From assembly GCA_017795025.1 (NCBI GenBank), contig CP051243.1:2237501-2301500 (forward strand): 64,000 bases of DNA. Direction: 5' to 3'. Shown here one piece after another: positions 1-64,000 of this stretch. Origin of the DNA: Flavobacteriales bacterium (GTDB lineage Bacteria; Bacteroidota; Bacteroidia; Flavobacteriales; Schleiferiaceae). Numbering within the stretch: the stretch's first letter is position 1; the number at the start of each line of letters is the position of its first letter. The translations under genes were made by a program, and so were the position numbers. A model generated the notes under the pieces. It worked only from the letters and a program-made list of their open reading frames with translations. It was not told the DNA's origin and did not search any database.

Positions 1-180
1 GGATTGTGTATTGAGGGAATAGGCTTTAACTTAGGCTCCAAGCTAGCTATCTTACAAAAGGAAGAAAGTGTAGCGCTGCTCTTTCATTTAGAGCTCAATG
101 TATTTAGAGGTCAGGCCAGTTTACAAATGCGCGTGCTCGACCTTAAAGCAAACCAAGAATTAAAAGATGAGCATGGATAA
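1..180 (+). CDS. recJ: RecJ single-stranded-DNA exonuclease, C-terminal end (partial)
   Basis: This is the last 59 codons of an open frame that enters from the left edge and ends in TAA at 178-180. The visible peptide contains GIGFNLGSK and later ASLQMRVLDLKAN, which resembles the C-terminal OB-type domain of bacterial RecJ, the 5'-3' single-strand exonuclease of recombination and mismatch repair. The catalytic DHH/DHHA1 domains lie outside the window, so the call rests on the tail only. The following SDR gene starts inside it (14-nt overlap in another frame), which suggests translational coupling. Another OB-domain protein cannot be excluded. Confidence 0.62.
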   Translation, partial: GLCIEGIGFNLGSKLAILQKEESVALLFHLELNVFRGQASLQMRVLDLKANQELKDEHG

Positions 181-931
181 AGGAACTGTTTTTATAACCG
201 GGGCCACCAGTGGCATTGGCAAAGCAACTGCCGAGCGTTTAGCGCAAGAAGGCTATAAATTGATTTTATGCGGCCGACGTGCGGATAGATTGGAAAACCT
301 TAAAGCAGAGTTATCCGTTTCTACTGAGGTGTATAGCCTAGTGTTTGATGTTCGCGACCGTGAAGAAGTAATCCAGCAGATAAACAGTTTACCCGAGGCC
401 TTTCAAAACATTAGCGTACTCATCAACAATGCCGGAAACGCGCATGGCTTAGACCCCATTCAAAATGGCAATTTAGACGATTGGGAAGCGATGATGGACA
501 TTAACGTTAAAGGTTTGCTGTATGTCTCAAAGACCATTATGCCTCGCTTTATTGCCGCTCAAAAAGGGCATATCATTAATATCGGTTCAACCGCAGCTAA
601 GGAAGTTTACCCGAATGGAAACGTGTATTGTGCTTCTAAACATGCGGTAGACGCTATCAATCAAGGCATGCGAATCGACCTCAACAAGCACAATATTAGA
701 GTGGGTGCGATTCACCCCGGAATGGTGGAAACCGAATTTAGTGAGGTCCGATTTAAAGGGGACACCGAAAAAGCCGGGAAGGTTTATAAAGGGTTTAGAC
801 CCTTACAAGCCGAGGATATTGCTGATATCATTTCCTTTGTGATTAGCCGGCCCTATCACGTAAATATTGCCGACCTCGTGGTGATGAGTGTCGATCAGGC
901 CAGTAGCACCATCGTTAATAAAACGACTTAA
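167..931 (+). CDS. SDR-family NAD(P)-dependent oxidoreductase (YdfG-like)
   Basis: A classical short-chain dehydrogenase of 254 residues. The Rossmann motif TGATSGIG is at 11-18, NNAG at 87-90, and the catalytic set is Ser141, Tyr154 and Lys158 (YCASK). The family includes YdfG, which oxidises 3-hydroxy acids and serine with NADP; the real substrate cannot be read from the sequence. There is no signal peptide, so it is cytoplasmic. The start at 167 overlaps the end of recJ by 14 nt; a second ATG six bases later (173) is equally possible. The stop codon overlaps the stop of the convergent M23 peptidase by 4 nt. Confidence 0.9.
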   Translation: MSMDKGTVFITGATSGIGKATAERLAQEGYKLILCGRRADRLENLKAELSVSTEVYSLVFDVRDREEVIQQINSLPEAFQNISVLINNAGNAHGLDPIQNGNLDDWEAMMDINVKGLLYVSKTIMPRFIAAQKGHIINIGSTAAKEVYPNGNVYCASKHAVDAINQGMRIDLNKHNIRVGAIHPGMVETEFSEVRFKGDTEKAGKVYKGFRPLQAEDIADIISFVISRPYHVNIADLVVMSVDQASSTIVNKTT

Positions 932-2262
932 GACTGCTTTTCATTTAAGCTCGCCAAACGAAGCTTGGGCTCATCTGGCTCGGCTAAAGGAAGTTCGAGC
1001 GAATCAATGCGCTTTTTCAAGGGCTTCATGAAGTCCATATAATCAGGCATAAATGCTTCACTGATGGGTTCCGCTTCAGGCAGGTCTTGTCGTAAGGGAT
1101 CCACTTGTTGTCCATTTACCCAAAAGCGATAACATACGTGTGGTCCGGTAGCTAGTCCGGTGCTTCCCACGTAACCAATTACATCCCCTTGACGCACGCG
1201 ACTTCCCTTGCGGATGCCTTTGGCAAACTTGCTCATGTGCAAATATTGGGTGGTGTAGGTACTATTGTGACGCACCTTAACGTAGTTTCCATTTCCACGG
1301 GTGTAGGCCGCTGCGATAACTTCGCCATCGGCGGTAGACATAATGGGCGTACCGTGCGGTGCCGCATAATCGGTTCCTAAATGCGGTTTCACCCTTTTTA
1401 AAACGGGATGAAAACGGCGCGGATTAAAGCGTGAGGAAATTCGGAAGAAATCCAAAGGCGCTTTTAAGAAGGCCTTGCGAAGACTACGCCCTTCCTCATC
1501 AAAATAGTCGCGGTAGGTCGTATCATTATCGTAATAGAAAGAGTAGAAGGAACGATTGCTATGGTGAAAGTTAGCCGCTAAAATGCGACCCATCCCCACC
1601 AATACTGAATCCTGAATGTATTTCTCCTCATAAATGAGTTTGAAGTAATCGCCCGGTTGAATGCGGAAAAAGTCGATGGTCCAAGCATAAACCTTAGACA
1701 GCTCCACCGCGAGGGCTGGAGAGCCTCCTTCTTCGATTAAGCTTTCATATAAAGAGGAGCTAATTACGCCACTGATGGACTTTTCTTTAATCGTTACCTC
1801 TTCCTCTCCCAAGTATACTTCGCCGCTATCTCTTAAATCGAATACCACATAATTAATGGCCGAAGGGCGGTACACCATATAACGGGCTACTTGCGAACTA
1901 TCGCGATTCTCGGCGAAGATGGTGTAGTTTTTTCCGCTGCGAAGGTTCCGTACATCAAATACCTCCTTGTAATTGGTAGCAATGCGGTGAATCATACCGT
2001 AGTCGATACCAAACTCGAGCATGATATTGCTGAAACTTTCCCCATTGGCAATAACATCGTCGATAAGCTCAAAAGAGTCGACGGGTAAACCATAACGAAA
2101 CTGACTTTCGGGAGTTTCAAGGAGAGCGGTTTCTTCGAGGAGTGGCTCGGTAGCCTGACTATCGCTAGCTACAAAACGGTCGAAAACGCCGAGGTTATTT
2201 AATATTAGCAAAGGGGTGGCTAGTACCAAAAGGACTAAAACCAACTTTATCTTTCGCTGCAT
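928..2262 (-). CDS. M23-family metallopeptidase, membrane-anchored
   Basis: A 444-residue cell-wall endopeptidase-like protein. An N-terminal hydrophobic segment (about 5-25) anchors or exports it, a LysM/OapA-like region follows (about 60-250), and the M23 domain covers about 280-395. Zinc-site residues are His294 and Asp298 (HLGTD), with His342 (YLHMS) and His375. The usual HxH pair is HVC here, so Cys377 stands where the third zinc ligand is normally His. Family members cut peptidoglycan cross-links; the Cys may be a lineage trait. It is the last gene of a minus-strand run that starts with leuS, 76 nt after the dioxygenase gene. Confidence 0.9.
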   Translation of the reverse strand: MQRKIKLVLVLLVLATPLLILNNLGVFDRFVASDSQATEPLLEETALLETPESQFRYGLPVDSFELIDDVIANGESFSNIMLEFGIDYGMIHRIATNYKEVFDVRNLRSGKNYTIFAENRDSSQVARYMVYRPSAINYVVFDLRDSGEVYLGEEEVTIKEKSISGVISSSLYESLIEEGGSPALAVELSKVYAWTIDFFRIQPGDYFKLIYEEKYIQDSVLVGMGRILAANFHHSNRSFYSFYYDNDTTYRDYFDEEGRSLRKAFLKAPLDFFRISSRFNPRRFHPVLKRVKPHLGTDYAAPHGTPIMSTADGEVIAAAYTRGNGNYVKVRHNSTYTTQYLHMSKFAKGIRKGSRVRQGDVIGYVGSTGLATGPHVCYRFWVNGQQVDPLRQDLPEAEPISEAFMPDYMDFMKPLKKRIDSLELPLAEPDEPKLRLASLNEKQS

Positions 2263-2338
2263 AGGAGTATTTGACTAGTAGGTGGTTGCAGGGCGGCAAA
2301 TATACAAAGCCCGAGGGTGTAACGAACGCAAAATAAGA

Positions 2339-3334
2339 TTATTGCCGCGCCGCTTCATTTTTCTTTACCTCTTCTAAAACTTCGTGTACCCAAGACTTAC
2401 CCCATTCATCCTTTTCTTGTTGCGTCCACAGTTCGGGATAGAAAATACGTTTTTGGAAACGGGGTGGTAAGTATTTCTGCCAGTTGGTACCCCCGGTTGC
2501 GCGCACATCTGCCGGACGGCGCGCTAAATAAACTACCGAAGTTTTGTAGTGCTGTAAAGGCCAATACACGTTTACATTCAAGTCGAGTAAACGCATCTGA
2601 TCTTTAAGCCCTTGATCCTGCTGCTCTTCTTCCGAGAGTAGTAAATACTTCTGCCACAGATTGGTATGGTAAAACTCCTTGGCATGACGGATAATCATGG
2701 CGGAGTATTTCTTTTCAAACTGCTTTAGGGTTAGGGTCTTATGGCCCGATTCGGCAATGGTGGCGCCTTTCTTCCAGTAGATGTATTCGTACATCTGCTC
2801 AATGCTGGGATCGTGCTCCTGCATAGCATCACGGTGGTCCTTGTCGACCAAGTGAATCATATCCGTAGCACATAGTTCTACCAAACGGTATTGCACCGAC
2901 TGAAAACCGGATGCCGGAATTAAGGACATCCGAAACTTGAGGAATTGATGTCGGTCCATCCCTTGCTCCATGATTCCGAAAGAACGTGTAAGCGCTTCGA
3001 AATAACGATTCACGCGGAGAAGCTTGGTTCGCATCGATTCGGCCGTTGGACTTACTTCATCTGCTAACTGCCGAAACTCATGTAGGGAAAGCTTAAAGTA
3101 CAGCTCCGTGATTTGGTGATACATGATGAAGATCTCCTCATCCGGAATATCGGTGATTGGCGTTTGAAGGGACAAAAGCGTATCGAGGTGTATATAGTCC
3201 CAATAGGTATTGTAATCTTGATACAGCAGACCATCTAAAAAGTCCAGTAATTCCTGGCCACTCGCCTGGTATTTATCGGCCAAACGATTGAGCCGATCCT
3301 GAATATCGGGGGTGATCTTAATATCTTGAGGCAT
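2339..3334 (-). CDS. Tryptophan 2,3-dioxygenase family protein
   Basis: The 331-residue product shows the haem dioxygenase pattern: YHQITELYFK at 72-81 with the distal-type His73, FRMSLIPASGFQS with Arg135, a candidate haem-ligand His262 (LQHYKT) and TGGT at 280-283. Tryptophan 2,3-dioxygenase opens the indole ring to N-formylkynurenine with O2. The Bacteroidota proteins form a divergent branch, and no kynurenine-pathway gene is next to it, so the substrate should be treated as probable only. It is cytoplasmic. It sits 38 nt after the DUF3108 gene in the leuS run. Confidence 0.82.
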   Translation of the reverse strand: MPQDIKITPDIQDRLNRLADKYQASGQELLDFLDGLLYQDYNTYWDYIHLDTLLSLQTPITDIPDEEIFIMYHQITELYFKLSLHEFRQLADEVSPTAESMRTKLLRVNRYFEALTRSFGIMEQGMDRHQFLKFRMSLIPASGFQSVQYRLVELCATDMIHLVDKDHRDAMQEHDPSIEQMYEYIYWKKGATIAESGHKTLTLKQFEKKYSAMIIRHAKEFYHTNLWQKYLLLSEEEQQDQGLKDQMRLLDLNVNVYWPLQHYKTSVVYLARRPADVRATGGTNWQKYLPPRFQKRIFYPELWTQQEKDEWGKSWVHEVLEEVKKNEAARQ

Positions 3335-3372
3335 GGTCTTTAATTTAGCTCTGTAAAGCTAATACAAATGCA

Positions 3373-4185
3373 CTACTTAAGCCGCAATTTGTGGCGAAGA
3401 CCTTTGTAGCCACTCAATTCTACCTTTACGGTACCAATAAATAAGGAAGACTCAATAAGCACTGGAATTTTATTGGCATCATCACTTACGTAGATGGTCA
3501 TGCCCTCCTCTTCTTTAAACACTCTTCCCTCCTGTAATTTGGGACGTAAAGCAAGACAAGGAACCATTCCCCATTTGGTTTTGATATTCTTTCGGCCGAG
3601 GATGAGCAATTTGAAAGGAAACTGCTCGTGATCTAAAAACATGGTAAAGCTTATTTCATCACCTTTCTTAAGCTTGCTGGCGTCCCAAGAACGCGCAAAG
3701 TAAAATGCGCTAATCATATCTTGAGCGTAGGCCTCATAGCTAAACTCCCCCTTGTGTGGGGCTTTACGATCGACCACAGTTTGGGCGTACTGATCAAAAA
3801 TCAAATGTCTTTCAATCTCATAACCACCTTCATTCACATCGCGAATAAACTCCCAGGGCACCATCGCTTCGGCGTCGATATAGCTCTCATAGCGATCGCG
3901 AGTTTTAAAAAACCATTCGGTCATCCCCACCGAACGACCGGTACCCACTACATGGTAACAGGGTCGATTGGCGCGTTTGGCCATTTCCTTTACTTCAAGC
4001 TTGGCGGTTCCCGCTTCAATAAGTCCGTAGCGGATATTGTATTCGAGTACCTCGCCGGGACGGAAGGCCGATTGCCCTAAATCACGAAGTTCATGCACCC
4101 GATTTGCTTGCGGTTCATCTGCCGAAAGGCTAGTCCAAAAACTGAGGGGCACGATACTGAGAAGACTGAGAAAAAGGGATTTCAT
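3373..4185 (-). CDS. DUF3108 domain-containing exported protein
   Basis: The 270-residue protein begins with a typical signal peptide (KSLFLSLLSIVPLSFW) and then a DUF3108-type beta-rich domain with FRPGEVLEYNIRYG near 43-56 and YIDAEAMVPW further on. DUF3108 proteins are periplasmic or outer-membrane associated and of unknown function; the fold resembles lipoprotein or lipid-binding barrels. No catalytic motif is visible. It lies 51 nt downstream of a small membrane-protein gene and 38 nt upstream of the dioxygenase gene on the same strand. Confidence 0.8.
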   Translation of the reverse strand: MKSLFLSLLSIVPLSFWTSLSADEPQANRVHELRDLGQSAFRPGEVLEYNIRYGLIEAGTAKLEVKEMAKRANRPCYHVVGTGRSVGMTEWFFKTRDRYESYIDAEAMVPWEFIRDVNEGGYEIERHLIFDQYAQTVVDRKAPHKGEFSYEAYAQDMISAFYFARSWDASKLKKGDEISFTMFLDHEQFPFKLLILGRKNIKTKWGMVPCLALRPKLQEGRVFKEEEGMTIYVSDDANKIPVLIESSLFIGTVKVELSGYKGLRHKLRLK

Positions 4186-4236
4186 GATTGGTGTTTAGCT
4201 TAAGTATAGCAAACGCAATGCCAGAGCAAATTGGTA

Positions 4237-4488
4237 TTAGAATCCGAAGAGCTCCGATAAAAAACCACGCACGGCTCCGTAAACATCATCGACCGCACTA
4301 TCGTAACCGGGAATTAAGTCGATATGGTAATACTGCTTGATCTCCAAAAGGGCCAAAGCAAATACTACAAACCAAATAATCAGACCGGCTGATTTGAACA
4401 AGTAGGAAAAAGCATCTTGGATTAATAAGCGCTTCTTTTCCTTCTCGTCCTTTCGGCGGGGCAATATGCTCGGTGGTTCCGGTTTCAT
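4237..4488 (-). CDS. Small single-pass membrane protein, unknown function
   Basis: An 83-residue protein not recognised beyond its topology. A charged N-terminus (RRKDEKEKKRLL, about 11-22) precedes one hydrophobic segment at about 36-49 (GLIIWFVVFALALL), then a short tail ending LSELFGF. It follows leuS by 62 nt on the same strand and precedes the DUF3108 gene by 51 nt, so it is probably cotranscribed. Coding status is supported by the positive-inside topology and the tight spacing. Confidence 0.6.
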   Translation of the reverse strand: MKPEPPSILPRRKDEKEKKRLLIQDAFSYLFKSAGLIIWFVVFALALLEIKQYYHIDLIPGYDSAVDDVYGAVRGFLSELFGF

Positions 4489-4550
4489 GCCTCGTAAAGG
4501 TACGAGAAAGGAAAAGCTAGTAAGAAATTTTAATCCCGAAAAGCTGGAGA

Positions 4551-7337
4551 TTAAAGTACAATGTTCACGATGCGACCGGGAACCACAATTACCTTTTTAG
4601 GCGCTTTACCATCTAAATACTGCGCGGTTTTGGCCTCGGCCATTACGGTTTTTTCCACCTCATCCTTAGGCATATCTGCCGGAAGGTTAAGGGTAAAACG
4701 CACTTTCCCGTTAAAGGAAATGGGGTACTTCACCGAACTTTCGACCAAGTACTTCTCTTCATGCTTTGGATAAGGTACTTCATTAATCGAACCCGGATTA
4801 CCCAATCGATTCCAAAGCTCCTCGGCAATATGTGGAGCAAAGGGCGAAATAAGAACCGGCAATACCTCCAATACCCCTCGCTTATTGCATTTCTGATCGG
4901 AAAGTTCATTTACGGCAATCATAAAAGCACTTACCGAAGTATTGAAACTAAAGTTGGCAATGTCCTCATTTAGCTTTTTGATGAGGGTATGGAGGGTTTT
5001 TAATTCCTTCTCGTTCGCATCAGCATCAATCAAATTCCAAGCTCCTCCTTGGTGATAAAGGCGCCAAAGTTTCTTAAGGAAATTGTGCACTCCACTAATC
5101 CCGGCGGTGTTCCAGGGCTTACTTTGTTCTAAAGGCCCGAGGAACATCTCGTATAAGCGAAGGGTATCAGCGCCGTATTGGGCAATGATATCATCGGGGT
5201 TTACCACATTAAATTTGGACTTCGACATTTTCTCTACCTCACGGCTCACTTTGAAACTGCCTTCGAAATCAAATTCGGCCTCCTTTAAATCATCGCGCCA
5301 TTTCTTAAAGGCCTCAATATCCAATTCATCGGAAGCATTCACTAAGCTCACATCTACATGAACCTTGGTGGTTTTATGCTCCTTTGCCTTTTCGGCAGAG
5401 ACATACACGTTGCTGCCCTCGATACGATGAGCAAAAGCCGAGTAGCCTAAAATCATCCCTTGGTTGATCAATTTCTTAAAGGGTTCCTCGCTTTGTAGGT
5501 AACCTTTATCGACCAAGAATTTATGCCAAAAACGGGTGTATAATAAGTGACCGGTAGCATGCTCCGAACCGCCAATATAGAGGTCAACGTTTTGCCAGTA
5601 ATCCAATTTCTCCTGATCGGCAAAAGCCTCCCGATTATGCGGGTCCATATAGCGTAGGTCGTACCAGCTACTGCCCGCCCAACCGGGCATGGTGGTGGTT
5701 TCTAAGGGGTATCCTTCCCCGGCCGGAACCACGCCCTTATCGGGATGATAGCTCCACATCGAAGCCCGCGCTAAAGGCGGCTCTCCATCCTCCGTGGGTA
5801 AAAACTTATCGACCGCTGGAAGTTCTAAAGGCAAATGCTCCTCCTTCACCCGACGGGGCAAGCCATCCACATAGTAAATGGGAATAGGTTCGCCCCAATA
5901 ACGCTGCCGACCAAATACGGCATCACGGAGACGGAAGTTCACTTTTTCGGTGCCTAGCCCTTGTTCCTCAATGGCTTCAATGGCCTTGGCAATGGCCGCT
6001 TGTACCTCCAATCCGTTAAGGAAATCGCTATTCACCAATTTGCCTTCCTTGGCATCGTAGGAAGCTTCGGTTACATTTCCGCCGCTCACCACTTCCAAAA
6101 TGGGCAAATCAAATTTATCGGCGAAAGCCCAATCGCGACTATCATGACCGGGTACAGCCATAACCGCTCCGGTGCCATAGCCGGCTAACACATAATCGGC
6201 AATCCATACCGGAATATCCTCACCACTAAAAGGATGCTTAACATAAGCCCCGGTAAATACACCACTTACCGTTTTTACATCGCTCATGCGATCGCGCTCG
6301 CTCTTTTTTGCGGCGGCTTCCTGATATTCTTTTACGGCCTCTCGCTGTTCCTCGGTCGTTATTTGATCAACCAAATAATGCTCCGGCGCCAAGACCATAA
6401 AGCTTACGCCAAAAATGGTGTCGGGACGAGTGGTAAATACTTCAATTTTTTCATCGTGATCCTTTAAAGCGAAAAACACGCTAGCGCCCTTGGATTTACC
6501 AATCCAGTTGCGTTGCGACTCCTTTAAAGATTCGGACCAATCGATGCGATCTAAACCATAAAGCAAACGATCGGCATAGGCCGTTATACGCATGCTCCAT
6601 TGCATCATTTTTTTCTGGATAACGGGGTGTCCACCGCGCTCGCTAAGGCCGTCTTTTACCTCATCATTGGCCAAAACGGTACCCAAGGCCGGACACCAGT
6701 TAACGGTACTTTCACTGCGGTAAGCCAAGCGGTAATTTTGTAAAATCCGTTCGCGGGTTGCTTCATCATAGCCCTCCCATTCCTCGGGGGTAAAATGCAA
6801 GTCTTCCTCGCAAGCGGCATTTAAACCTTCGCTCCCATTTTTATGGAAATGCCAAACCAGTTCTTCGATAGACTGTGCTTGCTCCTGATCATAATTATAC
6901 CAGGAGTCAAAAAGCTGTAAAAAGATCCACTGTGTCCAATGGTAAAAATTTGGTTCCGAAGTGCGCACCTCCCGACCCCAATCGAAGGCAAAACCAATCC
7001 GGTCGAGTTGTTCCCGGTAGCGCTTAATATTTTGCTCGGTGGTGATGGCCGGATGCTGCCCGGTTTGGATGGCATATTGCTCCGCCGGCAAACCAAAGGA
7101 ATCGTAACCCATGGGGTGGAGCACATTATAACCTTGATGACGCTTATAGCGACTCACAATATCGGAGGCGATATAACCCAAAGGATGCCCCACATGAAGG
7201 CCCGCTCCCGAAGGATAAGGGAACATATCTAAGACGTAGTACTTCGGCTTTTCACTGTTTTCCTCGGCGGCAAAACTTTTCTGACTCGCCCAATAGGCTT
7301 GCCATTTTTTCTCGATTTCTTGAAAATTGTAATCCAT
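4551..7337 (-). CDS. leuS: Leucine--tRNA ligase
   Basis: Class I aminoacyl-tRNA synthetase charging tRNA-Leu in the cytoplasm. With the start chosen here it has 928 residues. The HIGH signature is HVGH at 48-51 (within [15 protein letters not shown]) and KMSKS is at 703-707. The connective editing domain lies between them, with TTRPDTIFG in the expected editing-site region. The start at 7337 gives the usual family N-terminus [16 protein letters not shown]; an in-frame ATG 18 codons earlier would add a basic extension without family support. A -7-like TAATTTCG ends 24 nt before this ATG. It heads a minus-strand run of five genes. Confidence 0.97.
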
Positions 7338-7360
7338 GGGTCTTTGGCTAAATCGCAGCG

Positions 7361-7368
7361 CGAAATTA
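7361..7368 (-). promoter_or_regulatory. -7-like element upstream of leuS
   Basis: TAATTTCG on the minus strand matches TAnnTTTG except for one base. Its last base is 24 nt from the leuS ATG at 7337, a distance seen at several other genes here. It lies inside the longer open frame, which argues for the shorter leuS start. No clear TTG -33 element was found. Confidence 0.4.
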
Positions 7369-7456
7369 AAGTCTTTCGCGCGCTTAGCCACAAGGTATCG
7401 CCCTTTAATTGAAGGGAGTACTCAGAAAACGAATGGGAAGAAAGGCGCTTTAAGCC

Positions 7457-8578
7457 TTATGGATTTACATATTGCTGCTTCAAGCGTAAAACGCGCAACA
7501 CTTTCTCATCAATTAAGGCTTCGGATAAGTCCCCTTCCTTTACGGCCTGTACCACCGCATTATAAGCATCGGCCTGCTTTTGGGGAGTACTGGAAAAAAG
7601 CAGAATATCTACGCCGGCTTTTAGGGCGGTTACCACCGCTTGGTCCATAGCGTAATTACTCTCCATGGCCTGCATTTCCATGTCATCGGTAATAATCAAA
7701 CCCTCATAACCTAGGTCCTCCCGAAGGTAATCCAAAATCGTTTTCGAAAGGGTAGCAGGGTAAAGACTATCTACCGCGGGATACATCACGTGGGAGGTCA
7801 TAATCATTTGCGGTTGATACGGCATTAGGTCGGCATAAGTAGTCACCAAGGCTTGCAGGGAATCGGCACTTAAGGGTTCTACCGGTAAACCTTCGTGCGA
7901 GTCCATAGATTGATCGGTATGTCCGGGAAAATGTTTGGGCACCGCAATAATACCGCCTTCGGTGTAGGCCTTTACCATGCTTCCAGCCAAAGCGGGAATG
8001 GCCTCCCTATTTTGCACTCTAAACACTCGCTTAGCTAAAAAGGAGGTGGTATCCTGAATGTATTCTACTACGGGAGCGAAGTTGATATGAATCCCTAAAT
8101 CGCTTAATTCCTTAGCTCTACGCTGGGCAACTGTCGCTGCTTGGCTAGAGGATTGGATGTCCTTTTGGGCGGTAAACTCTTGCATCCCTTCCAGCTTGGC
8201 GCGGGTCACTACCCCACCCTCCTGATCGATGGAAAACCAAAGAGGAATAGCCGGTCCATTACTTAAAGCAGTCGCTTGAATGGTTTCGAGCATCTTCAGC
8301 GTTTGGTCCCGATTGTCCATATTGTACTTCATCAGCAAAACACCGCCCACATTACGCTGCTTAATCATTTTATTGAGGTAATAATTGGGCTCAGGACCGT
8401 AAAAGCCAATCATAAACAACTGCCCTACCTTTTCCTCCAGGCTTAAGCTGGCCAGTACTTCTTCGGCCCCATCTTCCATGGTTATGGGCTGGGCTTCTGC
8501 CATTTGGCTGGGGCTTGGGTTTTGACAAGCACTGAAGAAGAGAAGGGCAAGGAATACGAAGGAAAACTGACGCGACAT
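7457..8578 (-). CDS. Glycoside hydrolase family 3 (NagZ-like) lipoprotein
   Basis: The 373-residue protein has a lipoprotein signal peptide with Cys18 (FSAC). The GH3 N-domain follows with IDQEGG (117-122), KHFPGH (215-220) leading to DSH (226-228), which supplies the general acid/base pair of NagZ-type enzymes, and ITDDM (296-300) where Asp298 is the expected nucleophile. NagZ releases N-acetylglucosamine from muropeptides. The lipid anchor puts this one on the periplasmic side of a membrane, unlike cytoplasmic NagZ of enterobacteria, which is common in Bacteroidota. No C-terminal beta-lactamase domain is present. It is 119 nt upstream of leuS. Confidence 0.9.
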   Translation of the reverse strand: MSRQFSFVFLALLFFSACQNPSPSQMAEAQPITMEDGAEEVLASLSLEEKVGQLFMIGFYGPEPNYYLNKMIKQRNVGGVLLMKYNMDNRDQTLKMLETIQATALSNGPAIPLWFSIDQEGGVVTRAKLEGMQEFTAQKDIQSSSQAATVAQRRAKELSDLGIHINFAPVVEYIQDTTSFLAKRVFRVQNREAIPALAGSMVKAYTEGGIIAVPKHFPGHTDQSMDSHEGLPVEPLSADSLQALVTTYADLMPYQPQMIMTSHVMYPAVDSLYPATLSKTILDYLREDLGYEGLIITDDMEMQAMESNYAMDQAVVTALKAGVDILLFSSTPQKQADAYNAVVQAVKEGDLSEALIDEKVLRVLRLKQQYVNP

Positions 8579-8603
8579 GATATGGATGTGAGATTTAGGA
8601 GCC

Positions 8604-8611
8604 CAAAGGTA
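8604..8611 (-). promoter_or_regulatory. -7 element for the NagZ-like gene
   Basis: TACCTTTG on the minus strand is a full match to TAnnTTTG and ends 26 nt before the ATG at 8578. No obvious TTG -33 element lies 19 nt upstream. Confidence 0.5.
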
Positions 8612-8724
8612 GAACTATTCCCGCCTCTGGAAACTGGCTTTGCTTGCTTATAAATTGCTAGCCAAAGCCATGATTCCCCATGAAGAAAAGCTTATCTTCC
8701 TAAGCTCATCTCAAAGCTCAGTTT

Positions 8725-9306
8725 ATGCTCAACTTCAATAGAATCAAATGGCTGGTAGGCATCCTTTTGGTATTTGCGATTGTTCTGGTCACCAATTTAG
8801 TAGACCGTAAAAACTTCCATAACATTAAGGAGTCGGTAGTTACCATTTACGAGGATCGCATTGTGGCCAGCGACCTGATTTTCCAGCTTTCGAATCTGAT
8901 GCATCAAAAGGAAATTGCTCTATACACGGCCGACAGCGTCCTAAATAAGACGGCGGAGCAAAACGCCCAAATTGACAGGTTGCTAGAGGCTTATCGTCAA
9001 ACCAAAATCACCAAATCGGAGCAAGAGCTCTTCACCCGCTTTGAGGAAAACTACGCCGAGCTAAAGCGTTTGGAGGGGCAGCAAAACAGCAACTTAGCCC
9101 TCGAGAAAATAAAGCGGATTGAAAAAACCCTTTACGACTTATCCCAAATTCAGTTGCAGGAGGGCTATCGACAAAAAACCATGAGTGAGCGGAGTCTGCA
9201 GAGCATCGACCTGTTTACCAAAATTGAAATCGTTTTTCTGGTCCTGATTGCTATCGGCGCCCAAATCTTTATTCTGGTCGGACCTAAAGCAAAAAAAGAA
9301 GCCTAG
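8725..9306 (+). CDS. Orphan four-helix-bundle (MCP ligand-binding type) membrane protein
   Basis: A 193-residue protein with a transmembrane helix near 8-26, a helical extracytoplasmic region rich in Glu, Gln and Lys (about 30-160), and a second transmembrane helix near 166-186. This is the layout of the 4HB_MCP sensor module of chemoreceptors, but there is no HAMP, methylation or kinase-control domain after the second helix; the protein ends PKAKKEA. It may sense a ligand for an unknown partner. No chemotaxis genes are nearby. The next gene begins 57 nt downstream on the same strand. Confidence 0.72.
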   Translation: MLNFNRIKWLVGILLVFAIVLVTNLVDRKNFHNIKESVVTIYEDRIVASDLIFQLSNLMHQKEIALYTADSVLNKTAEQNAQIDRLLEAYRQTKITKSEQELFTRFEENYAELKRLEGQQNSNLALEKIKRIEKTLYDLSQIQLQEGYRQKTMSERSLQSIDLFTKIEIVFLVLIAIGAQIFILVGPKAKKEA

Positions 9307-9363
9307 CCGCCCAAGCCAGCAGTGCTTCGCTTTTGTACCTTTTCATCATCAAACCACTTTAGC

Positions 9364-10758
9364 ATGACCACCCTTTCCTATCTCCGAAAAACATGGCTTT
9401 TCTTGGCTGTAGTATTCATCGGCTCCCAAGCCCAGGCCCAAAATGCCCTCGATTTTGACGGCACCAACGATCAAGTAATCGTTCCAGCAGCTTCGGCTTT
9501 GATTGCGAATAGTCCGGGAATGACCATGGCCTTTTGGGTGTACCCCACCAATAACAACAATGGCTGGCCCGACTTTGATGGATACGCCGGCTTCCGCAAT
9601 GATGCCAATGCGGATTTTTACATTCTGCAATTAAGTGGTAGTAATATCGAAGCGCGTCTGCGCAATAGTGCGGGCACGGTGTACACCATCACCTATAATG
9701 GCAATCTCAACCTAAATACCTGGAACCATTTTGTGCTGAGCTATAATGGCAGCACCCTTACTTTATATCACGATGGTAGTTCGGCCAGCTCTATCCCGGC
9801 CACCGGAACCATAAGCAGCATGAATGAAGCCTTTAATATTGGCCTTACCCCCTTTTCGGGAAACAACTTTTACTTTCAGGGGCGGATGGACGATTTAGGA
9901 CTTTGGAGTCGGGCCCTGAGCAGCAGCGAAGTAAGCACCTTGTACAATGCCTGCGGACCCGATTTGAGTGATACTACCCTTCAATTGAGTTTTGATTTTA
10001 ATCAGGGTTCCCCCGGTGGGAATAATTCGAGTATCACTACCCTTAACGATGGGACCGGAAATATTAATGGGAATATGAGCGGTTTTAGTCTGAGCGGAAA
10101 CGCCTCCAACTTTGTAAGCTCTCCCTTGCAGGGCATTTACAACCTCAATTTGAACGTAAATTCCTGCGGCCCTTACCGTGCACCCAATGGGGTAGTATAT
10201 AGTGCAAGTGGTCAGTATATCGACACCATTAGTCCAGTGCAAGGCTGTGATACCATTATGGACCTCAATTTAACGGTTACCCTGCTAGATTCCTCTGCCC
10301 AGCGGATTGCCAATAATCGACTTGAAGCCAATGAAACCGATACCGCCGCTAGCTTTCAGTGGTTAAATTGCAATACGAATTACAGTCCCATTTTTGGAGC
10401 CAAAGGCAAGCAATTCACTTTTGTACAAAACGGTTCTTATGCGGTAGAAGTGAGCTTGGGCAATTGCGTAGACACTTCGGCCTGCATTACAGTGAACAAT
10501 GTAGGCTTGCCGGAACTGTCGCAGAGAGTGGCCCTCTACCCTAATCCTAGCCGAGAGCAAATCACCTTGACGTATCCCGCAGGAAGTTTAACGCACTATC
10601 GTTTAACTGATCTGCAAGGACGAGAACTGGCTATAGGCTCATTAGACCCTAAGGGAACCCAGCAGCTCTACTTGGATTTCCTACAAGCCGGATTTTACCA
10701 AATCACCCTAAGCGGTGGCGAAGGAAAAGTTGAAAAACTGGTACAGATTCTCCGCTAA
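9364..10758 (+). CDS. LamG-like domain protein with type IX secretion sorting signal
   Basis: The product (464 residues from the ATG at 9364) has a signal peptide ending near SQAQAQ. A laminin-G/concanavalin-like domain follows (NALDFDGTNDQVIVP onward, about 27-195, including MDDLGLWSRALS), then a Cys-containing linker. A C-terminal T9SS type A sorting domain spans about the last 75 residues (VALYPNPSREQITL, LTDLQGREL, GFYQITL). Such proteins cross the outer membrane through the type IX system and are anchored or released. An upstream GTG at 9322 would add residues in front of the signal peptide and was not used. The ligand is unknown; LamG domains commonly bind glycans. Confidence 0.85.
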   Translation: MTTLSYLRKTWLFLAVVFIGSQAQAQNALDFDGTNDQVIVPAASALIANSPGMTMAFWVYPTNNNNGWPDFDGYAGFRNDANADFYILQLSGSNIEARLRNSAGTVYTITYNGNLNLNTWNHFVLSYNGSTLTLYHDGSSASSIPATGTISSMNEAFNIGLTPFSGNNFYFQGRMDDLGLWSRALSSSEVSTLYNACGPDLSDTTLQLSFDFNQGSPGGNNSSITTLNDGTGNINGNMSGFSLSGNASNFVSSPLQGIYNLNLNVNSCGPYRAPNGVVYSASGQYIDTISPVQGCDTIMDLNLTVTLLDSSAQRIANNRLEANETDTAASFQWLNCNTNYSPIFGAKGKQFTFVQNGSYAVEVSLGNCVDTSACITVNNVGLPELSQRVALYPNPSREQITLTYPAGSLTHYRLTDLQGRELAIGSLDPKGTQQLYLDFLQAGFYQITLSGGEGKVEKLVQILR

Positions 10759-10761
10759 GGC

Positions 10762-11487
10762 TTAGGGGAGTTGAATAGAAGAATCGGGATTAAAGAATAA
10801 ACCTGCAAAAGGGTAATCCTCCTTAATATAGAAGCGGTACTCTAAAGTTCCCTTAGCCTGATAGGCATACACAAAGGCCACCATCATTTGATTGTTTTCA
10901 TCATTGTCGGTCCAATGGTAGAGGTAACGACTGTTTGCCCCGGCGGTATTGCGGTTAATTTGCTGCAGCAGAGATTGCACCTGCGCCTCGGGGTATTTAC
11001 CCTCTAGTAATTGATACACCGCTTGGGCGTTCTCGGCTGCCACCAGGTCGGCCACCGGCGAAACTAATTTATGGGCAAGCTCCGGCTCTTCTCGCCAATC
11101 GGGTTCCTCTAAAAAATGCTTCAGCAGATGACCGTTCAAAAACTCGGCACTATAGTTTATTTTTTCTCCTTTGGCATTGGTGATTTCATACTCATACTTC
11201 TGAGTGACCTGCTCCTGATAACGGCCCGTGGATTCCTCTAAGAGGCGGGCCTCCACCAATTCGCCATTAAGCTGCTCTTGCATTTCCACGATAGCCAAGA
11301 ACACCTCTTCCGAAACATAATTCTTCATTATTGTAGAAGCATCGGCATAGATGGCTTCATAGTCGCCAGCCAAAAGGTGGTCGAGGTTTTGCTCGGCCGC
11401 TGTGGCGGGATCTTGACTTACTTCGGTATTAAAGTTACAGGCCGAAAGGAATAGGGCGGCCAAGCTAAGGGATAGGATTTTTCTCAT
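10762..11487 (-). CDS. Lipoprotein of unknown function
   Basis: A 241-residue protein with signal peptide and lipobox (LFLSAC, Cys17). The mature part has two similar stretches, about 34-118 (NLDHLLAGDYEAIYADAS) and about 130-235 (VYQLLEGKYPEAQ), which look like tandem cystatin/NTF2-type (DUF3887/DUF4019-like) modules in which a helix precedes a curved sheet. That fold guess comes from pattern only. The gene ends 3 nt from the end of the convergent T9SS cargo gene. Confidence 0.65.
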   Translation of the reverse strand: MRKILSLSLAALFLSACNFNTEVSQDPATAAEQNLDHLLAGDYEAIYADASTIMKNYVSEEVFLAIVEMQEQLNGELVEARLLEESTGRYQEQVTQKYEYEITNAKGEKINYSAEFLNGHLLKHFLEEPDWREEPELAHKLVSPVADLVAAENAQAVYQLLEGKYPEAQVQSLLQQINRNTAGANSRYLYHWTDNDENNQMMVAFVYAYQAKGTLEYRFYIKEDYPFAGLFFNPDSSIQLP

Positions 11488-11707
11488 TGTTAAGCGCTCT
11501 GAATAGGCGGGCTAAGCTAGTTTATTTTTGGTTTGGGGGAGCGGTAAAAGAAGCTTCAGAACCCATTTCAAAATACTTGATTTGTCAAGGCAAATAATTT
11601 GACTTTGGTCGAGCTCGGATTAATCGCTTAATTTTAAGGGCACTACTAAGCTGATTAAATCCACAATTAGAACTGCTGCTTTTTTGAAACCCTTCACCTA
11701 AACTTAA
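11488..11707. other. Divergent intergenic region, 220 bp
   Basis: The region separates the lipoprotein gene from a gene pair of unknown function. It is AT-rich and holds a short perfect dyad, TTGA-N4-TCAA with an extra C/G pair, at about 11578-11591. No full TAnnTTTG element was recognised near either start codon. Confidence 0.35.
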
Positions 11708-12121
11708 ATGATGCTCGAAATTGACTCGAATGATAGAATCGTCATGCAGTCCATCCTATTTGGACAGCGCTTTGGGTATTTTGGGCTAAGTTTAGAAGGG
11801 ATCATTGCCTCGGGCGATGCATTTGACCGAACCATTCATGGGTATGAAGATCTGAAATCGGCAATGGTTAAACTTTTGGCCGCGGGTCTTATTGAAATTA
11901 GAAGAGACAAAGTGTATCTAAGCTCAGCGTATCGTAAGCTTAGGAAACAAGTTAAAGCTGAAAATGGCAAGTTTGACCATGAAACGGATTTAATCGGGTA
12001 CGTATTAAAGGAGTTTGAATCAAAGGAAATTAGACTGGAAGATGATGTTTTATCAGGTTTTTTAAGCTTAGCTAAATGGAATCTTGCTTACTCAAATTAC
12101 CAAGCCGGCTTTCAAAAATAA
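11708..12121 (+). CDS. Hypothetical protein, possible winged-helix
   Basis: A 137-residue cytoplasmic protein that I do not recognise. Residues about 10-75 alternate helices and a hairpin (IVMQSILFGQRFGYFGLSLEG, then DLKSAMVKLLAAGLIEIRRDKVYLS), which reads like a winged-helix domain with a GLIEIRRDKVYLS wing. The C-terminal half is helical. It is followed 79 nt later by the J-domain-like gene on the same strand, and the two may form a unit. Base composition seems more AT-rich than in neighbouring housekeeping genes, so acquisition is possible. Confidence 0.55.
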   Translation: MMLEIDSNDRIVMQSILFGQRFGYFGLSLEGIIASGDAFDRTIHGYEDLKSAMVKLLAAGLIEIRRDKVYLSSAYRKLRKQVKAENGKFDHETDLIGYVLKEFESKEIRLEDDVLSGFLSLAKWNLAYSNYQAGFQK

Positions 12122-12200
12122 ACAGAGACCTAAGCATAAGGAGCTGCTATACGCCTCCAAATTAAACCGGAACCGTGGAACATCCGCCGCAATCAAGAAA

Positions 12201-12752
12201 ATGACCAATTACTACGAAGTTCTAAATATCCCCAAACACGCTGGAAAAAAAAGAGCCTATACGGCTTTCAAAAAACGCTTTTTAAGAGAAGCCTCTAAAG
12301 AAGTTAAGGTCGAGCTTTTAACAGGTTTCTTGGTCATAATTAATGAGCGCCAAAAATTTTTGGATATCCTTCTGGCCCAATCCGAAAAAGGAAGGAAACT
12401 CACACCCAAATACTTGGCGGTAATTGGCTCCGAAAGAAAAAAGGCCGCAGCCGTCCTTGCTGATGAATCAAGGGAAGCGGAAATTCGAAGAATCCTAAAG
12501 ACCTATCCCTTAAAAGAGTCCCTAGGAGGATTGGCGCACGTAATTTTGCCCGGCGCCGATCAACATTACTTAAAAATAACCTATATCGCCCTATTTATAG
12601 GAATAGTCCTAATGTTTCAAACTGCTAATGGTTTACCCTTACCTTCTATTGGGATTAGCTTAATCTTAACAGGAGTAATTGCCCACCTTAGATTCATCAA
12701 GTCCATTAAGATTAGCAAGCTCATTAGACTTAGCCACCGAAGGATTCATTGA
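12201..12752 (+). CDS. J-domain-like protein lacking HPD, with C-terminal membrane hairpin
   Basis: From the ATG at 12201 the product has 183 residues. It opens with MTNYYEVLNIPKHAG, close to the DYYEVLGV start of DnaJ domains, followed by a basic helix (KKRAYTAFKKRFLREA) and a third helix (FLVIINERQKFLDIL). The HPD tripeptide needed to stimulate Hsp70 is absent; REAS occupies about that place. Two hydrophobic segments near 129-143 and 150-165 suggest a membrane hairpin, with a basic tail. An upstream ATG at 12084 overlaps the previous gene and gives no family-like sequence. Function unknown. Confidence 0.55.
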   Translation: MTNYYEVLNIPKHAGKKRAYTAFKKRFLREASKEVKVELLTGFLVIINERQKFLDILLAQSEKGRKLTPKYLAVIGSERKKAAAVLADESREAEIRRILKTYPLKESLGGLAHVILPGADQHYLKITYIALFIGIVLMFQTANGLPLPSIGISLILTGVIAHLRFIKSIKISKLIRLSHRRIH

Positions 12753-13036
12753 TTCGCTCTTAGCGGAAGGCTCCGTCCCTGCTTCCGCATCACGGCTTCA
12801 AAACCACCTGTGCTTTTTAAAAAATCCTCAAGGGCTTTCTTCTAAAACCTCTTGTACTTCTTGGAAAAACCCCTTGAGCTTTTTAGCAGATCTTCCGCAA
12901 GCTTGCTAAAAATGCTCCGCAAGCGCAACTTGATACTACCTAAAGTCTTTGTGGTGCAAAAAGGAAGGAAGCTTAAAACTTGCTGGCTAAGGCTAAAAGA
13001 CCTTGCCCCTAAGTTTGCCGTTTGTTAAAAAATCAG

Positions 13037-13065
13037 TTCTCAATTCGCGAATCGCGAATTGAGAA
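13037..13065. repeat. Perfect palindrome, 13-bp arms, 3-nt loop
   Basis: Arms TTCTCAATTCGCG and CGCGAATTGAGAA flank AAT. The internal CGCGAATCGCG core is doubly symmetric. No T-run follows on either strand, so a simple intrinsic terminator is unlikely. It lies 120 nt upstream of trhO and could be a binding site, a cruciform or a dispersed repeat. Confidence 0.7.
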
Positions 13066-13160
13066 TTGTGTCGCTCCTAGTCGATAATTGCTAAACCTTG
13101 TGCGAATTAGCCCTAACTCCCCAAACTAACATTTATCATACTTCCCGATTTTAGCTTTCG

Positions 13161-13168
13161 TATTTTTG
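13161..13168 (+). promoter_or_regulatory. -7 element for trhO
   Basis: TATTTTTG is a full TAnnTTTG match and ends 17 nt before the trhO ATG. A clear TTG -33 element is not seen. Confidence 0.5.
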
Positions 13169-13184
13169 CCAAAATTTCGAAAGT

Positions 13185-14237
13185 ATGGATCCTAATGCCG
13201 GAAAAAAGGGCCTCATCAATCGCTTTAGTCGTGAGGAGCTGCAAGCCCGTTTGGAGGCCGAAGATTTTAAACGCATCACCGTTTCCTTTTACCGCTACGT
13301 AATTTTGGAAGATGCCCAAGCGATGCGCGACCAACTTTACCAAGAATGGTCGGAGCTTAATTGCCTGGGACGTATTTACGTGGCCCGCGAAGGCATTAAT
13401 GCCCAAATGAACGTGCCCGAGCATAACTGGGAGCGCTTTGTAAAAGAGGTGCATGCCAAGCCGCAGTTCAAAGACATTCCCTTTAAAATTGCGGTGGAAG
13501 ACGATGGTAAATCCTTCCTGAAATTGGTTATCAAAGTGCGAGAGCGCATCTTAGCCGATGGCCTGGAGGATGATTCCTACGATGTAACCAATGTAGGGCG
13601 TCACCTCGATGCCGATGAATGGAACCGCGCCATGGAAGAAGGTGCAGTGGTCGTAGATATGCGCAATCACTACGAAAGTGAAATTGGGCACTTCGAAAAT
13701 TCCATCTTACCCGAAGCCGAAACCTTCCGCGATGAACTGCCAGAAGTGCTGGAAAAACTCAAAGGTCAGGAAGACCAAAAAATCCTCCTCTACTGCACCG
13801 GTGGCATTCGCTGCGAAAAAACCTCGGCCTTCCTTAAACACCATGGCTTTAAGGATGTTAATCAATTACACGGGGGCATCATCGACTACGCCCGGCAGAT
13901 AAAAACCAAAGAGCTCCCCAATAAATTCCACGGTAAAAACTTTGTGTTCGATGAGCGCTTGGGCGAAGGGATTTCCAATGAAGTAATTTCCCACTGTCAC
14001 CAATGTGGCGAGCCTTGCGACACCCACGTAAACTGTGCGAATGTGGCTTGTAACCTGCTCTTTATTCAATGTCCTAATTGCGCAGCGAAATACGAGAAGT
14101 GCTGTTCGGAGGAATGTCAAAGTGTGGTACACCTCAGCCCCGAAGAACAGAAGGCCATTCGAAAAAACACCGAGCAAAAAAAGCGCTTCCATAGTCATCG
14201 ACATTGGGAAGAAGTGCACCCTCAGGCAAAAAACTGA
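13185..14237 (+). CDS. trhO: tRNA uridine(34) hydroxylase TrhO (rhodanese domain)
   Basis: The 350-residue product belongs to the YceA/TrhO family, which makes 5-hydroxyuridine at the tRNA wobble position using O2. An N-terminal acylphosphatase-like domain (about 30-120) precedes a rhodanese domain (about 140-240) with active-site Cys204 in [11 protein letters not shown] Cys-rich tail follows (about 271-311: [15 protein letters not shown]), likely a zinc or structural site typical of the family. It is cytoplasmic. Its stop codon overlaps the regulator site proposed for the hmgA promoter. Confidence 0.93.
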
Positions 14238-14277
14238 CAAATGTTCTTTTTCAGCTCTGCGACAAAATGAATATTTG
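14234..14277 (+). promoter_or_regulatory. Fnr-type site and -7 element upstream of hmgA
   Basis: The site CTGAC-AAAT-GTTC begins at 14234 and overlaps the trhO stop. The -7-like AATATTTG is at 14270-14277. The offset from the first C to the -7 element is 36 nt, the same as in front of ccoS, ccoI and the gene at 48881. The flanking bases are also alike at hmgA and ccoS (TCAGCT after the site, TTTGAAAC at the -7 element). The second half-site is imperfect. The ATG is 23 nt after the -7 element. Class II activation is inferred. Confidence 0.5.
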
Positions 14278-14299
14278 AAACCTCTTAAAAAAGACGACT

Positions 14300-15460
14300 A
14301 TGCCATTTTATCAAAAACTAGGAAAGATTCCGCATAAGCGCCATACCACCTTTAAAAAGGAGGATGGAAGCTTACATTATGAGCAGCTCTTCGGCACCGA
14401 AGGCTTTAGCGGAATGTCATCCTTATTATACCACCTCCATCGCCCCACCATGGTGAAGGATGTAAAAGCCGGAAAAGATGTAAACCCTAAAGCGGCCCTC
14501 GATCATAATATCAGCAGCCGCATGCTGCAAGGTTTTCAGGTTCCCCCTAAAGAGGACTACCTCGAAAGCCGCATTCCGGTACTCTTTAATAATGATGTAC
14601 ACATTTCCTTAGCGGCCCCCACCAAAAGCCTCACCGAATATTTCTACAAGAATGCCGATGCCGATGAAATGATTTTTATTCACCGCGGCACCGGAACCCT
14701 TCGCACCATGATGGGGAATATCAAATTCGGATACGGGGATTACCTTGTTGTTCCGCGCGGCATGATTTATCAAATTGAGTTTGATTCGGAAGATAACCGT
14801 CTTTTTATCCTCGATTCTTACCAACCGATTTACACCCCCAAACGCTACCGCAACTATTTTGGGCAGCTCCTAGAGCATAGCCCCTTCTGCGAGCGTGATA
14901 TGCGTACTCCCGAAGAATTGGAGGTGCACGATGAAATGGGTGACTTTATCATCAAGGTAAAGAAAGAAGGAATCTTACATGAGATTACCTACGCCAGTCA
15001 TCCCTTCGATGTGGTAGGCTGGGATGGCTATAACTACCCCTACGCCTTTAACATCAAAGACTTTGAGCCGATAACCGGTCGAGTACATCAACCACCACCC
15101 GTGCACCAAACCTTTGAGAGTGCCCAATACGTGGTTTGCTCCTTTGTACCGCGCTTATACGACTACCATCCGGAAGCCATACCGGCACCTTATAACCACA
15201 GTAATATCGACAGCGATGAGGTGCTCTATTATGTGGATGGCGACTTTATGAGTCGGAACCATGTTGATAAAGGCTTTATCAGCTTGCACCCAGCCGGTAT
15301 TCCTCACGGTCCCCACCCCGGGGCTTATGAGCGCAGTGTGGGTCAAAAAGCGACTGAAGAATGGGCGGTAATGGTGGATACCTTCCGTCCGCTTAAAGTA
15401 ACCCAAGCGGCATTGGATATTGAAATTGCCAACTACCACCGTTCTTGGCTCGAAGAATAA
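14300..15460 (+). CDS. hmgA: Homogentisate 1,2-dioxygenase
   Basis: A 386-residue cupin-fold enzyme that opens the ring of homogentisate with Fe(II) and O2 in tyrosine degradation. Recognisable family segments are the N-terminal LGKIPHKRHTTF, FGTEGFSGMSSLLYHLH, IFIHRGTGTL, the conserved PFDVVGWDGYNYPYAFNIKDF stretch in the middle (positions about 236-256), and HPAGIPHGPHPG near 332-343 in the region that carries iron ligands. It is cytoplasmic. hppD, the preceding pathway step, is 31 nt downstream. The promoter carries a candidate Fnr-type site, which would couple an O2-using step to oxygen sensing. Confidence 0.95.
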   Translation: MPFYQKLGKIPHKRHTTFKKEDGSLHYEQLFGTEGFSGMSSLLYHLHRPTMVKDVKAGKDVNPKAALDHNISSRMLQGFQVPPKEDYLESRIPVLFNNDVHISLAAPTKSLTEYFYKNADADEMIFIHRGTGTLRTMMGNIKFGYGDYLVVPRGMIYQIEFDSEDNRLFILDSYQPIYTPKRYRNYFGQLLEHSPFCERDMRTPEELEVHDEMGDFIIKVKKEGILHEITYASHPFDVVGWDGYNYPYAFNIKDFEPITGRVHQPPPVHQTFESAQYVVCSFVPRLYDYHPEAIPAPYNHSNIDSDEVLYYVDGDFMSRNHVDKGFISLHPAGIPHGPHPGAYERSVGQKATEEWAVMVDTFRPLKVTQAALDIEIANYHRSWLEE

Positions 15461-15473
15461 ACTTCTACCTTTG
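15445..15473 (+). promoter_or_regulatory. Promoter for hppD inside the end of hmgA
   Basis: TTG at 15445-15447, an 18-nt spacer and TACCTTTG at 15466-15473 match the Bacteroidota TTG/TAnnTTTG promoter. It ends 19 nt before the hppD ATG, so hppD can be transcribed alone as well as with hmgA. Confidence 0.6.
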
Positions 15474-15491
15474 CAAAAAAGCGCACTAATT

Positions 15492-16637
15492 ATGGAAACT
15501 ACATACGATAGCACCTCTCTAAAATTAAAAAAGGAATTTCCCGATGCGGAAGATTTCCTACCCCTAAACGGCACCGATCACGTAGAACTATTCGTGGGAA
15601 ATGCCAAGCAAGCGGCTCACTTTTACAAAACAGCTTTCGGCTTTCAATCGGTGGCGTATGCCGGATTGGAAACAGGCGTAAAAGATCGCGTATCCTATGT
15701 TTTAGCCCAGGATAAAATTCGCCTGGTGCTTACTTCTCCGCTCGGACCGGGTGGTGAAATTAACGAGCATATCGACAAGCATGGCGATGGCGTAAAAAAC
15801 GTGGCCCTCTGGGTTGATGACGCTACCAAAAGCTTTGAAGAAACGGTTAAGCGTGGGGCCGAAGTAGCCTTTGAGCCTTACACTCGCGAAGATGCCCATG
15901 GAAAAGTAACCCTAAGCGGTATTAAAACCTATGGCGAAACAGTTCACGTTTTTGTGGAACGTTCGGAGTATGATGGTCCCTTCCTTCCGGGCTACAAGAA
16001 ATGGGAGAGTCACTACAATCCAGGCGAAGCCGGCTTAAAATACATCGACCACATGGTAGGTAATGTAGGCTGGGGCGAGATGAACAAATGGGTTGACTTT
16101 TACGCTCGCGTAATGGGATTCGCCCAATTGGTTTCTTTTGATGATAAAGACATCTCTACCGAATACACCGCTTTGATGTCGAAGGTAATGACCAATGGCA
16201 ACGGTCGGATTAAATTCCCGATTAACGAGCCTGCGGAAGGAAAAAAGAAATCGCAAATCGAAGAGTACATCGACTTTTACCAAGGAGCCGGCGTACAGCA
16301 TATTGCCGTAGCTACGGATGATATTATCACCACTATCGATCACCTCAAGGCCAATGGCGTAGAGTTCCTTTACGTTCCCGATACCTATTACGATGATCTA
16401 TTAGATCGCGTGGGTGATATTGAAGAAGAAGTTGAAGAACTCCGCAAGCGCGGTATTTTGGTCGACCGTGATGATGAAGGCTATTTATTGCAGCTGTTCA
16501 CCAAACCGGTAGCCGACCGTCCCACCCTCTTCTTCGAAATTATTCAGCGTAAAGGAGCCAAGAGTTTTGGTAAAGGAAACTTCAAAGCCCTTTTCGAATC
16601 CATCGAAAGAGAACAAGAAAGTCGCGGTACTCTATAA
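15492..16637 (+). CDS. hppD: 4-hydroxyphenylpyruvate dioxygenase
   Basis: A 381-residue enzyme that converts 4-hydroxyphenylpyruvate to homogentisate, feeding hmgA directly upstream. The two vicinal-oxygen-chelate domains are visible. Fe(II) ligands are His187 (YIDHMVGNV), His270 (GVQHIAV) and Glu349 (TLFFEIIQRKG). The C-terminal helix closing the active site is KGNFKALFESIEREQ. The start at 15492 is preferred to an upstream ATG inside hmgA because it begins the family-like METTY...FLPLNGTDHVELFV and follows a good promoter. A terminator follows. Confidence 0.96.
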   Translation: METTYDSTSLKLKKEFPDAEDFLPLNGTDHVELFVGNAKQAAHFYKTAFGFQSVAYAGLETGVKDRVSYVLAQDKIRLVLTSPLGPGGEINEHIDKHGDGVKNVALWVDDATKSFEETVKRGAEVAFEPYTREDAHGKVTLSGIKTYGETVHVFVERSEYDGPFLPGYKKWESHYNPGEAGLKYIDHMVGNVGWGEMNKWVDFYARVMGFAQLVSFDDKDISTEYTALMSKVMTNGNGRIKFPINEPAEGKKKSQIEEYIDFYQGAGVQHIAVATDDIITTIDHLKANGVEFLYVPDTYYDDLLDRVGDIEEEVEELRKRGILVDRDDEGYLLQLFTKPVADRPTLFFEIIQRKGAKSFGKGNFKALFESIEREQESRGTL

Positions 16638-16659
16638 ACCGTACCATCAAATTTATTCA

Positions 16660-16691
16660 AATCCCGATTCTTTGCAATCGGGATTTTTTTT
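16660..16691 (+). terminator. Rho-independent terminator after hppD
   Basis: A perfect 10-bp stem AATCCCGATT/AATCGGGATT (16660-16685) with a 6-nt loop is followed by a run of T. It ends the hmgA-hppD transcript. Confidence 0.88.
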
Positions 16692-16745
16692 GGACCGATA
16701 CAACCGCTGAGGTATCAATAAGTGTCATTAACTTAGAACGCGCTT

Positions 16746-19241
16746 ATGAAGAACTTTGTACTCCTCTGCATTTTTAGCCTTCCGCTTTTCGCCCAAGGTC
16801 AAAACTCCGTAAAAGGCCGAGTGCTCGACGAATCGGGTGCCAGCCTTCCTTTTGTGAATATCACCATAAACGAAGGTAAACAAGGGGGAACCACCGATTT
16901 AGATGGCTATTTCGAGCTGCAGAGCTCAAAGCCCATTCAGAGTTTACACTTCTCCTATATCGGCTTCGAATCCAAAAGCCTAAGTGTCCAAGAGCTAAAG
17001 GCCCTAAATGGGGAGGTGGTTTTAAAGGAACAAAGCACCACCCTGCAAGAGGTTACTGTTTTACCAGGTGAAAATCCCGCCCATCGCATCATTAATAATG
17101 CCGTACGGCAGAAGGACGAAAACAACCCTGAAAACTTACCTGAGTTTAGCTACTTCTCCTACAGCAAGTTTCTGGTTACCCTAGATATCGACTCCATCGA
17201 CCCCAGTATAGATACAGTGATGTTATCTGAAGTACTGGACAGTATTCCCGAAGGACAAAGCGATAGCATTTCCCGAATCGACAGCTCCAATTTTGAAATC
17301 CACCAGTTTTTTAGTCAGCGCCACCTCTTCTTTATGGAAACACTTACCCAGCGTAAGTACAAAGACCCCCGCGATAATGAAGAGGTTTTAGCCAATCGCA
17401 CTTCCGGGTTTAAAAACCCCATGTTCTCTTTACTGGTAACCCAATTGCAATCCTTTTCCTTTTATGGCGATTACATCGGAATTAGTGGCAATGAATACCT
17501 CAACCCTATTAGTAAAGGCAGCACCGGACGTTATTACTTTATTCTTGAAGACAGTCTTTTTACCGAGACCGGCGATACCATCTTTACCATAAGTTTTAGG
17601 CCTCGTCCTAATAAAGGCTTTAAGGCCCTTGCTGGGGTAATCAATATCGATTCCCGCGATTGGGCGATTGTGAATGTTCGCGCCAATCCGGCAGCAAACG
17701 ATGCCCTACCGATTGAAATTCGTCAGGAATACCAACGCTACGGCCCCCACACTTGGTTCCCCATCAGCTTCGAAGCCGATATCGACCTCAATATGGTTTC
17801 GGTAAATGACTTTAAACCCAAGGCTATCATGCGCCGAAAATTGATGCGCATTAATCTGGATCCCAAGCTCAATAAAAAGGACATCTCCCGCACCGAACTT
17901 ACCATTGCCAAGAAAAAAGAAGAAGAAGTGGACTCCCTCCTGCAAGCCTTTAGGGGAGAGGAATTAGACAGCATGGCTGCTAATACTTACAGTTTTATCG
18001 ATAGCATTTCGGAGGAGGAAAACCTAGAGCGCAACCTCGAACTCCTCCTCACCCTTACGAGAGGTTACATCCCTTATAAGTTTATCAATATCGACCTTGG
18101 CAAGCTCCTAAACTACAATGTGTACGAGGGCTTTCGTTTGGGAGTAGGTTTCGAAACCAACGACCAGCTTAGCGATTGGTTTAGCCTTAATGGCTACTAT
18201 GCCTATGGCTTTGGCGATCGGGCGCATAAGTACGGCGGTGGCTTTTTGCTGGAGCTGAATAAAAATCTCCGTTGGGAGGTCTTTGGACAATATAGCAGCG
18301 ATTTGATCGAAACTTCGGGCTTTAACCTCCCGGGATTGGAGAGCAACTCTTGGATTGAGAACAGCTACCGCCGGATCTACATCGAACAATGGGATTACCA
18401 GCAAAAGACAGTTGGCGGGATGCGCATCGACCCCTTACCCAATATTAGTGTGGAACTGCGGGCCTCGCACGAGAGAAGACAAATAATGGGAGATTACCTT
18501 TTTATTCCCGATGCGACTTTAGACGGAAATCCCAATCCCCGCTCTCAATTCCGCTTTACCGAACTAGGTTTGAGTTTGCGGTATGCTCCGCAAGAGAAAT
18601 ACGCCGAAACGCCCTTTGGTAAGATCCGCATTGGCCGCGCCACACCGGTTTTCCTTTTAGACTTTACCCAAGGTCAGCAAGGACTTTTAGGCGGGGAGTT
18701 CCCCTATCAACGCATTATGTTCCAAGCGGATTACAGTCGCTTAAGCAGGGGTTATGGCGAGAGTATTTTCCGCTTTAGGGCGGCTGGACTATTTGGCGAT
18801 GTGCCCGCCGCAAAATACTTTAGTCCCGCTGCCAATGGCCGAAACGCCAATCAGTGGTATGAGCGCAATATTGGTAGTATCTCGGATCGCCAGTCTTTCG
18901 AAACCATGCGTTTTAACGAATTCCTGCTCGACCGCTTTGTTAGCCTTTCTTACCGCCAAGATTTTAAAAGTACCCTTTTCCGTACCGAGAAATTTGCTCC
19001 GCATATAGAGATGGTGCATCGCATCGCCTTAGGAACTTTGTCGAATCCCAACTTACACCGCAACATTGGGGTTAAGGAGCTCCGTAATCCCTATTTGGAA
19101 AGTGGCCTGGAATTTAATCGACTCTTAATTGAAAATTTCGTCGCCCTCGGAGTAGGCGTTTATTACCGTTATGGCGCCCAACAACTGCCGGAGCCTATCG
19201 ACAATTTCGCCTTTAAGCTCACTTCCAAGTTTAGCTTCTAA
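16746..19241 (+). CDS. DUF5686 outer-membrane protein with carboxypeptidase-regulatory-like domain
   Basis: An 831-residue exported protein. A signal peptide (LLCIFSLPLFAQGQ) is followed by a CarboxypepD_reg-like domain (about 20-105; VKGRVLDESGASLPFVNITI), then a long DUF5686 region. The C-terminal half (about 460-831) alternates aromatic strands typical of an outer-membrane barrel and ends in FKLTSKFSF with a terminal Phe. DUF5686 proteins occur widely in Bacteroidota and resemble TonB-dependent receptors without a plug; the substrate is unknown. It leads a plus-strand run with the RND-like exporter, rfbA and a polyprenyl synthetase. Confidence 0.85.
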   Translation: MKNFVLLCIFSLPLFAQGQNSVKGRVLDESGASLPFVNITINEGKQGGTTDLDGYFELQSSKPIQSLHFSYIGFESKSLSVQELKALNGEVVLKEQSTTLQEVTVLPGENPAHRIINNAVRQKDENNPENLPEFSYFSYSKFLVTLDIDSIDPSIDTVMLSEVLDSIPEGQSDSISRIDSSNFEIHQFFSQRHLFFMETLTQRKYKDPRDNEEVLANRTSGFKNPMFSLLVTQLQSFSFYGDYIGISGNEYLNPISKGSTGRYYFILEDSLFTETGDTIFTISFRPRPNKGFKALAGVINIDSRDWAIVNVRANPAANDALPIEIRQEYQRYGPHTWFPISFEADIDLNMVSVNDFKPKAIMRRKLMRINLDPKLNKKDISRTELTIAKKKEEEVDSLLQAFRGEELDSMAANTYSFIDSISEEENLERNLELLLTLTRGYIPYKFINIDLGKLLNYNVYEGFRLGVGFETNDQLSDWFSLNGYYAYGFGDRAHKYGGGFLLELNKNLRWEVFGQYSSDLIETSGFNLPGLESNSWIENSYRRIYIEQWDYQQKTVGGMRIDPLPNISVELRASHERRQIMGDYLFIPDATLDGNPNPRSQFRFTELGLSLRYAPQEKYAETPFGKIRIGRATPVFLLDFTQGQQGLLGGEFPYQRIMFQADYSRLSRGYGESIFRFRAAGLFGDVPAAKYFSPAANGRNANQWYERNIGSISDRQSFETMRFNEFLLDRFVSLSYRQDFKSTLFRTEKFAPHIEMVHRIALGTLSNPNLHRNIGVKELRNPYLESGLEFNRLLIENFVALGVGVYYRYGAQQLPEPIDNFAFKLTSKFSF

Positions 19242-19281
19242 GCCTTTTATAATAGGCTTAAGAAGAGCCGTCGAGTTTTAG

Positions 19282-19289
19282 TAGTTTTG
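19282..19289 (+). promoter_or_regulatory. -7 element for the RND-like exporter gene
   Basis: TAGTTTTG matches TAnnTTTG and ends 27 nt before the ATG at 19316. A small AAGCCT/AGGCTT hairpin (about 19241-19260) without T-run lies between it and the preceding gene. Confidence 0.45.
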
Positions 19290-19315
19290 CCCAAATTCTA
19301 TTTTGGCATAGCCGA

Positions 19316-21718
19316 ATGTTCACTTTTATTGCCCGACTTATACTTCGTAACCGGATTATGGCCCTCAGCTCCATCTTGCTGTTGAGCTTTTTCATGGCTT
19401 GGGAAGGGCAATACGTAGATGTGAGTTTTAAATTTTCGCGGCTTTTGCCTCGCACCGATAGCGCCCAGGTGGAATACGATATTTTTCGAGAGCGCTTTAA
19501 TCAGGTGGGGAATACAGTAATCCTGGCCATCGATAGCTTCGATGTTTTTAATCCTCAACTTTATCCGCAATGGCAAAGGTTGCAAGATCAAATGAATGCC
19601 ATCCCGGGAGTAATTGGGGTACTTTCGGCCATTAATGCTCCCGAACTTCGGCGGAACGACAGTCTGCAAAAGCTCTATTACCAATCCTTAAACCCTGGCT
19701 TTAGGACCGGCAAGCTAGATAGTATGCGGCAACTTTATGCCGACCTGCCCTTTTACAAAGGATTACTGCAAAGTGATGATGGCATGGTGCCACTTATGTT
19801 GGTGCAAATTGATCCGGAGCGCCTTTACGTGCGAGACATTGTACGCATTGTAGAAGAAATAAAGGAAACCACCGAATTGGCCGAAGACGCCATATCTCGC
19901 GACATCAAGATTAGTGGCCTCCCCCATATCCGCATGGCCAATACCAAAAAAATCAGTCAGGAAATCTTCCTCCTGGTTGGCCTGGCCATGCTGGTAACCG
20001 CAATCATCCTCTTCATTTTCCTCCGCAGTTTCCGAGCCATGCTTATTTCCCTAGGGGTAGTGATACTTGGGGTTTTTTGGTCCTTTGGATTAATCTCCGT
20101 GCTCGATTACGAGATCTCCATGTTGAGCTCCTTAATCCCCTCTTTGGTGATTGTTATTGGTGTACCCAATTGCATATTCCTCATTAATAAATACCACTCC
20201 GAGTTTAAAAACCATGGCAACCGCGTTAAGGCCCTGCAAAGGGTGATTCGTAAAATTGGCGCAGCCACCATGATGACCAATGCCACCACAGCCATGGGCT
20301 TTGCCTCCCTTATCCTTACTGATAGTATTATTCTTAAGGAGTTTGGTATTGTGGCCTCCATAAATGTGATGATGGTTTTCGTGATTTCCATCATTATCAT
20401 CCCCGTATTTTACAGCTATGCCCGCAAGCCCAAGCAAAGGCATTACAAGCATTTGGAAAAGCGCTGGATTAAAGGCTTTATCGATTGGCTGATTCGCTCT
20501 TCCATGTACCACCGTAAATACGTTTACCTGGGATTGTTTGTACTTCTTGCCATTGCTTTTAATGGCATCACCAAGATTTACACCACCGGCAACCTAAGTG
20601 AGGAGTTTAAAAAAACCGACCCCGTTTTTAAAGACTTGCGGTTTTTAGAAGACCGCTTTGGCGGAGTAGTGCCCTTGGAATTGGTCGTAGATACCAAACG
20701 ACCGGGTGGGGCTTACAAAAGCAGCACCTTAAAACGGATGGATCGTCTGCAAGAAGCTATGGCCGCAGTGCCCGGAGTAAGTCGAGGACTTTCGGTTGTT
20801 GACGGTCTTAAATATGCCAAACAAGCCTATTATCGGGGCGACCCCCAGTTTTACGAGCTACCCAATAGTCAGGACCGCAGCTTTGTAATGTCCTATATCC
20901 CCCGCGAAAATTCATCAGCCAACAGCTTAATGGAATCCATGGTGGATAGTACCGGTCGCTATGCACGGATCAGCATGCAGGTGCAGGATATGGGCAAGGA
21001 AGAATCCGCCTACCTGCAAGAAGCCCTGCAAACGAATATTAGCGAACACTTGCCGGCCGACCGTTACGATGTTACCGTTACCGGAGCCTGGATGGTTTTC
21101 CAAAAAGGAACCACCTACCTCATAAAAAACCTAATGCTAAGTTTGGGTTTAGCCATTGCCGTAATTGCTTTGGTGATGGCCTTTATCTTCCGCTCCTTTG
21201 CGATGGTTTTAGTCTCCCTGGTGCCCAATTTATTCCCGCTTATTATGACGGCTGGAATCATGGGTTACTTTGGTATTCCCTTAAAACCCTCTACCATTTT
21301 GGTATTTAGTGTGGCCTTTGGAATTAGCATTGATGATACCATTCATTTCCTAGCCAAGTACCGACAAGAACTTAAAATTACCCAGTACAATATTGGGCAA
21401 TCGGTATTACTAGCTATTCGCGAAACCGGGGTAAGCATGTTCTATACTTCCATCGTTTTGTTCTTCGGTTTTAGCGTATTTACCGCCTCCAGCTTTGGTG
21501 GCATAGTCGCCTTGGGAATATTGGTGAGTATTACTCTGGTCATTGCGATGATTGGGAATTTACTCCTATTACCAACCTTATTGCTTAGCTTTGAAAGGAT
21601 GATCATCAATAAATCCTTTACCGAGCCTTATATCACTATTTATGAGGAGGACGACGATGAGGATGATGATTTAGAAATTGGAGATTCTCAACTGGAAGAA
21701 GAAGTCTATCAACCTTAA
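19316..21718 (+). CDS. RND/MMPL-family transporter
   Basis: An 800-residue inner-membrane protein with the RND repeat plan: a transmembrane helix near 8-25, a large periplasmic domain, a block of five to six helices (about 220-365), a second loop domain and a final helix block (about 600-760). The signature [17 protein letters not shown] is in the last block and [12 protein letters not shown] in the equivalent place of the first. The C-terminus is very acidic ([11 protein letters not shown]). MMPL/RND-like proteins of this size export lipids, hopanoids or sterol-like molecules; the polyprenyl synthetase downstream is compatible with a lipid link but does not prove it. Confidence 0.85.
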
Positions 21719-21732
21719 TAAAACCGCCAGTC

Positions 21733-22599
21733 ATGAAAGGAATAATATTAGCCGGAGGCTCAGGAACACGCTTACACCCCCTAACCCTTGCGGTGAGTAA
21801 GCAGTTAATGCCGGTCTACGATAAGCCCATGATTTATTATCCGCTAAGCACCTTGTTGCAAGCGGGAATTCGAGATATCCTTATCATTTCCACTCCTCAT
21901 GACATGCCCCTTTTCCAAAAACTTTTGGGAGATGGAAGTCGCATTGGCTGTAACTTTTCCTACACCGTACAGCACGATCCCAATGGACTGGCCCAAGCCT
22001 TTGTTTTAGGGGAAGATTTTATTGGTGGCGATAGTGCCGCTCTGGTTTTAGGAGATAATATTTTTTACGGCTCCAAAATGGCCGACCTCCTGCAAAGCAG
22101 CAAGGACCCTGATGGTGGGGTGGTATTTGCCTACCAGGTTTCGGATCCCGAACGCTATGGGGTAGTTGATTTTGATGAAAACCTCAAGGCCATTTCTATT
22201 GAAGAAAAGCCCGCCAAACCCAAATCGCGCTACGCCGTACCTGGACTCTACTTTTACGATAATGAGGTAGTAAGCATTGCCAAAAACCTCAAACCTTCAG
22301 CGCGGGGTGAATATGAGATCACCGATGTAAATAAGGTTTACCTCGAAAGAGGCGCTCTGCAAGTGGGAATCCTCGACCGTGGAACGGCCTGGCTCGATAC
22401 CGGTACCTTCCCAAGCCTTATGCAAGCCGGTCAGTTTGTACAAGTTATTGAAGAACGTCAGGGCTTGAAAGTAGGTTGTATTGAAGAAATTGCCTGGCAA
22501 CAGGGCTTTATCAATAATGCCCAATTAGAAGAAATTGCCGAGCCCTTGGTAAAAAGCGGCTATGGTAAGTATCTGCTTAACCTGATTAAAGAAGATTAG
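21733..22599 (+). CDS. rfbA: Glucose-1-phosphate thymidylyltransferase
   Basis: A 288-residue nucleotidyltransferase making dTDP-glucose from glucose-1-phosphate and dTTP, the first step towards dTDP-rhamnose and other envelope sugars. The N-terminus [18 protein letters not shown] carries the GGxGTRLxP nucleotide loop, and VLGDNIFYG holds the metal-binding Asp. Length and motifs fit RmlA closely. The other rml genes are not adjacent. It starts 14 nt after the exporter gene and ends 3 nt before the prenyl synthetase gene, so translation may be coupled. Confidence 0.95.
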
Positions 22600-22602
22600 T
22601 TA

Positions 22603-23565
22603 ATGGATCGTATCCAAGCGTTCGTAAAGCAGGTGGAGGCCGCCTTGCAGGAACAAGATTTCAGCATGGAGCCTCGTGAGCTTTATGAACCTATGGGCTA
22701 TATTTTAAACTTAGGCGGTAAGCGATTACGTCCCGCTCTTAGTTTAGCCGCCTGCGCCCTTTTTAAAGAAGACCCGAAGAAGGCGCTGATGCCCGCATTG
22801 GGAATTGAAGTCTTTCATAACTTCAGCCTGGTGCATGACGATATCATGGACGAGGCCGATCTTCGTCGCGGGAAGGCCACCGTTCACCATAAATGGAACC
22901 GCGACATAGCCATCCTTTCGGGAGATGCCATGTTGGTGAAAGCCTACCAATATATTGCTCAGGTTGAACCACAGTATTTGCCAGAGGTGCTGGAAACCTT
23001 CTCGCAAACTGCTTTAGAAATTTGTGAGGGACAGCAGCGCGATATGAACTTCGAATCGCGCTCCGAGGTCGCAGAAGAAGAGTACCTTTTGATGATTCGT
23101 CAAAAAACCGCGGTCCTACTGGGTGCGGCTTTAAAAATTGGTGCTTTAGTTGCTGGGGCCGGAACCGAATCGGCCAATATGCTATACCAGTTTGGTATAA
23201 ATGCCGGATTGGCTTTTCAAATTCAGGACGACCTCTTAGATGCTTTTGGGGATCCCGAAAAAGTGGGTAAAAAACCTGGGGGCGATATTTTACAGGATAA
23301 GGAAACCCTCCTGATGATTTATACCCGTAAAATGGCACCTAAGGAAATCAAAAAATTAGAAGCGAAGGATCTTACCGGCTCGGAGAAGGTTAAAGCCTAC
23401 ACCGAGCTTATTACGGCCTGTGGTGCAAAAGCTGCGGCTGAAGCCAAACGCGAAGCTTTACTTAAAGAAGCGCTTTTCGACTTAGAAGAAGCCCATACCC
23501 AAGACACCGCGCTTAAAGAAGAACTGGCCCAGTTTGCTACCTGGCTCAGTCACCGTGATCGCTAA
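22603..23565 (+). CDS. Polyprenyl synthetase (trans-prenyltransferase)
   Basis: A 320-residue all-alpha prenyltransferase that chains isopentenyl diphosphate units. GGKRLRP is at 38-44, the first Asp-rich motif DDIMD at 79-83 with LRRG after it, and the second DDLLD at 209-213. The residues just before the first motif (FSLVH) set chain length in the family; product length (geranylgeranyl or longer) cannot be fixed by eye. It is cytoplasmic. The gene is 3 nt after rfbA and 1 nt before a small unknown gene. Confidence 0.94.
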   Translation: MDRIQAFVKQVEAALQEQDFSMEPRELYEPMGYILNLGGKRLRPALSLAACALFKEDPKKALMPALGIEVFHNFSLVHDDIMDEADLRRGKATVHHKWNRDIAILSGDAMLVKAYQYIAQVEPQYLPEVLETFSQTALEICEGQQRDMNFESRSEVAEEEYLLMIRQKTAVLLGAALKIGALVAGAGTESANMLYQFGINAGLAFQIQDDLLDAFGDPEKVGKKPGGDILQDKETLLMIYTRKMAPKEIKKLEAKDLTGSEKVKAYTELITACGAKAAAEAKREALLKEALFDLEEAHTQDTALKEELAQFATWLSHRDR

Positions 23566-23566
23566 G

Positions 23567-23866
23567 ATGAAATATTGGCCGCAAATACAAAGCTTAAGCC
23601 GGCAGTATAATCTGGTCCCCGAACTCCGGGCTCAAATAGCCAAAGATCTAGGCATTGCACTCGCCGAGGTTCCCGAAAAAGAATTAGTAGAATGGCTCAG
23701 GAACTGGATTGAAGCGGAGGCCAACAAACAGGATTGGGCGCAAGTCTTGTATCGCATCGACCTTCAGATCCCATCTGCCGAAAGGCCAGAAGAATGGGCG
23801 CTTGCCATTTTAGAGCGAGAAGCCCAAAAGGTCATCTTTAGAGCGCAGTACAGCGGTCGAATTTAG
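23567..23866 (+). CDS. Small conserved-looking protein of unknown function
   Basis: A 99-residue protein rich in Glu, Trp and Leu (WPQIQSLSRQYNLVPELRAQIAKDLGI, then ELVEWLRNWIEAEANKQDWAQVLYRIDL). It looks helical and cytoplasmic and is not recognised. The ATG at 23567 directly follows the prenyl synthetase stop (one base between), which is a better choice than an upstream in-frame start inside that gene. The stop overlaps the stop of the convergent gene by 4 nt. It is likely cotranscribed with the rfbA run. Confidence 0.6.
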   Translation: MKYWPQIQSLSRQYNLVPELRAQIAKDLGIALAEVPEKELVEWLRNWIEAEANKQDWAQVLYRIDLQIPSAERPEEWALAILEREAQKVIFRAQYSGRI

Positions 23867-24486
23867 AAGTACACCTGAAATATGGGTGCCCAGGAAGTGG
23901 AGTACGGCGAGTCAATATCATGCAAGAGATTGATGCGCAAACCAATGAGCATCTGTCCTTTAGTTCCCACTTTTTGCATGTAGCCCCCTTGTAAAAACCA
24001 CACTGGGGTCCAGGTATTTTCAATATCGAAACTCCCCCTCAGCAAGTTGTAGCGGTAGTAATCGTGATTTAAATATTCGATCTGAGTACCCAGGAATAGC
24101 GTTTCCCAAATTCCCAAATTAGCGAAGATATTTGGACCATGAATCTGATTGGTGAAATCTACCTCCTGTGTACCGTAGGGCGTCCAAATCACCGTCCAGC
24201 GTGCATAGTTATACATATAACCCGCGCCTACCGTAAGGTTATCGGTCACCTTGTAGCCAATCTGAGGGGCTAGGAAAATATTGGTATTGTTCCCAAAACT
24301 CAATCCGGCTCCACCGCCAAAAATGATGCGGTCCATTAATCTTGGTGGTGCCTCGGCAACCGCTTGCTCGCTAGGCGGCTTTTTCTCCTGCTTGGGCGTG
24401 TTCTTCTTTTTAAAACGATCGCTTTGTCCAAAGGCCTGACTGAAGCCGAAAATCAGGAATAGAGCTAAAAAAAAGGGCTTTTTCAT
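23863..24486 (-). CDS. Outer-membrane beta-barrel protein
   Basis: A 207-residue exported protein with signal peptide ending QAFGQ and a Lys/Glu/Pro-rich linker (KKKNTPKQEKKPPSEQ). An eight-strand-like barrel region follows (IIFGGGAGLSFG, APQIGYKVTDNLTVGAGYMYNYARW, and so on) and ends IFQVYF with a terminal aromatic. Function unknown; it resembles small OmpA-barrel proteins. A TATTTTTG element ends only 6 nt from the ATG, so the mRNA may be leaderless or nearly so. Confidence 0.72.
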   Translation of the reverse strand: MKKPFFLALFLIFGFSQAFGQSDRFKKKNTPKQEKKPPSEQAVAEAPPRLMDRIIFGGGAGLSFGNNTNIFLAPQIGYKVTDNLTVGAGYMYNYARWTVIWTPYGTQEVDFTNQIHGPNIFANLGIWETLFLGTQIEYLNHDYYRYNLLRGSFDIENTWTPVWFLQGGYMQKVGTKGQMLIGLRINLLHDIDSPYSTSWAPIFQVYF

Positions 24487-24491
24487 GTAAA

Positions 24492-24499
24492 CAAAAATA
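24492..24499 (-). promoter_or_regulatory. -7 element very close to the start of the barrel gene
   Basis: TATTTTTG on the minus strand ends 6 nt before the ATG at 24486. If used, the transcript would have almost no leader. Confidence 0.35.
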
Positions 24500-24570
24500 A
24501 AGACTAGGAATTATCCATAGCAATACTTGATATAATAGTGTGTTGAGAACTTAACGCATTATATTTATCC

Positions 24571-24578
24571 TAATTTTG
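24571..24578 (+). promoter_or_regulatory. -7 element for sucA
   Basis: TAATTTTG ends 26 nt before the sucA ATG. TTA at 24551-24553 is a weak -33 candidate with a 17-nt spacer. Confidence 0.5.
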
Positions 24579-24603
24579 TAGCCAATTTCGCGACGCGTAA
24601 ATC

Positions 24604-27351
24604 ATGGACAGATTTTCCTTTCTTGGAGGAGTACACAGTACCTTTATTGACGAACTATACGAACGTTACCTCAGCAGCCCCGACAGTATAGAACCTAGTT
24701 GGCGTGCTTTTTTTCAGGGATACGATTTTGCCCGAGAAGAATATGGGGAAGAAGAGGCCCTTGGGCTTTCTTTAAACCACGCTGAAATTGTGGAGGAAAT
24801 CCGCAAAGAGTTTCAGGTATTAGCTTTAATCGATGGATACCGTACTCGTGGACACCTCTTTACTGCCACTAATCCGGTACGAACCCGTAGACAATATGCC
24901 CCCACCCTTGCCATTGAAAACTTTGGTTTGAGCAAGGATGATATGAATTCGCCCTTCCAGGCGGCGAAGGAAATTGGCTTTAAAGACTCGCAACCCTTAA
25001 GCGCTATAGTTAAGCGTTTGGAAGAGGTGTACTGCCGTAGTATCGGCATTGAGTACATGTACTTGGGCGACCCTGAGAAGATTAAGTGGATTCAAAACGA
25101 GATTGATCCCAACAATAATTATCCGGTTTATTCCGCCGATGAAAAGAAGCTCATCATTCATAAATTGAATGAGGCAGTAGCCTTCGAAAACTTTGTGAAC
25201 CGCAAATTTGTGGGCCAGAAGCGTTTTTCTATCGAAGGAGCCGAGAGCTTGATTCCCGCCTTAGAATTTGGTATTCGTCGCGCCGCCAAATTAGGCGTTA
25301 ACGAGTTTGTGATGGGCATGGCTCACCGGGGGCGATTGAATGTGCTTTCAAACATTTTTGGAAAAACCCAAAGGGATATTTTCTCCGAGTTCGAAGGCAA
25401 GGAGTTTATCGATGATGAGTTTGATGGTGATGTGAAATATCACCTCGGATACACCACCACCAAGGAGTTAGACAGTGGTAAAACCATTAAGCTAAACCTT
25501 TCTCCCAACCCCTCGCACCTCGAAGCAGTAGATGCAGTGGTAACCGGAATTGCCCGGGCTAAAATCAATACCGATCACGATAAAGATAAATCCAAGGTAA
25601 TGCCCATCCTCATTCACGGGGATGCTGCAGTAGCGGCCCAAGGGATTGTTTACGAGGTGCTGCAAATGGAAACTTTGGATGGTTACCATACGGGAGGAAC
25701 GGTACATATCGTCATCAATAATCAGGTAGGTTTTACCACCAATTACCTTGATGCACGTTCCAGTATTTACTGTACCGATGTTGCCAAAACCGTACAAGCC
25801 CCGGTTTTACACGTAAATGGTGATGATGTGGAAGCGGTAATTCACGCCACCTTATTCGCGATGGAATACCGTCAGCGCTACAACCGCGACATTTTCATCG
25901 ATTTACTCTGCTACCGTAAGTATGGTCATAATGAGGGCGATGAACCGCGTTTTACCCAGCCTTTGTTGTATAAACAAATTAATAAGCATCCCAACCCCAA
26001 AGAGATTTACGCTAAGAAGCTACAGGAAGAAGGGGTTATCGATAAAGCCTTTTTAAAGGAACTCGAGAATGAGTTTAAAGAGGTATTGGAAATGCGTTTC
26101 GACGAATCCAAGAAAATCGAGAAGAACACCATCACCCAGTTTATGGCGGATGAATGGGAGGGGTACCGCACGGCCCAGCCCGAAGATTTTGAGGAATCGA
26201 TCGACACCTCTTTCGACATCGATAAATTGAAAGATATTGCCCGCACCATTACCACCTTGCCGGAAGGCAAAAAATTCTTCGTTAAGATTAAAAAGCTTCT
26301 CGAGGATCGTTGGAAAATGGTGGATGAGCGTAATAACCTCGATTGGGGTATGGCCGAGCTTTTAGCTTACGGCTCCCTGATTGTTGATGGTTACAATGTG
26401 CGGATTAGCGGTGAGGATACCGAGCGTGGTACTTTCTCGCATCGTCATGCCGTAATTAAAGTAGAAGACTCTGAAGAGGAGCATATCCTTCTGAATAATA
26501 TCCCCGGTCGCGAAGGCCGTTTTGCCATTTACAATTCCCTGCTCTCCGAATACGGGGTTTTAGGTTTTGACTATGGCTATGCCATGAGTTCGCCCGAAAC
26601 TCTGGTGGTTTGGGAAGCACAGTTTGGTGATTTCTTTAATGGCGCCCAAATTATTGTCGACCAATTCCTATCGGCCGCTGAGGATAAATGGAAGGTACAA
26701 AATGGTCTGGTTCTTTATCTCCCCCATGGTTATGAAGGTCAAGGAGCAGAGCACAGTAGCGCCCGCCTCGAACGTTGGTTGCAGCAATGCGCCCAGTACA
26801 ATATGCAAGTGGTAAATATTACCACCCCCGCTAACTTCTATCACTTATTACGTCGCCAAATGCATCGCGATTACCGCAAACCTTTGGTGGTAATGACCCC
26901 CAAAAGTTTATTGCGTCACCCTAAGGTACAATCGCCATTAGAAGATTTGGCCACCGGGAAATTCCGCGAGTTAATTGACGATCCGCGCATTGAAGACCGT
27001 AGTAAGGTGAAGAAAATCTTCTTTATGAGCGGGAAGCTCTACTATGATTTGGATAAAGTTCGGGATGAAGAGTTGGTGGAGGACCGCGCCTTTATTCGCT
27101 TAGAGCAACTTTATCCATTGGCCGAGGGGCAAATTGAAAGCCTCATCGCCTCTTACCCCAATGCCGAAAACATATACTGGGCTCAGGAAGAACCGATGAA
27201 TATGGGGGCTTCTTGGTACATCCAGATAAACTTCCCGGTTAAGATTAATAAGGTATTTGCAACACCGGCAAGTGCCAGTACCGCGGCAGGCTCCTCCAAA
27301 TTGGCAGCCTCCAAACAAAATCAGTTGATAAAAGATATATTCAATAGCTAG
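24604..27351 (+). CDS. sucA: 2-oxoglutarate dehydrogenase E1 component
   Basis: A 915-residue thiamine-diphosphate enzyme decarboxylating 2-oxoglutarate in the citric acid cycle. The N-terminus [20 protein letters not shown] with [11 protein letters not shown] is the E1o N-terminal motif that docks E2. Further family segments are [36 protein letters not shown] with the ThDP/Mg site, [12 protein letters not shown] and [18 protein letters not shown] in the C-domain. The length is normal. sucB begins 14 nt downstream, and a terminator after sucB closes the two-gene operon. E3 is not in the window. Confidence 0.97.
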
Positions 27352-27365
27352 ATATCCATTTTACC

Positions 27366-28592
27366 ATGAGCGTAGAAGTTAAAGTCCCTTCACCCGGAGA
27401 ATCGATTTCCGAAGTAGAAATTGCCAGTTGGCTAGTTGCTGATGGCGACTACGTAGAAAAAGATCAGGAAATCGCCGAAATTGATTCCGACAAAGCCACC
27501 CTTGCCTTACCGGCAGAAGAAAGTGGGGTGATCAGCTTGATTGCTGAGGAGGGCGAAGAAGTTTCCGTTGGACAAGTAATTGCCACCATCGACACCGATG
27601 CAGCCGCTCCAGAAGGAGATTCGGCACCCAAAGCGGAAAAAGAAGAAAGCAAACAAGAAGAAACTAAGAAGGAAGAAGCTCCAGCCCCTTCCTCAGAGCC
27701 TAAGAAAGAAAGCTATGCTACGGGCAGTGCTTCTCCAGCGGCAAAAAAGATTATCGACGAAAAAGGCCTCGACCCATCCAAAATTAGCGGTACGGGTCGC
27801 GATGGACGCATTACTAAGGAAGATGCGATTAAGGCCGAAGCCAGTATGGGTAGTCCTACCAATGCAGCACGTCCGAGCAGCACCTCTCGCATGAGTAGTT
27901 TACGTCGTAAACTCGCCAAGCGCTTGGTAAGCGTGAAAAACGAAACCGCTATGCTCACCACCTTTAATGAGGTGAACATGCAGCCTATTTTCGATTTACG
28001 CAAAGAGTATAAGGAAGACTTTAAAGCGAAGCACGGCGTAAGCTTAGGCTTTATGAGCTTCTTCACCTTGGCCGTAACCCGTGCCTTAAAGGAGTTCCCA
28101 CAGGTAAACAGCATGATTGATGGCGACAATTTAGTGAGCTTCGATTATGCAGATGTAAGTATCGCCGTTAGTGGACCTAAAGGGCTTATGGTGCCCGTTT
28201 TACGCAATGCCGAAAACATGAGCTTTGCCGGCGTAGAAAAAGAAATTAAGCGTTTAGCCACTCGGGTTCGCGACGGTGAAATTACGGTTGATGAAATGAC
28301 CGGCGGAACCTTTACCATTACCAATGGTGGGGTCTTTGGCTCCATGCTTTCTACGCCCATTATTAACCCACCGCAAAGCGCTATTTTAGGAATGCACAAC
28401 ATTGTTGAGCGTCCAGTAGCCGAGAATGGGGAGGTGGTTATTCGTCCGGTAATGTATGTAGCTTTAAGCTACGACCACCGAGTAATTGATGGCCGCGAAT
28501 CGGTAGGGTTCTTAGTTACCGTTAAGGAGGCCCTTGAGAATCCGGCAGAATTACTGATGGATAATGAGATTAAGAAGGCCTTAGGTTTATAA
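27366..28592 (+). CDS. sucB: Dihydrolipoyllysine-residue succinyltransferase (E2 of 2-oxoglutarate dehydrogenase)
   Basis: A 408-residue E2 core protein that transfers succinyl groups to CoA. A single lipoyl domain (about 1-76) carries Lys43 in EIDSDKATL. It is followed by an Ala/Glu/Lys-rich linker, the E1/E3-binding domain (about 120-158; [16 protein letters not shown]), and the catalytic domain with His371 and Asp375 in [10 protein letters not shown]. The E2o rather than E2p assignment follows from its partner sucA 14 nt upstream and the single lipoyl domain. Confidence 0.97.
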
Positions 28593-28613
28593 ACCTAGCC
28601 CTATATTGAATAG

Positions 28614-28653
28614 AAATCCCGAGTATCGCTGGTCGATAGCTCGGGATTTTTTT
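28614..28653 (+). terminator. Rho-independent terminator after sucB
   Basis: Stem AAATCCCGAG/CTCGGGATTT, extended inside by TATCG/CGATA with a one-base bulge, is followed by T residues. It closes the sucA-sucB operon. Confidence 0.88.
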
Positions 28654-28719
28654 ATTCCAAAGCAGCTTAATTATAGAGGAATAGCATAATTTACCTTTTA
28701 GAAATAACGTTCTCTTGCT

Positions 28720-29928
28720 ATGCTGAGACCAAACAAAAATCTATTCTGGGGACTAAGCCTAACTCTCATGGTCCTTATTGCCTGCGATCGCGGTGAAGAG
28801 GAGGAGAAAATCTTCGAAGGATTTTTTAGTGAGGCAGAATTGGCCATCCTCAATAGAACCCTCAATTTGGGTCCTGAGCCTTTCAATTATCGGAATCCCA
28901 ATCTCCCGGCTCACTTTAGGAGTGATGAAGCGTACGAATCGGATAATACCCCGGAGAATAATCAGATAACAAACTTCGGTGCTACCCTGGGTAGAGTGCT
29001 GTTTTACGATAAAAATCTATCGATTGATAAAAGCATCTCCTGCGCCTCCTGTCATCAGCAAGCGGCAGGCTTTTCGGATCCCGAAAAATTCAGCATCGGG
29101 CTAAACGGACAACTAACAAGGCGCAACTCCATGACGCTCCTTAATGCGCGCTACTATGAAAATGGGCGCTTCTTTTGGGATGAAAGGGCCCGAACCTTAG
29201 AAGAACAAGCCTTGATGCCCATTCAGGATCTCAAAGAAATGGGAATGACTTTAGCGGCTTTGGAAGCGCGCTTGCAAAGTCTTGACTATTACCAAGTACT
29301 TTTTAAAAAGGCTTTTGGCTCTGATGATGTGCAGGCCAATCGCATCGCTTTAGCCCTCTCCCAATTTATGCGCTCGATGGTTTCCTTTCGCTCCAAATTT
29401 GATGAAGGATTTGCTTTGGTTGGCTTTCCAGAAGATGAAGAGCAGATGCCGGACTTCCCCAACTTTAGTCCTCAAGAGAACTTGGGATTAGATATTTTTT
29501 ACCGGGGTCGTAAAGGAGCGACGTGTTTGTACTGTCATGGCAGCGCCCAACATGTAAATGATGCGGCTAAGAACAATGGACTAGACCTGAACTACGTAGA
29601 TAAAGGGAAAGGCGAAATAACCGGGCAAGCCTCGGATAACGGCTTATTTAAGGTTCCTTCTCTCCGCAATATTGCCTTAACCGCACCCTATATGCACGAT
29701 GGTCGCTTTGCAACTTTAATGGATGTGGTAAATCATTACAGCGATAGCGTACAAGATCACCCTAATTTAAACTTCCGACTCAAGGACTCCGACGATCCCT
29801 CGCCTAATTCCCAAGTACTACGATTGAATTTAAGCCAGGCCGAAAAAGAAGCGCTGGTGGCCTTTCTCCAAACGCTGAGCGACCCCAGCATCACTACCGA
29901 AGCAAGGTGGAGTGACCCATTCAAATAA
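28720..29928 (+). CDS. Di-haem cytochrome c peroxidase / MauG-like lipoprotein
   Basis: A 402-residue exported protein with lipobox LIAC (Cys22). Two haem c sites are visible: C108-ASC-H112 and C269-LYC-H273, as in bacterial cytochrome c peroxidase. Motifs such as FYDKNLSIDKSISCASCH, RRNSMTLLNA, FFWDERA and APYMHDGRFATL are typical of the family. It either reduces H2O2 with electrons from a c-type cytochrome or acts as a MauG-type oxidase; the two are not separable here. It would sit in the periplasm, lipid-anchored. TACCTTTT, one base from the -7 consensus, lies at 28692-28699. Confidence 0.92.
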   Translation: MLRPNKNLFWGLSLTLMVLIACDRGEEEEKIFEGFFSEAELAILNRTLNLGPEPFNYRNPNLPAHFRSDEAYESDNTPENNQITNFGATLGRVLFYDKNLSIDKSISCASCHQQAAGFSDPEKFSIGLNGQLTRRNSMTLLNARYYENGRFFWDERARTLEEQALMPIQDLKEMGMTLAALEARLQSLDYYQVLFKKAFGSDDVQANRIALALSQFMRSMVSFRSKFDEGFALVGFPEDEEQMPDFPNFSPQENLGLDIFYRGRKGATCLYCHGSAQHVNDAAKNNGLDLNYVDKGKGEITGQASDNGLFKVPSLRNIALTAPYMHDGRFATLMDVVNHYSDSVQDHPNLNFRLKDSDDPSPNSQVLRLNLSQAEKEALVAFLQTLSDPSITTEARWSDPFK

Positions 29929-29973
29929 ATCTAGCGCATCACCGCTTTAAAGGCATCAGATGCAATTCATCCC

Positions 29974-30001
29974 ATACCAAGAAAGTCTGTATCCTTGGTA
30001 T
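29974..30001. repeat. Inverted repeat upstream of the gene at 30011
   Basis: Arms ATACCAAG and CTTGGTAT with a 12-nt loop. The short run TCTTTAG after it makes it a poor terminator. It lies between the peroxidase gene and the next start, so either weak termination or a binding site is possible. Confidence 0.4.
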
Positions 30002-30010
30002 CTTTAGAAA

Positions 30011-30241
30011 ATGGAAATTCACTTTAGGAGTAAAGAAGAGTCGAAGCGGGAGCAAGAGGAAGCATTCTTAAGCCTCTCCGGCAGTGAGCGTGTGGAGGCT
30101 TTTATCAAGCTATCTATGACCATGAATAAACTTTTTCCTAGTAAAGGGAATAAAAAGGAGGATAAAAACTTTGTGATCTATAAAGACACTACAAACCCAC
30201 CGGTTCAGCCTCAGAAATCACCTGAGGAAAAGCCGCTTTAA
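30011..30241 (+). CDS. Small charged protein of unknown function
   Basis: A 76-residue protein beginning MEIHFRSKEESKREQEEAFLSLSGSERVEAFIKLS. The charged helical N-terminus and the SGSERVEAFIKLS pattern resemble small Bacteroidota proteins of unknown role. The Pro/Lys-rich tail overlaps the end of the convergent exbD gene by 53 nt. Coding status is moderately supported by its helical pattern and an upstream leader separated from the peroxidase gene. Confidence 0.5.
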   Translation: MEIHFRSKEESKREQEEAFLSLSGSERVEAFIKLSMTMNKLFPSKGNKKEDKNFVIYKDTTNPPVQPQKSPEEKPL

Positions 30242-30755
30242 GCTCATTCATTTCCTGGGCATTTAAATCGCCTAACTTTCGTCCGAAGCGTGCTTGTCCG
30301 AGTTCAGCCCGAAGTTCATTGTAAGCTGCCACTAATTCATTTTGCACGGAGATATAGGTCTTATAGTCTGTAGCCCGATCATTTTGCAAGGAAATTACCG
30401 CCTTTTGGGGATTATCGGAAGAGCTGCTTAGGCCCGCGGCATTCAAACAGTAAGTACAGCTGCCATCGCCATTATTGCTAATAAAAGCCTTGGCCTTGGT
30501 TCGTAAATCTTTAAGTTCGAGATAATCACCTTCTACGAGTAGTTGGTTATCGGCATTCACCAAGACCGTGAAAATATTCCGCTTATGAAGGGTATTGGCT
30601 TGTGGTACGAGGGCCTCTTCGAAGGGAGGAAGTTTACGGGTAATTCCCGCATCCACATCCATAGTGGTGGTTACTAAAAAGAAGATGAGCAATAAAAAAG
30701 CAATGTCGGCCATAGAGCCGGCATTAATTTCGGAAGCGCTTCGTTTAAAAATCAT
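30189..30755 (-). CDS. ExbD/TolR-family protein (third copy)
   Basis: A 188-residue energy-transducer subunit. The single transmembrane helix is near 14-34 (GSMADIAFLLLIFFLVTT) and carries the proton-path Asp17; the rest is periplasmic. It is a close paralogue of the protein at 31409-31975, sharing NAGSMADIAFLLLIFFLVTT, a GDGSCTYC double-Cys motif and the NELVAAYNELRAELG helix. Unlike the other two exbD genes it lies beyond a terminator, so it may have its own promoter or depend on read-through. It overlaps the small convergent gene by 53 nt. Confidence 0.9.
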   Translation of the reverse strand: MIFKRSASEINAGSMADIAFLLLIFFLVTTTMDVDAGITRKLPPFEEALVPQANTLHKRNIFTVLVNADNQLLVEGDYLELKDLRTKAKAFISNNGDGSCTYCLNAAGLSSSSDNPQKAVISLQNDRATDYKTYISVQNELVAAYNELRAELGQARFGRKLGDLNAQEMNELKAAFPQVISEAEPVGL

Positions 30756-30863
30756 GGTAAAGCAGTTTTAGGTTAATACAGTGCGATGGGGAAGGACCTT
30801 TTTAGTCTAAAGCACTTAAAATTAAAGCGTTCCTAAGGTCGAATTATTGCGAAAAGTAGGGGC

Positions 30864-30900
30864 AAAAAAAACATCCGCCCCCAAAAGAGGAGGCGGATGC
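30864..30900 (-). terminator. Terminator after the exbB/exbD operon
   Basis: Read on the minus strand, CATCCGCC/GGCGGATG (extended with C/G pairs) forms a stem followed by eight T. It lies just after the second exbD stop and separates that operon from the third exbD gene. Confidence 0.85.
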
Positions 30901-30924
30901 TTCAACAAAAACTGTATTTCAGAC

Positions 30925-31407
30925 TTATCGTCTATCTTCAAAAACCTCGCCCTTACGGGTAGAGTAATTTATTTTAAGAGAGTTTGCTTTTCGCAACTCT
31001 TGTTTGATGTCGGTAATCAAACCCATTTTCACATTTTCATCTGCTTTAATGGAAACCGTCATCAAGGGTCTTTCGGCTTCGTTGATTTCCTCACGTTTGG
31101 TAATCACAAAGTTGCGGATTTCGTTTACGCGGGCGATGGCGTCATCGAGCTGTAAAACAGGCTCGCTACCCAATTGGGCTTCATAAGTTTTAGTTGGCTT
31201 CCCTACGTAGATATAGGTAACCAAAGACTTACGCTCCAATTTCTTAATCTCGGTTGCAAAGGGCTTCTCGTTTTTCACTTTTAAGGTTACTTCACGCATT
31301 ACGGTGGTTACCATAAAGAAGAAAAGTAGCATAAAAACGATATCCGGAAGGGATGCAGTTGAGATCGCGGGTGTACCTCCGCCGGTCTTTTTCTTAAACT
31401 TTGACAT
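30925..31407 (-). CDS. ExbD/TolR-family protein (second copy)
   Basis: A 160-residue ExbD-type protein with transmembrane helix near 20-40 (SLPDIVFMLLFFFMVTT) and Asp22 in the proton-path position. The periplasmic part is shorter than in the two 188-residue copies and lacks their Cys pair, so it is the divergent member of the trio. It starts 1 nt after the preceding exbD stop. Two different ExbD proteins with one ExbB is a common Bacteroidota layout for powering TonB or related machines. Confidence 0.92.
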   Translation of the reverse strand: MSKFKKKTGGGTPAISTASLPDIVFMLLFFFMVTTVMREVTLKVKNEKPFATEIKKLERKSLVTYIYVGKPTKTYEAQLGSEPVLQLDDAIARVNEIRNFVITKREEINEAERPLMTVSIKADENVKMGLITDIKQELRKANSLKINYSTRKGEVFEDRR

Positions 31408-31408
31408 A

Positions 31409-31975
31409 TTATCCTAAACTTACCGGTTCAGCTTCGGAAATCTTCTGAGGATAGGCGTTTTGCACTTCCTTTTGTTGCTCCTCGTCGAGGTCGTCGTAAG
31501 ACTTCCCGTACAAACGATTGGAGAGCTCTTCCCGAAGTTCATTATAAGCAGCCGCTAGTTCGTTCTGCACAGAGATGTAAGTCTTGTACGAAGTACCGCG
31601 GTCATTCTGTAAGGAAATAATCGCTTTGCCAGGATTATCAGAGGAAAGCGGGTTGCGCAATCCACCACTACAGTAGTCACAAGATCCGTCGCCATTATTA
31701 TTAAGGAAGCGCTTGGCTGCCTCGCGAAGATCGGCCAGTTCCATGTACTCATCCTCTACCAATAATTGGTTTCGAGAGTTCACAAGAACGGTGAAGATGT
31801 TCTTCTTTTTAATGGGGGGTGGATCGTCGAGTTGTTCTTCATCCCATGGCGGCAGCTTACGGTTAATCCCCGAGTCAACATCCATAGTGGTGGTAACCAA
31901 GAAGAAGATCAACAGCAAGAAGGCGATATCTGCCATCGAGCCGGCATTAATTTCTGGTAATGCGCGCTTTGCCAT
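31409..31975 (-). CDS. ExbD/TolR-family protein (first copy)
   Basis: A 188-residue protein with transmembrane helix near 13-33 (GSMADIAFLLLIFFLVTT) and Asp16. The periplasmic domain holds a GDGSCDYC motif, the double Cys shared with the third copy. It follows the small membrane-protein gene by 7 nt and precedes the second exbD by 1 nt, in the order exbB, small membrane protein, exbD, exbD. Confidence 0.93.
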   Translation of the reverse strand: MAKRALPEINAGSMADIAFLLLIFFLVTTTMDVDSGINRKLPPWDEEQLDDPPPIKKKNIFTVLVNSRNQLLVEDEYMELADLREAAKRFLNNNGDGSCDYCSGGLRNPLSSDNPGKAIISLQNDRGTSYKTYISVQNELAAAYNELREELSNRLYGKSYDDLDEEQQKEVQNAYPQKISEAEPVSLG

Positions 31976-31982
31976 GATTGAA

Positions 31983-32309
31983 TTATTTACTGAATAAACG
32001 AGAAACTTCTACGTAAAGAATCGCTACGATTGCCGCGGCGGTTAGCACATAAAAGGTTCCTAATCCCATACCCACTCGCTTTGAAGTGGTTTCGGTAATG
32101 CCCATGTCGGCAAACTCCGTGGCGGCATCAGAGCCATCGCTCAGTACGTAAGTCAAACCGAAAACAACGATTAGACCAACGAGACCGAACAATCCACTCT
32201 TAGCACCACCGGGGTTCTTTACGACGTTCACCAAGGAAAAACCAAGGATTCCAATAACGCAAATTCCGATAAGTACATAAGTGATATAAAGTCCAGTATC
32301 TACTAGCAT
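31983..32309 (-). CDS. Small three-helix membrane protein of the ExbB/ExbD operon
   Basis: A 108-residue integral membrane protein with hydrophobic segments near 7-28, 40-57 and 84-103. It has no recognised domain. It sits between exbB (8 nt away) and the first exbD (7 nt away), a position such a protein holds in many Bacteroidota clusters, so a role in the same energising complex is inferred from context alone. Confidence 0.78.
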   Translation of the reverse strand: MLVDTGLYITYVLIGICVIGILGFSLVNVVKNPGGAKSGLFGLVGLIVVFGLTYVLSDGSDAATEFADMGITETTSKRVGMGLGTFYVLTAAAIVAILYVEVSRLFSK

Positions 32310-32317
32310 GCTCTAAA

Positions 32318-33190
32318 TTATTTGTTTTCGAAACGTACCAACATATCTACTAAAGAGATGGAAGCATCTTCCATAGTGTTCACGATAGAATCGACTTTAG
32401 CAATAATGTAGTTATAGAAAATTTGAAGGATGATCGCTACGATCAAACCAAATACGGTAGTAAGAAGGGCTACTTTAATACCTCCTGCTACCAATGAAGG
32501 AGAAATATCTCCGGCTTCTTGAATCGCGTCGAAGGCGTCGATCATACCAATAACGGTACCCATGAAACCAAGCATCGGAGCCAAGGCAATGAAAAGAGAA
32601 ATCCAAGATACGTTACGCTCTAAAAGTCCCATTTGTACAGAACCGTAGGATACGATTGATTTTTCAACCATTTCGATTCCTTCGCTGTGACGCTCTAAAC
32701 CTTGGTAGAAAATGCTGGCAACAGGACCACGAGTATTGCGACATACTTCTTTGGCTGCTTCAACACCACCACTCTGTAGGGCATTCTCGATTTCAGCTAA
32801 TAATTTTTTCGAATTAGGAGTTGCCATATTGAGGTAGATAATACGCTCAATACAAATGGCCAAACCAAGAATCAGGGCAATTAGTACAATTCCCATAAAC
32901 TCTGGACCACCGTCGATGAATTTTTCTTTCAATACTTGGTGGAAGGTTTGTTCCTCTTCAGTGGCTTCTTCTTCAGTTGCTGGTTCAGCAGGCTCTTTAG
33001 AAGCTTCTTCGGCTACTGCGTTGGAGTCGCTAGCCATCGCGGTTGAATCATTGGATTCGGTTGCAGTGCTGTCTTCATCCATTACTTCTTCACTAGTTGC
33101 AGCGGCGTCTGCAGCGGCATCTTGTGCTTTAAGATCAGTAGTTCCAAACATAATGGCTAGTACCGCCAAAATAGAGAGTGCTCTTTTCAT
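32318..33190 (-). CDS. MotA/TolQ/ExbB proton-channel family protein
   Basis: A 290-residue protein with an N-terminal signal-like segment (LSILAVLAIMFGTTDLKAQ), a low-complexity acidic Ala/Glu/Ser region (about 22-85) and then the three-helix ExbB core (about 95-285) with LAPMLGFMGTVIGMIDAF and GLIVAIILQIFYNYI. ExbB pentamers use proton flow to drive ExbD and TonB-like partners. The cleaved signal and acidic periplasmic extension are frequent in Bacteroidota and absent from E. coli ExbB. It is the first gene of the operon. Confidence 0.93.
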   Translation of the reverse strand: MKRALSILAVLAIMFGTTDLKAQDAAADAAATSEEVMDEDSTATESNDSTAMASDSNAVAEEASKEPAEPATEEEATEEEQTFHQVLKEKFIDGGPEFMGIVLIALILGLAICIERIIYLNMATPNSKKLLAEIENALQSGGVEAAKEVCRNTRGPVASIFYQGLERHSEGIEMVEKSIVSYGSVQMGLLERNVSWISLFIALAPMLGFMGTVIGMIDAFDAIQEAGDISPSLVAGGIKVALLTTVFGLIVAIILQIFYNYIIAKVDSIVNTMEDASISLVDMLVRFENK

Positions 33191-33289
33191 TACAGTGTTC
33201 GTTGATTAAATTTTCGGTGAAAATAAAAAAATGGCTCGAAAGCTTAACGCCCAATCGCTTTAATTATTTGGGAATTCCTTTCGAAGCGC

Positions 33290-33297
33290 CAAAACTA
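33290..33297 (-). promoter_or_regulatory. Candidate -7 element for exbB
   Basis: TAGTTTTG on the minus strand lies 100 nt from the exbB ATG, which would give a longer leader than at other genes here. No TTG -33 element was seen. Confidence 0.3.
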
Positions 33298-33395
33298 CTA
33301 TTCATTTTGGGCTTAATATAATGGGAAGCTTAATTTTCTTGTTGATATTTTCTACTTTCGCAGCCCATTTGCAATTAGCCTTGCATTTTACCATT

Positions 33396-33482
33396 GGAGA
33401 GGTGCATGAGTGGCTGAAATGGCACGCCTGGAAAGCGTGTGTGCGGGAGACCGTACCGAGGGTTCGAATCCCTCTCTCTCCG
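33396..33482 (+). tRNA. tRNA-Ser (anticodon GGA)
   Basis: An 87-nt gene with a long variable arm, as expected for serine. The acceptor stem pairs GGAGAGG with TCTCTCC (one G-T pair), the anticodon stem pairs CACGC with GCGTG around loop CTGGAAA with anticodon GGA at 33430-33432, and the T arm is GAGGG-TTCGAAT-CCCTC. The discriminator base is G and CCA is not encoded. It decodes UCC and UCU. Confidence 0.96.
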
Positions 33483-33486
33483 CAAG

Positions 33487-33522
33487 AATCCCGCGCAGCG
33501 TGAGCTGTTGCGGGATTTTTTT
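33487..33522 (+). terminator. Terminator of tRNA-Ser
   Basis: The stem AATCCCGC/GCGGGATT with an inner CAGC/GCTG pair and a GTGA loop is followed by seven T residues, starting 5 nt after the tRNA. Confidence 0.88.
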
Positions 33523-33570
33523 ATACACCACGACTCTGAGCGAAGCTCAAGGGAGGGGTGTATAAAAAAA
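33515..33570. repeat. Inverted repeat linking tRNA terminator and tandem array
   Basis: The terminator tail ATTTTTTTATACACC (33515-33529) is repeated in inverse as GGTGTATAAAAAAAT (33556-33570). Outside it, CAAGAATCCCG after the tRNA is mirrored by CGGGATTCTTG at about 33599-33609. The first array unit therefore begins as an inverted copy of the tRNA downstream sequence. Confidence 0.7.
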
Positions 33571-34074
33571 TACCAGGGCATGGAGCGTAGCGAGATGTCG
33601 GGATTCTTGATGACGGTACCCCCTTAGGGTTCAGCGACTGTAAGGGGCTAATCCCCTACCTAAGTATAACCTAAATTGAACCCAGCTAATCATATAGGTG
33701 CTCAAAAAAATACAAGGGCATGGAGGGTAGCGAGATGTCGGGATTCTTGATAACAGCTCCCCCTTAGGGTTCAGCGACTGTAAGGAGCTAATCCCCTACC
33801 TAAGTATAACCTAAATTGAACCCAGCTAATCATAGAGGTGCTCAAAAAAATACAAAGGCATGGAGCGTAGCGAGATGTCGGGATTCTTGATGACGGCTCC
33901 ACCTTAGGGTTCAGCGACTGTAAGGAGCTCATCCATTACCTAAGTAAACCGTACTCTGAAACCAACTCTTACCAGAGGTGCACAAAAAATCCCAAGGCAT
34001 GGAGCGTAGCGAGATGTCGGGATTCTTGATGACGGTACCCCCCTAGGGTTCAGCGACTGAAAGGAGCTAATCCC
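33557..34074. repeat. Tandem array, 140-bp unit, 3.7 copies
   Basis: Units start at 33557, 33697, 33837 and 33977; the last is truncated at about 34074. Each holds a GCATGGAGCGTAGCGAGATG block, CGGGATTCTTGA, then AGGGTTCAGCGACTG between partly complementary arms (such as CCCCTTA/TAAGGGG), then TAATCCC or a variant. Copies 1 and 2 are nearly identical; copy 3 diverges in its last 40 nt. No protein is encoded. On the minus strand unit 4 keeps an AATCCC/GGGATTTTTT terminator-like hairpin that units 1-3 have lost. Confidence 0.88.
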
Positions 34075-34085
34075 TCTCTCTCCGC
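34069..34085 (+). repeat. Second copy of the tRNA-Ser 3' end (att-like direct repeat)
   Basis: The 17 bases AATCCCTCTCTCTCCGC exactly repeat positions 33467-33483, which are the T-arm and acceptor 3' strand of tRNA-Ser plus two bases. The two copies are 602 bp apart and bracket the tandem array. This is the structure left by integration at a tRNA gene, but no integrase lies between them. Confidence 0.75.
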
Positions 34086-34114
34086 CTTCGCTTGCTGAAG
34101 CAAGCTACGGCGGA
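34081..34114. repeat. Nested palindrome (REP-like)
   Basis: TCCGCC/GGCGGA outside and GCTTGC/GCAAGC inside around a TGAA loop form a 34-nt hairpin. The string TTCGCTTGCTGAAGCAA from it recurs at 34220-34236. This may be a dispersed extragenic repeat. Confidence 0.6.
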
Positions 34115-34155
34115 CAAGGTCCGGTGTAGCAGCGAAAGCAATGCTAACTTCTACG

Positions 34156-34187
34156 AATCCTCATCATTTTTGGTGAGGATTTTTTTG
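34156..34187 (+). terminator. Terminator at the end of the tRNA-array region
   Basis: Stem AATCCTCA/TGAGGATT with a 10-nt loop is followed by T residues on the plus strand. A terminator here suggests that transcription from the tRNA side can cross the array. Confidence 0.75.
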
Positions 34188-34257
34188 TTCCATTAATAAA
34201 ATAGTTCGGGGCTTAGAGCTTCGCTTGCTGAAGCAATGTAGGCTTCCCATTAAGATT

Positions 34258-34291
34258 AAAAAAGAAGAGCCGAATTCCTTCGACCCTTCTT
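34258..34291 (-). terminator. Terminator after the DUF4386-type gene pair
   Basis: On the minus strand AAGAAGGGTCGA pairs with TCGGCTCTTCTT (two G-T pairs) and is followed by six T. It ends the transcript of the dehydrogenase and the two membrane-protein genes. Confidence 0.65.
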
Positions 34292-34304
34292 TATACTTCC
34301 TTGC

Positions 34305-34979
34305 TTAAATCTTTCTCCGGCAGCCGGCCCAGAACAACCAAACCGCAAAGCCCAACTCACCTACCGTCATCGGTAAAGCTAAAATCGACTCTAGGTACTG
34401 TAGATAGTCGGCATCCAAACTACTGTAGCGCTTTAAGCTATGCACCAAACTGTAACTGCCGCCAGCAAGGTATAGAAGGTAGGCCCATAGCTGAGGAATG
34501 CGTGGATCCTTATGCACCGCCTGGCCCAGCACAATTAGATGCAGTCCAAATAGAATTAAGCCATAAGACCAAATACGATCAAAAGCGGCTCTTAAGTGTA
34601 CACTCTCCTCTGCCGAAAGGCACGGAGCACCATTTAATAAGGGAAATAATTGCCCAATAGCCAGACCGAGCACCAGACTGTATAAAACACGCAATGCCAA
34701 TACGGCAAAGGCTCGGCCCGGCTGTGGATTTTTAAAGATCCGCCAAAAGGCCCAACTTACCAGAAGGTCTAAACCTAATATCGTGAGCCAGGTCCCAACT
34801 TCCATTGTCATCCAGAAGGGTTCCCTTTGCAAGCGCGCCCAAGCCTCCATGGGCTCGCTTGCGCTGTAAGTAAGATTCCGTAAGTAGCCAAAGGCAAACC
34901 CTGCCATTACGGCCATCAAGATTAAGCTCCAGGCGGCCAAGAGCGCCGATTTTCGAGAAGATTGGATGGAAGTTTTCAT
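34305..34979 (-). CDS. Multi-pass membrane protein, DUF4386-like
   Basis: A 224-residue protein with about six hydrophobic helices (near 12-32, 57-75, 87-110, 135-150, 163-180, 197-217). It parallels the next gene upstream in length, helix spacing and the end pattern (Y..YLESILALPMTVGELGFAVWLF against YTAFFEMMVVIPSVLGELSFCLFLL), so the pair looks like an old duplication. DUF4386 function is unknown. It is the last gene of a three-gene unit and is followed by a terminator. Confidence 0.7.
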   Translation of the reverse strand: MKTSIQSSRKSALLAAWSLILMAVMAGFAFGYLRNLTYSASEPMEAWARLQREPFWMTMEVGTWLTILGLDLLVSWAFWRIFKNPQPGRAFAVLALRVLYSLVLGLAIGQLFPLLNGAPCLSAEESVHLRAAFDRIWSYGLILFGLHLIVLGQAVHKDPRIPQLWAYLLYLAGGSYSLVHSLKRYSSLDADYLQYLESILALPMTVGELGFAVWLFWAGCRRKI

Positions 34980-35008
34980 TTTCGTTTTGTTTTAGTTTTT
35001 GAAGGGGT

Positions 35009-35689
35009 TTAGTTCTGCTTAATTCCTTTGATTAGGAGAAATAAACAGAAGGACAGTTCACCGAGCACACTGGGAATAACCACCATCATTTCGAAGAAAG
35101 CCGTGTATTGATTGTAATCAGGCATGCTAAAGCTGGCCACCGAATCGACCACATAAACCAAACCTGCCGCTTGAATAAGCCCGCCAATCCAACTTGGGAA
35201 ATGAGCCGAACGAATCATTAAATAGCCCATAATCAGAAGGTGGATCCCAAAGAATACGAGACCCAGTAACCAGGTATCATCGAAACTCTGACTAAAGTGA
35301 TCAACCTGCCGCAGAAGAAATAGCTCGTCGCCTTGATAAGGCTTATCTAAAAGCCGACGAAGGGAAATCAAATCCATTAAGGCGACAGCAAATACGGCAG
35401 CGTTTACCAGCCTTAAGGCTGAGGAAATTTGCGCTAAGCTTTGGTTCACCGACTTTAAAAGCACATAAAAAGGAATAGCTAGAACAGCATCGATAATCAC
35501 CATTAGAATAAAGCTCAGAATGGCCCAGCTCAACATTTGTGGGGCGGCTTTAAAATTGGCCCAGGTAATGCCGGCATCCGTGGGATCTACCATGGCTTCG
35601 ACCACAAAGCCGGTGGCAAAAAAAGCGGTAATAAAAATCAATAAGTATCCGAGACCCGACCAACGGGCCATTTTCTTTAAATCTTGCAT
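35009..35689 (-). CDS. DUF4386 domain-containing membrane protein
   Basis: A 226-residue six-helix protein with the family look: an N-terminal RWSGLGYLLIFITAFFA, the central RLVNAAVFAVAL and LGLVFFGIHLLIMGYLMIRS, and a C-terminal VLGELSFCLFLLIKG. Such proteins are often near regulators and oxidoreductases in Bacteroidota and Actinobacteria, but no biochemical role is known. It lies 25 nt after the dehydrogenase gene and 29 nt before its paralogue. Confidence 0.8.
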   Translation of the reverse strand: MQDLKKMARWSGLGYLLIFITAFFATGFVVEAMVDPTDAGITWANFKAAPQMLSWAILSFILMVIIDAVLAIPFYVLLKSVNQSLAQISSALRLVNAAVFAVALMDLISLRRLLDKPYQGDELFLLRQVDHFSQSFDDTWLLGLVFFGIHLLIMGYLMIRSAHFPSWIGGLIQAAGLVYVVDSVASFSMPDYNQYTAFFEMMVVIPSVLGELSFCLFLLIKGIKQN

Positions 35690-35714
35690 TGTAATTGGTA
35701 TTTGGAGGTTTAGA

Positions 35715-36710
35715 CTAATTATGCGTAATAATCAAGTTGCCCTTCTTATGTCCGGCATCGATATAAGTATGGGCTTCGGCTAGTTTCTCGAGCGGAAACT
35801 GGCGGTCGATAATGGTTTTATGTTTGCCTGCCGCGATGATTTCCAATAAATGGGTAAACATGGTACGCAACTCAGCCGGCTTGCGTAAACCAGTGGCCGC
35901 AAATACGGCTTTCTTAGCGCTAAACAAGGCAGTGTATAAGGACCAAGCTAAGAGCGGAAAACTCAATACTGGAGATAAATAAACGCCCTCGGGTTTTAAG
36001 GCCGCTTTCACCTGGGGGTAGGAGGTTTTGCCTACCGTGTCGAAAATCAAATCGTAGGCAGCGGTATGGGTACTGAAGTCGGTTTTCGTGTAGTCTATAA
36101 CTTCATCTGCCCCGAGCGAGCGCACCAAACCTACATTACGGGTGCTGCAAACAGCGGTTACCTTGGCCCCATAATATTTTGCTAGTTGTACGGCGGAGGT
36201 TCCTAAGCTACCAGAAGCACCATTAATAAGGACTGCCTGACCCGCTTTAATTTTACCCACTTCCTTTAAAAAGTTGATAGAAGTAATGGCCCCATCGCTA
36301 AGTGGTGCGGCATCGGCAAAACTGAGGGCATCGGGCATGTGCATAACCACCGCATCTTGAGAGATGCTCAAATACTCGGCATTGGTTTTAAAGTTAGTGG
36401 CGGATTCGCCAAACACCCGATCACCTGGTTTAAAATCGTTTACCCCTGCTCCTACCGCGGTAACGGTTCCAGCGAAACCAGTTCCCGGAATAGCATTTTT
36501 AGGTTTACGTAATCCGGTAAAGAGTCGACCAAAGTAGGGCTTACCGGTGCGCATCATTGTTTCGGCACGGGTGGCCGAGGAAACTTCAACTTTAATTAGT
36601 AAGGTGCCCGCTTTAACCCTTGGCATGGGCACAGTTTGCAATTGAAAAACCTTTGGAGATCCGTAGGCCGTGGCCACCATTGCTTTCATAGTTGGATTTT
36701 GCATCGTCAT
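35715..36710 (-). CDS. Medium-chain NAD(P)-dependent dehydrogenase (quinone-oxidoreductase type)
   Basis: A 331-residue MDR-family protein. The GroES-like part has PGTGFAGTVTAVGAGVNDFKPGDRVFG, and the Rossmann part has INGASGSLGTSAVQLAKYYGA and ADEVIDYTKTDF. The structural-zinc Cys cluster is missing, which points to the zinc-free quinone/enone reductase branch. The substrate is unknown. It heads a unit with two DUF4386-type proteins. Upstream lie repeated GTTCGG half-sites and a palindrome between it and a regulator gene. Three Met codons near the N-terminus (1, 3, 8) leave the exact start open. Confidence 0.88.
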   Translation of the reverse strand: MTMQNPTMKAMVATAYGSPKVFQLQTVPMPRVKAGTLLIKVEVSSATRAETMMRTGKPYFGRLFTGLRKPKNAIPGTGFAGTVTAVGAGVNDFKPGDRVFGESATNFKTNAEYLSISQDAVVMHMPDALSFADAAPLSDGAITSINFLKEVGKIKAGQAVLINGASGSLGTSAVQLAKYYGAKVTAVCSTRNVGLVRSLGADEVIDYTKTDFSTHTAAYDLIFDTVGKTSYPQVKAALKPEGVYLSPVLSFPLLAWSLYTALFSAKKAVFAATGLRKPAELRTMFTHLLEIIAAGKHKTIIDRQFPLEKLAEAHTYIDAGHKKGNLIITHN

Positions 36711-36774
36711 GGTATTTCGTTTTTGGTTATTGAAAATTGACGAGGCAAAGGAAGCCTGAGGCCGAGCTTCAAAA

Positions 36775-36818
36775 GTTCGGTATCCTAAATGGGGGGTTCG
36801 GAATTATAATTCGGAACC
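36775..36818. promoter_or_regulatory. Candidate operator between regulator and dehydrogenase genes
   Basis: GTTCGG occurs as direct repeats at 36775-36780 and 36796-36801, 21 bp apart (two helical turns, the usual spacing for AraC-family sites). The second copy is part of a 24-bp near-palindrome at 36795-36818 (GGTTC-G-GAATTATAATTC-G-GAACC). It lies 65-108 nt upstream of the dehydrogenase ATG. A terminator role is unlikely because no T-run follows on the minus strand. Confidence 0.5.
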
Positions 36819-36841
36819 AAAAAAGGCTGAAATGGGGTCAA

Positions 36842-38623
36842 CTAAGCTTTATGCTGATTCACAAAAACTTTGGGGGTAAGGCCGGTTTCCTTTTTAAAGC
36901 TCGTATTAAACACGGTCTTAGAATTAAATCCGCTTTCATAGGCCAATCCTAATAAGGAGATATGGGCGTTCTTATCATCCAGCGCCAAAGCCTTAAAATG
37001 TTTAATGCGGTAGGCATTCACAAACTCATTGAAGTTCTTGCCAAAGCCTTCATTTAAAAGCCAGGAAAGTTGATTGGGGTGCAAGTCCATCTGACTGCTT
37101 AAGCTTCGCAAGCTCAATTGCGGATTTAAAAAGGGTTCTTCCTCTACCATTAAACGCAGTAAGACCTCCCGCTGACGCGTTTCATCTTCCGGCTCCAAAA
37201 GTCTCGACTTCGAATCTTTTTCGCTCTTTTTAGGCAGCGCCCCGTAAATGCGATGATGGTAAATGGCATACCGCATATCTTCACGTAAATCTTCCGCTAA
37301 GGGGTCGCTAAAAGCCAGCTGGACGATAGCACTTTTTATTTCGATGCAATGGTCTAACCAATGAAAAGCCTCATCAAAGCGACCTAAGTTGACCAAGCCT
37401 AAAAAATAGTAGATGTGCTGCTGAAAGGCCATGGGTTCTTGTGCTTCAGTCTCCAATTGCTCGAACTGCTTTTCGAAACTGGGGTCGCCTGCAAACAAAA
37501 AGGCCAAACATTGCAATCCCAAACCGTCGCCCGAAGTGATTTTTGCACCCATTTCCGAATTTAGCTGCTGCTGCACCGCTTGAGTCTTTCCTAATTTGAG
37601 CTGCGCATATTGCAGGGTTACGATAGCGGGCAGGTTATTTTCGTTGCGCTTCAAAAGGCTAAGCAATAGCGCTTCACTTTTGGCATACTTAGCTTGGCGG
37701 TAGAGGAAGTAGGCTTGATAAAAAAGCGTTTCCTGGTTAAGCGGATCGAGGTCTAAGGCACGGTCGAGATACTGTCGTGCTATTTGCATGGAGCCATAAA
37801 GCATATGTAAAAAGGCTACGAACTGCAGGCCTTCCGGATAGTTGGGGTCGCAACTTACCGCCTTAGTTCCGTGCATATAGGCTTCTTGAAAATCAAACTC
37901 GGTAAAAAAGGAAATATTAGCCAATTGGTAATAGGCGCCTGCCGATTGGGAATCTATTTTTAAAGCCTGATGAGTGTGTTCAATCGCTTTGGGCCAGGCT
38001 TCCTCATAGGGCAGCGCTTGAGTGGTAGCCATAAAACCAAAAGCATCGGCTAAACCCACATGGGCATTGGCTAAATCGGGATCAATGGCCAAGGCCTTTT
38101 GCCAGTGTTCAATCGCCAATGCACAATCGCTGGCATTCCATTTATTAAAGTGATAACGCGCTTTAAGGTCGTGCTCGTAAGCCGATAAATTTTGGGTCGC
38201 TGGAACGGCTAATTTATCGTCAAACTCCATATGACCAAACTGCTCCCGTAAACGATCGGCAATGTGCAGACTGATTTCATCCTGTATTTCGAATATGTTT
38301 TCGAGTTTCCGATCCCAGGACTCGGTCCAAATATGCTCGTCCGTTTCCACTTGCACTAACTGGGCCGAAACTCGCAATAATTGACCGGCTAAGCGCAAAC
38401 TCCCTTCCAAAACCACCTCTACTTTAAGCTCCTCAGCTATTTCTTGCAGGGGCACATCCTTACCTTTAAAATAAAAACTCGAGCGGCGAGAGGTCACCTT
38501 CAGCCCTTCTACCCGAGTTAGCGCATTAATAATCTCCTCGGTCATTCCATCGCTCAAATAATCGTACTCGGAACTGGGGCTTAAATTCCGGAAAGGCAAA
38601 ACAGCAATAGAAGTTTTGGACAT
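36842..38623 (-). CDS. FlgO/TolB-N-like, TPR and AraC-HTH fusion regulator
   Basis: A 593-residue cytoplasmic protein with three parts. Residues about 1-135 match the domain found beside adenylate cyclases and CadC-like regulators (IAVLPFRNLSPSSEYDYLSDGMTEEIINAL, VEVVLEGSLR, DEHIWTESWDR). About 165-430 is a TPR solenoid (YHFNKWNASDCALAIEHWQKALAIDPDLANAHVGLADAF and similar). About 490-593 is an AraC-type double HTH (LSLRSLSSQMDLHPNQLSWLLNEGFG, LAYESGFNSKTVFNTSFKKETGLTP). It most likely controls the adjacent dehydrogenase unit; the effector is unknown. Confidence 0.85.
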   Translation of the reverse strand: MSKTSIAVLPFRNLSPSSEYDYLSDGMTEEIINALTRVEGLKVTSRRSSFYFKGKDVPLQEIAEELKVEVVLEGSLRLAGQLLRVSAQLVQVETDEHIWTESWDRKLENIFEIQDEISLHIADRLREQFGHMEFDDKLAVPATQNLSAYEHDLKARYHFNKWNASDCALAIEHWQKALAIDPDLANAHVGLADAFGFMATTQALPYEEAWPKAIEHTHQALKIDSQSAGAYYQLANISFFTEFDFQEAYMHGTKAVSCDPNYPEGLQFVAFLHMLYGSMQIARQYLDRALDLDPLNQETLFYQAYFLYRQAKYAKSEALLLSLLKRNENNLPAIVTLQYAQLKLGKTQAVQQQLNSEMGAKITSGDGLGLQCLAFLFAGDPSFEKQFEQLETEAQEPMAFQQHIYYFLGLVNLGRFDEAFHWLDHCIEIKSAIVQLAFSDPLAEDLREDMRYAIYHHRIYGALPKKSEKDSKSRLLEPEDETRQREVLLRLMVEEEPFLNPQLSLRSLSSQMDLHPNQLSWLLNEGFGKNFNEFVNAYRIKHFKALALDDKNAHISLLGLAYESGFNSKTVFNTSFKKETGLTPKVFVNQHKA

Positions 38624-38747
38624 AAGGATGGTTTGGTGTGGAAAGGTAACAAGGAATTAGAATAAAATTTGACGCAAGGCTCTTAGCAGGGAGAAATGAA
38701 CTTTTGGTAAAGATTTTGCTTTTAGAAAAACTAAAATTCATTGCACT

Positions 38748-39476
38748 ATGAGGATACCGATTATCATTATGAATCTATTGGCCTTGACCTTTTTAAGTAG
38801 CTGTTTGGCTTACCACCAAGGCGGCATGCAACATGCTGGCTACCCCGACCCAAACTTTCAAAAGGTCGGAAAAGCCTACGCCCAAGTGAGTACCAATCGA
38901 ATACTGTTTTTTGGTGGCTTGGGAACAGATGCATTGCTGCTAGAGGCTCAGCAGAAATTAGAGACTTTACACCCTTTAAAACCCGGCGAGCATTTCATTA
39001 ATTACACTTACGATTACAAGCGGAAGTACCACCTCTTAGGTAATCAAACGGAATTAACCATAAGCGCCGAAGTAGTGCGTGAAAAAAGTTTTAAACCTGA
39101 TTACAGTCAGTTCGATCCGATAAGCGACCTGCGCAGTGGTGATACCATATACATTAAACCGCTTGGCGATTATTATGAAATTAGTCCCGCAGCCTATATC
39201 AGTCACGAACACAACAAACTGCGAGACGGATTCGAATTACAGTTCTTTTATTTAAACGAAAGGCCACTATTCTTAAAACAGCTTATCCCTTTAAACCGAA
39301 TTTTCTTCTCCAAAATGTCGGTCGATGATGAAGCCTCAACAGGTTATAAGATTGGACAAAAGGTAATGCTAGAAAACGAAGAATATCGCATAGTTGCCTA
39401 CCATCGTAAGGAGTTCATCCTTCGAAATAAACTAGGAGCTCATCGCAGCTGGGTACCCGAGCAAGAGGTTTATTAA
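38748..39476 (+). CDS. Lipoprotein of unknown function
   Basis: A 242-residue protein with a lipobox near LSSC (Cys19). The mature part starts with HAGYPDPNFQKVGKAYAQVSTNRILFFGGLGTDALLLEAQQKL (positions about 29-72), a pattern seen in small Bacteroidota lipoproteins, followed by short beta-rich stretches that could be SH3-like (DLRSGDTIYIKPLGDYYEI, KIGQKVMLENEEYRIVAY). No function is assigned. It is transcribed away from the AraC-type regulator and converges on amn with a 4-nt overlap. Confidence 0.62.
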   Translation: MRIPIIIMNLLALTFLSSCLAYHQGGMQHAGYPDPNFQKVGKAYAQVSTNRILFFGGLGTDALLLEAQQKLETLHPLKPGEHFINYTYDYKRKYHLLGNQTELTISAEVVREKSFKPDYSQFDPISDLRSGDTIYIKPLGDYYEISPAAYISHEHNKLRDGFELQFFYLNERPLFLKQLIPLNRIFFSKMSVDDEASTGYKIGQKVMLENEEYRIVAYHRKEFILRNKLGAHRSWVPEQEVY

Positions 39477-40243
39477 AACTTCAAATGCCGGATGGTTTCG
39501 CCTTTATTGATGAGCTGCCGCAAGGAATCGATACCAATGCTTACGTGCTTATGGTCATGCTCCCTTGAGTTTTGGGCATCCTTCTCCAAGGTTTTTACCC
39601 CTTCGGGCACCATGGGCTGGTCGGTCACTAAGAGCAAGGCTCCGGTTGGAATTTTATTGTAGAATCCAACCGAGAATAAGGTCGCGGTTTCCATATCAAT
39701 GGCATAAGCACGCACTTTGCGCAGGTACTTTTTAAAGTTCTTATCAAACTCCCAAACCCTACGGTTGGTGGTATACACCGTGCCCGTCCAGTAATTGGTA
39801 TTATGGTCGCGAATGGTGGTACTAATCGCCTTTTGCAGGGCAAAGCTTGGCATGGCCGGCACCTCTAGTGGAAAATAGTCGTTGGAGGTACCCTCCCCGC
39901 GAATGGCACCAATGGGCAGTACCATATCACCAATCTTATTGCGCTTTTTTAAACCGCCGCATTTACCTAAAAAAAGCACAGCTTTAGGTTTTATAGAAGA
40001 TAAAAGGTCCATTATAGTAGCGGCATTGGGCGAACCCATTCCAAAATTAATCATGCTAATTCCATCCTGAGTAGCCGATGACATGCTCTTATCTCTACCC
40101 CTCACCTCGGCGCCCGTCATTTCGGCAAACAGAGAAACATAATGCTGGAAGTTGGTTAGGAGTATATAGTCGCCAAAACTCTCTAAGTCCACCCCAGTAT
40201 AGCGTGGCAGCCAATTGTTTACAATTTCAGATTTCGTTTTCAT
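39473..40243 (-). CDS. amn: AMP nucleosidase
   Basis: A 256-residue nucleoside-phosphorylase-fold enzyme that splits AMP into adenine and ribose-5-phosphate. Motifs include ISMINFGMGSPNAATIMDLL, KAVLFLGKCGGLKKRNKIGDMVLP, YAIDMETATLFSVGF and LLLVTDQPMVPEG. The E. coli enzyme has an extra N-terminal domain; this short form is the Bacteroidota type. It is cytoplasmic. Its -7 element lies next to the large dyad that covers the divergent Xre promoter, so shared control is possible. Confidence 0.92.
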   Translation of the reverse strand: MKTKSEIVNNWLPRYTGVDLESFGDYILLTNFQHYVSLFAEMTGAEVRGRDKSMSSATQDGISMINFGMGSPNAATIMDLLSSIKPKAVLFLGKCGGLKKRNKIGDMVLPIGAIRGEGTSNDYFPLEVPAMPSFALQKAISTTIRDHNTNYWTGTVYTTNRRVWEFDKNFKKYLRKVRAYAIDMETATLFSVGFYNKIPTGALLLVTDQPMVPEGVKTLEKDAQNSREHDHKHVSIGIDSLRQLINKGETIRHLKF

Positions 40244-40285
40244 AAGGTGTTTTTAAGGCCCATCAATATAATGCCTTTACCGCGG

Positions 40286-40293
40286 CAAAAATA
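40286..40293 (-). promoter_or_regulatory. -7 element for amn
   Basis: TATTTTTG on the minus strand lies 43 nt from the amn ATG. Its -33 region would fall at about 40313-40316, inside the dyad at 40297-40354. Confidence 0.42.
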
Positions 40294-40296
40294 AAA

Positions 40297-40354
40297 TGTA
40301 AACTAAACTTGACTTTTGTAAATATTACTTTACATTTGTCAAGCGAACTTTACA
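40297..40354. promoter_or_regulatory. 58-bp nested dyad operator
   Basis: The layout is TGTAAA-N5-CTTGAC-N3-TGTAAA-N6-TTTACA-N3-GTCAAG-N5-TTTACA. All three pairs of arms share one centre (40325.5) and have no mismatch. It covers the promoter of the membrane-protein/Xre pair, so autoregulation by the Xre protein is the simplest reading. Confidence 0.72.
40309..40338 (+). promoter_or_regulatory. Consensus promoter of the membrane-protein/Xre pair
   Basis: TTG at 40309-40311, a 19-nt spacer and TACATTTG at 40331-40338 fit the Bacteroidota promoter exactly. The start codon is 26 nt after the -7 element. Both elements lie inside the dyad. Confidence 0.75.
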
Positions 40355-40363
40355 AATTAAAAC

Positions 40364-40783
40364 ATGAAAATGAACGAACTTCACGAAAAGCGCAAAGCCG
40401 CGCAAGGAAGTGCGACCCGGCAGTTGGCCATTTGGACTACCGCTTGGTTATTAAGTCAGGCCCTACTCACCTTTGGATCTAAACTCTTTTGGGCCCACTC
40501 GGATATGGCCAATGGTCTGGCCCTGATTCTCTATTTAGCCATGGGCTTTAAAATGGTTTTGGCCAATCGAAATTTGCTGAAAAGTTTGGATGAGCTGGAA
40601 CGTCAATTGCAATTAGAATCCATGGCGGTAACCCTTGGCTTAACCCTCGTGGTGGGATTGGGTTTTTCTACTTTGGATATCATCAATATGATTCCATTTG
40701 ATGCGGAGATTTCCTACTTGGTAATCTTCATGGGACTGAGCTACCTCACTACCTTACTCATCAATAAAAAGCGCTACCAATGA
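40364..40783 (+). CDS. Membrane protein paired with an Xre regulator
   Basis: A 139-residue integral membrane protein with four hydrophobic segments (about 22-41, 46-64, 85-106, 115-131) and a basic N-terminus (ELHEKRKAAQGS). It has no recognised domain. It overlaps the Xre gene by 4 nt (ATGA), a widespread gene pair in which a small membrane protein and a short Cro/CI-type regulator are coexpressed. Its role, perhaps sensing the membrane for the regulator, is inferred from context. Confidence 0.75.
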   Translation: MKMNELHEKRKAAQGSATRQLAIWTTAWLLSQALLTFGSKLFWAHSDMANGLALILYLAMGFKMVLANRNLLKSLDELERQLQLESMAVTLGLTLVVGLGFSTLDIINMIPFDAEISYLVIFMGLSYLTTLLINKKRYQ

Positions 40784-40977
40784 AAAACAGGATTCGAGAC
40801 CTCCGGGTACAAAAATCCTGGACCCAAGAAGATTTAGCCCAGGCGATTGGCGTGAGTAGGCAAACCATTAATGCCATCGAAAAAGGCAAGTTTGACCCGA
40901 GTTTGCCCACGGCCTTTAGGCTCTCCCTATTGTTTGAAACTAAAATTGAAGAAATCTTCAGCTTTGAAGAAGACTAA
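40780..40977 (+). CDS. Xre-family transcriptional regulator
   Basis: A 65-residue protein that is almost entirely a Cro/CI helix-turn-helix: IRDLRVQKSWTQEDLAQAIG, then VSRQTINAIEKGKFDPSLP, then an LFETKIEEIFSF end. Proteins of this size are common in bacteria and archaea, generally next to a membrane protein. It likely binds the 58-bp dyad in front of the pair. The stop overlaps the stop of the convergent asparaginase gene by 4 nt. Confidence 0.92.
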   Translation: MKNRIRDLRVQKSWTQEDLAQAIGVSRQTINAIEKGKFDPSLPTAFRLSLLFETKIEEIFSFEED

Positions 40978-42023
40978 TCGCTGAGCTCTCCGCTCAGGTT
41001 TTCCCGAAAGGCGATGGCAAATTCTTCACCTTGTAGGCCGCTCCCCAAGAGTACCATTGCCTTGGTAAGGGCGGCCTCTAAAATCATGTCCCGAGCCGAA
41101 AGCACCCCAATCTCCTGATATTTTCGACCGGCATCATACTTCGCCATTTCCACTTCTCCGGCGGCGCATTGACTGACATTAATAACGGGAATGCCCGCTT
41201 TGATTACCTCGGCCAAGGCCTCCAGTAACCAAACTTCACCTGGGGCATTTCCGCTGCCAAAGCTTCGTAAAATAATGGCCTTATTCTGTGGGTTTTGAAT
41301 TAAGGGCAAATTTAAAGAGGCGCTCATGCCGGGGTAACAGTGTAAAATGGCAATCCGCGTTTCCAAATTCTCCAAAACCTCAAAGCGACTTACACTGGCC
41401 GTTTGAATAAAGTTTCGATGGTATTTGATTTGCACTCCGGCTTCTGCTAGCAAGGGATAATTGGGCGAGCGAAAGGCCTCAAAATCTTGAGAGCTCACCT
41501 TTTGCAAGCGATTGCCCCGGTACAAATTATATTCAAAGTAAACCGCTACTTCCGGAACTAATGGCCCCCCTTCATCATTCGTTGCCGAGGCAATCTCTAA
41601 GCTGGTCAAAATATTTTCCCGAGCATCGGAGCGAGGAATACCTACTGGCAATTGACTACCGGTTAGAATTACCGGCTTCGACAAATTGCGCAGCATAAAG
41701 CTTAAGGCCGCCGAAGTGTAGGCCATGGTATCCGAACCATGCAGAATCAAAAAAGCATCGTAGGTATTATAGTCGTGCTCTATACGCTTTGCAATGCGGC
41801 GCCAATGTTCGGGGGTCATGTTCGAAGAGTCAATGGGCTCATCAAAACTATCCACCTCTATTTGTGCTGGGAATTGCGCCAACTCTGGAATTTGACTGCT
41901 TAGATTTTCGAAACTGAAAGGCTCGTAGGATCCATTCTCCTTGCGAATCATACCGATGGTTCCTCCGGTATACAAAATGAGGATGTGGGCCTGCTTAGTC
42001 AATTTGGAATATTTTTCGGGCAT
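40974..42023 (-). CDS. ansA: Type I (cytoplasmic) L-asparaginase
   Basis: A 349-residue amidohydrolase converting asparagine to aspartate and ammonia. The first catalytic Thr lies in YTGGTIGM (Thr19/Thr22), and the second site is HGSDTM at 95-100, where Ser97 replaces the usual Thr. LTGSQLPVGIPRSDARENI is a family motif. The start at 42023 is chosen over two upstream Met codons because it gives the normal short N-terminus; it overlaps the end of tatD by 29 nt. No signal peptide is present, in line with the cytoplasmic type. Confidence 0.93.
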   Translation of the reverse strand: MPEKYSKLTKQAHILILYTGGTIGMIRKENGSYEPFSFENLSSQIPELAQFPAQIEVDSFDEPIDSSNMTPEHWRRIAKRIEHDYNTYDAFLILHGSDTMAYTSAALSFMLRNLSKPVILTGSQLPVGIPRSDARENILTSLEIASATNDEGGPLVPEVAVYFEYNLYRGNRLQKVSSQDFEAFRSPNYPLLAEAGVQIKYHRNFIQTASVSRFEVLENLETRIAILHCYPGMSASLNLPLIQNPQNKAIILRSFGSGNAPGEVWLLEALAEVIKAGIPVINVSQCAAGEVEMAKYDAGRKYQEIGVLSARDMILEAALTKAMVLLGSGLQGEEFAIAFRENLSGELSD

Positions 42024-42762
42024 TGGCTGTAGTGATGGCATCCACCTCCGCCAAAGGCCGCTGATGTAAATCGGCAATTTTTTGTGCGATATACTTTAAG
42101 TAGGCAGGTTCATTGCGCTTACCGCGATAAGGCATTGGCGCTAGGTAAGGCGCATCGGTTTCTAAAACCAAATCTTCGGTTTTCAATTCGGCCACCACCT
42201 TATCTAAACCCCCATTTTTAAAAGTTACCACGCCGCCAATACCTAATTTTAAATTTAGGCTCAAGGCCTGATGGGCTTGTTCTAAATTACCAGTGAAGCA
42301 GTGAAAAATGCCAAATAAATCTTCGCCACGGTTGGCTTCTAAAACTTCAAAGGTTTCGGCAAAAGCATCCCGACAATGAATAACGATGGGCAGGTTTAGA
42401 GCTTTGGCTTTTTTAATCTGCCGATCAAAGGCATCCTGCTGTTCGGCGATATAGGTCTTATCCCAGTATAAATCGATACCAATTTCCCCTACGGCATAGT
42501 AGCGAGTTTCTTGTTTATCCAACTCCTCCCAAACAACCGCCAATTCTTCTTCATAATCGGCCTTTACATGACTCGGATGAAGCCCCATCATGGGGTAAAT
42601 ATGCTCGTGTGCGGCGGCTAAGCTTTTAAGTGCCGCAACCGATTCCTTATCGATATTGGGTAAAAAGAGCTCTTGCACCCCGGCTTCTTTCGCCCTTTGT
42701 AAGAGCTCGCTTCGATCGTCGCTAAAGTGATTTAAATAAATATGGGTGTGGGTATCAATCAT
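41995..42762 (-). CDS. tatD: TatD-family DNase
   Basis: A 255-residue metal-dependent hydrolase of the amidohydrolase fold. Metal ligands are seen at His5 and His7 (DTHTHIYL), Glu in VGEIGIDLYWD, His in IVIHCRDAF and in GIFHCFTG, and Asp in ETDAPYLAP. Family members have 3'-5' DNase and repair roles. It is cytoplasmic and upstream of ansA with a 29-nt overlap. A TACTTTCG element (42770-42777, minus strand) ends 8 nt before the ATG. Confidence 0.93.
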   Translation of the reverse strand: MIDTHTHIYLNHFSDDRSELLQRAKEAGVQELFLPNIDKESVAALKSLAAAHEHIYPMMGLHPSHVKADYEEELAVVWEELDKQETRYYAVGEIGIDLYWDKTYIAEQQDAFDRQIKKAKALNLPIVIHCRDAFAETFEVLEANRGEDLFGIFHCFTGNLEQAHQALSLNLKLGIGGVVTFKNGGLDKVVAELKTEDLVLETDAPYLAPMPYRGKRNEPAYLKYIAQKIADLHQRPLAEVDAITTANARKIFQID

Positions 42763-42800
42763 ACTGCTGCGAAAGTAAGAAAATGGCCTTGGCCAAAAGC

Positions 42801-42829
42801 AAAAAAGGCGGCCTCTATGAGACCGCCTT
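42801..42829 (-). terminator. Terminator after the porin gene
   Basis: On the minus strand AAGGCGG pairs with CCGCCTT around a short inner hairpin and is followed by T residues. It ends the YceI-porin transcript before tatD. Confidence 0.8.
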
Positions 42830-42859
42830 CCTGGATAACCAAAAAGCTATTATATAGGA

Positions 42860-44158
42860 TTAGAAGCTTATGGTCGCTTCAAGTACCGCTCCGTTGAAAT
42901 TACCATCGTTAAAGATGCTGTTTCCACCAGTAGCAGGGAAATCGTTGTAATCTTGATTTACATACTCGGCTTTCAACATCACGTTAGGTGTCATATACCA
43001 ACCGGCAGCAATCGCAAAGCGGCTGATGCTAATTTCGGTGGCACTAACGGTAGGGTTAAAGTTGGGCAACTGTCCGCTAACGGTGTTGTAACGACCCCCC
43101 ACATAGTACTGCTCATCGGCACCAAAACGGTATACTAACTCCCCGTAAATCTGGGTGTAGGTACGAGTTTCTACTTCATTGCTAATCATACCGCTGGTTG
43201 TTTCGAAGGCACCTAAAAACTCAAGACCTTTGTACTTCACAAATGGGTTAACCATAATAGAGGTTACCTGATTTATAAAGCTTGGGCTCCAGCGGCCACT
43301 GCGGTAACTAGATACCGGAGAAGAACCTTGTGGCTCCATTACTAAGTAGTAGCGGCTACCCCCACGATCGCCAAAGTAGAGGTAATTGGTTTTACCCTCG
43401 GCAGAAGTGTACAGAGAGGTGGTTAAACGAACCCGTAGGTCATCATTCATTTGTTTATCCCAACCCACTTTAGCTAAGAAGGCAGGCGTATAAGGAGTTA
43501 CCGTATCGGTAGCTACACTTTGGTTCAATTTACCATTGGTAGCACCCACCATAAAGATGAAGTCTCCAGGAGTAAGGTAAATCTCTGCTCCAGCTTCGGT
43601 ATTAAAGGCATCCATAATTAGGTTACCTACGAAGGGGTTGTAAATGGCACGGGCATTATCGGTTCTACGGAAGTGCATATCCCCGTAGTTAATTTCCATC
43701 AATCCCATTTTAATGGTGGTGATGTCCATGATATTCTCCAAAAGACCTTCAGATATCCAGTTTAGGTTATGGATTTGGATATAACCTCCTTTTACCCAGC
43801 TTTCGGGGTGGTGACGGGCAGAAAGGTAGGTCCGTAAGTGCATACGCATACCATCGGCCAAAGCCACATCCACGTCTAAGTTAGCGGTAGGAAGGTTAAA
43901 GTTATTGCCAATTAAAGCAAGGGTATCGGTACTTCCGTTAGAGTGAGATAGGGCTTGCATTTGCACGGCAAAGGCACCGCCTAAACGTACTTTGAAGCCA
44001 TCCCAAGGAATGCTGCGATCCAAGGCTTCGAACTGGTTAATGCCGCGAAAATCACGGTAGCGATATTGAGAAATATCTCTCGTATCAAGTTGAGCAAAAG
44101 CTGATAAGGAAACAAACAAGAACCCAATAACAGCTGAAATTTTGGCTAGTGGTTTCAT
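42860..44158 (-). CDS. Outer-membrane porin-like beta-barrel protein
   Basis: A 432-residue exported protein with signal peptide ending AFAQ. The mature part alternates short amphipathic strands and turns over its whole length (FKVRLGGAFAVQMQAL, MRMHLRTYLSARH, YYVGGRYNTVSG, MLKAEYVNQDY) and ends VLEATISF with terminal Phe. It resembles DcaP/Opr-type porins of Bacteroidota; substrate unknown. It starts 19 nt after the YceI gene and shares its promoter, which carries a Fnr-type dyad. Confidence 0.82.
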   Translation of the reverse strand: MKPLAKISAVIGFLFVSLSAFAQLDTRDISQYRYRDFRGINQFEALDRSIPWDGFKVRLGGAFAVQMQALSHSNGSTDTLALIGNNFNLPTANLDVDVALADGMRMHLRTYLSARHHPESWVKGGYIQIHNLNWISEGLLENIMDITTIKMGLMEINYGDMHFRRTDNARAIYNPFVGNLIMDAFNTEAGAEIYLTPGDFIFMVGATNGKLNQSVATDTVTPYTPAFLAKVGWDKQMNDDLRVRLTTSLYTSAEGKTNYLYFGDRGGSRYYLVMEPQGSSPVSSYRSGRWSPSFINQVTSIMVNPFVKYKGLEFLGAFETTSGMISNEVETRTYTQIYGELVYRFGADEQYYVGGRYNTVSGQLPNFNPTVSATEISISRFAIAAGWYMTPNVMLKAEYVNQDYNDFPATGGNSIFNDGNFNGAVLEATISF

Positions 44159-44177
44159 AATTGTGGATTTGAAAAGA

Positions 44178-44750
44178 TTAATTGTATTTAATGGTAAAAT
44201 TGATGGTGATCTTATCTCCAGTGGTTACCGCTCCCATCATAAAGCTTGGTGCTTCCACATCGAAGCTGCTCATGTTAAAGGTGGTACTTCCCGAAAATTC
44301 AATCCCCGAATCGCTTACTTGTACTTCAATGGGTACATTAAGAATCCGTGTATTGCCGGCCACAGTAAGCTTACCGCGACTAAGCATTTTAAACTTCCCG
44401 GTAGCTAGTTTTTCCATCTCGGAAACAGATACCAATTGATACCGGATATTAGGATGATCTTTTTCTTTTAGGGCCTTATAGGCATTGTTGTCCATCGCGG
44501 ATTTTCCGCTACGCAAAGCTTCCACCGGAACGGTGAGCTTCAATTCATTAATCTTTAGGGATTCTTGGTACACATCAACATCGAGTGTACCTTGGAGGTC
44601 AACCGCTTTCATCTCCCAATCGTGCAGGGTTGAAGTACCCAAAATCTTCATGGTAGATGCAGCCGCATTGGTTTTGTAAGTCCGTAAAGCTTCCTTATCC
44701 GCAGAAAAGGAGAAGAGCATTATTGTGGCTAAAAGCAGTGTGGGTTTCAT
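44178..44750 (-). CDS. YceI-family periplasmic protein
   Basis: A 190-residue protein with a signal peptide (PTLLLATIMLFSFSADK) and a YceI lipocalin-like domain: STLHDWEMKAVDLQGTLDV, MDNNAYKALKEKDHPNIRYQL, and RGKLTVAGNTRILNVPI with the C-terminal GAVTTGDKITINFTIKY. The fold binds polyisoprenoids or other amphiphiles in known members. It leads a two-gene operon with the porin. Confidence 0.92.
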   Translation of the reverse strand: MKPTLLLATIMLFSFSADKEALRTYKTNAAASTMKILGTSTLHDWEMKAVDLQGTLDVDVYQESLKINELKLTVPVEALRSGKSAMDNNAYKALKEKDHPNIRYQLVSVSEMEKLATGKFKMLSRGKLTVAGNTRILNVPIEVQVSDSGIEFSGSTTFNMSSFDVEAPSFMMGAVTTGDKITINFTIKYN

Positions 44751-44769
44751 GCTATTACTATTAATAGCA

Positions 44770-44789
44770 CAAAGGTGATACAGGTCACC
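44770..44789 (-). promoter_or_regulatory. Fnr/Crp-type dyad overlapping the YceI promoter
   Basis: GGTGA-N6-TCACC (44774-44789) contains TGAC-CTGT-ATCA when read on the minus strand. It overlaps CACCTTTG (44777-44770), a -7-like element 20 nt before the ATG. Because the site covers the -7 element and does not sit 36 nt upstream, repression is more likely than activation if the same regulator binds. Confidence 0.42.
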
Positions 44790-44815
44790 AGCCTAAAAAA
44801 TGATTATGCTCATAT

Positions 44816-44840
44816 AAAAACCTGAGTTTAATCAGGTTTT
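44816..44840 (-). terminator. Terminator overlapping the thioredoxin-like stop codon
   Basis: AAAACCTGA/TCAGGTTTT with a short loop is followed by T residues on the minus strand. The stem includes the TGA stop of the thioredoxin-like gene. Confidence 0.75.
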
Positions 44841-45128
44841 AGCTTCTCCGAAATAGGCCTGGTAGGCCGGATGTAGTTGTCGCTCAAGCTCCTGCAAACT
44901 AAGCAGGCCATTGGCGCGAAAAAACTCCCGTCCCTCCACAAAAAATAAAATTCCTGGCACACTCAACATTCGATGCTGCCCAGCTAATTCGCGGTGATCG
45001 GAAGCCTTTAAATAACGATAGGGTAAATGAGGAAAAGAGTGCTTTAGCAGGCCCTCCACTTTTGGCCATAAGGACTTACAGATAGAGCAATCGTCGTTGT
45101 AAAAGTACCAGAGTTCCAAAGCTTCCAT
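44832..45128 (-). CDS. Thioredoxin-like protein
   Basis: A 98-residue thioredoxin fold with active-site-like C14-SI-C17 (DDCSICKSLWPKVEGLL) and a cis-Pro segment (MLSVPGILFFVEG). It has no signal peptide. It is shorter and more divergent than canonical TrxA, so it may be a specialised reductase. A TAATTTTG element ends 5 nt from the ATG, which suggests a leaderless or nearly leaderless mRNA. It is transcribed divergently from the helical protein gene at 45154. Confidence 0.78.
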   Translation of the reverse strand: MEALELWYFYNDDCSICKSLWPKVEGLLKHSFPHLPYRYLKASDHRELAGQHRMLSVPGILFFVEGREFFRANGLLSLQELERQLHPAYQAYFGEAKT

Positions 45129-45132
45129 TGGC

Positions 45133-45140
45133 CAAAATTA
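45133..45140 (-). promoter_or_regulatory. -7 element abutting the thioredoxin-like start
   Basis: TAATTTTG on the minus strand ends 5 nt before the ATG at 45128. Confidence 0.4.
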
Positions 45141-45153
45141 CGACCTTTAAGGC

Positions 45154-45672
45154 ATGGATAGTGTGAAGGCCGATTTAATCGAAAAATTAACTTGGCGCCG
45201 ACCCAAGGAGGAAATGCAAGCCCTTTGCGAACGGGAAGAATTTCGTCCTCATCTAAGGGCGGTATGCCTTAGCGATGACCTCAAACTAAATTGGAGGGCA
45301 GCCTGGATTTTAGGCAGCTTCCCCCAAGAGGACCTCGAGCAAATATTCCCCGATCCGGAGGTACTAATTGCCTGTTTAAACCGGCCCAGTAAGAAGGATG
45401 GATACTGGCGAGAAATCCTAAAGATCATCGCCCGCTTGCCCCTAAATGAAAATCAGGAGGGCTTGCTTTACGAAGCCGCTTTAAAACTTTGGGAAAATCT
45501 AGCTTTGGCCTCGGCAGTGCGCCTCCAAGCTTTGTATGCCTTAGCTCGAGTTGCCCGAAACTATCCCGAGCTTAAACAGGAAATCTTAGCCTACCAAGAT
45601 GCACATTATATGCAGGGCATTTCTCCGGGGATTAGCAATCAAGTTCAAAAACTATTTGCCCGCTTATCTTAA
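45154..45672 (+). CDS. Helical repeat (HEAT-like) protein of unknown function
   Basis: A 172-residue cytoplasmic protein made of paired helices (LRAVCLSDDLKLNWRAAWILGSF, YWREILKIIARLPL, LASAVRLQALYALARVARNYPELKQEIL). The repeated Trp/Ala/Leu pattern resembles HEAT repeats, but no named family was recognised. It converges on ccoI and overlaps its end by 9 nt. Confidence 0.65.
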   Translation: MDSVKADLIEKLTWRRPKEEMQALCEREEFRPHLRAVCLSDDLKLNWRAAWILGSFPQEDLEQIFPDPEVLIACLNRPSKKDGYWREILKIIARLPLNENQEGLLYEAALKLWENLALASAVRLQALYALARVARNYPELKQEILAYQDAHYMQGISPGISNQVQKLFARLS

Positions 45673-48012
45673 GGCCCGCTTGGCGCGATGAGCCGTGTAA
45701 AGCGAGGTATACAATACCACCGTAACCGAGGATATCGGCATTAAGATAGCCGCAAAAACCGGACTTAAATAACCAGCTGCAGCCACCCCTATACCCATAA
45801 GGTTATAAGCAAAAGATAAGGTGAAGGCCCGATATACAATTGGCTTATAGCTGCGGGAAAGCCCTAAGAAATGATGCAGCTTGGGGAAGGAATCAGCCAT
45901 CAACAAAGCATCACTGGCCGGAAAAAAGCTGATATCCTTTTCACATAAACTAACACCTACTTCACTTTGCTGCAGAGCGCCAGCATCATTCAAACCATCG
46001 CCCAACATCAGGACCTTTTTCCCTTGTGTTTGCAAGTTTTGCAAATGCGCCAATTTATCGTGCGGGCTGCAATTAAAGTGGAGCTCCACTCCCGAGCCCA
46101 ACAATTGTGCAAAGCGCCGTTGTTCGGCGGCATTATCGCCACTGAGCAGACTAAGGCGGTAATTCGTTTTTAAATCACCGGCAATTTGCTCTAAGGACTC
46201 TCTCGTTTCTTGGTAGAAAGAGAAATAGCCCAGGACCCGTGCGTCTTTTTCGAGGTATACGGCGGTAGTCGCAGCTTCATCACTCAAACCTAAAAATGAA
46301 GCCTTGCCTAGGCGGTAATAGGAAGCACGAACTCGAGCCCCCACCCCTTCACCACTGGCCTCTTCAAACTGCAGCACCTGGCTGGCATCGGCCTCATCAA
46401 TTTGCAAATGGTTTAATAATACTTTAGCTAAAGGGTGTTGCGCATTTAAAGCCACCGTAGCCACCGCCCATTGGTCCTCAAAACTGAGTTGATCGCCATG
46501 CCAATTGACCACAATTTTATCGCTGCGGGTAAGGGTTCCGGTTTTATCAAATACAATTTCATCTACTTCGGGCAAGCGCTGCAAAACCTCGGCATTTTTT
46601 AAAAAGAAACCAAAGCGGCCAAACCAGCGCATCATGGACCCCGCGGTAAAAGGCTCGGCCAAAGCCAGGGCACAGGGGCAAGCAATAATGAGTACGGCCG
46701 TAGCAACCAAGACTGCTTTAGAGGGATCTACCGACCACCATGCCAAGCCCGAAACCAGGGCAATCACTAAAATGGCGGGGGTAAAGTATTGACTAATTCG
46801 GTCGCTTAAAGCGCGCGACTTCTTTTGGGAGCTCTGTTCCTTAAAAGCTTCCTGCGACCAAAGGGAACTTAAATAAGAATGATCCACCGACTGTTCTACC
46901 GAGAGGCTAGCCGCCTTACCCAGCAAACGCGCCCCGGCATATATTTTATCGCCTGCCTCCTTATGCACGGGCAAGCTTTCACCACTTAAATAGCTGTAAT
47001 CAAATTTTGCTGAGCTTTCTAGTAATCGACTATCAGCCGGTAAGACCTCCCCTTGACGAACCCGAATATGATCTCCTTCTTGGAGTTCATCAATGCTTAC
47101 AGCGCGCTCTTGCCCATCTGCCGAAAGGCGATTGGCAGCCAAGGGTAAAAAGGAACGTAAATCGCGATCGAAGCTAAAGTTTTGATAGGTTTTAGCTTGA
47201 TACCATTTACCAATGAGTAAGAAGAAAACCAAGGCCGTAAGACTATCGAAATACCCCGAGCCGGTGCCGCTAATTACTTCAAAAGCCCCGCGTCCAAATA
47301 AGACCAGTATTCCTAAGGCAATGGGCAGGTCAATGCTTAAGGCCCCCGCTCGCAAAGACTTCCAAGCGGTTTTAAAGTAATCCTGGGCCGAATATAAAAC
47401 TACCGGCAGGCTAAAGGCCATCATTAAATAGCGGAAAAAAACTTGCAGCTCCGCATCGTATTGAAGACTCGTATCTAAATAATCGGGCAAAGCTAAAAGC
47501 ATGGTATTGCCAAAAAAGAAGCCGGCCACCCCTAATTGGATCAAGAGCTTATTCCGTCCTTTTCGGCTTTCGCCGAGATGCGTTTTAAAGTCGGGTTTAT
47601 AGCCAATATGCTCCAAAATCGCCGCTATATCCGAAAGCTTAATGGCCTCCTTTACAAAGCGGATGTCCGCTTCTTTTTTTGGGAAGTTCACCTGTACGGC
47701 TAGGATACCCTTTTCAATATTCGCTAGGTTTTCCAGGAGGTATATGCAGGAGGAACAATGAATCGCAGGTAGGTGAATGGAAATCCTCGCTTGCTGCTCA
47801 TCCTCAAATTTGCAAAGACGGGTTCGAATACTGGGCTCATCTAAATAAAGGTAGGCCTGAGAATCGATGGCCGAATGATCAATAATGGAAGCATCGCTAT
47901 CCATGAGCTCATCCACCACTTTGCATCCATAGCAACAATACACCTTCTCTGCTTGGTTCCCGGGAACCCGCTCAACTAAAGGCTGGTGGCAGTGACTGCA
48001 CTCCGTGGCCAT
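45664..48012 (-). CDS. ccoI: Copper-transporting P-type ATPase (CcoI/FixI type)
   Basis: A 782-residue P1B ATPase. The N-terminal Cys-rich zinc-ribbon-like part (CSHC at 5-8, CCYGC at 26-30) and an HMA domain with C86-SS-C89 precede the transmembrane core. CPC is at 445-447, the phosphorylated Asp489 is in DKTGT, and GDGLNDAGAL is the hinge motif. This type supplies copper for cbb3 oxidase assembly; the oxidase operon is in the same window. The ATG at 48012 is preferred because it lies 23 nt after a -7 element with an upstream Fnr-type site. ATG 48030 would sit only 5 nt from that element. Confidence 0.92.
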   Translation of the reverse strand: MATECSHCHQPLVERVPGNQAEKVYCCYGCKVVDELMDSDASIIDHSAIDSQAYLYLDEPSIRTRLCKFEDEQQARISIHLPAIHCSSCIYLLENLANIEKGILAVQVNFPKKEADIRFVKEAIKLSDIAAILEHIGYKPDFKTHLGESRKGRNKLLIQLGVAGFFFGNTMLLALPDYLDTSLQYDAELQVFFRYLMMAFSLPVVLYSAQDYFKTAWKSLRAGALSIDLPIALGILVLFGRGAFEVISGTGSGYFDSLTALVFFLLIGKWYQAKTYQNFSFDRDLRSFLPLAANRLSADGQERAVSIDELQEGDHIRVRQGEVLPADSRLLESSAKFDYSYLSGESLPVHKEAGDKIYAGARLLGKAASLSVEQSVDHSYLSSLWSQEAFKEQSSQKKSRALSDRISQYFTPAILVIALVSGLAWWSVDPSKAVLVATAVLIIACPCALALAEPFTAGSMMRWFGRFGFFLKNAEVLQRLPEVDEIVFDKTGTLTRSDKIVVNWHGDQLSFEDQWAVATVALNAQHPLAKVLLNHLQIDEADASQVLQFEEASGEGVGARVRASYYRLGKASFLGLSDEAATTAVYLEKDARVLGYFSFYQETRESLEQIAGDLKTNYRLSLLSGDNAAEQRRFAQLLGSGVELHFNCSPHDKLAHLQNLQTQGKKVLMLGDGLNDAGALQQSEVGVSLCEKDISFFPASDALLMADSFPKLHHFLGLSRSYKPIVYRAFTLSFAYNLMGIGVAAAGYLSPVFAAILMPISSVTVVLYTSLYTAHRAKRALR

Positions 48013-48034
48013 GGAAGTTTCTTTGGACATAGGA

Positions 48035-48078
48035 CAAAGATGTTGTACCCAATTTAGTTTGAAAATGACAATTATCAT
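48035..48078 (-). promoter_or_regulatory. Fnr-type site and -7 element for ccoI
   Basis: Read on the minus strand, ATGAT-AATT-GTCAT (48078-48065) is followed by CATCTTTG at 48042-48035. The offset is 36 nt, identical to ccoS, hmgA and the gene at 48881. The second ATG (48012) is 23 nt after the -7 element. Confidence 0.6.
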
Positions 48079-48089
48079 ATCTATCTTTG
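48059..48089 (+). promoter_or_regulatory. Promoter of the Fnr-like regulator, overlapped by an Fnr-type site
   Basis: TTG at 48059-48061, a 20-nt spacer and TATCTTTG at 48082-48089 form a near-consensus promoter. The dyad ATGAC-AATT-ATCAT (48065-48078) lies between the two elements. The arrangement would let the regulator repress itself while activating ccoI on the other strand. This is inference from geometry. Confidence 0.55.
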
Positions 48090-48118
48090 ATAGGCCAAAC
48101 ATTAAAACACCTTAGCTC

Positions 48119-48817
48119 TTGGACACCCCCAATCATTGTCAGTTCTGCGCTCAACATCCCGACAGTGCTTTCCATGGTTTAAACCGTGAAGGTCTGGAGG
48201 AAATTAGCCAGCTTAAAACCTGCGTAAGCTTTAAAAAAGGACAAGTCTTAATGCATGAAGGCGCTCGACCGCAGGGCGTTTACTGTTTGCACCGAGGCAA
48301 GGTGAAATTGTTCACTTTGGGCACAGAGGGAAAGGAACAAATTATTCGATTTGTAACCAAAGGTGATTTAATCGGTTATCGAAGCATTTTGAGTGATGAG
48401 CCTATTAGCGCCTCCGCAGAAGCTTTAGAAGATACCTTCGCCTGCTATATTCCAAAATCTTCGTTCTTCAAAGTGATTGAAGATAATCCCAAGTTTTCCT
48501 TAAACCTCTTGAAATTATCTTGTCATGAGCTTGGGGAAGCCGGTAAGATGATTACCAGTTTAGCTCAGAAAAACGTGAAGGAGCGTTTAGCGGAAATCCT
48601 ATTGATTTTAAACACCACCTTTGGGGTAGATGAGGAAGGTTATATCGACATTAATCTTACCCGCGAGGAAATTGCCAACATGGTGGGCACCGCAACCGAG
48701 TCGGTTATTCGTCTAATTTCCGAACTTCGTAAAGAGGGGTATATCCGCTCCAAAGGCAAGCGTATCGCACTGGAAGATCGTTCGGCCTTAAGGCAAATGG
48801 CCTCCGTTTTCGAATAA
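48119..48817 (+). CDS. Crp/Fnr-family transcriptional regulator
   Basis: A 232-residue regulator with a cyclic-nucleotide-binding-fold sensor (about 25-145) and a winged HTH (about 150-230; LTREEIANMVGTATESVIRLISEL). Cys7 and Cys10 (HCQFC) lie at the N-terminus and Cys109 is in FACYIPKSSF. That position aligns by pattern with FNR Cys122 (VCEIPFETL), so an iron-sulphur oxygen sensor is likely although the classical four-Cys set is not fully matched. The frame has no ATG before residue 45, so TTG at 48119 is the likely start and keeps the Cys pair. It is divergent from ccoI. Confidence 0.9.
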   Translation: MDTPNHCQFCAQHPDSAFHGLNREGLEEISQLKTCVSFKKGQVLMHEGARPQGVYCLHRGKVKLFTLGTEGKEQIIRFVTKGDLIGYRSILSDEPISASAEALEDTFACYIPKSSFFKVIEDNPKFSLNLLKLSCHELGEAGKMITSLAQKNVKERLAEILLILNTTFGVDEEGYIDINLTREEIANMVGTATESVIRLISELRKEGYIRSKGKRIALEDRSALRQMASVFE

Positions 48818-48861
48818 CTGATAAATATCATAGCCCCCTTTTTGCGGAGGTCATACTTTCG
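48818..48861 (+). promoter_or_regulatory. Fnr-type site and -7 element for the gene at 48881
   Basis: CTGAT-AAAT-ATCA starts at 48818, one base after the regulator stop codon. TACTTTCG at 48854-48861 is a one-mismatch -7 element. The offset is again 36 nt. A GTG start codon follows 20 nt after it. Confidence 0.55.
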
Positions 48862-48880
48862 TCTGCAAGAACTTAGAATT

Positions 48881-49321
48881 GTGGGCTTTTTAAACATACC
48901 CGATAAAATACGCGAAATCATTCCCTTTGAGGCCTCGGCCTTTGTGGTGGAAGAGATTACCCTTCAAAGTAGTTTCATTCCTTTTTATGGTGCCGGAGAG
49001 GTACTCTTTAAAAAGGGAGACCAAGCTTTGGGCTTTTATTGGGTTCTGAGCGGGGAAGCCGAAATCATTATTCCCGGTAAACGCTCCATCATTTTAAGTG
49101 CCGGTGCCATGGCTGGTTTAGACTCCTTTTTAGAAGGCGGCACCCTCCCCTTTGATGTGGTGAATCGCGGCCAGCATTTAAACTGTCTTTTTATTGATCG
49201 TCGCTGCTACAATAATATGCGAGAACACCACGAGTTTAATCGTTATATGAACTCCATGGTGATGAACTGCCTTAAAAGCTATCGCAATTTATTAGTTCCT
49301 GCTCCGCGCACCTATCTTTAG
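48881..49321 (+). CDS. Cyclic-nucleotide-binding-fold protein without DNA-binding domain
   Basis: The 146-residue product has the CNB beta-roll pattern (FIPFYGAGEVLFKKGDQALGFYWVLSGEAEIII, then SAGAMAGLDSFLEGG) and ends in a helical tail without a winged helix. The frame has no ATG before the middle of the domain. GTG at 48881 is chosen because it lies 20 nt after a -7 element with an Fnr-type site; TTG at 48842 would be upstream of that element. The frame is the same as the preceding regulator, separated by one TAA. It could be a modulator or antagonist of that regulator; function is unknown. Confidence 0.7.
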   Translation: MGFLNIPDKIREIIPFEASAFVVEEITLQSSFIPFYGAGEVLFKKGDQALGFYWVLSGEAEIIIPGKRSIILSAGAMAGLDSFLEGGTLPFDVVNRGQHLNCLFIDRRCYNNMREHHEFNRYMNSMVMNCLKSYRNLLVPAPRTYL

Positions 49322-49333
49322 ACTTCGCCTTAG

Positions 49334-49341
49334 TATATTTG
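49334..49341 (+). promoter_or_regulatory. -7 element for the FAD oxidoreductase gene
   Basis: TATATTTG matches TAnnTTTG and ends 20 nt before the ATG at 49361. Confidence 0.45.
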
Positions 49342-49360
49342 GCCGGATTCAAAATAAGCC

Positions 49361-50545
49361 ATGCAGAAGGTCGATGTACTGATTGTTGGAGCAGGCCCCG
49401 CCGGCAGCACCCTTTCCCACTTCTTACACAAGCTCAATATTGATCACCTTTTGATTGATAAGAAATCCTTTCCCCGGGATAAAATCTGTGGGGATGGTCT
49501 TACGGTAGATGTGCTGAATGTTCTAAAACGCATTAGCCCCGATTTACTCGAGAAGTTTAAACACGAAAATGAAATGCTGCCCAGTTGGGGATTTTGCTTT
49601 CATGGGCCAAAGGGGCAACAGCTGCGTTATGACTTTAAAAACGCTGGCTTTCCGATTGCTCCCTTTTTCACTTCGCGACGGATAGACCTTGACCACTTTT
49701 TAATCCGAGAGCTTCCCCAAAATGGTAGCGGTCGTTTTTGGCACGATACCGAACTCAAAGGACTGCGCCGAGAAGGAGAGGGTTTTATTGCAGAGCTTAA
49801 GCAAGTGGAAGGCAATCGAAACCTGCAATGTAAAGTGGTAATTGGGGCCGAAGGCGAAAAGCCTGTCGTAACCCGCTACCTGGGCTTGGAGCATTTTAGA
49901 GAAAAAGAAAACCTCTTGGCTGCGATTCGTATTTATTACAAAAATCTCCAAGGCTTTAATGAGGGAAATCACTTAGAGTTTTTCTTCGACAAAGACCTTA
50001 TTCCCGGCTACTTTTGGACCTTCCCCCTTACCAACAATGAGGCGAATACCGGACTCGGCATGTTAAGTACCGCTATCGCCGCTCAAAAAGTGAATCTCAA
50101 AAAAAGCTTTGAAGATATCATTCAAAACAACCCTTACTTAGCCCCACGTTTTGAGGGCGCCGAGGCCATCGAAAAACCGCAAGGATGGGGCTTACCCACC
50201 ATGACGCCCAAGCGAAAAATTGGCGGCGAAGGTTATGCCCTTATTGGCGACGCTGGAGGGATGATTGAAGCTTTTACCGGCAAAGGAATTGGACCGGGCA
50301 TGATGAGCGCCAGGATTGCTTCCGAGTATATTGAAACGGCTTTCCAAAAAAATCAGTTCGACTTTAGCGACTACCATAATCATATGTACCGCTATTATCG
50401 CAACGAAATTAAGAACACCTACCGTTTGCAAAATGGACTGCAAAATATTTGGGTTTTAAACAGCGTAATGAGCTTAGCCTCTTGGTCGCCGATCCAAAAA
50501 GCCGCCCGCGACAAAATGATTCGGGATTTCTTAAAATGGGTTTAG
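49361..50545 (+). CDS. Geranylgeranyl-reductase-family FAD-dependent oxidoreductase
   Basis: A 394-residue flavoprotein. The FAD dinucleotide loop is GAGPAG (10-15), followed by the GGR-family PRDKICGDG at 38-46 and the second FAD motif ALIGDAGGMIEAFTGKGIGPGMMS near 292-315. The family saturates prenyl chains or acts on similar lipids, and related Bacteroidota proteins are of unknown substrate. It is cytoplasmic or membrane-associated. A prenyl synthetase is elsewhere in the window (22603) but not linked. It is followed 36 nt later by the hydrolase-OsmC gene. Confidence 0.88.
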   Translation: MQKVDVLIVGAGPAGSTLSHFLHKLNIDHLLIDKKSFPRDKICGDGLTVDVLNVLKRISPDLLEKFKHENEMLPSWGFCFHGPKGQQLRYDFKNAGFPIAPFFTSRRIDLDHFLIRELPQNGSGRFWHDTELKGLRREGEGFIAELKQVEGNRNLQCKVVIGAEGEKPVVTRYLGLEHFREKENLLAAIRIYYKNLQGFNEGNHLEFFFDKDLIPGYFWTFPLTNNEANTGLGMLSTAIAAQKVNLKKSFEDIIQNNPYLAPRFEGAEAIEKPQGWGLPTMTPKRKIGGEGYALIGDAGGMIEAFTGKGIGPGMMSARIASEYIETAFQKNQFDFSDYHNHMYRYYRNEIKNTYRLQNGLQNIWVLNSVMSLASWSPIQKAARDKMIRDFLKWV

Positions 50546-50581
50546 GGAAAGATGTAACTTCCTCGCTTAAACCCTAAGATC

Positions 50582-51808
50582 ATGCGTAGCGAAAAAGTTA
50601 GTTTCCAAAATTCAGAAGGTTTAGAGCTCGCTGGAAATTTGCATTTAGCCCCCGGCTACCAACATGGCCCCACCGCTATTTTTGCCCACTGCTTTACCTG
50701 TGGCAAAGATTTAAAAGCGGCCCGCAACTTAGCCATTGCTTTAAACCAAAGGGGAATTAATGTTTTACGCTTCGACTTTTCCGGTTTGGGGCAATCCGAA
50801 GGCGATTTCGCCGACACCAATTTTAGTAGCAACTTAGAAGACCTATTTGCTGCTGCTGAGTTTTTACGGCAACGTAATTGTGCGCCCGAAATACTAATTG
50901 GCCATTCCTTGGGGGGAGCGGCAGTATTAATGGCCGCCGACCGACTGCCCGAAGTAAAAGCCGTTGCGACCATAGGAGCTCCGGCAGAGGCACATCATGT
51001 AAAGCACCTCTTTGAAGAACAACTGGAAACTATAAAGGGAGAAGGTTCGGCGAAGGTGAACATTGGGGGACGACCCTTTACCTTAAAGCGCGACTTTATT
51101 AAAGACCTCAATCGTCATGAAGTGGGCGAGCGCATTAGTAAGTGGCGTAATAGAGCCTTGTTGGTTTTACATTCTCCCCAGGATCAGATTGTGGGCATTC
51201 AGAATGCCAAGGAAATCTATGAGGCCGGTCACCACCCCAAAAGCTTCGTATCCTTAGATGGTGCCGATCACCTTTTGAGTAAAGAAAGTGATTCCCGTTA
51301 TGTGGGCGAACTGGTCGCCGCTTGGGCCGAGCGCTATTTAGAGTCGGGTAAGGATAGTGTGCCCAGACTAAAAAGTGATAGCCTGGTTTTAGCGCAAACA
51401 GACGACGAGGCCTTCCTCACTCGCATTAAAGCTGGGGAGTTTTTCTTAGTAGCCGATGAACCTGAGTCAGTGGGTGGTCAAAATCGAGGACCCAGCCCCT
51501 ATGAACTTTTAGGCGCCTCCTTGGCCGCTTGCACCAGCATGACCTTGCGGATGTATGCCGACCGTAAAGAATGGCCTTTACAAACGGTAAAGGTGCACGT
51601 GGATTATGAAGCGGATTATGTCTCTGACCTGCAAAATTGTGAGAATGAAAAAAGGCGCTTAGGTCGCTTTATCCGTAAGATTGAAATCTTGGGTGACCTC
51701 GATGAAAAACAAGAAAAACGCCTGATGCAAATTGCGGACAAATGTCCCGTTCATCGGACCCTAAGCGAAGGGGTGGAGATTCACACGAAAAAAACGTCAG
51801 GGTCTTAA
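50582..51808 (+). CDS. Alpha/beta hydrolase fused to OsmC-like domain
   Basis: A 408-residue two-domain protein. The hydrolase (about 1-255) has Ser109 in GHSLGG, Asp201 and His230 as the likely triad. The OsmC-like part (about 265-405) has the two redox Cys, Cys317 (LAACTSMT) and Cys388 (DKCPVHRTL). OsmC/Ohr proteins reduce organic hydroperoxides with paired Cys. The fusion recurs in several phyla, suggesting that an ester and a peroxide or thioester are handled together; the substrate is unknown. Confidence 0.92.
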   Translation: MRSEKVSFQNSEGLELAGNLHLAPGYQHGPTAIFAHCFTCGKDLKAARNLAIALNQRGINVLRFDFSGLGQSEGDFADTNFSSNLEDLFAAAEFLRQRNCAPEILIGHSLGGAAVLMAADRLPEVKAVATIGAPAEAHHVKHLFEEQLETIKGEGSAKVNIGGRPFTLKRDFIKDLNRHEVGERISKWRNRALLVLHSPQDQIVGIQNAKEIYEAGHHPKSFVSLDGADHLLSKESDSRYVGELVAAWAERYLESGKDSVPRLKSDSLVLAQTDDEAFLTRIKAGEFFLVADEPESVGGQNRGPSPYELLGASLAACTSMTLRMYADRKEWPLQTVKVHVDYEADYVSDLQNCENEKRRLGRFIRKIEILGDLDEKQEKRLMQIADKCPVHRTLSEGVEIHTKKTSGS

Positions 51809-51838
51809 CCTTGAATTAATATCGTCTTAATAAATTTT

Positions 51839-51846
51839 TAATTTTG
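51839..51846 (+). promoter_or_regulatory. -7 element for the HAD-like gene
   Basis: TAATTTTG ends 20 nt before the ATG at 51866. Confidence 0.45.
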
Positions 51847-51865
51847 TGCTCCTCCAATTCTGAGC

Positions 51866-52528
51866 ATGAAACGATTGACCATCTTCCCAATCAACACTGT
51901 GATTCGCTTTTCAGAATCCGATGTTCGGCAATTGTTACTGCAAACCCTTTCCAGTCATCTCAAAATAGAAATCGACTCCGATCCGGCCCCCGAGCTTAGT
52001 AATCACCAAGCAATTTTGGAGCATCTCTGCGAAGTAAATGGAATCGTCCTCCCCGATGAAGCCGCTCAGGAACAAATTCGTAAGGACCTAAAAAAAGCGG
52101 TTAAAAAGCTCTACTTAGCTGATGAAGATGCCTTTGAGGTGCGACCCGGCGTGCAAAGTTTATTCAATCATTTTGAGAAGGAAAAAGGCTGGAAATACGG
52201 GATTATTAGCGACTATTGGAATGATACTACGCAGTTCATCATGCAGTCTTGTGGCGTGTCCAGTAAAAACAAGTTAACCGTTTGTGCCGAAAGCGCAAAT
52301 TCTGCGAAAGCGCAAATCGACATCTTAATTGATCGTCGGAGTAAAGGTAGTCAGGTAAAGGTTCATTTAGTATGCCTTAGCAAAGACTGCTCCTTCCAAA
52401 AAGAGTCCTTCAAGCTCATCCGCCCCAAGGCCTCCAACAAGGAAAGTAACTATTACGTTTACCCTAAATTCTCCGAGCTCTTTAAAACGAAGAAGCGAAA
52501 ATCGAAGAAAGGGAAAAGCAGTTCTTAA
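51866..52528 (+). CDS. HAD-like protein with degenerate catalytic motif
   Basis: A 220-residue protein whose order of elements resembles a haloacid-dehalogenase hydrolase: an N-terminal strand, a helical cap (about 40-95), RPGVQSLFNHF, then the strand GIISDYWND that fits motif II. The usual motif I DxDGT is replaced by FPINTVIRFS, so the nucleophilic Asp is missing. The C-terminus is very basic (KTKKRKSKKGKSSS) and may bind nucleic acid or a membrane. It could be a pseudoenzyme; the HAD call itself is tentative. Confidence 0.55.
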   Translation: MKRLTIFPINTVIRFSESDVRQLLLQTLSSHLKIEIDSDPAPELSNHQAILEHLCEVNGIVLPDEAAQEQIRKDLKKAVKKLYLADEDAFEVRPGVQSLFNHFEKEKGWKYGIISDYWNDTTQFIMQSCGVSSKNKLTVCAESANSAKAQIDILIDRRSKGSQVKVHLVCLSKDCSFQKESFKLIRPKASNKESNYYVYPKFSELFKTKKRKSKKGKSSS

Positions 52529-52546
52529 GAACCTTCTGTTTGCGAT

Positions 52547-52554
52547 TAGGTTTG
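52547..52554 (+). promoter_or_regulatory. -7 element for the aldehyde dehydrogenase gene
   Basis: TAGGTTTG ends 25 nt before the ATG at 52579. Confidence 0.45.
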
Positions 52555-52578
52555 CTAACTTAGAGCAAGCTTAATAAG

Positions 52579-53991
52579 ATGTCGCAAATTACCTTACACC
52601 GTTCCCAGTTTACTAGTGAAGAGATTAGCCATCTCCTGGAGGACCAAAAGGATTTCTTTAAAATGGGAAAGACCTTTGAGCTCCGCTTTCGGAAGGAAAT
52701 TCTGCAACAGCTTAAGCAATTGATAAAGCAGTATGAACCGGAGATTTTAAAGGCGCTCGAACAGGATTTAGGAAAGCCGGCCTTTGAAGCTTATGCCTCC
52801 GAAATAGGCTTTGTTTACGAGGACCTCAGCCATACTTTAAATCATTTAAAATCTTGGGCTCGACCCAAAAGAGTGAGCAGCCCCATTAGCAGCTGGCCTT
52901 CTCGTTCCTATGTTATTCCGCAACCCAAGGGATGCTGTTTAATTATTGCCCCTTGGAATTACCCCTTCATGCTTTTGCTTTCACCCCTCATTGCCGCAAT
53001 TGCCGCTGGTAATACCGCAGTACTCAAACCCTCCGAACAAAGTCCCCACACCTCCAACCTCGTGAGCCGAATTTTAACCGAGCACTTTGATCAAGAGCTT
53101 ATTTGCGTATTGCAGGGCGAAGGACATGTATTAATCCCTCAACTGCTCGAAGCCCATCGATTTGACCATATATTTTTTACCGGCAGTACCGAAGTAGGCC
53201 GCAGCATCGCCCTTCAAGCGGCCCAAAAATTGAGTCCGGTTACGCTGGAACTCGGTGGTAAAAGTCCGGCCATAGTCGACGAAACGGCTAAGCTAAATGT
53301 GGCCGCGAGGCGCATCGCTTTTGGCAAATGGCTCAATGCCGGACAAACTTGTGTGGCTCCCGATTACCTACTGGTTCATCGCAGTGTGCACGAGGCCTTT
53401 TTAAAGGAGCTTAAAACTTGTATAGAGGAGTTTTACCCCGAAGGGGCCTTACAGAGTGAGAGCTATGCCAGCATCATCCACGATAAACACTTGCAGCGCA
53501 TGCAGGAGCACTTAAAGTCGATGGAAATTTATTTTGGTGGAAAGGTAGACTTGAAAAACCGAAGGATGGAGCCTACTCTGGTGCTCGAACCGGCGGGAGA
53601 TAGCTCTTTAATGCAAGAGGAAATTTTTGGTCCAATTCTACCCATCATTGCTTATGATTTTAATGAAGAAGCGCGTGAAATCATAGAAGCGCGACCCAAA
53701 CCTTTGGCCTTTTATCTCTTTAGCTCAGATAAGAAGAATCAAGCCTATTGGGAAAAGCTTCCTTATGGCGGTGGAGCGATAAACAATGCGATTATTCATT
53801 TAGCCAATCCCAATTTACCCTTCGGCGGCATTGGAAATAGCGGCATTGGTGCCTATCACGGTAAATTTGGCTTTGATACTTTTTCGCACCCAAAGGCCTT
53901 AATGAAATCGGGAACCTGGCTGGACCTTAAAATGAAATATCCGCCCTACAGCCCTTCGGCCTACAAGATTATTAAACGACTATTCTCCTAA
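52579..53991 (+). CDS. Aldehyde dehydrogenase family protein
   Basis: A 470-residue NAD(P)-dependent oxidoreductase of the class 3 (fatty-aldehyde) type: IIAPWNYPFMLLLSPLIAAIAAGNTAVLKPSE, Glu224 in LELGGKSP, and the catalytic Cys258 in NAGQTCVAPDYLL. The length and the Asn in PWNYP are typical. A hydrophobic C-terminal anchor is not obvious. It likely oxidises medium or long-chain aldehydes. The RND-like exporter gene starts one base after its stop, so the two are almost certainly one operon. Confidence 0.94.
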   Translation: MSQITLHRSQFTSEEISHLLEDQKDFFKMGKTFELRFRKEILQQLKQLIKQYEPEILKALEQDLGKPAFEAYASEIGFVYEDLSHTLNHLKSWARPKRVSSPISSWPSRSYVIPQPKGCCLIIAPWNYPFMLLLSPLIAAIAAGNTAVLKPSEQSPHTSNLVSRILTEHFDQELICVLQGEGHVLIPQLLEAHRFDHIFFTGSTEVGRSIALQAAQKLSPVTLELGGKSPAIVDETAKLNVAARRIAFGKWLNAGQTCVAPDYLLVHRSVHEAFLKELKTCIEEFYPEGALQSESYASIIHDKHLQRMQEHLKSMEIYFGGKVDLKNRRMEPTLVLEPAGDSSLMQEEIFGPILPIIAYDFNEEAREIIEARPKPLAFYLFSSDKKNQAYWEKLPYGGGAINNAIIHLANPNLPFGGIGNSGIGAYHGKFGFDTFSHPKALMKSGTWLDLKMKYPPYSPSAYKIIKRLFS

Positions 53992-53992
53992 G

Positions 53993-56194
53993 ATGAGGTG
54001 GCTATTTGCCTGGCGCAAAGTTCTATTAATCATCGTTCTCATTAGCGGAGTGCTGCTCTTCCCAGGATTGCAGCAAGCCTTAAAAATCGATAATAGCTTA
54101 CGATCTTGGTTTATTAAGGGCGACCCTGCCCTAGAGAACTACTATAAACTACAAGACCACTTTGGCAACGACGAGCTTATTATCCTGGTCCTATTTGGGG
54201 AAGAGTCGGTTCTTGAGCCTAAATCCCGAAATCAGGTTAAGCAATTAATAAGCGCTTTAGAGGCGGATAGCGCCATTGCCTATGTTTTGCATCCTTTTAA
54301 TTGGGAGCTCCCGGATTTAGCTAGTGGTGGACTTCTAAGCCAAGCCTTTATTCCTCCAACAAGCATGGAAGCCGAGGCGGTAATTGCCAAGAACGAATTC
54401 CTCAAACAACAGTTCTTCGCCCAGGAATTAAGGGCCACCAGACTCTATCTAAAATTAAAGAACAGCGAAAACTTTGAAACGGAAAGGGCTGGCATCATTC
54501 GAAATATCTATTCCATCACCAATCAACACTGGCCCAAAAACCAAAAAGCCTTTGGGGGCTTAGGGGTGATTTATGAAGCGCTTAATCAGCTTTCGGCCCG
54601 GGATTTTGGCACTTTCCTAGGACTGGGCTACCTCTTGATGTTTAGCCTGATAAGCTTGCTTTACCGACACTGGAAATTCACGCTTTACGCGATGGGTAGC
54701 GTGGCTTTTGCCGCCTATTTCACCATTGCCATTTATGGCAGCTTTGGCTTTCGCCTGAATTTATTGAGCACCCTCATTCCCACCATCATCATATTATTGG
54801 GAATAATGGATGTGATGCACATTCTCAATGAGTTTCGAAAGCGGGAGTCCTCCAGTACCCAGCAAGAAGCTGCTCTGGGAGCCCTAAAACGAATTTGGAA
54901 ACCCTGCCTTTTTACCAGCATTAGTACTATGGCCGGCTTTCTTTCCTTAATGATCAGCCCAGTTGCTATTTTGGCTCAGTTCGGATTATTTTCAGCCTTG
55001 GGCATAGGTCTCGCCCTTTTCTTTTCTTACCTCTTAGGCGTTTTTATTTTACCCCAAGCGCCAAGCATTCCAACCGAAGATAAGAGCACTAAATTGCTTG
55101 GAAACTTACAGGATTGGGTGGTTCATCATCCCAGGCCCATTTTGAGTTTTCTGATTGTAGTGTTGATTGCCGGAGCGATATCCATTCCCCAGTTAAAAGT
55201 AGATACCGACTCCATCGGTTACCTTCCCGAGGACCATGTAGTTCGCACCGATAGCGACACGATTGAAGCCTTATTCGGCCCTTACATGCCCCTAGATTAT
55301 TTGATCGAAAGCCCCCAGCAAGATTTAAATGAAGCGACTCTCCAACAGGAGCTCTATTTCCTGGATCAAGACTTAAGTGCGCTGCCGGCTATTGGCTCCA
55401 TGACTGGCTATCACGATTTAATGGCCGCCTTGCTTAAGGGGAGAGATGTTGCCTTAGATGAAAATTGGGAAAATGATCCCTTATTGGATTTTGAATTGGC
55501 GAATATCGAAGCTTTGAACCCCGAGTTAAAGGCAGCTTTTTTGGCCCAAGACGGACACTTAGGACGTTTTTACCTCAGCGGTGAGTTGATTAGCGCTGGG
55601 CAGTTAAAAGCTACTTTAAGTGAAGTAGACTCCATCGCGAATGTCCAGTTAGGTCCCAATATTAAAATCAAAGCGGCCGGCTACCAGAGCCTCTATGCAG
55701 AAATCGTAAACTACATTACAGAAAGTCAGGTGAAAAGCTTCTTACTGGCCGGAATTATGATATTCCTCTTGCTTTGGTTATTCCTGCGTGATTTAAGGTT
55801 AAGCCTGATTAGTCTTATCCCTAACTTCTTCCCCATCATTGTGCTTTTAAGCACCATGGTTTGGTTTGATATTGCCTTAGATACCGCCACCGCTTCTATT
55901 GCCAGTATCGTTTTAAGCTTCTCCATCGACGATACCATGCATTTTATTTGGCACTACCGCAAAAGCCGTCATTTGGGACAAGGCCCGGCCGAAGCCCGTA
56001 AAAAAACAATGACCCACGTAGGGCGGGCCATTGTATTTACCTCATTGGTATTATTTGCCGGCTATGCGCTGATGTGGTTTGGGAACCTCAAAACCGTAAT
56101 TTATTTTGGCACCTTAACCGCATCATCAATCATAGCGGCACTTCTTAGTCAGCTTTTTTTCTTTCCCTTATTATTGGCAAAGTTCGACACCTAA
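53993..56194 (+). CDS. RND/MMPL-family transporter (second)
   Basis: A 733-residue inner-membrane protein with the two-fold RND plan: transmembrane helix near 10-28, periplasmic loop, helices about 205-355, a second loop, helices about 580-730. The signature VLSFSIDDTMHFIWHYRKS near 640-658 corresponds to [10 protein letters not shown] in the other exporter at 19316. The protein is 67 residues shorter than that paralogue and lacks its acidic tail. Coupling to an aldehyde dehydrogenase hints at lipid or hydrophobic-compound handling. Confidence 0.86.
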   Translation: MRWLFAWRKVLLIIVLISGVLLFPGLQQALKIDNSLRSWFIKGDPALENYYKLQDHFGNDELIILVLFGEESVLEPKSRNQVKQLISALEADSAIAYVLHPFNWELPDLASGGLLSQAFIPPTSMEAEAVIAKNEFLKQQFFAQELRATRLYLKLKNSENFETERAGIIRNIYSITNQHWPKNQKAFGGLGVIYEALNQLSARDFGTFLGLGYLLMFSLISLLYRHWKFTLYAMGSVAFAAYFTIAIYGSFGFRLNLLSTLIPTIIILLGIMDVMHILNEFRKRESSSTQQEAALGALKRIWKPCLFTSISTMAGFLSLMISPVAILAQFGLFSALGIGLALFFSYLLGVFILPQAPSIPTEDKSTKLLGNLQDWVVHHPRPILSFLIVVLIAGAISIPQLKVDTDSIGYLPEDHVVRTDSDTIEALFGPYMPLDYLIESPQQDLNEATLQQELYFLDQDLSALPAIGSMTGYHDLMAALLKGRDVALDENWENDPLLDFELANIEALNPELKAAFLAQDGHLGRFYLSGELISAGQLKATLSEVDSIANVQLGPNIKIKAAGYQSLYAEIVNYITESQVKSFLLAGIMIFLLLWLFLRDLRLSLISLIPNFFPIIVLLSTMVWFDIALDTATASIASIVLSFSIDDTMHFIWHYRKSRHLGQGPAEARKKTMTHVGRAIVFTSLVLFAGYALMWFGNLKTVIYFGTLTASSIIAALLSQLFFFPLLLAKFDT

Positions 56195-56196
56195 TT

Positions 56197-56562
56197 TCAG
56201 TTCAGAAATTTACGATTTGGTCCATCCGCTTCAATTGAATTCATGAAATTCAATACAGTATCCTGATAGGGAGAATTGAAAAAGAATTCAATGTAATAGC
56301 GCTGTTCATCTTCGGCTTGGACAGCCAATAGATATTTAGGCACCATCTCCCCGTTGGAAGGACTGAGATAGGAATCTTGCTCTAAGAACCGATAACCTTT
56401 ATGGATACTCAAATTCTCAGGTTTATAAACTTCGCCATTAGTTCCTTTGGCTAAATGGTCTTCCATCACCTTTAAGGGCTCTTCGAAGCCGGCATCTGCT
56501 AAATTGCTTTTAGCCTTTTGCCAAGAGGAATAGGGATCTTTGTTGGGACTGCTTAACTCCAT
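56197..56562 (-). CDS. Hypothetical protein downstream of dps
   Basis: A 121-residue soluble protein (MELSSPNKDPYSSWQKAKSN, then FEEPLKVMEDHLAKG and YIEFFFNSPYQDTVLNFMNSI). It is not recognised. The ATG at 56562 lies 4 nt after the dps stop and is preferred to an upstream Met inside dps. Cotranscription with dps suggests a stress-related role, by context only. It ends 2 nt from the end of the convergent exporter gene. Confidence 0.6.
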   Translation of the reverse strand: MELSSPNKDPYSSWQKAKSNLADAGFEEPLKVMEDHLAKGTNGEVYKPENLSIHKGYRFLEQDSYLSPSNGEMVPKYLLAVQAEDEQRYYIEFFFNSPYQDTVLNFMNSIEADGPNRKFLN

Positions 56563-56566
56563 ACTC

Positions 56567-57079
56567 TTATTTTTCGTTGAAGCTTCTCCACATCCAAGCC
56601 GCTTTTTCATGCACTTTCAATCTTTCGGTGAGCATATCAATACTCACTTCATCTTCATATTGATCGGCTACGGCCAATGCTTCACGCATGTTGCGAATGA
56701 TATTCTCGTGGGAAGCCAACAAATCGGCGGCCATCTCTAGGGCCGAAATTCCGGCTTTCGCCTCTTTGATTTTACTTAAACTGCTGTATGCTTCAAAGCT
56801 ACCGGGGGCATCAAAACCTAAGGCTCTAATGCGCTCTGCTATTTCGTCGATGGCCCCAAACAAATCTTCATACTGAGACTCGGTTAAGTCATGCATACTT
56901 TTAAATAAGGGACCACGTACATTCCAGTGATAATTATGCGTTTTGAGCATCAGCAAGTAGTGATCTGCCAAGATTTCGTTCAAGTGGTCCACAATGCTGG
57001 CGCGTCCGCTTTCGGATAAACCAGTTTGTAAAGGAACTTGATGTTGATCAGTAGGTAAATCTAATGCTGTCGTACTCAT
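56567..57079 (-). CDS. dps: Dps-family DNA-protecting ferritin-like protein
   Basis: A 170-residue dodecameric ferritin-like protein that oxidises Fe(II) with H2O2 and protects DNA. The ferroxidase residues are His51 (NYHWNVRGP), His63, Glu67 in place of Asp, Asp78 and Glu82, with spacing identical to E. coli Dps. The N-terminus is short with few Lys, so DNA binding by it is uncertain. The upstream region (57080-57192) is very AT-rich and contains repeated ATCTGA segments that may be regulator sites. Confidence 0.94.
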   Translation of the reverse strand: MSTTALDLPTDQHQVPLQTGLSESGRASIVDHLNEILADHYLLMLKTHNYHWNVRGPLFKSMHDLTESQYEDLFGAIDEIAERIRALGFDAPGSFEAYSSLSKIKEAKAGISALEMAADLLASHENIIRNMREALAVADQYEDEVSIDMLTERLKVHEKAAWMWRSFNEK

Positions 57080-57192
57080 ATTGTAATTTCTAATTTTTGG
57101 TTACACTTAAATAACGCAATCAAATTTCAGATTGTTCATTAAATATCAGATTTCTAAATATTTATATATTATCAGTTCAATAAATTATTTAA

Positions 57193-57468
57193 ATGAAAAG
57201 CATTAAGTTCAGGATAGGCGGTTTAGTTCAAGGGGTTTACTTTAGGAAATATACCGAGGCCAAAGCGCAGGAACTTGGATTAAATGGTTGGGTACGTAAT
57301 CGCCTTGATGGCTCGGTAGAGGTGCTTGCTCAGGGTTCGGAGCAAAATTTAAAGGCTCTAAAAGAATGGCTGTGGCAGGGCTCCCCCGCAGCGCAGGTGG
57401 GCAGCGTAGAAAGCGAAACCATAGATGCCGAGGCCCTAGAAGGCTTCGAGGTATTGCGCACGGAGTAG
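57193..57468 (+). CDS. acyP: Acylphosphatase
   Basis: A 91-residue enzyme hydrolysing acyl phosphates. The phosphate loop GLVQGVYFRKY carries the catalytic Arg18, and Asn36 is in GWVRNRLDGSVE. The length and the C-terminal FEVL fit the family. It is divergent from dps with 113 nt between them. Confidence 0.95.
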   Translation: MKSIKFRIGGLVQGVYFRKYTEAKAQELGLNGWVRNRLDGSVEVLAQGSEQNLKALKEWLWQGSPAAQVGSVESETIDAEALEGFEVLRTE

Positions 57469-57515
57469 GCCAAGTCCTTATTTTTAAAAAACACCAATCT
57501 GTGAAAGGGTATTCG

Positions 57516-57523
57516 TAATTTTG
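57516..57523 (+). promoter_or_regulatory. -7 element abutting rbfA
   Basis: TAATTTTG ends 5 nt before the rbfA ATG. If used, the mRNA would be leaderless or nearly so. Confidence 0.42.
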
Positions 57524-57527
57524 CCAC

Positions 57528-57887
57528 ATGGATGGAAGTAGACTCGATAAATTAGAAAGACAGGTTCAGAAAGACCTCGCTGAAATTTTCCGTGAAATAG
57601 CGCAAGAGCATTTTAAGGGAATCCTACTTACGGTAACTCGAGTTCGCATAAGTCCCGACCTATCTATTGGTCGCATCAACCTAAGCTTATTTCCTGTAAA
57701 GGATAAGGATGTAGTGATGCAATGGGTGCGCGAGCACGGCAATCAAATAAAAGATCGCTTAGTGCGCAAAATGAAAGGGAGCTTACGCAAGATGCCCGAC
57801 TTCCACTTTTACCTTGATGAATCTATCGATGCCGAAGCGGAGATTGACCGCATCCTAAAACAAGGGGGCGAAAGTCCGATTAAGTAA
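57528..57887 (+). CDS. rbfA: Ribosome-binding factor A
   Basis: A 119-residue KH-like protein needed for 30S maturation. It shows the family pattern RLDKLERQVQKDLAEIF, LLTVTRVRISPDLSIGRINLSLFP, and RLVRKMKGSLRKMPDFHFYLDESID. The downstream ABC-permease gene starts directly at the base after its stop. Confidence 0.95.
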   Translation: MDGSRLDKLERQVQKDLAEIFREIAQEHFKGILLTVTRVRISPDLSIGRINLSLFPVKDKDVVMQWVREHGNQIKDRLVRKMKGSLRKMPDFHFYLDESIDAEAEIDRILKQGGESPIK

Positions 57888-59093
57888 TTGAATTTTAGCC
57901 GCTACATAGCGCGGCGCTACTTCTTTGCCAAAAGCAGTAGCAATGCGGTAAATATTATTACCGGCATATCCTTATTGGGAATTATCGTGGGCAGTGCGGC
58001 CCTCATTATTGTCCTTTCTGCTTTTAATGGTCTCGAAAATTTGGTGCGGGGTTTTTACGAAGATTTTGACCCCGATTTAAAAGTCCTTCCGGCAGAAGGG
58101 AAGTTTTTCGCTAGTGAAGGTCTGGATAGCAAATTGGAAAGCTTTGATTTCCTGCAAGCCTATAGCAAAGTTCTGGAAGAGAAGGCCCTCTTTAATTTTC
58201 GCGAAAAAGACTATATCGCCACGCTCAAAGGGGTGGATCTTCACTACCTAGAAATCAACAACCTGGAAGAGCACATTCCTTTTGGCGACTATTTCTTAGA
58301 TCAGGAATCGAAGGTACCTACCGCAGTCATAGGCGCTGGGGTCGCTTATTACTTGGGTTTCGGTCGTTCCGATTTCCAGGAGGGTGTGAATGTTTTTATC
58401 CCCAAAGACGTGGGTAAGGTAGGCACCGAGAGTTTTCAAAGCGACCGTTTGTATCCCATGGGGATCTTTTCTATCCAACCTGAATTTGATGAACAGTTCA
58501 TATTGTGTCGCCTCGATTTTAGTCAGGAATTACTCCATCGTGAGCGCCAATTAAGTGGCATTGAAATCGCTTTAAAAGAAGGGGAATCGATAGAAGACGC
58601 CAGGGAGTACATCCAAACAAGCTTGGGACCCGATTTCCGGGTTTTAAGTAGAGATGAATTACAAGCGGGCTTTTTAAAGGTAATGCGTACCGAAGGCCTA
58701 TTTACCTTCTTAATTTTTGCCCTCATCCTTAGCATTGCCACCTTCACTATTGCGGGCAGCCTCACCATGATTATGTTCGAAAAACGTCGCAATCTCTTCA
58801 CCCTTTGGTCCATGGGTACCGAAGTAAAAGACCTGCGTAAAATCATTTTGCAGCTGGGGCTGATTATTAGCTTCTCTGGAGGGCTGATTGGTATTTTCTT
58901 AGGAAGCCTTATTGTATTTGGGCAAGAGCACTTTCAGTGGATCTCGGTTGGCGAGGGCTATATTGTAGATGCCTATCCGGTAGCCTTAAAGCTGAAGGAC
59001 ATTTTCACGGTTGGCCTCACCGTATTCGTGCTGGGCTATTTAAGTGCTTGGCTTAGTGCGCGGCGTTTAAATCTTAAACTGCTGCAGTCCTAA
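57888..59093 (+). CDS. FtsX-like ABC transporter permease (LolC/LolE type)
   Basis: A 401-residue inner-membrane protein beginning at TTG directly after the rbfA stop. The layout is one transmembrane helix (about 20-42, NIITGISLLGIIVGSAALIIVLSAF), a large periplasmic domain (about 45-265) and three helices (about 270-295, 320-345, 365-390), as in LolC/LolE and MacB. NFSRYIARRYFFAK is a family-like start. It likely takes part in lipoprotein release with an ATPase encoded elsewhere. It ends directly next to the end of convergent dusB. Confidence 0.9.
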   Translation: MNFSRYIARRYFFAKSSSNAVNIITGISLLGIIVGSAALIIVLSAFNGLENLVRGFYEDFDPDLKVLPAEGKFFASEGLDSKLESFDFLQAYSKVLEEKALFNFREKDYIATLKGVDLHYLEINNLEEHIPFGDYFLDQESKVPTAVIGAGVAYYLGFGRSDFQEGVNVFIPKDVGKVGTESFQSDRLYPMGIFSIQPEFDEQFILCRLDFSQELLHRERQLSGIEIALKEGESIEDAREYIQTSLGPDFRVLSRDELQAGFLKVMRTEGLFTFLIFALILSIATFTIAGSLTMIMFEKRRNLFTLWSMGTEVKDLRKIILQLGLIISFSGGLIGIFLGSLIVFGQEHFQWISVGEGYIVDAYPVALKLKDIFTVGLTVFVLGYLSAWLSARRLNLKLLQS

Positions 59094-60095
59094 TTAATAA
59101 GGATAGGCCATTTCGAGGTCGGCAAACTGATGCAGGATCTCCTCTAAAACATCCAAAATTTCTTGAGGCTCATCGGAGGTAACCAACTTTTGGCGGTATT
59201 CTTTAAAATGAGGAATGCCCTTAAAGTAATTGGTGTAATGGCGGCGGGTTTCGTTAATACCCAAGCGGGTCCCTTTCCAGTCGAGGGCCATCTCGAAATG
59301 ACGTCGGCAGGCCACCACCCGCTCCTCTAAGGTGGGGGGAGCTAAGGTTTCCCCAGTGGCAAGAAAGTGCTTGATCTCTCTAAAAATCCAAGGGTAACCA
59401 ATCGAAGCGCGACCAATCATAATACCGTCCACCCCATAGGTGTTTTTCATTTCCAGGGCCTTCTGCGGACTGTCTACATCGCCATTGCCAAAAACGGGAA
59501 TATTCATGCGTGGGTTTTCCTTCACCGCACGAATTAAACTCCAATCGGCCTCGCCTTTATACATCTGCTTACGGGTCCGCCCATGAATTGAAATGGCTTT
59601 GATACCCACATCTTGTAAGCGCTCGGCTACTTCCACAATATATTTGGAGTTCTCATCCCAGCCCAAACGGGTTTTAACCGTCACGGGCTTATCAACTGCC
59701 TTAACGATTTCGGCAGTCATGCGCACCATTTTAGGAATGTCTAATAAAATCCCGGCACCAGCGCCTTTACAAGCCACCTTCTTAACCGGGCAGCCGTAGT
59801 TAATATCTACAATATCGGGATTGGCCTCCGCGGTAATGGCCGCAGCTTCTCGCATCGAACTGATTTCATCACCAAAAATTTGAATGCCCAAAGGACGCTC
59901 GTATTCAAAAAAATCGAGCTTTTGCACACTCTTGGCGGCATCGCGAATCAAGCCTTCCGAGGAAATAAACTCCGTGTACATCACATCGGCCCCTTGTTCC
60001 TTGCACAATGCCCGAAAGGGAGGATCACTCACATCTTCCATTGGCGCAAGGAGCAAAGGAAATGCTCCAACTTCTACCTCTCCAATTTTAACCAC
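59094..60095 (-). CDS. dusB: tRNA-dihydrouridine synthase DusB
   Basis: A 333-residue FMN enzyme reducing uridine to dihydrouridine in tRNA. It shows FPLLLAPMEDVSDPPFRALC, the catalytic Cys102 in YGCPVKK, KTRLGWDENSKYI and IMIGRASIGYPWIF. The GTG start at 60095 is chosen because it gives the standard N-terminus VKIGEVEVGAFPLLLAPMED and lies 23 nt after TACTTTTG. An ATG 16 codons upstream would begin beyond that element and overlap the divergent CPBP gene. Confidence 0.94.
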   Translation of the reverse strand: MVKIGEVEVGAFPLLLAPMEDVSDPPFRALCKEQGADVMYTEFISSEGLIRDAAKSVQKLDFFEYERPLGIQIFGDEISSMREAAAITAEANPDIVDINYGCPVKKVACKGAGAGILLDIPKMVRMTAEIVKAVDKPVTVKTRLGWDENSKYIVEVAERLQDVGIKAISIHGRTRKQMYKGEADWSLIRAVKENPRMNIPVFGNGDVDSPQKALEMKNTYGVDGIMIGRASIGYPWIFREIKHFLATGETLAPPTLEERVVACRRHFEMALDWKGTRLGINETRRHYTNYFKGIPHFKEYRQKLVTSDEPQEILDVLEEILHQFADLEMAYPY

Positions 60096-60117
60096 AAGAC
60101 GGATTTTATCAACTTTG

Positions 60118-60125
60118 CAAAAGTA
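60118..60125 (-). promoter_or_regulatory. -7 element for dusB
   Basis: TACTTTTG on the minus strand ends 23 nt before the GTG at 60095, supporting that start. Confidence 0.5.
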
Positions 60126-60141
60126 CAAAAACACTTTGCCC

Positions 60142-61053
60142 ATGCTAAAGGGTCAGTTTGCCGGTGAATCGATATTCGTGCAAATCCTCATTTTATTGAT
60201 TCTCATTTTAGTGGGGATGTTCTTCTTTACCGGCTTCTCCTTAGCCCTGGCCTCTATATTATATGAGGTTTCGGTGGCAGAGGCCTTGGACACCCTAAGT
60301 GAATTTCACCGTGGGGGAAGTCGGGAAGTTTTTAAACTCGTGCAAGGTTTTACTAGCCTCGGGACCTTTCTTTTTCCCGCTTTGGTCGGTGCTTACTTTT
60401 TTAGCAAGCAGCCTAGTGATCTATTAGGCAGTCAAAAATTTCCTAAGCCTGCGCTTTTTATTGTCATTTGCTTAATCGCGATGGCTTACAGCATGGGGGC
60501 CCTCAGTGATTTACTTTTCCGGTTTAGTAGCACCATTCCCTGGCCAGAGGCTTTTTTAGAAAGTTTTGAGGAAAGTCAGGAACTGATGCTTGGCACCTAC
60601 GAAAATATACTTCGTATAAGTGGACCAATAGACTTTGTGCAGGTCCTTATAATCATGGCCTTTATTCCGGCTTTAGCGGAGGAGTCCCTATTTCGTGGGC
60701 TGCTTCAGCCGCTCCTAGCACGACATATTAATCCGCATTTTGCCATTCTCTTAACCAGCCTAGCCTTCGCGCTTCTTCACAACCAACACCTGGCCTTCTT
60801 ATCCATTTTTGTGTTGGGCATTATTCTGGGTTATTTAAGGCATTGGACGCAAAGCATCTGGCCTTCCACCCTCTTGCACCTTTTTAATAATGCCAGTATT
60901 GTTATTCTGGTTTATGGTTTCGACTATGATTATCGGGCGGCCCTCGAAGCACAAAGCGGAGTCAATTGGTTTGAAACCGGCAGCTTGCTTGTCGTATTTG
61001 GGCTGAGCTTGTTCTTCTTTCGCCGCTTAAGCCTTAAACAAGTAATGGATTAA
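60142..61053 (+). CDS. CPBP-family intramembrane glutamic endopeptidase
   Basis: A 303-residue multi-pass protein with the ABI/CAAX-protease motifs. E180-E181-SLF-R185 is motif 1, FALLHN near 208-213 is motif 2, and HLFNNAS near 247-253 is motif 3. Family members include eukaryotic Rce1-like proteases and bacterial immunity or anchoring proteins; the substrate is unknown. The ATG at 60142 removes a long upstream extension that runs antisense through dusB. It is divergent from dusB with 46 nt between start codons. Confidence 0.9.
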   Translation: MLKGQFAGESIFVQILILLILILVGMFFFTGFSLALASILYEVSVAEALDTLSEFHRGGSREVFKLVQGFTSLGTFLFPALVGAYFFSKQPSDLLGSQKFPKPALFIVICLIAMAYSMGALSDLLFRFSSTIPWPEAFLESFEESQELMLGTYENILRISGPIDFVQVLIIMAFIPALAEESLFRGLLQPLLARHINPHFAILLTSLAFALLHNQHLAFLSIFVLGIILGYLRHWTQSIWPSTLLHLFNNASIVILVYGFDYDYRAALEAQSGVNWFETGSLLVVFGLSLFFFRRLSLKQVMD

Positions 61054-61102
61054 TTCTAAATAAGACCCTGTTTTTCAGGCAATACCCTCCTTTCTGATAA
61101 AG

Positions 61103-61146
61103 CTGACAAATGTCATTTTATCAGCTTCAGCATGCCGATACATTTG
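61103..61146 (+). promoter_or_regulatory. Fnr-type site and -7 element of the cbb3 operon
   Basis: CTGAC-AAAT-GTCA starts at 61103; its core TGACA-AA-TGTCA is a perfect palindrome, with an outer CTGATAAA/TTTATCAG pair (61094-61124). TACATTTG is at 61139-61146, 36 nt after the first C. There is no TTG at -33. With a start of transcription about 5 nt downstream the site is centred near -41, the class II activator position. Confidence 0.68.
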
Positions 61147-61169
61147 AAACTCTAATTAAAGGGACCATA

Positions 61170-61334
61170 ATGTCGGCCATTTACATTCTTATTTCCATCA
61201 GTTTCATCGTAGCGATTGGCTTCCTTGCTGCATTTATTTGGAGCATTAAAAACGGTCAGTACGAGGATGACTATTCCCCTAGTGTAAGGATGTTAAAGGA
61301 CGACAAGAAACCGAACGACAGACCTAAATTGTAA
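61170..61334 (+). CDS. ccoS: cbb3 oxidase assembly protein CcoS
   Basis: A 54-residue single-pass membrane protein (helix about 3-26, IYILISISFIVAIGFLAAFIW) followed by SIKNGQYEDDYSPSVRMLKDD, the family tail. CcoS is needed for haem b and CuB insertion into cbb3 oxidase. The ATG at 61170 gives the normal CcoS start; an upstream frame extension reads through the promoter. It is the first gene of the cbb3 operon, 3 nt before ccoN-ccoO. Confidence 0.92.
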   Translation: MSAIYILISISFIVAIGFLAAFIWSIKNGQYEDDYSPSVRMLKDDKKPNDRPKL

Positions 61335-61337
61335 ACT

Positions 61338-63503
61338 ATGCATGCAGAAACCTTTTATTACGATAATAAGATCGTAAGGAACTTCACCATCGCCACTATT
61401 ATATGGGGCGTAATTGGCCTACTGGTAGGCATCTGGGTGGCGTTCTCTCTGGTTTTTCCAGAAATGAACCTCACCCCCTGGCTAACTTTTGGACGTTTAA
61501 GAGCACTTCATACCAACGGAGCGATTTTCGCTTTTGTGGGTAATGCCATTTTTGCGGGGGTATACTACTCGCTGCCTCGGCTCCTTAAAACTCCGATGGC
61601 CTCTAAACTCCTCAGTAATATCAATTTTTGGGGTTGGCAGTTAATCATCGTTTCTGCGGTTGCCACCTTACCTTTTGGGATTACCGGATCTAAAGAATAC
61701 GCCGAACTCGAATGGCCTATTGACATTGGCATCGCCCTAGTATGGGTTGCCTTTGGGGTTAACATGTTTTGGACCATCTTAAAACGTCGGGAACGTCATC
61801 TCTACGTGGCCATCTGGTTCTACATTGCCACCTTTGTTACCGTTACCGTTCTGCATGTAGTTAACAACCTGGAACTTCCCATTTCCGCCTTTAAATCCTA
61901 CTCCATTTTTGCCGGTGTTCAAGATGCCTTGGTGCAATGGTGGTATGGCCATAATGCGGTAGCCTTCTTTTTAACCACTCCGGTTTTAGGTTTGATGTAC
62001 TACTTCGTACCTAAAGCGGCCAACCGTCCGGTATACTCTTACCGCTTATCTATTGTACACTTCTGGGCCTTGATTTTTATCTACATCTGGGCTGGACCCC
62101 ACCACTTATTATATACTAGCTTACCCGATTGGGCGCAAAGCTTAGGTACAGTATTCTCCATTATGCTCATCTTCCCTTCTTGGGGTGGTATGATTAACGG
62201 ATTGCTTACCCTGCGTGGTGCTTGGGATAAAGTGCGCGACTCTGCAGTATTGAAATTCTTCGTAATTGCGATTACCGCCTATGGTATGAGCACCCTAGAA
62301 GGACCATTATTGAGCTTGAAAAACATTAACGCCATTGCACACTATACCGACTGGATTCCAGCTCACGTGCATATCGGAACCTTAGGTTGGAATGGCTTCA
62401 TGATCTTCGGTATTATCTACTGGCTAATGCCTAAGATGTACAAAACCAGCTTGTTTAGCGAGAAACTGGCCAATGCCCACTTCTGGATTGGAACTACCGG
62501 TATTTTATTCTGGGCGCTACCCATGTATGTTTCTGGTTGGACCCAAAGCTTAATGTGGAAAGAATTTAATCCTGATGGAACGCTCGTTTACGGTAACTTC
62601 CTGGAAACCGTTACCCAACTCATTCCACTTTATGCCACGCGTGCTATTGGCGGTAGCCTCTATGTAGTAGGTATGTTGATCATGGTTTACAATGTAATTA
62701 AAACCGTGGCCTCCGGATCCTTCCAAGCCGAAGAAGAAGCCAGTGCCCCTGCCCTAGCGAAAGACTGGAAAGCGCCTAAAAATGATTACTGGCACCGTCT
62801 TATCGAGCGCAAGCCTGTTCAGCTAATGGTATTTGCCACAATCGCCATTCTTATTGGCGGTATCGTAGAAATTGTTCCAACCATTATGGTTAAGAGTAAT
62901 ATCCCCACTATTGAGGATGTAAAACCCTACACGGCTCTCGAGCTTGAAGGACGCGACCTTTATATCCGCGAGGCTTGTAATGCCTGTCACTCGCAAATGG
63001 TTCGACCTTTCCGTTCGGAAGTAGCCCGTTACGGGGAGTATTCCAAAGCCGGTGAGTTTGTTTACGATCATCCCTTCTTATGGGGTTCTAAACGTACCGG
63101 ACCCGACTTACACCGGGTAGGTGGAAAGTATCCGCACAGCTGGCACTACAAACATATGGTACAGCCTACTTCCATGAGCGCCGGATCTATTATGCCCACC
63201 TACGAGTGGTTAGCAACCAACGAACTGGATACTGAGCTCCTAAGTAAGAAGCTCCAAGCTATGCAAACCCTAGGGGTACCTTACAGCGATGAGTATATCG
63301 CTAATGCAGATGCTCATTTGATGGCGCAAGCGGAAGAAATCGCCGCCGACCTAAGCAAGGATCTTGGTCAGGAAGTTAGCCCCAAAGAGGAAATGGTGGC
63401 CTTGATTGCCTACTTGCAACGTTTGGGAATCGACATTAAAGGAGAGCACAGTGAGCATGTGAAAGCCACTACTGCCGGAGGAACTTTAACCGCAGAAAAG
63501 TAG
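61338..63503 (+). CDS. ccoNO: cbb3-type cytochrome c oxidase, fused subunits I and II (CcoN-CcoO)
   Basis: A 721-residue fusion. Residues about 1-470 are CcoN, with twelve or so helices and haem/CuB histidine motifs LRALHTNGAIFAF, WWYGHNAVAF, GPHHLLYTSLPDW and HVHIGTLGWNGF. After a linker and one transmembrane helix (about 495-515), the CcoO part carries the haem c site C547-NAC-H551. The fusion is typical of Bacteroidota. The enzyme reduces O2 with high affinity in the inner membrane. ccoQ follows 4 nt later. Confidence 0.97.
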   Translation: MHAETFYYDNKIVRNFTIATIIWGVIGLLVGIWVAFSLVFPEMNLTPWLTFGRLRALHTNGAIFAFVGNAIFAGVYYSLPRLLKTPMASKLLSNINFWGWQLIIVSAVATLPFGITGSKEYAELEWPIDIGIALVWVAFGVNMFWTILKRRERHLYVAIWFYIATFVTVTVLHVVNNLELPISAFKSYSIFAGVQDALVQWWYGHNAVAFFLTTPVLGLMYYFVPKAANRPVYSYRLSIVHFWALIFIYIWAGPHHLLYTSLPDWAQSLGTVFSIMLIFPSWGGMINGLLTLRGAWDKVRDSAVLKFFVIAITAYGMSTLEGPLLSLKNINAIAHYTDWIPAHVHIGTLGWNGFMIFGIIYWLMPKMYKTSLFSEKLANAHFWIGTTGILFWALPMYVSGWTQSLMWKEFNPDGTLVYGNFLETVTQLIPLYATRAIGGSLYVVGMLIMVYNVIKTVASGSFQAEEEASAPALAKDWKAPKNDYWHRLIERKPVQLMVFATIAILIGGIVEIVPTIMVKSNIPTIEDVKPYTALELEGRDLYIREACNACHSQMVRPFRSEVARYGEYSKAGEFVYDHPFLWGSKRTGPDLHRVGGKYPHSWHYKHMVQPTSMSAGSIMPTYEWLATNELDTELLSKKLQAMQTLGVPYSDEYIANADAHLMAQAEEIAADLSKDLGQEVSPKEEMVALIAYLQRLGIDIKGEHSEHVKATTAGGTLTAEK

Positions 63504-63507
63504 GATC

Positions 63508-63702
63508 ATGCTAAAGTTCATAAAACACAATATGGAGACCATAGATGGGGTATCGATTTACCCCATCATCTCCTTCCTTATTTTCTTCAGCATCTTTATG
63601 ATTGCCATTATATATGTGATTCGTAAGGACCGCGCCAGCATTGAAGAATCCAGCCTATTACCACTTAACGACAATGCCAAACCTCATGAAAAGACTAAAT
63701 AG
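63508..63702 (+). CDS. ccoQ: CcoQ/FixQ-like small subunit of cbb3 oxidase
   Basis: A 64-residue protein with one transmembrane helix (about 19-39, IISFLIFFSIFMIAIIYVI) and a cytoplasmic tail with RKDRASIEESSLLPL. CcoQ stabilises the complex. Its end overlaps the ccoP start by 17 nt. Confidence 0.85.
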   Translation: MLKFIKHNMETIDGVSIYPIISFLIFFSIFMIAIIYVIRKDRASIEESSLLPLNDNAKPHEKTK

Positions 63703-64000
63703 AACCATCATAGTATTTGTGGTCTTGTTAATGGCCGGAGCCGCCAGCCTGACCACCCTCGAGCAAGGAAGCTCTTTAGAAATAATGTCGAATCCCACCA
63801 ATTGGCTTATTGTTATTTCGGCCTTCTTCTTGGTGATTGCCTTTATGGCCACTTTCGAAGCATTAGACGCCATGAAGCGTATGGTTCGCGGACAGCAAGG
63901 AAGCGAAGCCAGCGAAGTGGAGGAAGAAGAAAGCGACTGGGTAGATGGCTTACTGCATAAACTTACCGATGCCACTCCGGTAGAAAACGAAGAAGAAGTT
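63686..64000 (+). CDS. ccoP: cbb3 oxidase subunit III CcoP, N-terminal part (partial)
   Basis: The first 105 codons of a frame that runs off the right edge. It has two transmembrane helices (about 6-24 and 40-60), an acidic linker and SDWVDGLLHKLTDATPVENEEEV, the pattern just before the GxDxxI motif of CcoP; the haem c domains are outside the window. ATG 63686 overlaps ccoQ by 17 nt. Confidence 0.88.
   Translation, partial: MKRLNRTIIVFVVLLMAGAASLTTLEQGSSLEIMSNPTNWLIVISAFFLVIAFMATFEALDAMKRMVRGQQGSEASEVEEEESDWVDGLLHKLTDATPVENEEEV

Follow-up and report, generated by a model that had tools for sequence, protein, structure and literature searches.

A tandem hairpin array 3' of tRNA-Ser(GGA) in a Flavobacteriales genome is probably a compact form of tRNA-linked repeat

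The tandem array that lies 3' of the tRNA-Ser(GGA) gene in the window (the whole stretch of 64,000 nucleotides that was analysed, from a Flavobacteriales bacterium) is probably a tRNA-linked repeat (TLR) of a compact form that is spread through the Bacteroidota, and it is placed between two terminators. Its units are anatomically well defined, its hairpin is linked to tRNA genes, covaries and matches the T-stem of the neighbouring tRNA, and the number of units differs between congeners. By analogy with the E. coli repeats, the array is probably transcribed by read-through as an RNA that mimics the T-arm. TLRs have been known since 1978, amount to 22 at ten loci in E. coli K-12, and are of still unsettled function (PMC8144298). 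To date they have been described in E. coli and related bacteria, and our search of the open-access literature found no report of them in Bacteroidota, to which the present assignment would extend them as a cassette placed behind many tRNA genes.

Anatomy of the tRNA-Ser(GGA) locus

The tRNA-Ser(GGA) gene, the source of the copied 3' end, occupies positions 33396-33483 of the forward strand (ARAGORN; Rfam RF00005, 51.6 bits) and is followed on the same strand by a first terminator, T1, at 33485-33522 (AGAATCCCGCGCAGC...GCGGGATTTTTTT; terminator scan, fold of 33485-33625 with z -5.1), an inverted copy of T1, four hairpin units of about 140 bp, a 17-nt copy of the tRNA tail and a second terminator, T2, at 34155-34186 (GAATCCTCATCATTTTTGGTGAGGATTTTTTT; terminator scan, fold z -5.6). 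Unit 1 (33564-33703, 51.1 bits) contains an inverted-terminator motif, CGGGATTCTTG, at 33599-33609, a C-rich block and a hairpin at 33619-33662; unit 2 (33704-33843, 56.6 bits) has its hairpin at 33759-33802; unit 3 (33844-33982, 48.1 bits) has it at 33899-33942, with AAT changed to CAT; and unit 4, the last one (33983-34085, 56.8 bits), has it at 34038-34081 and runs on into the copied tail. Tandem Repeats Finder delimits the array at 33564-34074 with a period of 140, 3.7 copies and 89% matches, in full agreement with the original prediction of about 3.7 tandem units of 140 bp. The downstream stretch at 34086-34225 (forward strand) is homologous to the one found 3' of a tRNA-Ser(UGA) array in the same genome and ends the cassette that the two loci share (BLASTN of both loci).

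The last 17 bases of the tRNA gene, AATCCCTCTCTCTCCGC (33467-33483), recur exactly at 34069-34085 on the forward strand, 602 positions downstream, as had been noticed from the letters. The best match reached in 2000 shuffles of the downstream DNA was 15/17, with a mean of 10.4. All 17 nt are copied (CCA is not encoded), from the same AATCC boundary as in E. coli. The prediction that the last unit continues into the true acceptor end was likewise borne out, and units 1 to 3 carry no copy of the tail. GGGTTC, AGCGACTG... and AATCCC follow one another in the units at 33627, 33767, 33907 and 34046; the pattern had been claimed for each unit, but unit 3 departs from it (TCATCCA). An inverted copy of the terminator region is also real: CAAGAATCCCG at 33483-33493 corresponds to CGGGATTCTTG, and in the inverted repeat at 33516-33570 (assigned to neither strand) the T1 tail, TTTTTTTATACACC at 33516-33529, pairs with an A-rich segment, GGTGTATAAAAAAA at 33557-33570, which marks the start of the inverted copy. 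It had been ascribed to the first unit, but its CGGGATTCTTG part is found in all four.

At gathering threshold, Rfam recognised nothing but tRNA in the window and 13 relatives. Readings as a group I intron, a ribozyme or attC were considered and dropped; cmscan showed no such family. The folds of single 140-nt units, on either strand, were no more stable than those of shuffled sequences, a point that counts against the TLR reading, as does the lack of a tail in three of the four units of the window; structure was therefore assessed from covariation.

Such a direct repeat of a tRNA 3' end around about 600 bp resembles an attL/attR pair, and the array could be what a single integrative element (phage, ICE or island) left behind in tRNA-Ser, with a later tandem expansion of the remnant. 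We consider this highly improbable. No integrase or element gene is present between the tail repeats, which enclose only the array, or among the Pfam-scanned neighbours (ExbB/TolQ, ExbD, two DUF4386 proteins and a zinc-type alcohol dehydrogenase), consistent with the earlier remark that an integrase is lacking; the hairpin pattern has 0 matches in viral_contigs, on which ground a viral origin was also rejected; and in distant genera the same hairpin follows many different tRNAs at a constant spacing. Since its core is conserved throughout the phylum, the integrase is absent and the class resembles the E. coli TLRs, the relic of a single integration is unsupported. The other two readings first offered, a mini-element using the tRNA tail and an array of small structured RNAs, came close to the one we favour.

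A conserved and covarying hairpin core

The gap-free consensus of the hairpin obtained from relatives reads GGATC A-N-C GA CY G-N-A RG GA G-N-T AATCC, that is, A-N-C, a tandem G.A, C-Y, a GNA triloop, R-G, G.A and G-N-T in the place of the T-loop. In 123/145 units the left side is not GGTT but GGAT, the reverse complement of ATCC, so that in most relatives, which have GGATC and not GGTTC, the stem (GGAT/ATCC) is two pairs longer than a normal T-stem. The proposal of a T-arm split by an insert therefore holds literally at the window locus, but not for most relatives with their GGATC and longer stem. Two other candidates for the main stem, HP1 (GGGATT...ATCCC) and ACGGT/ACYGT, were rejected because relatives do not keep them.

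A strict version of the pattern, searched in genome_contigs over 84,980 genomes, matched 113 stretches, nearly all from Bacteroidota, against a chance expectation of about one match as estimated from the pattern length. In a strict-filter search 5/392 Bacteroidota genomes were positive, a lower bound given the strictness of the filter and the degenerate hairpins that model R1 scored weakly or missed. Matches beyond the phylum occur in an archaeal MAG (L126), a Bifidobacterium MAG (L182) and a Gemmatimonadota MAG (L176). L126 has the same type of tRNA-Glu locus as a Bacteroidota MAG (L148), so these matches may come from misbinned contigs. L176, on a contig with many tRNA genes, is the sole match among 200 Gemmatimonadota genomes, and is thus either rare there or part of a misbinned contig.

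Across 64 gap-free sequences, the middle inner pair (16-30) is CG in 32, GC in 22 and AU in 5, and the pair under the triloop (21-25) is CG in 43, UA in 18 and UG in 3, with no C.A at all. The observed covariation score was not attained in any shuffle, and the core predicted by RNAalifold is the same. Counted over the whole stem, G.T is no commoner than A.C (24 vs 38), so that selection at the RNA level is not demonstrated, a further point against the TLR reading. Shorter forms of the hairpin have lost one base per side, on both sides together, and in the most strongly reduced forms what remains is a stem with a loop of three bases: AGC-GCA-GCT (L014), AAC-GAG-GTT behind a tmRNA and AT-GAA-AT behind a tRNA-Pro.

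These properties bear on the idea that the array is an ordinary tRNA terminator region duplicated in tandem. T1 is indeed a normal intrinsic terminator and parts of it are inverted in every unit, but the hairpin has no T run after it, is conserved and covarying, and matches the T-stem rather than the terminator stem, which makes a duplicated terminator hardly credible.

Linkage to tRNA genes and copying of their ends

A co-oriented tRNA gene was found within 700 nt upstream of the first copy in 86/113 stretches, compared to 195/2260 for random positions in the same stretches; a further 17/113 have a contig end too near for an upstream tRNA to be judged. The remaining 10/113, with no tRNA found upstream, speak against the TLR reading, as do core-like copies located away from tRNAs in one genus. 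The genes concerned are those for Pro, Ser, Met, Tyr, Arg, Val, Gln, Glu, Phe and Gly tRNAs, and the distance to the first copy has a median of 138 nt, with 66/93 values at 120-155 nt. As the first pattern favoured T-arm-like flanks, the core was also searched alone in 29 genomes, yielding 62 matches compared to 3 for the reversed pattern, and the loci newly found in this way, with other flanks (L271-L273), likewise lie behind tRNAs.

The hairpin flanks agree with the T-stem of their own tRNA at 114 of 279 against 71±6, and at 132 of 279 against 83±7, a level reached in 0/5000 shuffles, and the agreement holds on both strands. Exact copies of the tail are present behind Ser, Glu, Val, Arg and Pro tRNAs and behind tmRNA, which indicates a systematic use of the tRNA tail; they sit in the distal unit in 11/13 cases. 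An inverted copy of the locus's own terminator region precedes the hairpin, scoring above the 95th percentile at 63/66 loci, with a median of 44.5 for the own locus vs 18 across loci. In compact forms an inverted copy of the acceptor is absent (3.22 vs 3.37 expected).

Two loci show particular arrangements. In one of them (L293, G013:C54, about 1500-1540 on the minus strand), the unit behind the tmRNA gene has its core reduced to AAC-GAG-GTT and finishes with the tmRNA 3' end copied exactly, AATCCCACCAGCTCCACA. In the other (L287, G034:C32, 50-175), a tRNA-Ser(GCU) copy has its own T-loop split by an insert of about 35 nt, GGGGGTTCGA-ACCGGAACG...GGGAGGTA-ATCCCCCTCTCACCGC, and is probably a recombinant between a tRNA and a TLR.

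The same layout could have arisen as a by-product of replication, by template switching at the palindromic T-loop (TTCGAA) and the terminator, giving direct, inverted and direct copies whose arms are kept complementary without any function. The order found at most loci, tRNA end, terminator, inverted terminator, inverted T-stem, hairpin and direct T-stem (with or without the tail), is the one expected from it; back-copying would yield both the inverted terminator copy and the 5' GGAT that prevails over GGTT; and in a published case template switching was able to create and maintain RNA hairpins (PMC8794818). This process fails, however, to explain a core that is conserved throughout the phylum and resembles that of E. 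coli (tandem G.A, GNA triloop), and the compact forms devoid of an inverted acceptor copy also speak against it. We regard it as unlikely, while treating it, together with the mobile hairpin considered below, as a serious rival of the TLR reading.

Copy number and possible exchange between loci

The host chromosome (3.44 Mb, complete-looking) carries a second array, 3' of tRNA-Ser(UGA). The cassettes behind tRNA-Ser(GGA) and tRNA-Ser(UGA) align from the T-arm to 34225, beyond T2 (BLASTN). About 55.5 kb are common to the two ends of the contig (G000:C1:1 to about 55551 and C1: about 3383441 to 3439134), with 1 mismatch in 6001 bases checked at the far end; from this terminal overlap, the contig is an untrimmed circular chromosome, and the tRNA-Ser(UGA) array locus therefore occurs twice in the assembly. 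Its two copies differ by one exact 143-bp unit, which reflects either copy-number variation or an assembly difference, so that copy number possibly differs within the assembly. The overlap aside, this genome has two hairpin loci, and other genomes have one to a few.

Congeners differ in the number of units. At the orthologous tRNA-Ser(GGA) locus there are four units here, a single one in G004 and G005, several (more) in G003 and no recognisable hairpin in G001; per locus, 3.7 units are counted in the window and 1 to 6 in relatives. Neither of the findings that would have refuted the original prediction was made: the repeats are linked to tRNA genes, and their copy number is not fixed. Entire terminator cassettes differ between congeners at orthologous tRNA-Ser genes, and a reading of the flanks within the genus showed that many tRNA-Ser genes and Ser-Pro pairs are followed by degenerate hairpins, which model R1 scores weakly or not at all.

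Further intergenic repeats of the AGATGTGAGAATTGAGACCGCTTCGCTGGGAG type are located 3' of the cassettes at two congener loci (L015, L013). Mini-tRNA-like sequences, GGAGAG-CTAGGTTCAAAACCC-TCTCTCTCCGCA and GGAGAAGGGTTCGAGAACCTCTCTCTCCGCA, which correspond to the acceptor stem and T-arm of tRNA-Ser with the remainder absent, were met in L014 (G001, about 315-350, minus strand), L093 (G005, 1231-1265) and L013 (G004, 1380-1412); each is followed by a TLR-like cassette, and their folds have z -3.9/-3.3 for the first sequence and -1.6 for the second. Away from tRNAs, core-like hairpins CCGGAGCGAAGCG-AGCTCAACGACCGGAGGGAGTT flanked by AATTGAGAA-type repeats were seen at L296, L300, L303 and L304 (G026, G034).

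Variation of this kind could also be produced by a mobile hairpin resembling a MITE or REP, which would insert at the 3' ends of tRNA genes, duplicate the tail as its target repeat and spread selfishly, without serving the host through any RNA. Its patchy distribution (5/392 in the strict-filter search) and occurrence behind many different tRNAs, the attR-like position of most tail copies in the distal unit, the differences in entire terminator cassettes among congeners, the single cassette common to the two tRNA-Ser loci of this genome and the dispersed core-like copies with AATTGAGAA-type flanks in one genus all fit such an element. Yet it encodes no enzyme and typically has few loci per genome, the greater part of the unit is no constant mobile sequence, because the terminator copy and the T-stem are specific to each locus, and homologous recombination via common tRNA-Ser ends also accounts for the sharing between loci. 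We therefore judge a mobile element rather unlikely.

Proposed mechanism and significance

If the array is a TLR, each unit may be viewed as a hairpin cassette imitating the top of the neighbouring tRNA: an inverted terminator copy, then a stem equal to the tRNA T-stem and a conserved hairpin that replaces the T-loop, followed in the fullest form by the 3' strand of the tRNA acceptor. Read-through of T1 would transcribe the array as far as T2, in the manner reported for rrA/rrB/rrF TLRs. As the copied T-stem and tail would make this RNA resemble a tRNA end, it might fold and then be trimmed or protected like one, giving small stable RNAs; on the simplest model, the T-arm mimics in the read-through RNA are possible substrates for trimming or protection by tRNA-end enzymes. 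Units would multiply and shrink via recombination between repeats, and cassettes may shift between tRNA loci via common tRNA 3' ends.

On a broader and more tentative reading, which we would not favour at present, TLRs could be an old and widespread class of T-arm mimics on the 3' flanks of tRNA and tmRNA genes, with an RNA on which tRNA-end enzymes act and a function that Bacteroidota and Enterobacteria share, or else a new kind of element that restores itself from a copy of the adjacent tRNA end. If the compact form does sit behind many tRNA genes and tmRNA across the Bacteroidota, the class has a much greater age and range than was assumed. Constant parts (T-stem closure, GNA hairpin, inverted terminator, distance) can be told from variable ones by the comparative signal, a split that turns TLRs from a curiosity into a testable subject. 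The cassettes may also mislead tRNA annotation and assemblies, since they are often found at contig ends.

Comparison with known systems

The array shares with att sites of integrative elements a direct repeat of the tRNA 3' end that begins in the T-loop, but differs from them by the absence of an integrase, by a conserved hairpin instead of cargo, by tandem units and by its fixed distance behind many tRNAs. Like REP/BIME, it consists of intergenic hairpins of unknown or selfish nature; unlike them, it is bound to tRNA genes and its stem sequence tracks the neighbouring tRNA. Many dispersed near-identical copies, a trait of REP/BIME or MITE, are absent from this genome.

The closest resemblance is to the TLRs of E. 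coli (tyrT RtT RNA, Rfam RF00391; rrA/rrB/rrF). These come in arrays of one to five units, with the final 18-19 nt of the upstream RNA gene repeated at the unit 3' end, and those of rrA/rrB/rrF have a terminator on either side, are transcribed through read-through and give an RNA that is bound by Hfq and CsrA, a clear phenotype being absent (PMC8144298). In the tyrT repeats of one E. coli record, the tRNA is copied from the same AATCC boundary as in the window, and the repeats are closed by GGGGAAGGAU/AUCCUUCCCC and contain CGACC-C-GAA-GGG. Like the E. coli repeats, the window array lies directly 3' of a co-oriented tRNA or rRNA gene, falls within the range of one to five units, copies the upstream gene from AATCC at the unit 3' end (here in the last unit only), has units closed by the T-stem sequence and bears a C-n-GAA-n-G hairpin near their 3' end; like rrA/rrB/rrF, it is bracketed by two terminators. 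It differs in its compact units, with a 17-nt core hairpin vs a multibranched loop of about 90 nt, in the lack of a tail copy in most units, in the inverted terminator copy within the unit and in the phylum.

Covariance models do not link the two ends of this comparison directly. Rfam RtT did not match the window units up to E=10 and model R1 did not match E. coli, two results that weigh against the TLR reading; since RtT misses the window units, TLR membership rests on intermediates and shared architecture. RtT matches a relative from the same family over the full model length at E=0.0035, and six genomes of genus g96, from another class of the phylum, with a best E=1.7e-7, all below the gathering score; among 14 control genomes E. 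coli alone was matched. The same-family RtT-like relatives (L286/L287/L291) were found by model R1 independently of RtT, and R1 did not match g96. In three genomes of one genus of the window's family, the tRNA-Ser(GCU) units are complete acceptor/T-stem minihelices with a long loop, an architecture into which the L286 unit folds unprompted (z -5.1). The g96 matches lie behind tRNA-Ser in the loci inspected, L314, L317 and others being RtT-type arrays 3' of tRNA-Ser genes just below the Rfam gathering score, and RF00391 could be broadened to take them in. Unlike the window units, the RtT-like relatives of both groups have a full-length loop with GAGAACC...GGTTCGA and GAGCGAAGCG-type segments; their acceptor and T-stem minihelix with an expanded T-loop, placed behind tRNA-Ser and matched by RtT, makes them the intermediates between the compact array and the repeats of E. 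coli.

Follow-up and report, generated by a model that had tools for sequence, protein, structure and literature searches.

Promoters of low-oxygen respiration genes in this Flavobacteriales genome combine a site of the form TGAYN4RTCA with a TAnnTTTG-like octamer at one fixed distance, and our counts confirmed that this spacing is real and far beyond chance. The same spacing stands before low-oxygen respiration genes in many relatives and suggests that they have a low-oxygen switch in common, one that can be read from sequence. A candidate small RNA, so far undescribed, appears to be under control of this signal as well. We consider it probable that these are class II promoters, in which the activator overlaps the promoter, and that they serve an FNR-type regulator of Bacteroidota; the product of the gene at 48119-48817 is the most likely candidate. 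In Bacteroidota, the element recognized by RNA polymerase is a –7 box that differs from the –10 box of E. coli. A geometry this exact and countable would make low-oxygen regulons of Bacteroidota readable from sequence and yields concrete test objects: a predicted low-oxygen small RNA, an oxidase-assembly gene that is presumably leaderless, an HTH-less protein as possible partner, and a regulator whose cysteines are unusual. New here are the second upstream site, the gene-specific octamer defects, the RNA candidate beside typA and the CX2C..C56..C109 set. Our literature search, in which subscription papers lay mostly outside coverage and some queries were narrow, turned up no work on a Bacteroidota regulon of FNR type that shows this geometry, nor any account of where FNR-type activators sit relative to the Bacteroidota –7 box.

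Site-octamer spacing in the genome and its relatives

A sequence-only reading of a 64,000-nt stretch of the genome (the window) had placed such sites before ccoS, ccoI, an HTH-less gene and hmgA, at a common offset of 36 nt. All four are present at the reported positions, and each is separated from its octamer by 23 nt (hereafter the gap, counted between the 12-nt site and the octamer), which equals that offset. The spacer AAAT inside the site is indeed common to three of the four. Of the octamers, one agrees with the consensus at all six positions and the other three each deviate at a single position.

Before ccoS (61170..61334, plus strand; FixS by domain match, PF03597, and followed by ccoN), we read the site TGACAAATGTCA at 61104..61115 and the octamer TACATTTG at 61139..61146. 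The gap is conserved in relatives, and the predicted transcriptional start is 61151, based on the spacing given in PMC9723704, with the ATG at 61170. A near-symmetrical 31-nt palindrome around this site was not seen in the promoters of genus relatives. The ccoI site, TGATAATTGTCA (48066..48077, minus strand), lies between ccoI and the regulator gene, again with a conserved gap, and its octamer CATCTTTG (48035..48042, minus strand) has T-12 replaced. The HTH-less gene (48881..49321, plus strand, GTG start) encodes a cyclic-nucleotide-binding-fold protein. Its site TGATAAATATCA (48819..48830, plus strand) follows directly 3′ of the regulator stop codon, and its octamer TACTTTCG (48854..48861, plus strand) has T-6 replaced.

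The start codon had been described as lying 20-24 nt past the octamer, which holds for three genes and fails for ccoI (45664..48030, minus strand; HMA, E1-E2 ATPase and hydrolase domains by Pfam), where the conserved ATG at 48030 is only 4 nt away. Octamer spacing puts the predicted +1 of this gene at 48030, the A of the ATG itself, so that its mRNA is predicted to be leaderless with a conserved start codon at the +1 position. Among the 12 nearest loci, the ccoI start codon lies 4 nt past the octamer in 10 and 5 nt past it in two. The in-frame ATG at 48012, from which the earlier 20-24 nt distance results, was rejected as the start, since it is not conserved and the alignment of relatives begins at 48030.

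Lack of enrichment at the 36-nt offset had been named beforehand as an outcome that would refute the reading; enrichment was looked for both genome-wide and phylum-wide and was found at gap 23, so this test did not refute it. Within the window, TGAYN4RTCA occurs nine times against 2.6 expected and a maximum of six among 100 shuffles. The pattern TGAYN4RTCA-N{8,38}-TANNTTTG gave 11 matches in the genome, five with gap 23, two with gap 24 and one each with gaps 12, 18, 22 and 32. A looser octamer, NANNTTTG, searched over gaps 8-38, returned 33 rows or 31 unique matches, two rows being duplicates that arise from a repeat located close to the contig ends; seven of the 31 have gap 23, and the runner-up gaps 10 and 30 have three each. 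No gene follows one of the gap-23 matches (L033). A profile search of the genome produced 13 matches at E<=10; the five with E<1e-4, among them the hemN promoter, are all training members.

The spacing is also kept in relatives. A gap-23 site precedes ccoS in 21 of 25 loci (other gaps average 0.63 loci) and ccoI in 20 of 26 (0.45), and it is found in the promoter behind the regulator gene in 14 of 26 (0.26) and in 12 of 12 loci that carry the HTH-less gene. Across 198 genomes of the phylum, we counted 330 matches at gap 23 versus 45 at gap 18, the single control gap used; the excess is smaller, 58 versus 28, in 149 genomes outside the class. Exact matches at 80 named Bacteroidota loci peak at gap 23 (10) and also at gap 22 (6). 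Many homologous promoters carry a second site 22 bp upstream of the first, and the octamer defects are gene-specific and conserved. Although hmgA taken alone would not stand out in the profile search, chance or base composition is an extremely improbable cause of the common offset and is contradicted by the gap-23 peaks in the genome itself, in orthologous promoters, at the named loci and, relative to gap 18, in the phylum set.

Class II geometry and the proposed regulator

In E. coli, class II FNR- and CRP-dependent promoters have their site centered at –41.5. The promoters described here share with them the regulator family, the TGA...TCA dyad and the distance from the site center to the T of the –10/–7 box, but differ in the TAnnTTTG core box with its conserved gene-specific defects, in the frequent second site 22 bp upstream seen in relatives, and in a half-site that is shorter and lacks the outer TT found in TTGAT. 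The dyad sits at a fixed place, predicted to be near –41.5. This number follows from mapped starts in F. psychrophilum, where TAnnTTTG spans –12 to –5 according to PMC9723704. The class II placing near –41 suggested earlier is well supported, with the gap fixed in the genome, orthologous promoters, named loci and phylum. The accompanying claim that these promoters lack TTG at –33 is mostly correct; among 38 aligned promoters, TTG begins at –33 in three, and in eight it begins somewhere within –35 to –31.

The proposed regulator (48119..48817, plus strand) belongs to the Crp/Fnr family and combines a cyclic-nucleotide-binding-like domain with a Crp-type HTH, as in FNR (cNMP_binding and HTH_Crp_2 matches); its gene stands between its proposed targets. 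The octamer of its own promoter, TATCTTTG (48082..48089, plus strand), directly adjoins the ccoI site, and an octamer matching 5-6 of the six consensus positions does so in 11 other nearest loci. The overlap of the ccoI site with the regulator promoter, already noticed in the sequence-only reading, is a conserved arrangement and suggests autorepression.

We propose that a regulator dimer would bind TGAYN4RTCA centered at –41.5 and contact RNA polymerase reading TAnnTTTG at –12 to –5. Such contact would require the 23-nt gap, although some genes tolerate gaps of 22 and 24. When oxygen is low, the regulator would turn on ccoS and ccoI (cbb3-oxidase genes), hemN, the HTH-less gene and the small RNA, and from the ccoI site it would hold down its own expression. 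The sites, their fixed gap, its conservation and its enrichment are observed; the position –41.5 in this species, activation, self-repression and binding by this protein are what we infer.

The [4Fe-4S] cluster of E. coli FNR, an oxygen sensor, is bound by C20, C23, C29 and C122. The regulator aligns with FNR of A. fischeri (5e44, 5cvr; E about 1e-25) and shares its fold, the CX2C motif and the C-terminal ligand position, whereas Ser16 replaces the third ligand cysteine and a conserved C56 is found instead, giving the set CX2C..C56..C109. Because only the two N-terminal cysteines and the last one align, we call the protein FNR-type rather than FNR, and with Ser16 at the third position oxygen sensing by the known FNR cluster is not assured. 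In fold comparisons, it resembles CRP-type structures no less than FNR. It also shares E and R of the recognition helix with FNR, and has Ile197 where E. coli FNR has Ser212.

It is conceivable, but unlikely, that the signal is not oxygen but nitric oxide, haem or something else, as is the case for HcpR and DNR. The missing third ligand would fit this, and haem- and NO-responsive Crp/Fnr proteins are described in Bacteroidota in PMC13370916 (HcpR) and PMC1274295. On the other hand, its targets are cbb3 oxidase and hemN rather than hcp, and in 42 homologues C7 and C109 are invariant and C10 and C56 at least 90% conserved, which would suit a cluster or thiol sensor. Moreover, oxygen limitation induces cbb3 and haem-enzyme genes in F. 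psychrophilum according to PMC9723704.

An RNA candidate beside typA

The best-scoring site of the genome in the profile search, a training member, belongs to the promoter of an RNA candidate beside typA, with an exact site and an exact octamer at gap 23. The candidate measures 100-134 nt and is conserved beside typA in six of seven genus genomes. Conservation covers the promoter and the first 20 nt; in addition, a 3′ hairpin followed by a U-run is found in six genomes, with pairing kept while the sequence changes. No Rfam match was found. Among 10 non-self 10-mer matches to its complement, three lie at most 15 nt from a start codon, a count obtained for one 10-mer in this genome only, and targets of the RNA may be start-codon regions of this kind. 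Two further complement matches (L315 and L318), left out of the count, lie 15 nt past a possible TTG/GTG start.

The candidate has no long frame, and short frames recur at its 3′ end. In several of the six genomes, frames beginning MLFLVFFWNEKA or similar start within the hairpin and pass the U-run, and the pairing evidence is thin, so that antisense read-through into the typA terminator or a short-peptide mRNA has to be weighed against a base-pairing RNA. We judge this rather improbable: the conserved part is the promoter with the first 20 nt, the short frames fall within the conserved stretch that surrounds the typA terminator, and the hairpin pairing persists despite sequence change.

A search of 79 genomes for the RNA outside the genus gave many weak matches. 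Of the 11 loci inspected, L187 turned out to be the RNA in G003, a genome of the genus; by eye, L189, L192, L197, L208 and L210 are ccoS-type promoters, L194 is hmgA-type and L195 hemN-type. On the basis of these loci, the RNA is likely absent outside the genus. FnrS is an FNR-activated small RNA of enterobacteria. The candidate resembles it in having an FNR-type class II site and a putative terminator hairpin, but lies in another genomic place, has no sequence relation shown to it and was found in one genus only. In Bacteroides, the HcpR and SnoA RNA locus likewise pairs a Crp/Fnr regulator with an RNA in stress control; PMC13370916 places SnoA opposite the hcp promoter and finds its level independent of HcpR, whereas the candidate is encoded at another location, with a class II site of its own.

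Only tentatively do we join these features into one reading: a lineage-wide Bacteroidia FNR-type grammar on TAnnTTTG, in which one site is centered at –41.5, a second may be added at –63.5, and conserved gene-specific octamer defects would set how strictly the activator is needed. Within the genus, the regulon would include a low-oxygen sRNA whose 5′ end acts on start-codon regions. It would also include the HTH-less protein with the cyclic-nucleotide fold, which would tune the regulator, perhaps by mixed dimers. CX2C, C56 and C109 of the regulator may bind an Fe-S cluster.

The hmgA and trhO promoters

The weak site before hmgA, TGACAAATGTTC (14235..14246, plus strand; octamer AATATTTG at 14270..14277, ATG 14300), matches six of the eight TGAYN4RTCA positions and is absent from the 13 profile matches at E<=10. 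Comparison of relatives showed a site in 11 of 30 hmgA loci, with gap 22 in three, gap 23 in three and gap 24 in five. We therefore do not count hmgA among the fixed-distance promoters on a par with the others. The trhO-like gene, a neighbor of hmgA, has the site TAACATTTATCA (13127..13138, plus strand) at gap 22 from the octamer TATTTTTG (13161-13168), with its ATG at 13185. In relatives, 10 of 13 trhO loci have a site, at gap 22 in six, gap 24 in two and gap 23 in two, and three of four examined genomes without a regulator match (E<=0.001) retain it. Given these data, the proposed link between low-oxygen respiration and the breakdown of tyrosine is insecure.

Both hmgA and trhO encode O2-using enzymes, and a different Crp/Fnr protein may control them. 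It is almost an even prospect that two such proteins share one motif, the 48119 regulator acting on cco, hemN and the RNA, and another paralogue with looser spacing on hmgA and trhO. The spread gaps, the trhO sites in genomes without a regulator match and the presence of Crp/Fnr paralogues at C1:68794 and C1:2821730 speak for this division. However, the motif is the same for both gene groups, hmgA promoters of the genus keep gap 23, and a diverged regulator was possibly missed in the small genomes.

A further weak candidate, TGAGCATAATCA (44801..44812, minus strand; profile E 0.39), lies at gap 23 from the octamer CACCTTTG before a YceI-like gene.

Spacing between the FNR-type site and the octamer

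The window encodes ccoS (FixS), ccoI, a Crp/Fnr protein with an HTH (the regulator, 48119-48817) and, directly behind it, a 146-aa protein with a cyclic-nucleotide-binding domain only (the HTH-less protein, 48881-49321). A sequence-only reading had placed an FNR-type site (TGAYN4RTCA) and a TAnnTTTG-like octamer in front of ccoS, ccoI, the HTH-less gene and hmgA, and direct reading of the window confirmed these positions. We count the gap as the nucleotides that separate the site (12 nt) from the octamer (8 nt), so that the originally claimed offset of 36 nt corresponds to gap 23.

Genome-wide enrichment of this offset, a check set beforehand, is present. The genome, a single contig of 3.44 Mb (C1; window, C1:2237501-2301500), contains 11 matches to TGAYN4RTCA-N{8,38}-TANNTTTG: five at gap 23, two at gap 24 and one each at gaps 12, 18, 22 and 32. 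With octamer base 1 unconstrained, 33 rows became 31 unique matches once two second copies were taken out; seven have gap 23 and three each gaps 10 and 30 (Poisson P for at least seven at gap 23, 2 in 100,000; mean of 0.8 over the other 30 gaps). Across 198 genomes of the phylum including this one, gap 23 yields 330 exact matches (in 84 genomes) and control gap 18 yields 45 (in 39 genomes). The respective counts are 5 and 1 in the own genome, 176 and 9 in 20 genomes of the same order (∼20-fold), 91 and 7 in 28 of the same class (13-fold), and 58 and 28 in the 149 others (2-fold).

On C1, two pattern matches repeat at a separation of 3,383,583 bases. The last 200 bases are identical to bases 55352-55551, likely reflecting an untrimmed end overlap, which is not clean because bases 1-400 agree with the shifted place at just 199 of 400 positions.

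We also examined 80 named loci surrounding regulator homologues (768 kb in total), the nearest being from Owenweeksia and Cryomorphaceae assemblies. Exact site and octamer are combined at gap 23 ten times, gap 22 six times, gap 24 three times and gap 45 ten times; every other gap from 3 to 47 has at most four matches.

For conservation counts, at least 7 of 8 site and 5 of 6 octamer positions, and 12 of 14 jointly, had to agree. Of 25 loci scored for the ccoS promoter, upstream of ccoN, 21 have gap 23 and three have gap 24; five of 30 were omitted (L115 and L119, partial genes; L121, a different oxidase; L117 and L118, distant). The regulator set, also without its distant loci (L068-L071, four of 30), shows gap 23 for ccoI, divergent from the regulator gene, in 20 of 26 loci (gap 22 in one) and downstream of the regulator gene in 14 of 26 (each of the 12 with an HTH-less gene and two, L056 and L062, in which a full-length paralogue follows). 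Other gaps average 0.63 (ccoS), 0.45 (ccoI) and 0.26 loci (behind the regulator). The ccoN, regulator, hmgA and trhO loci are all related, and these counts are therefore not independent. As judged from sequence, the class II-type promoters of this putative low-oxygen regulon are real and strongly conserved.

Promoter geometry and octamer defects

A spacing of -41.5 is that of class II promoters in E. coli. The site centre would lie at the same distance here, with +1 at the fifth base past the octamer, if the placement of TAnnTTTG at -12 to -5 in Flavobacterium psychrophilum, described in PMC9723704, were carried over. The gap-45 peak reflects an additional, second site, which is centred at -63.5 and lies precisely 22 bp upstream of the first. 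This site-to-site distance occurs in 16 pairs in the 80 loci, and in 12 in the relatives' regulator and cco loci (next highest, two in both cases). The second site was seen at ten ccoN loci, none from the own genus. In this species, a 31-nt near-symmetrical palindrome is centred on the ccoS site (61094-61124); it was not found in the promoters of genus relatives.

Of 42 collected promoters, 38 align gap-free. The invariance of TGA, TCA, A-11, T-8, T-7 and G-5 follows from the selection criteria, which required them; the T directly past TCA was no such criterion and is invariant too. T-12 is substituted in all 12 aligned ccoI promoters and T-6 in all 12 of the HTH-less gene, while intact octamers belong to nine ccoS promoters, four of a small-RNA candidate and one of hemN. 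Likewise, 20 of the 21 ccoI matches in the conservation count lack T-12 and one lacks A-11. Some ccoS octamers beyond the closest relatives deviate too (L104, L108, L110, L113). We infer that the fixed places of these defects tune activator dependence.

The regulator and its neighbours

Between the octamer and the start codon of ccoI (ten ATG, two GTG), the 12 nearest loci have 4 nt (ten loci) or 5 nt (two), which places this codon at the predicted +1 or one base past it, and the ccoI mRNA is predicted to be leaderless. More distant loci show distances of 4-20 nt. The regulator's own octamer, TATCTTTG (48082-48089, plus strand), begins 4 nt past the ccoI site, and the adjoining octamer is exact in ten of the other 11 nearest loci, with a single mismatch in one. 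Since a dimer bound to the ccoI site would mask this promoter, the regulator likely represses its own gene.

The 42 regulator sequences compared all share C7 and C109, and conservation of C10 and C56 reaches at least 90%. In an alignment with FNR, C109 corresponds to the last ligand and the CX2C pair to two of the first three, whereas Ser16 occupies the third ligand position. The regulator model (pLDDT 85) matches both CRP and FNR structures. The model of the HTH-less protein shows a cyclic-nucleotide-binding fold with a long helix at its end, and the protein can be aligned with the regulator up to the onset of this helix; one might guess that the two form mixed dimers. This protein diverges fast (27-76% identity to relatives; homologues at L043-L053 and L225-L228), and its promoter is retained.

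Further candidate members

The genome's best-scoring FNR-type site (C1:1749932, outside the window), with exact site and octamer, precedes the small-RNA candidate (C1:1749932-1750070, L034/L152), and typA is oriented towards it. No long frame was found downstream. Six of seven genus genomes conserve the promoter together with the first ∼20 nt of the predicted transcript, all six with typA and a DUF1801-like gene as neighbours. The predicted RNA of 100-134 nt has an unpaired 5′ end in four of six folds and a 3′ hairpin whose pairing is retained despite sequence change, followed by a U-run. Short frames (MLFLVFFWNEKA and similar) begin inside this hairpin and extend beyond the U-run in several genomes, so the locus may instead encode a short peptide. 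For the small-RNA reading, the complement of the 5′ end, AAGAACTACT, has 11 genome matches, one being itself; of the other ten, three are no more than 15 nt from the start codon of a gene in sense orientation (purK-like, nitroreductase-like and MORN-like), which is only suggestive of pairing with candidate targets. The RNA candidate has no Rfam match at gathering score; the window's sole such match is a tRNA gene (33396-33482).

A profile built from the 38 promoters found 13 places in the own genome at E≤10. The five with E<1e-4 (RNA, ccoS, ccoI, HTH-less gene, hemN) are all training members; a transporter promoter at 909883 follows (E 0.002). Weak matches include sites preceding genes that we read as sdhA-like, hemA-like and Mrp-like, and the window's YceI-like gene. 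Outside the window, hemN and a divergent hemJ-like gene have one common palindromic site, TGACAATTGTCA, between them (C1:2306362-2306424), with gap 23 towards hemN and gap 12 towards the hemJ-like gene; in another genome (G019, L195), a promoter of the hemN type also shows gap 23.

The least secure part of the promoter set is its link to hmgA. Only 11 of 30 loci pass the threshold (gap 22, three; gap 23, three; gap 24, five), and own-genus sites fall below it with one exception. All four promoters have the 36-nt spacing in this genome; among relatives it prevails at ccoS, ccoI and the HTH-less gene, and hmgA differs, with gaps 22-24. The gene preceding hmgA is presumably trhO, judging by its sequence; TrhO is an O2-dependent tRNA hydroxylase. 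Its upstream region (13127-13185) has a site with gap 22. A site is present in ten of the 13 loci where the gene was found (gap 22, six; gaps 23 and 24, two each), the misses including L136, aligned without its start. Among four examined genomes without a regulator match, the trhO site is absent from G029 and kept in G017, G018 and G030.
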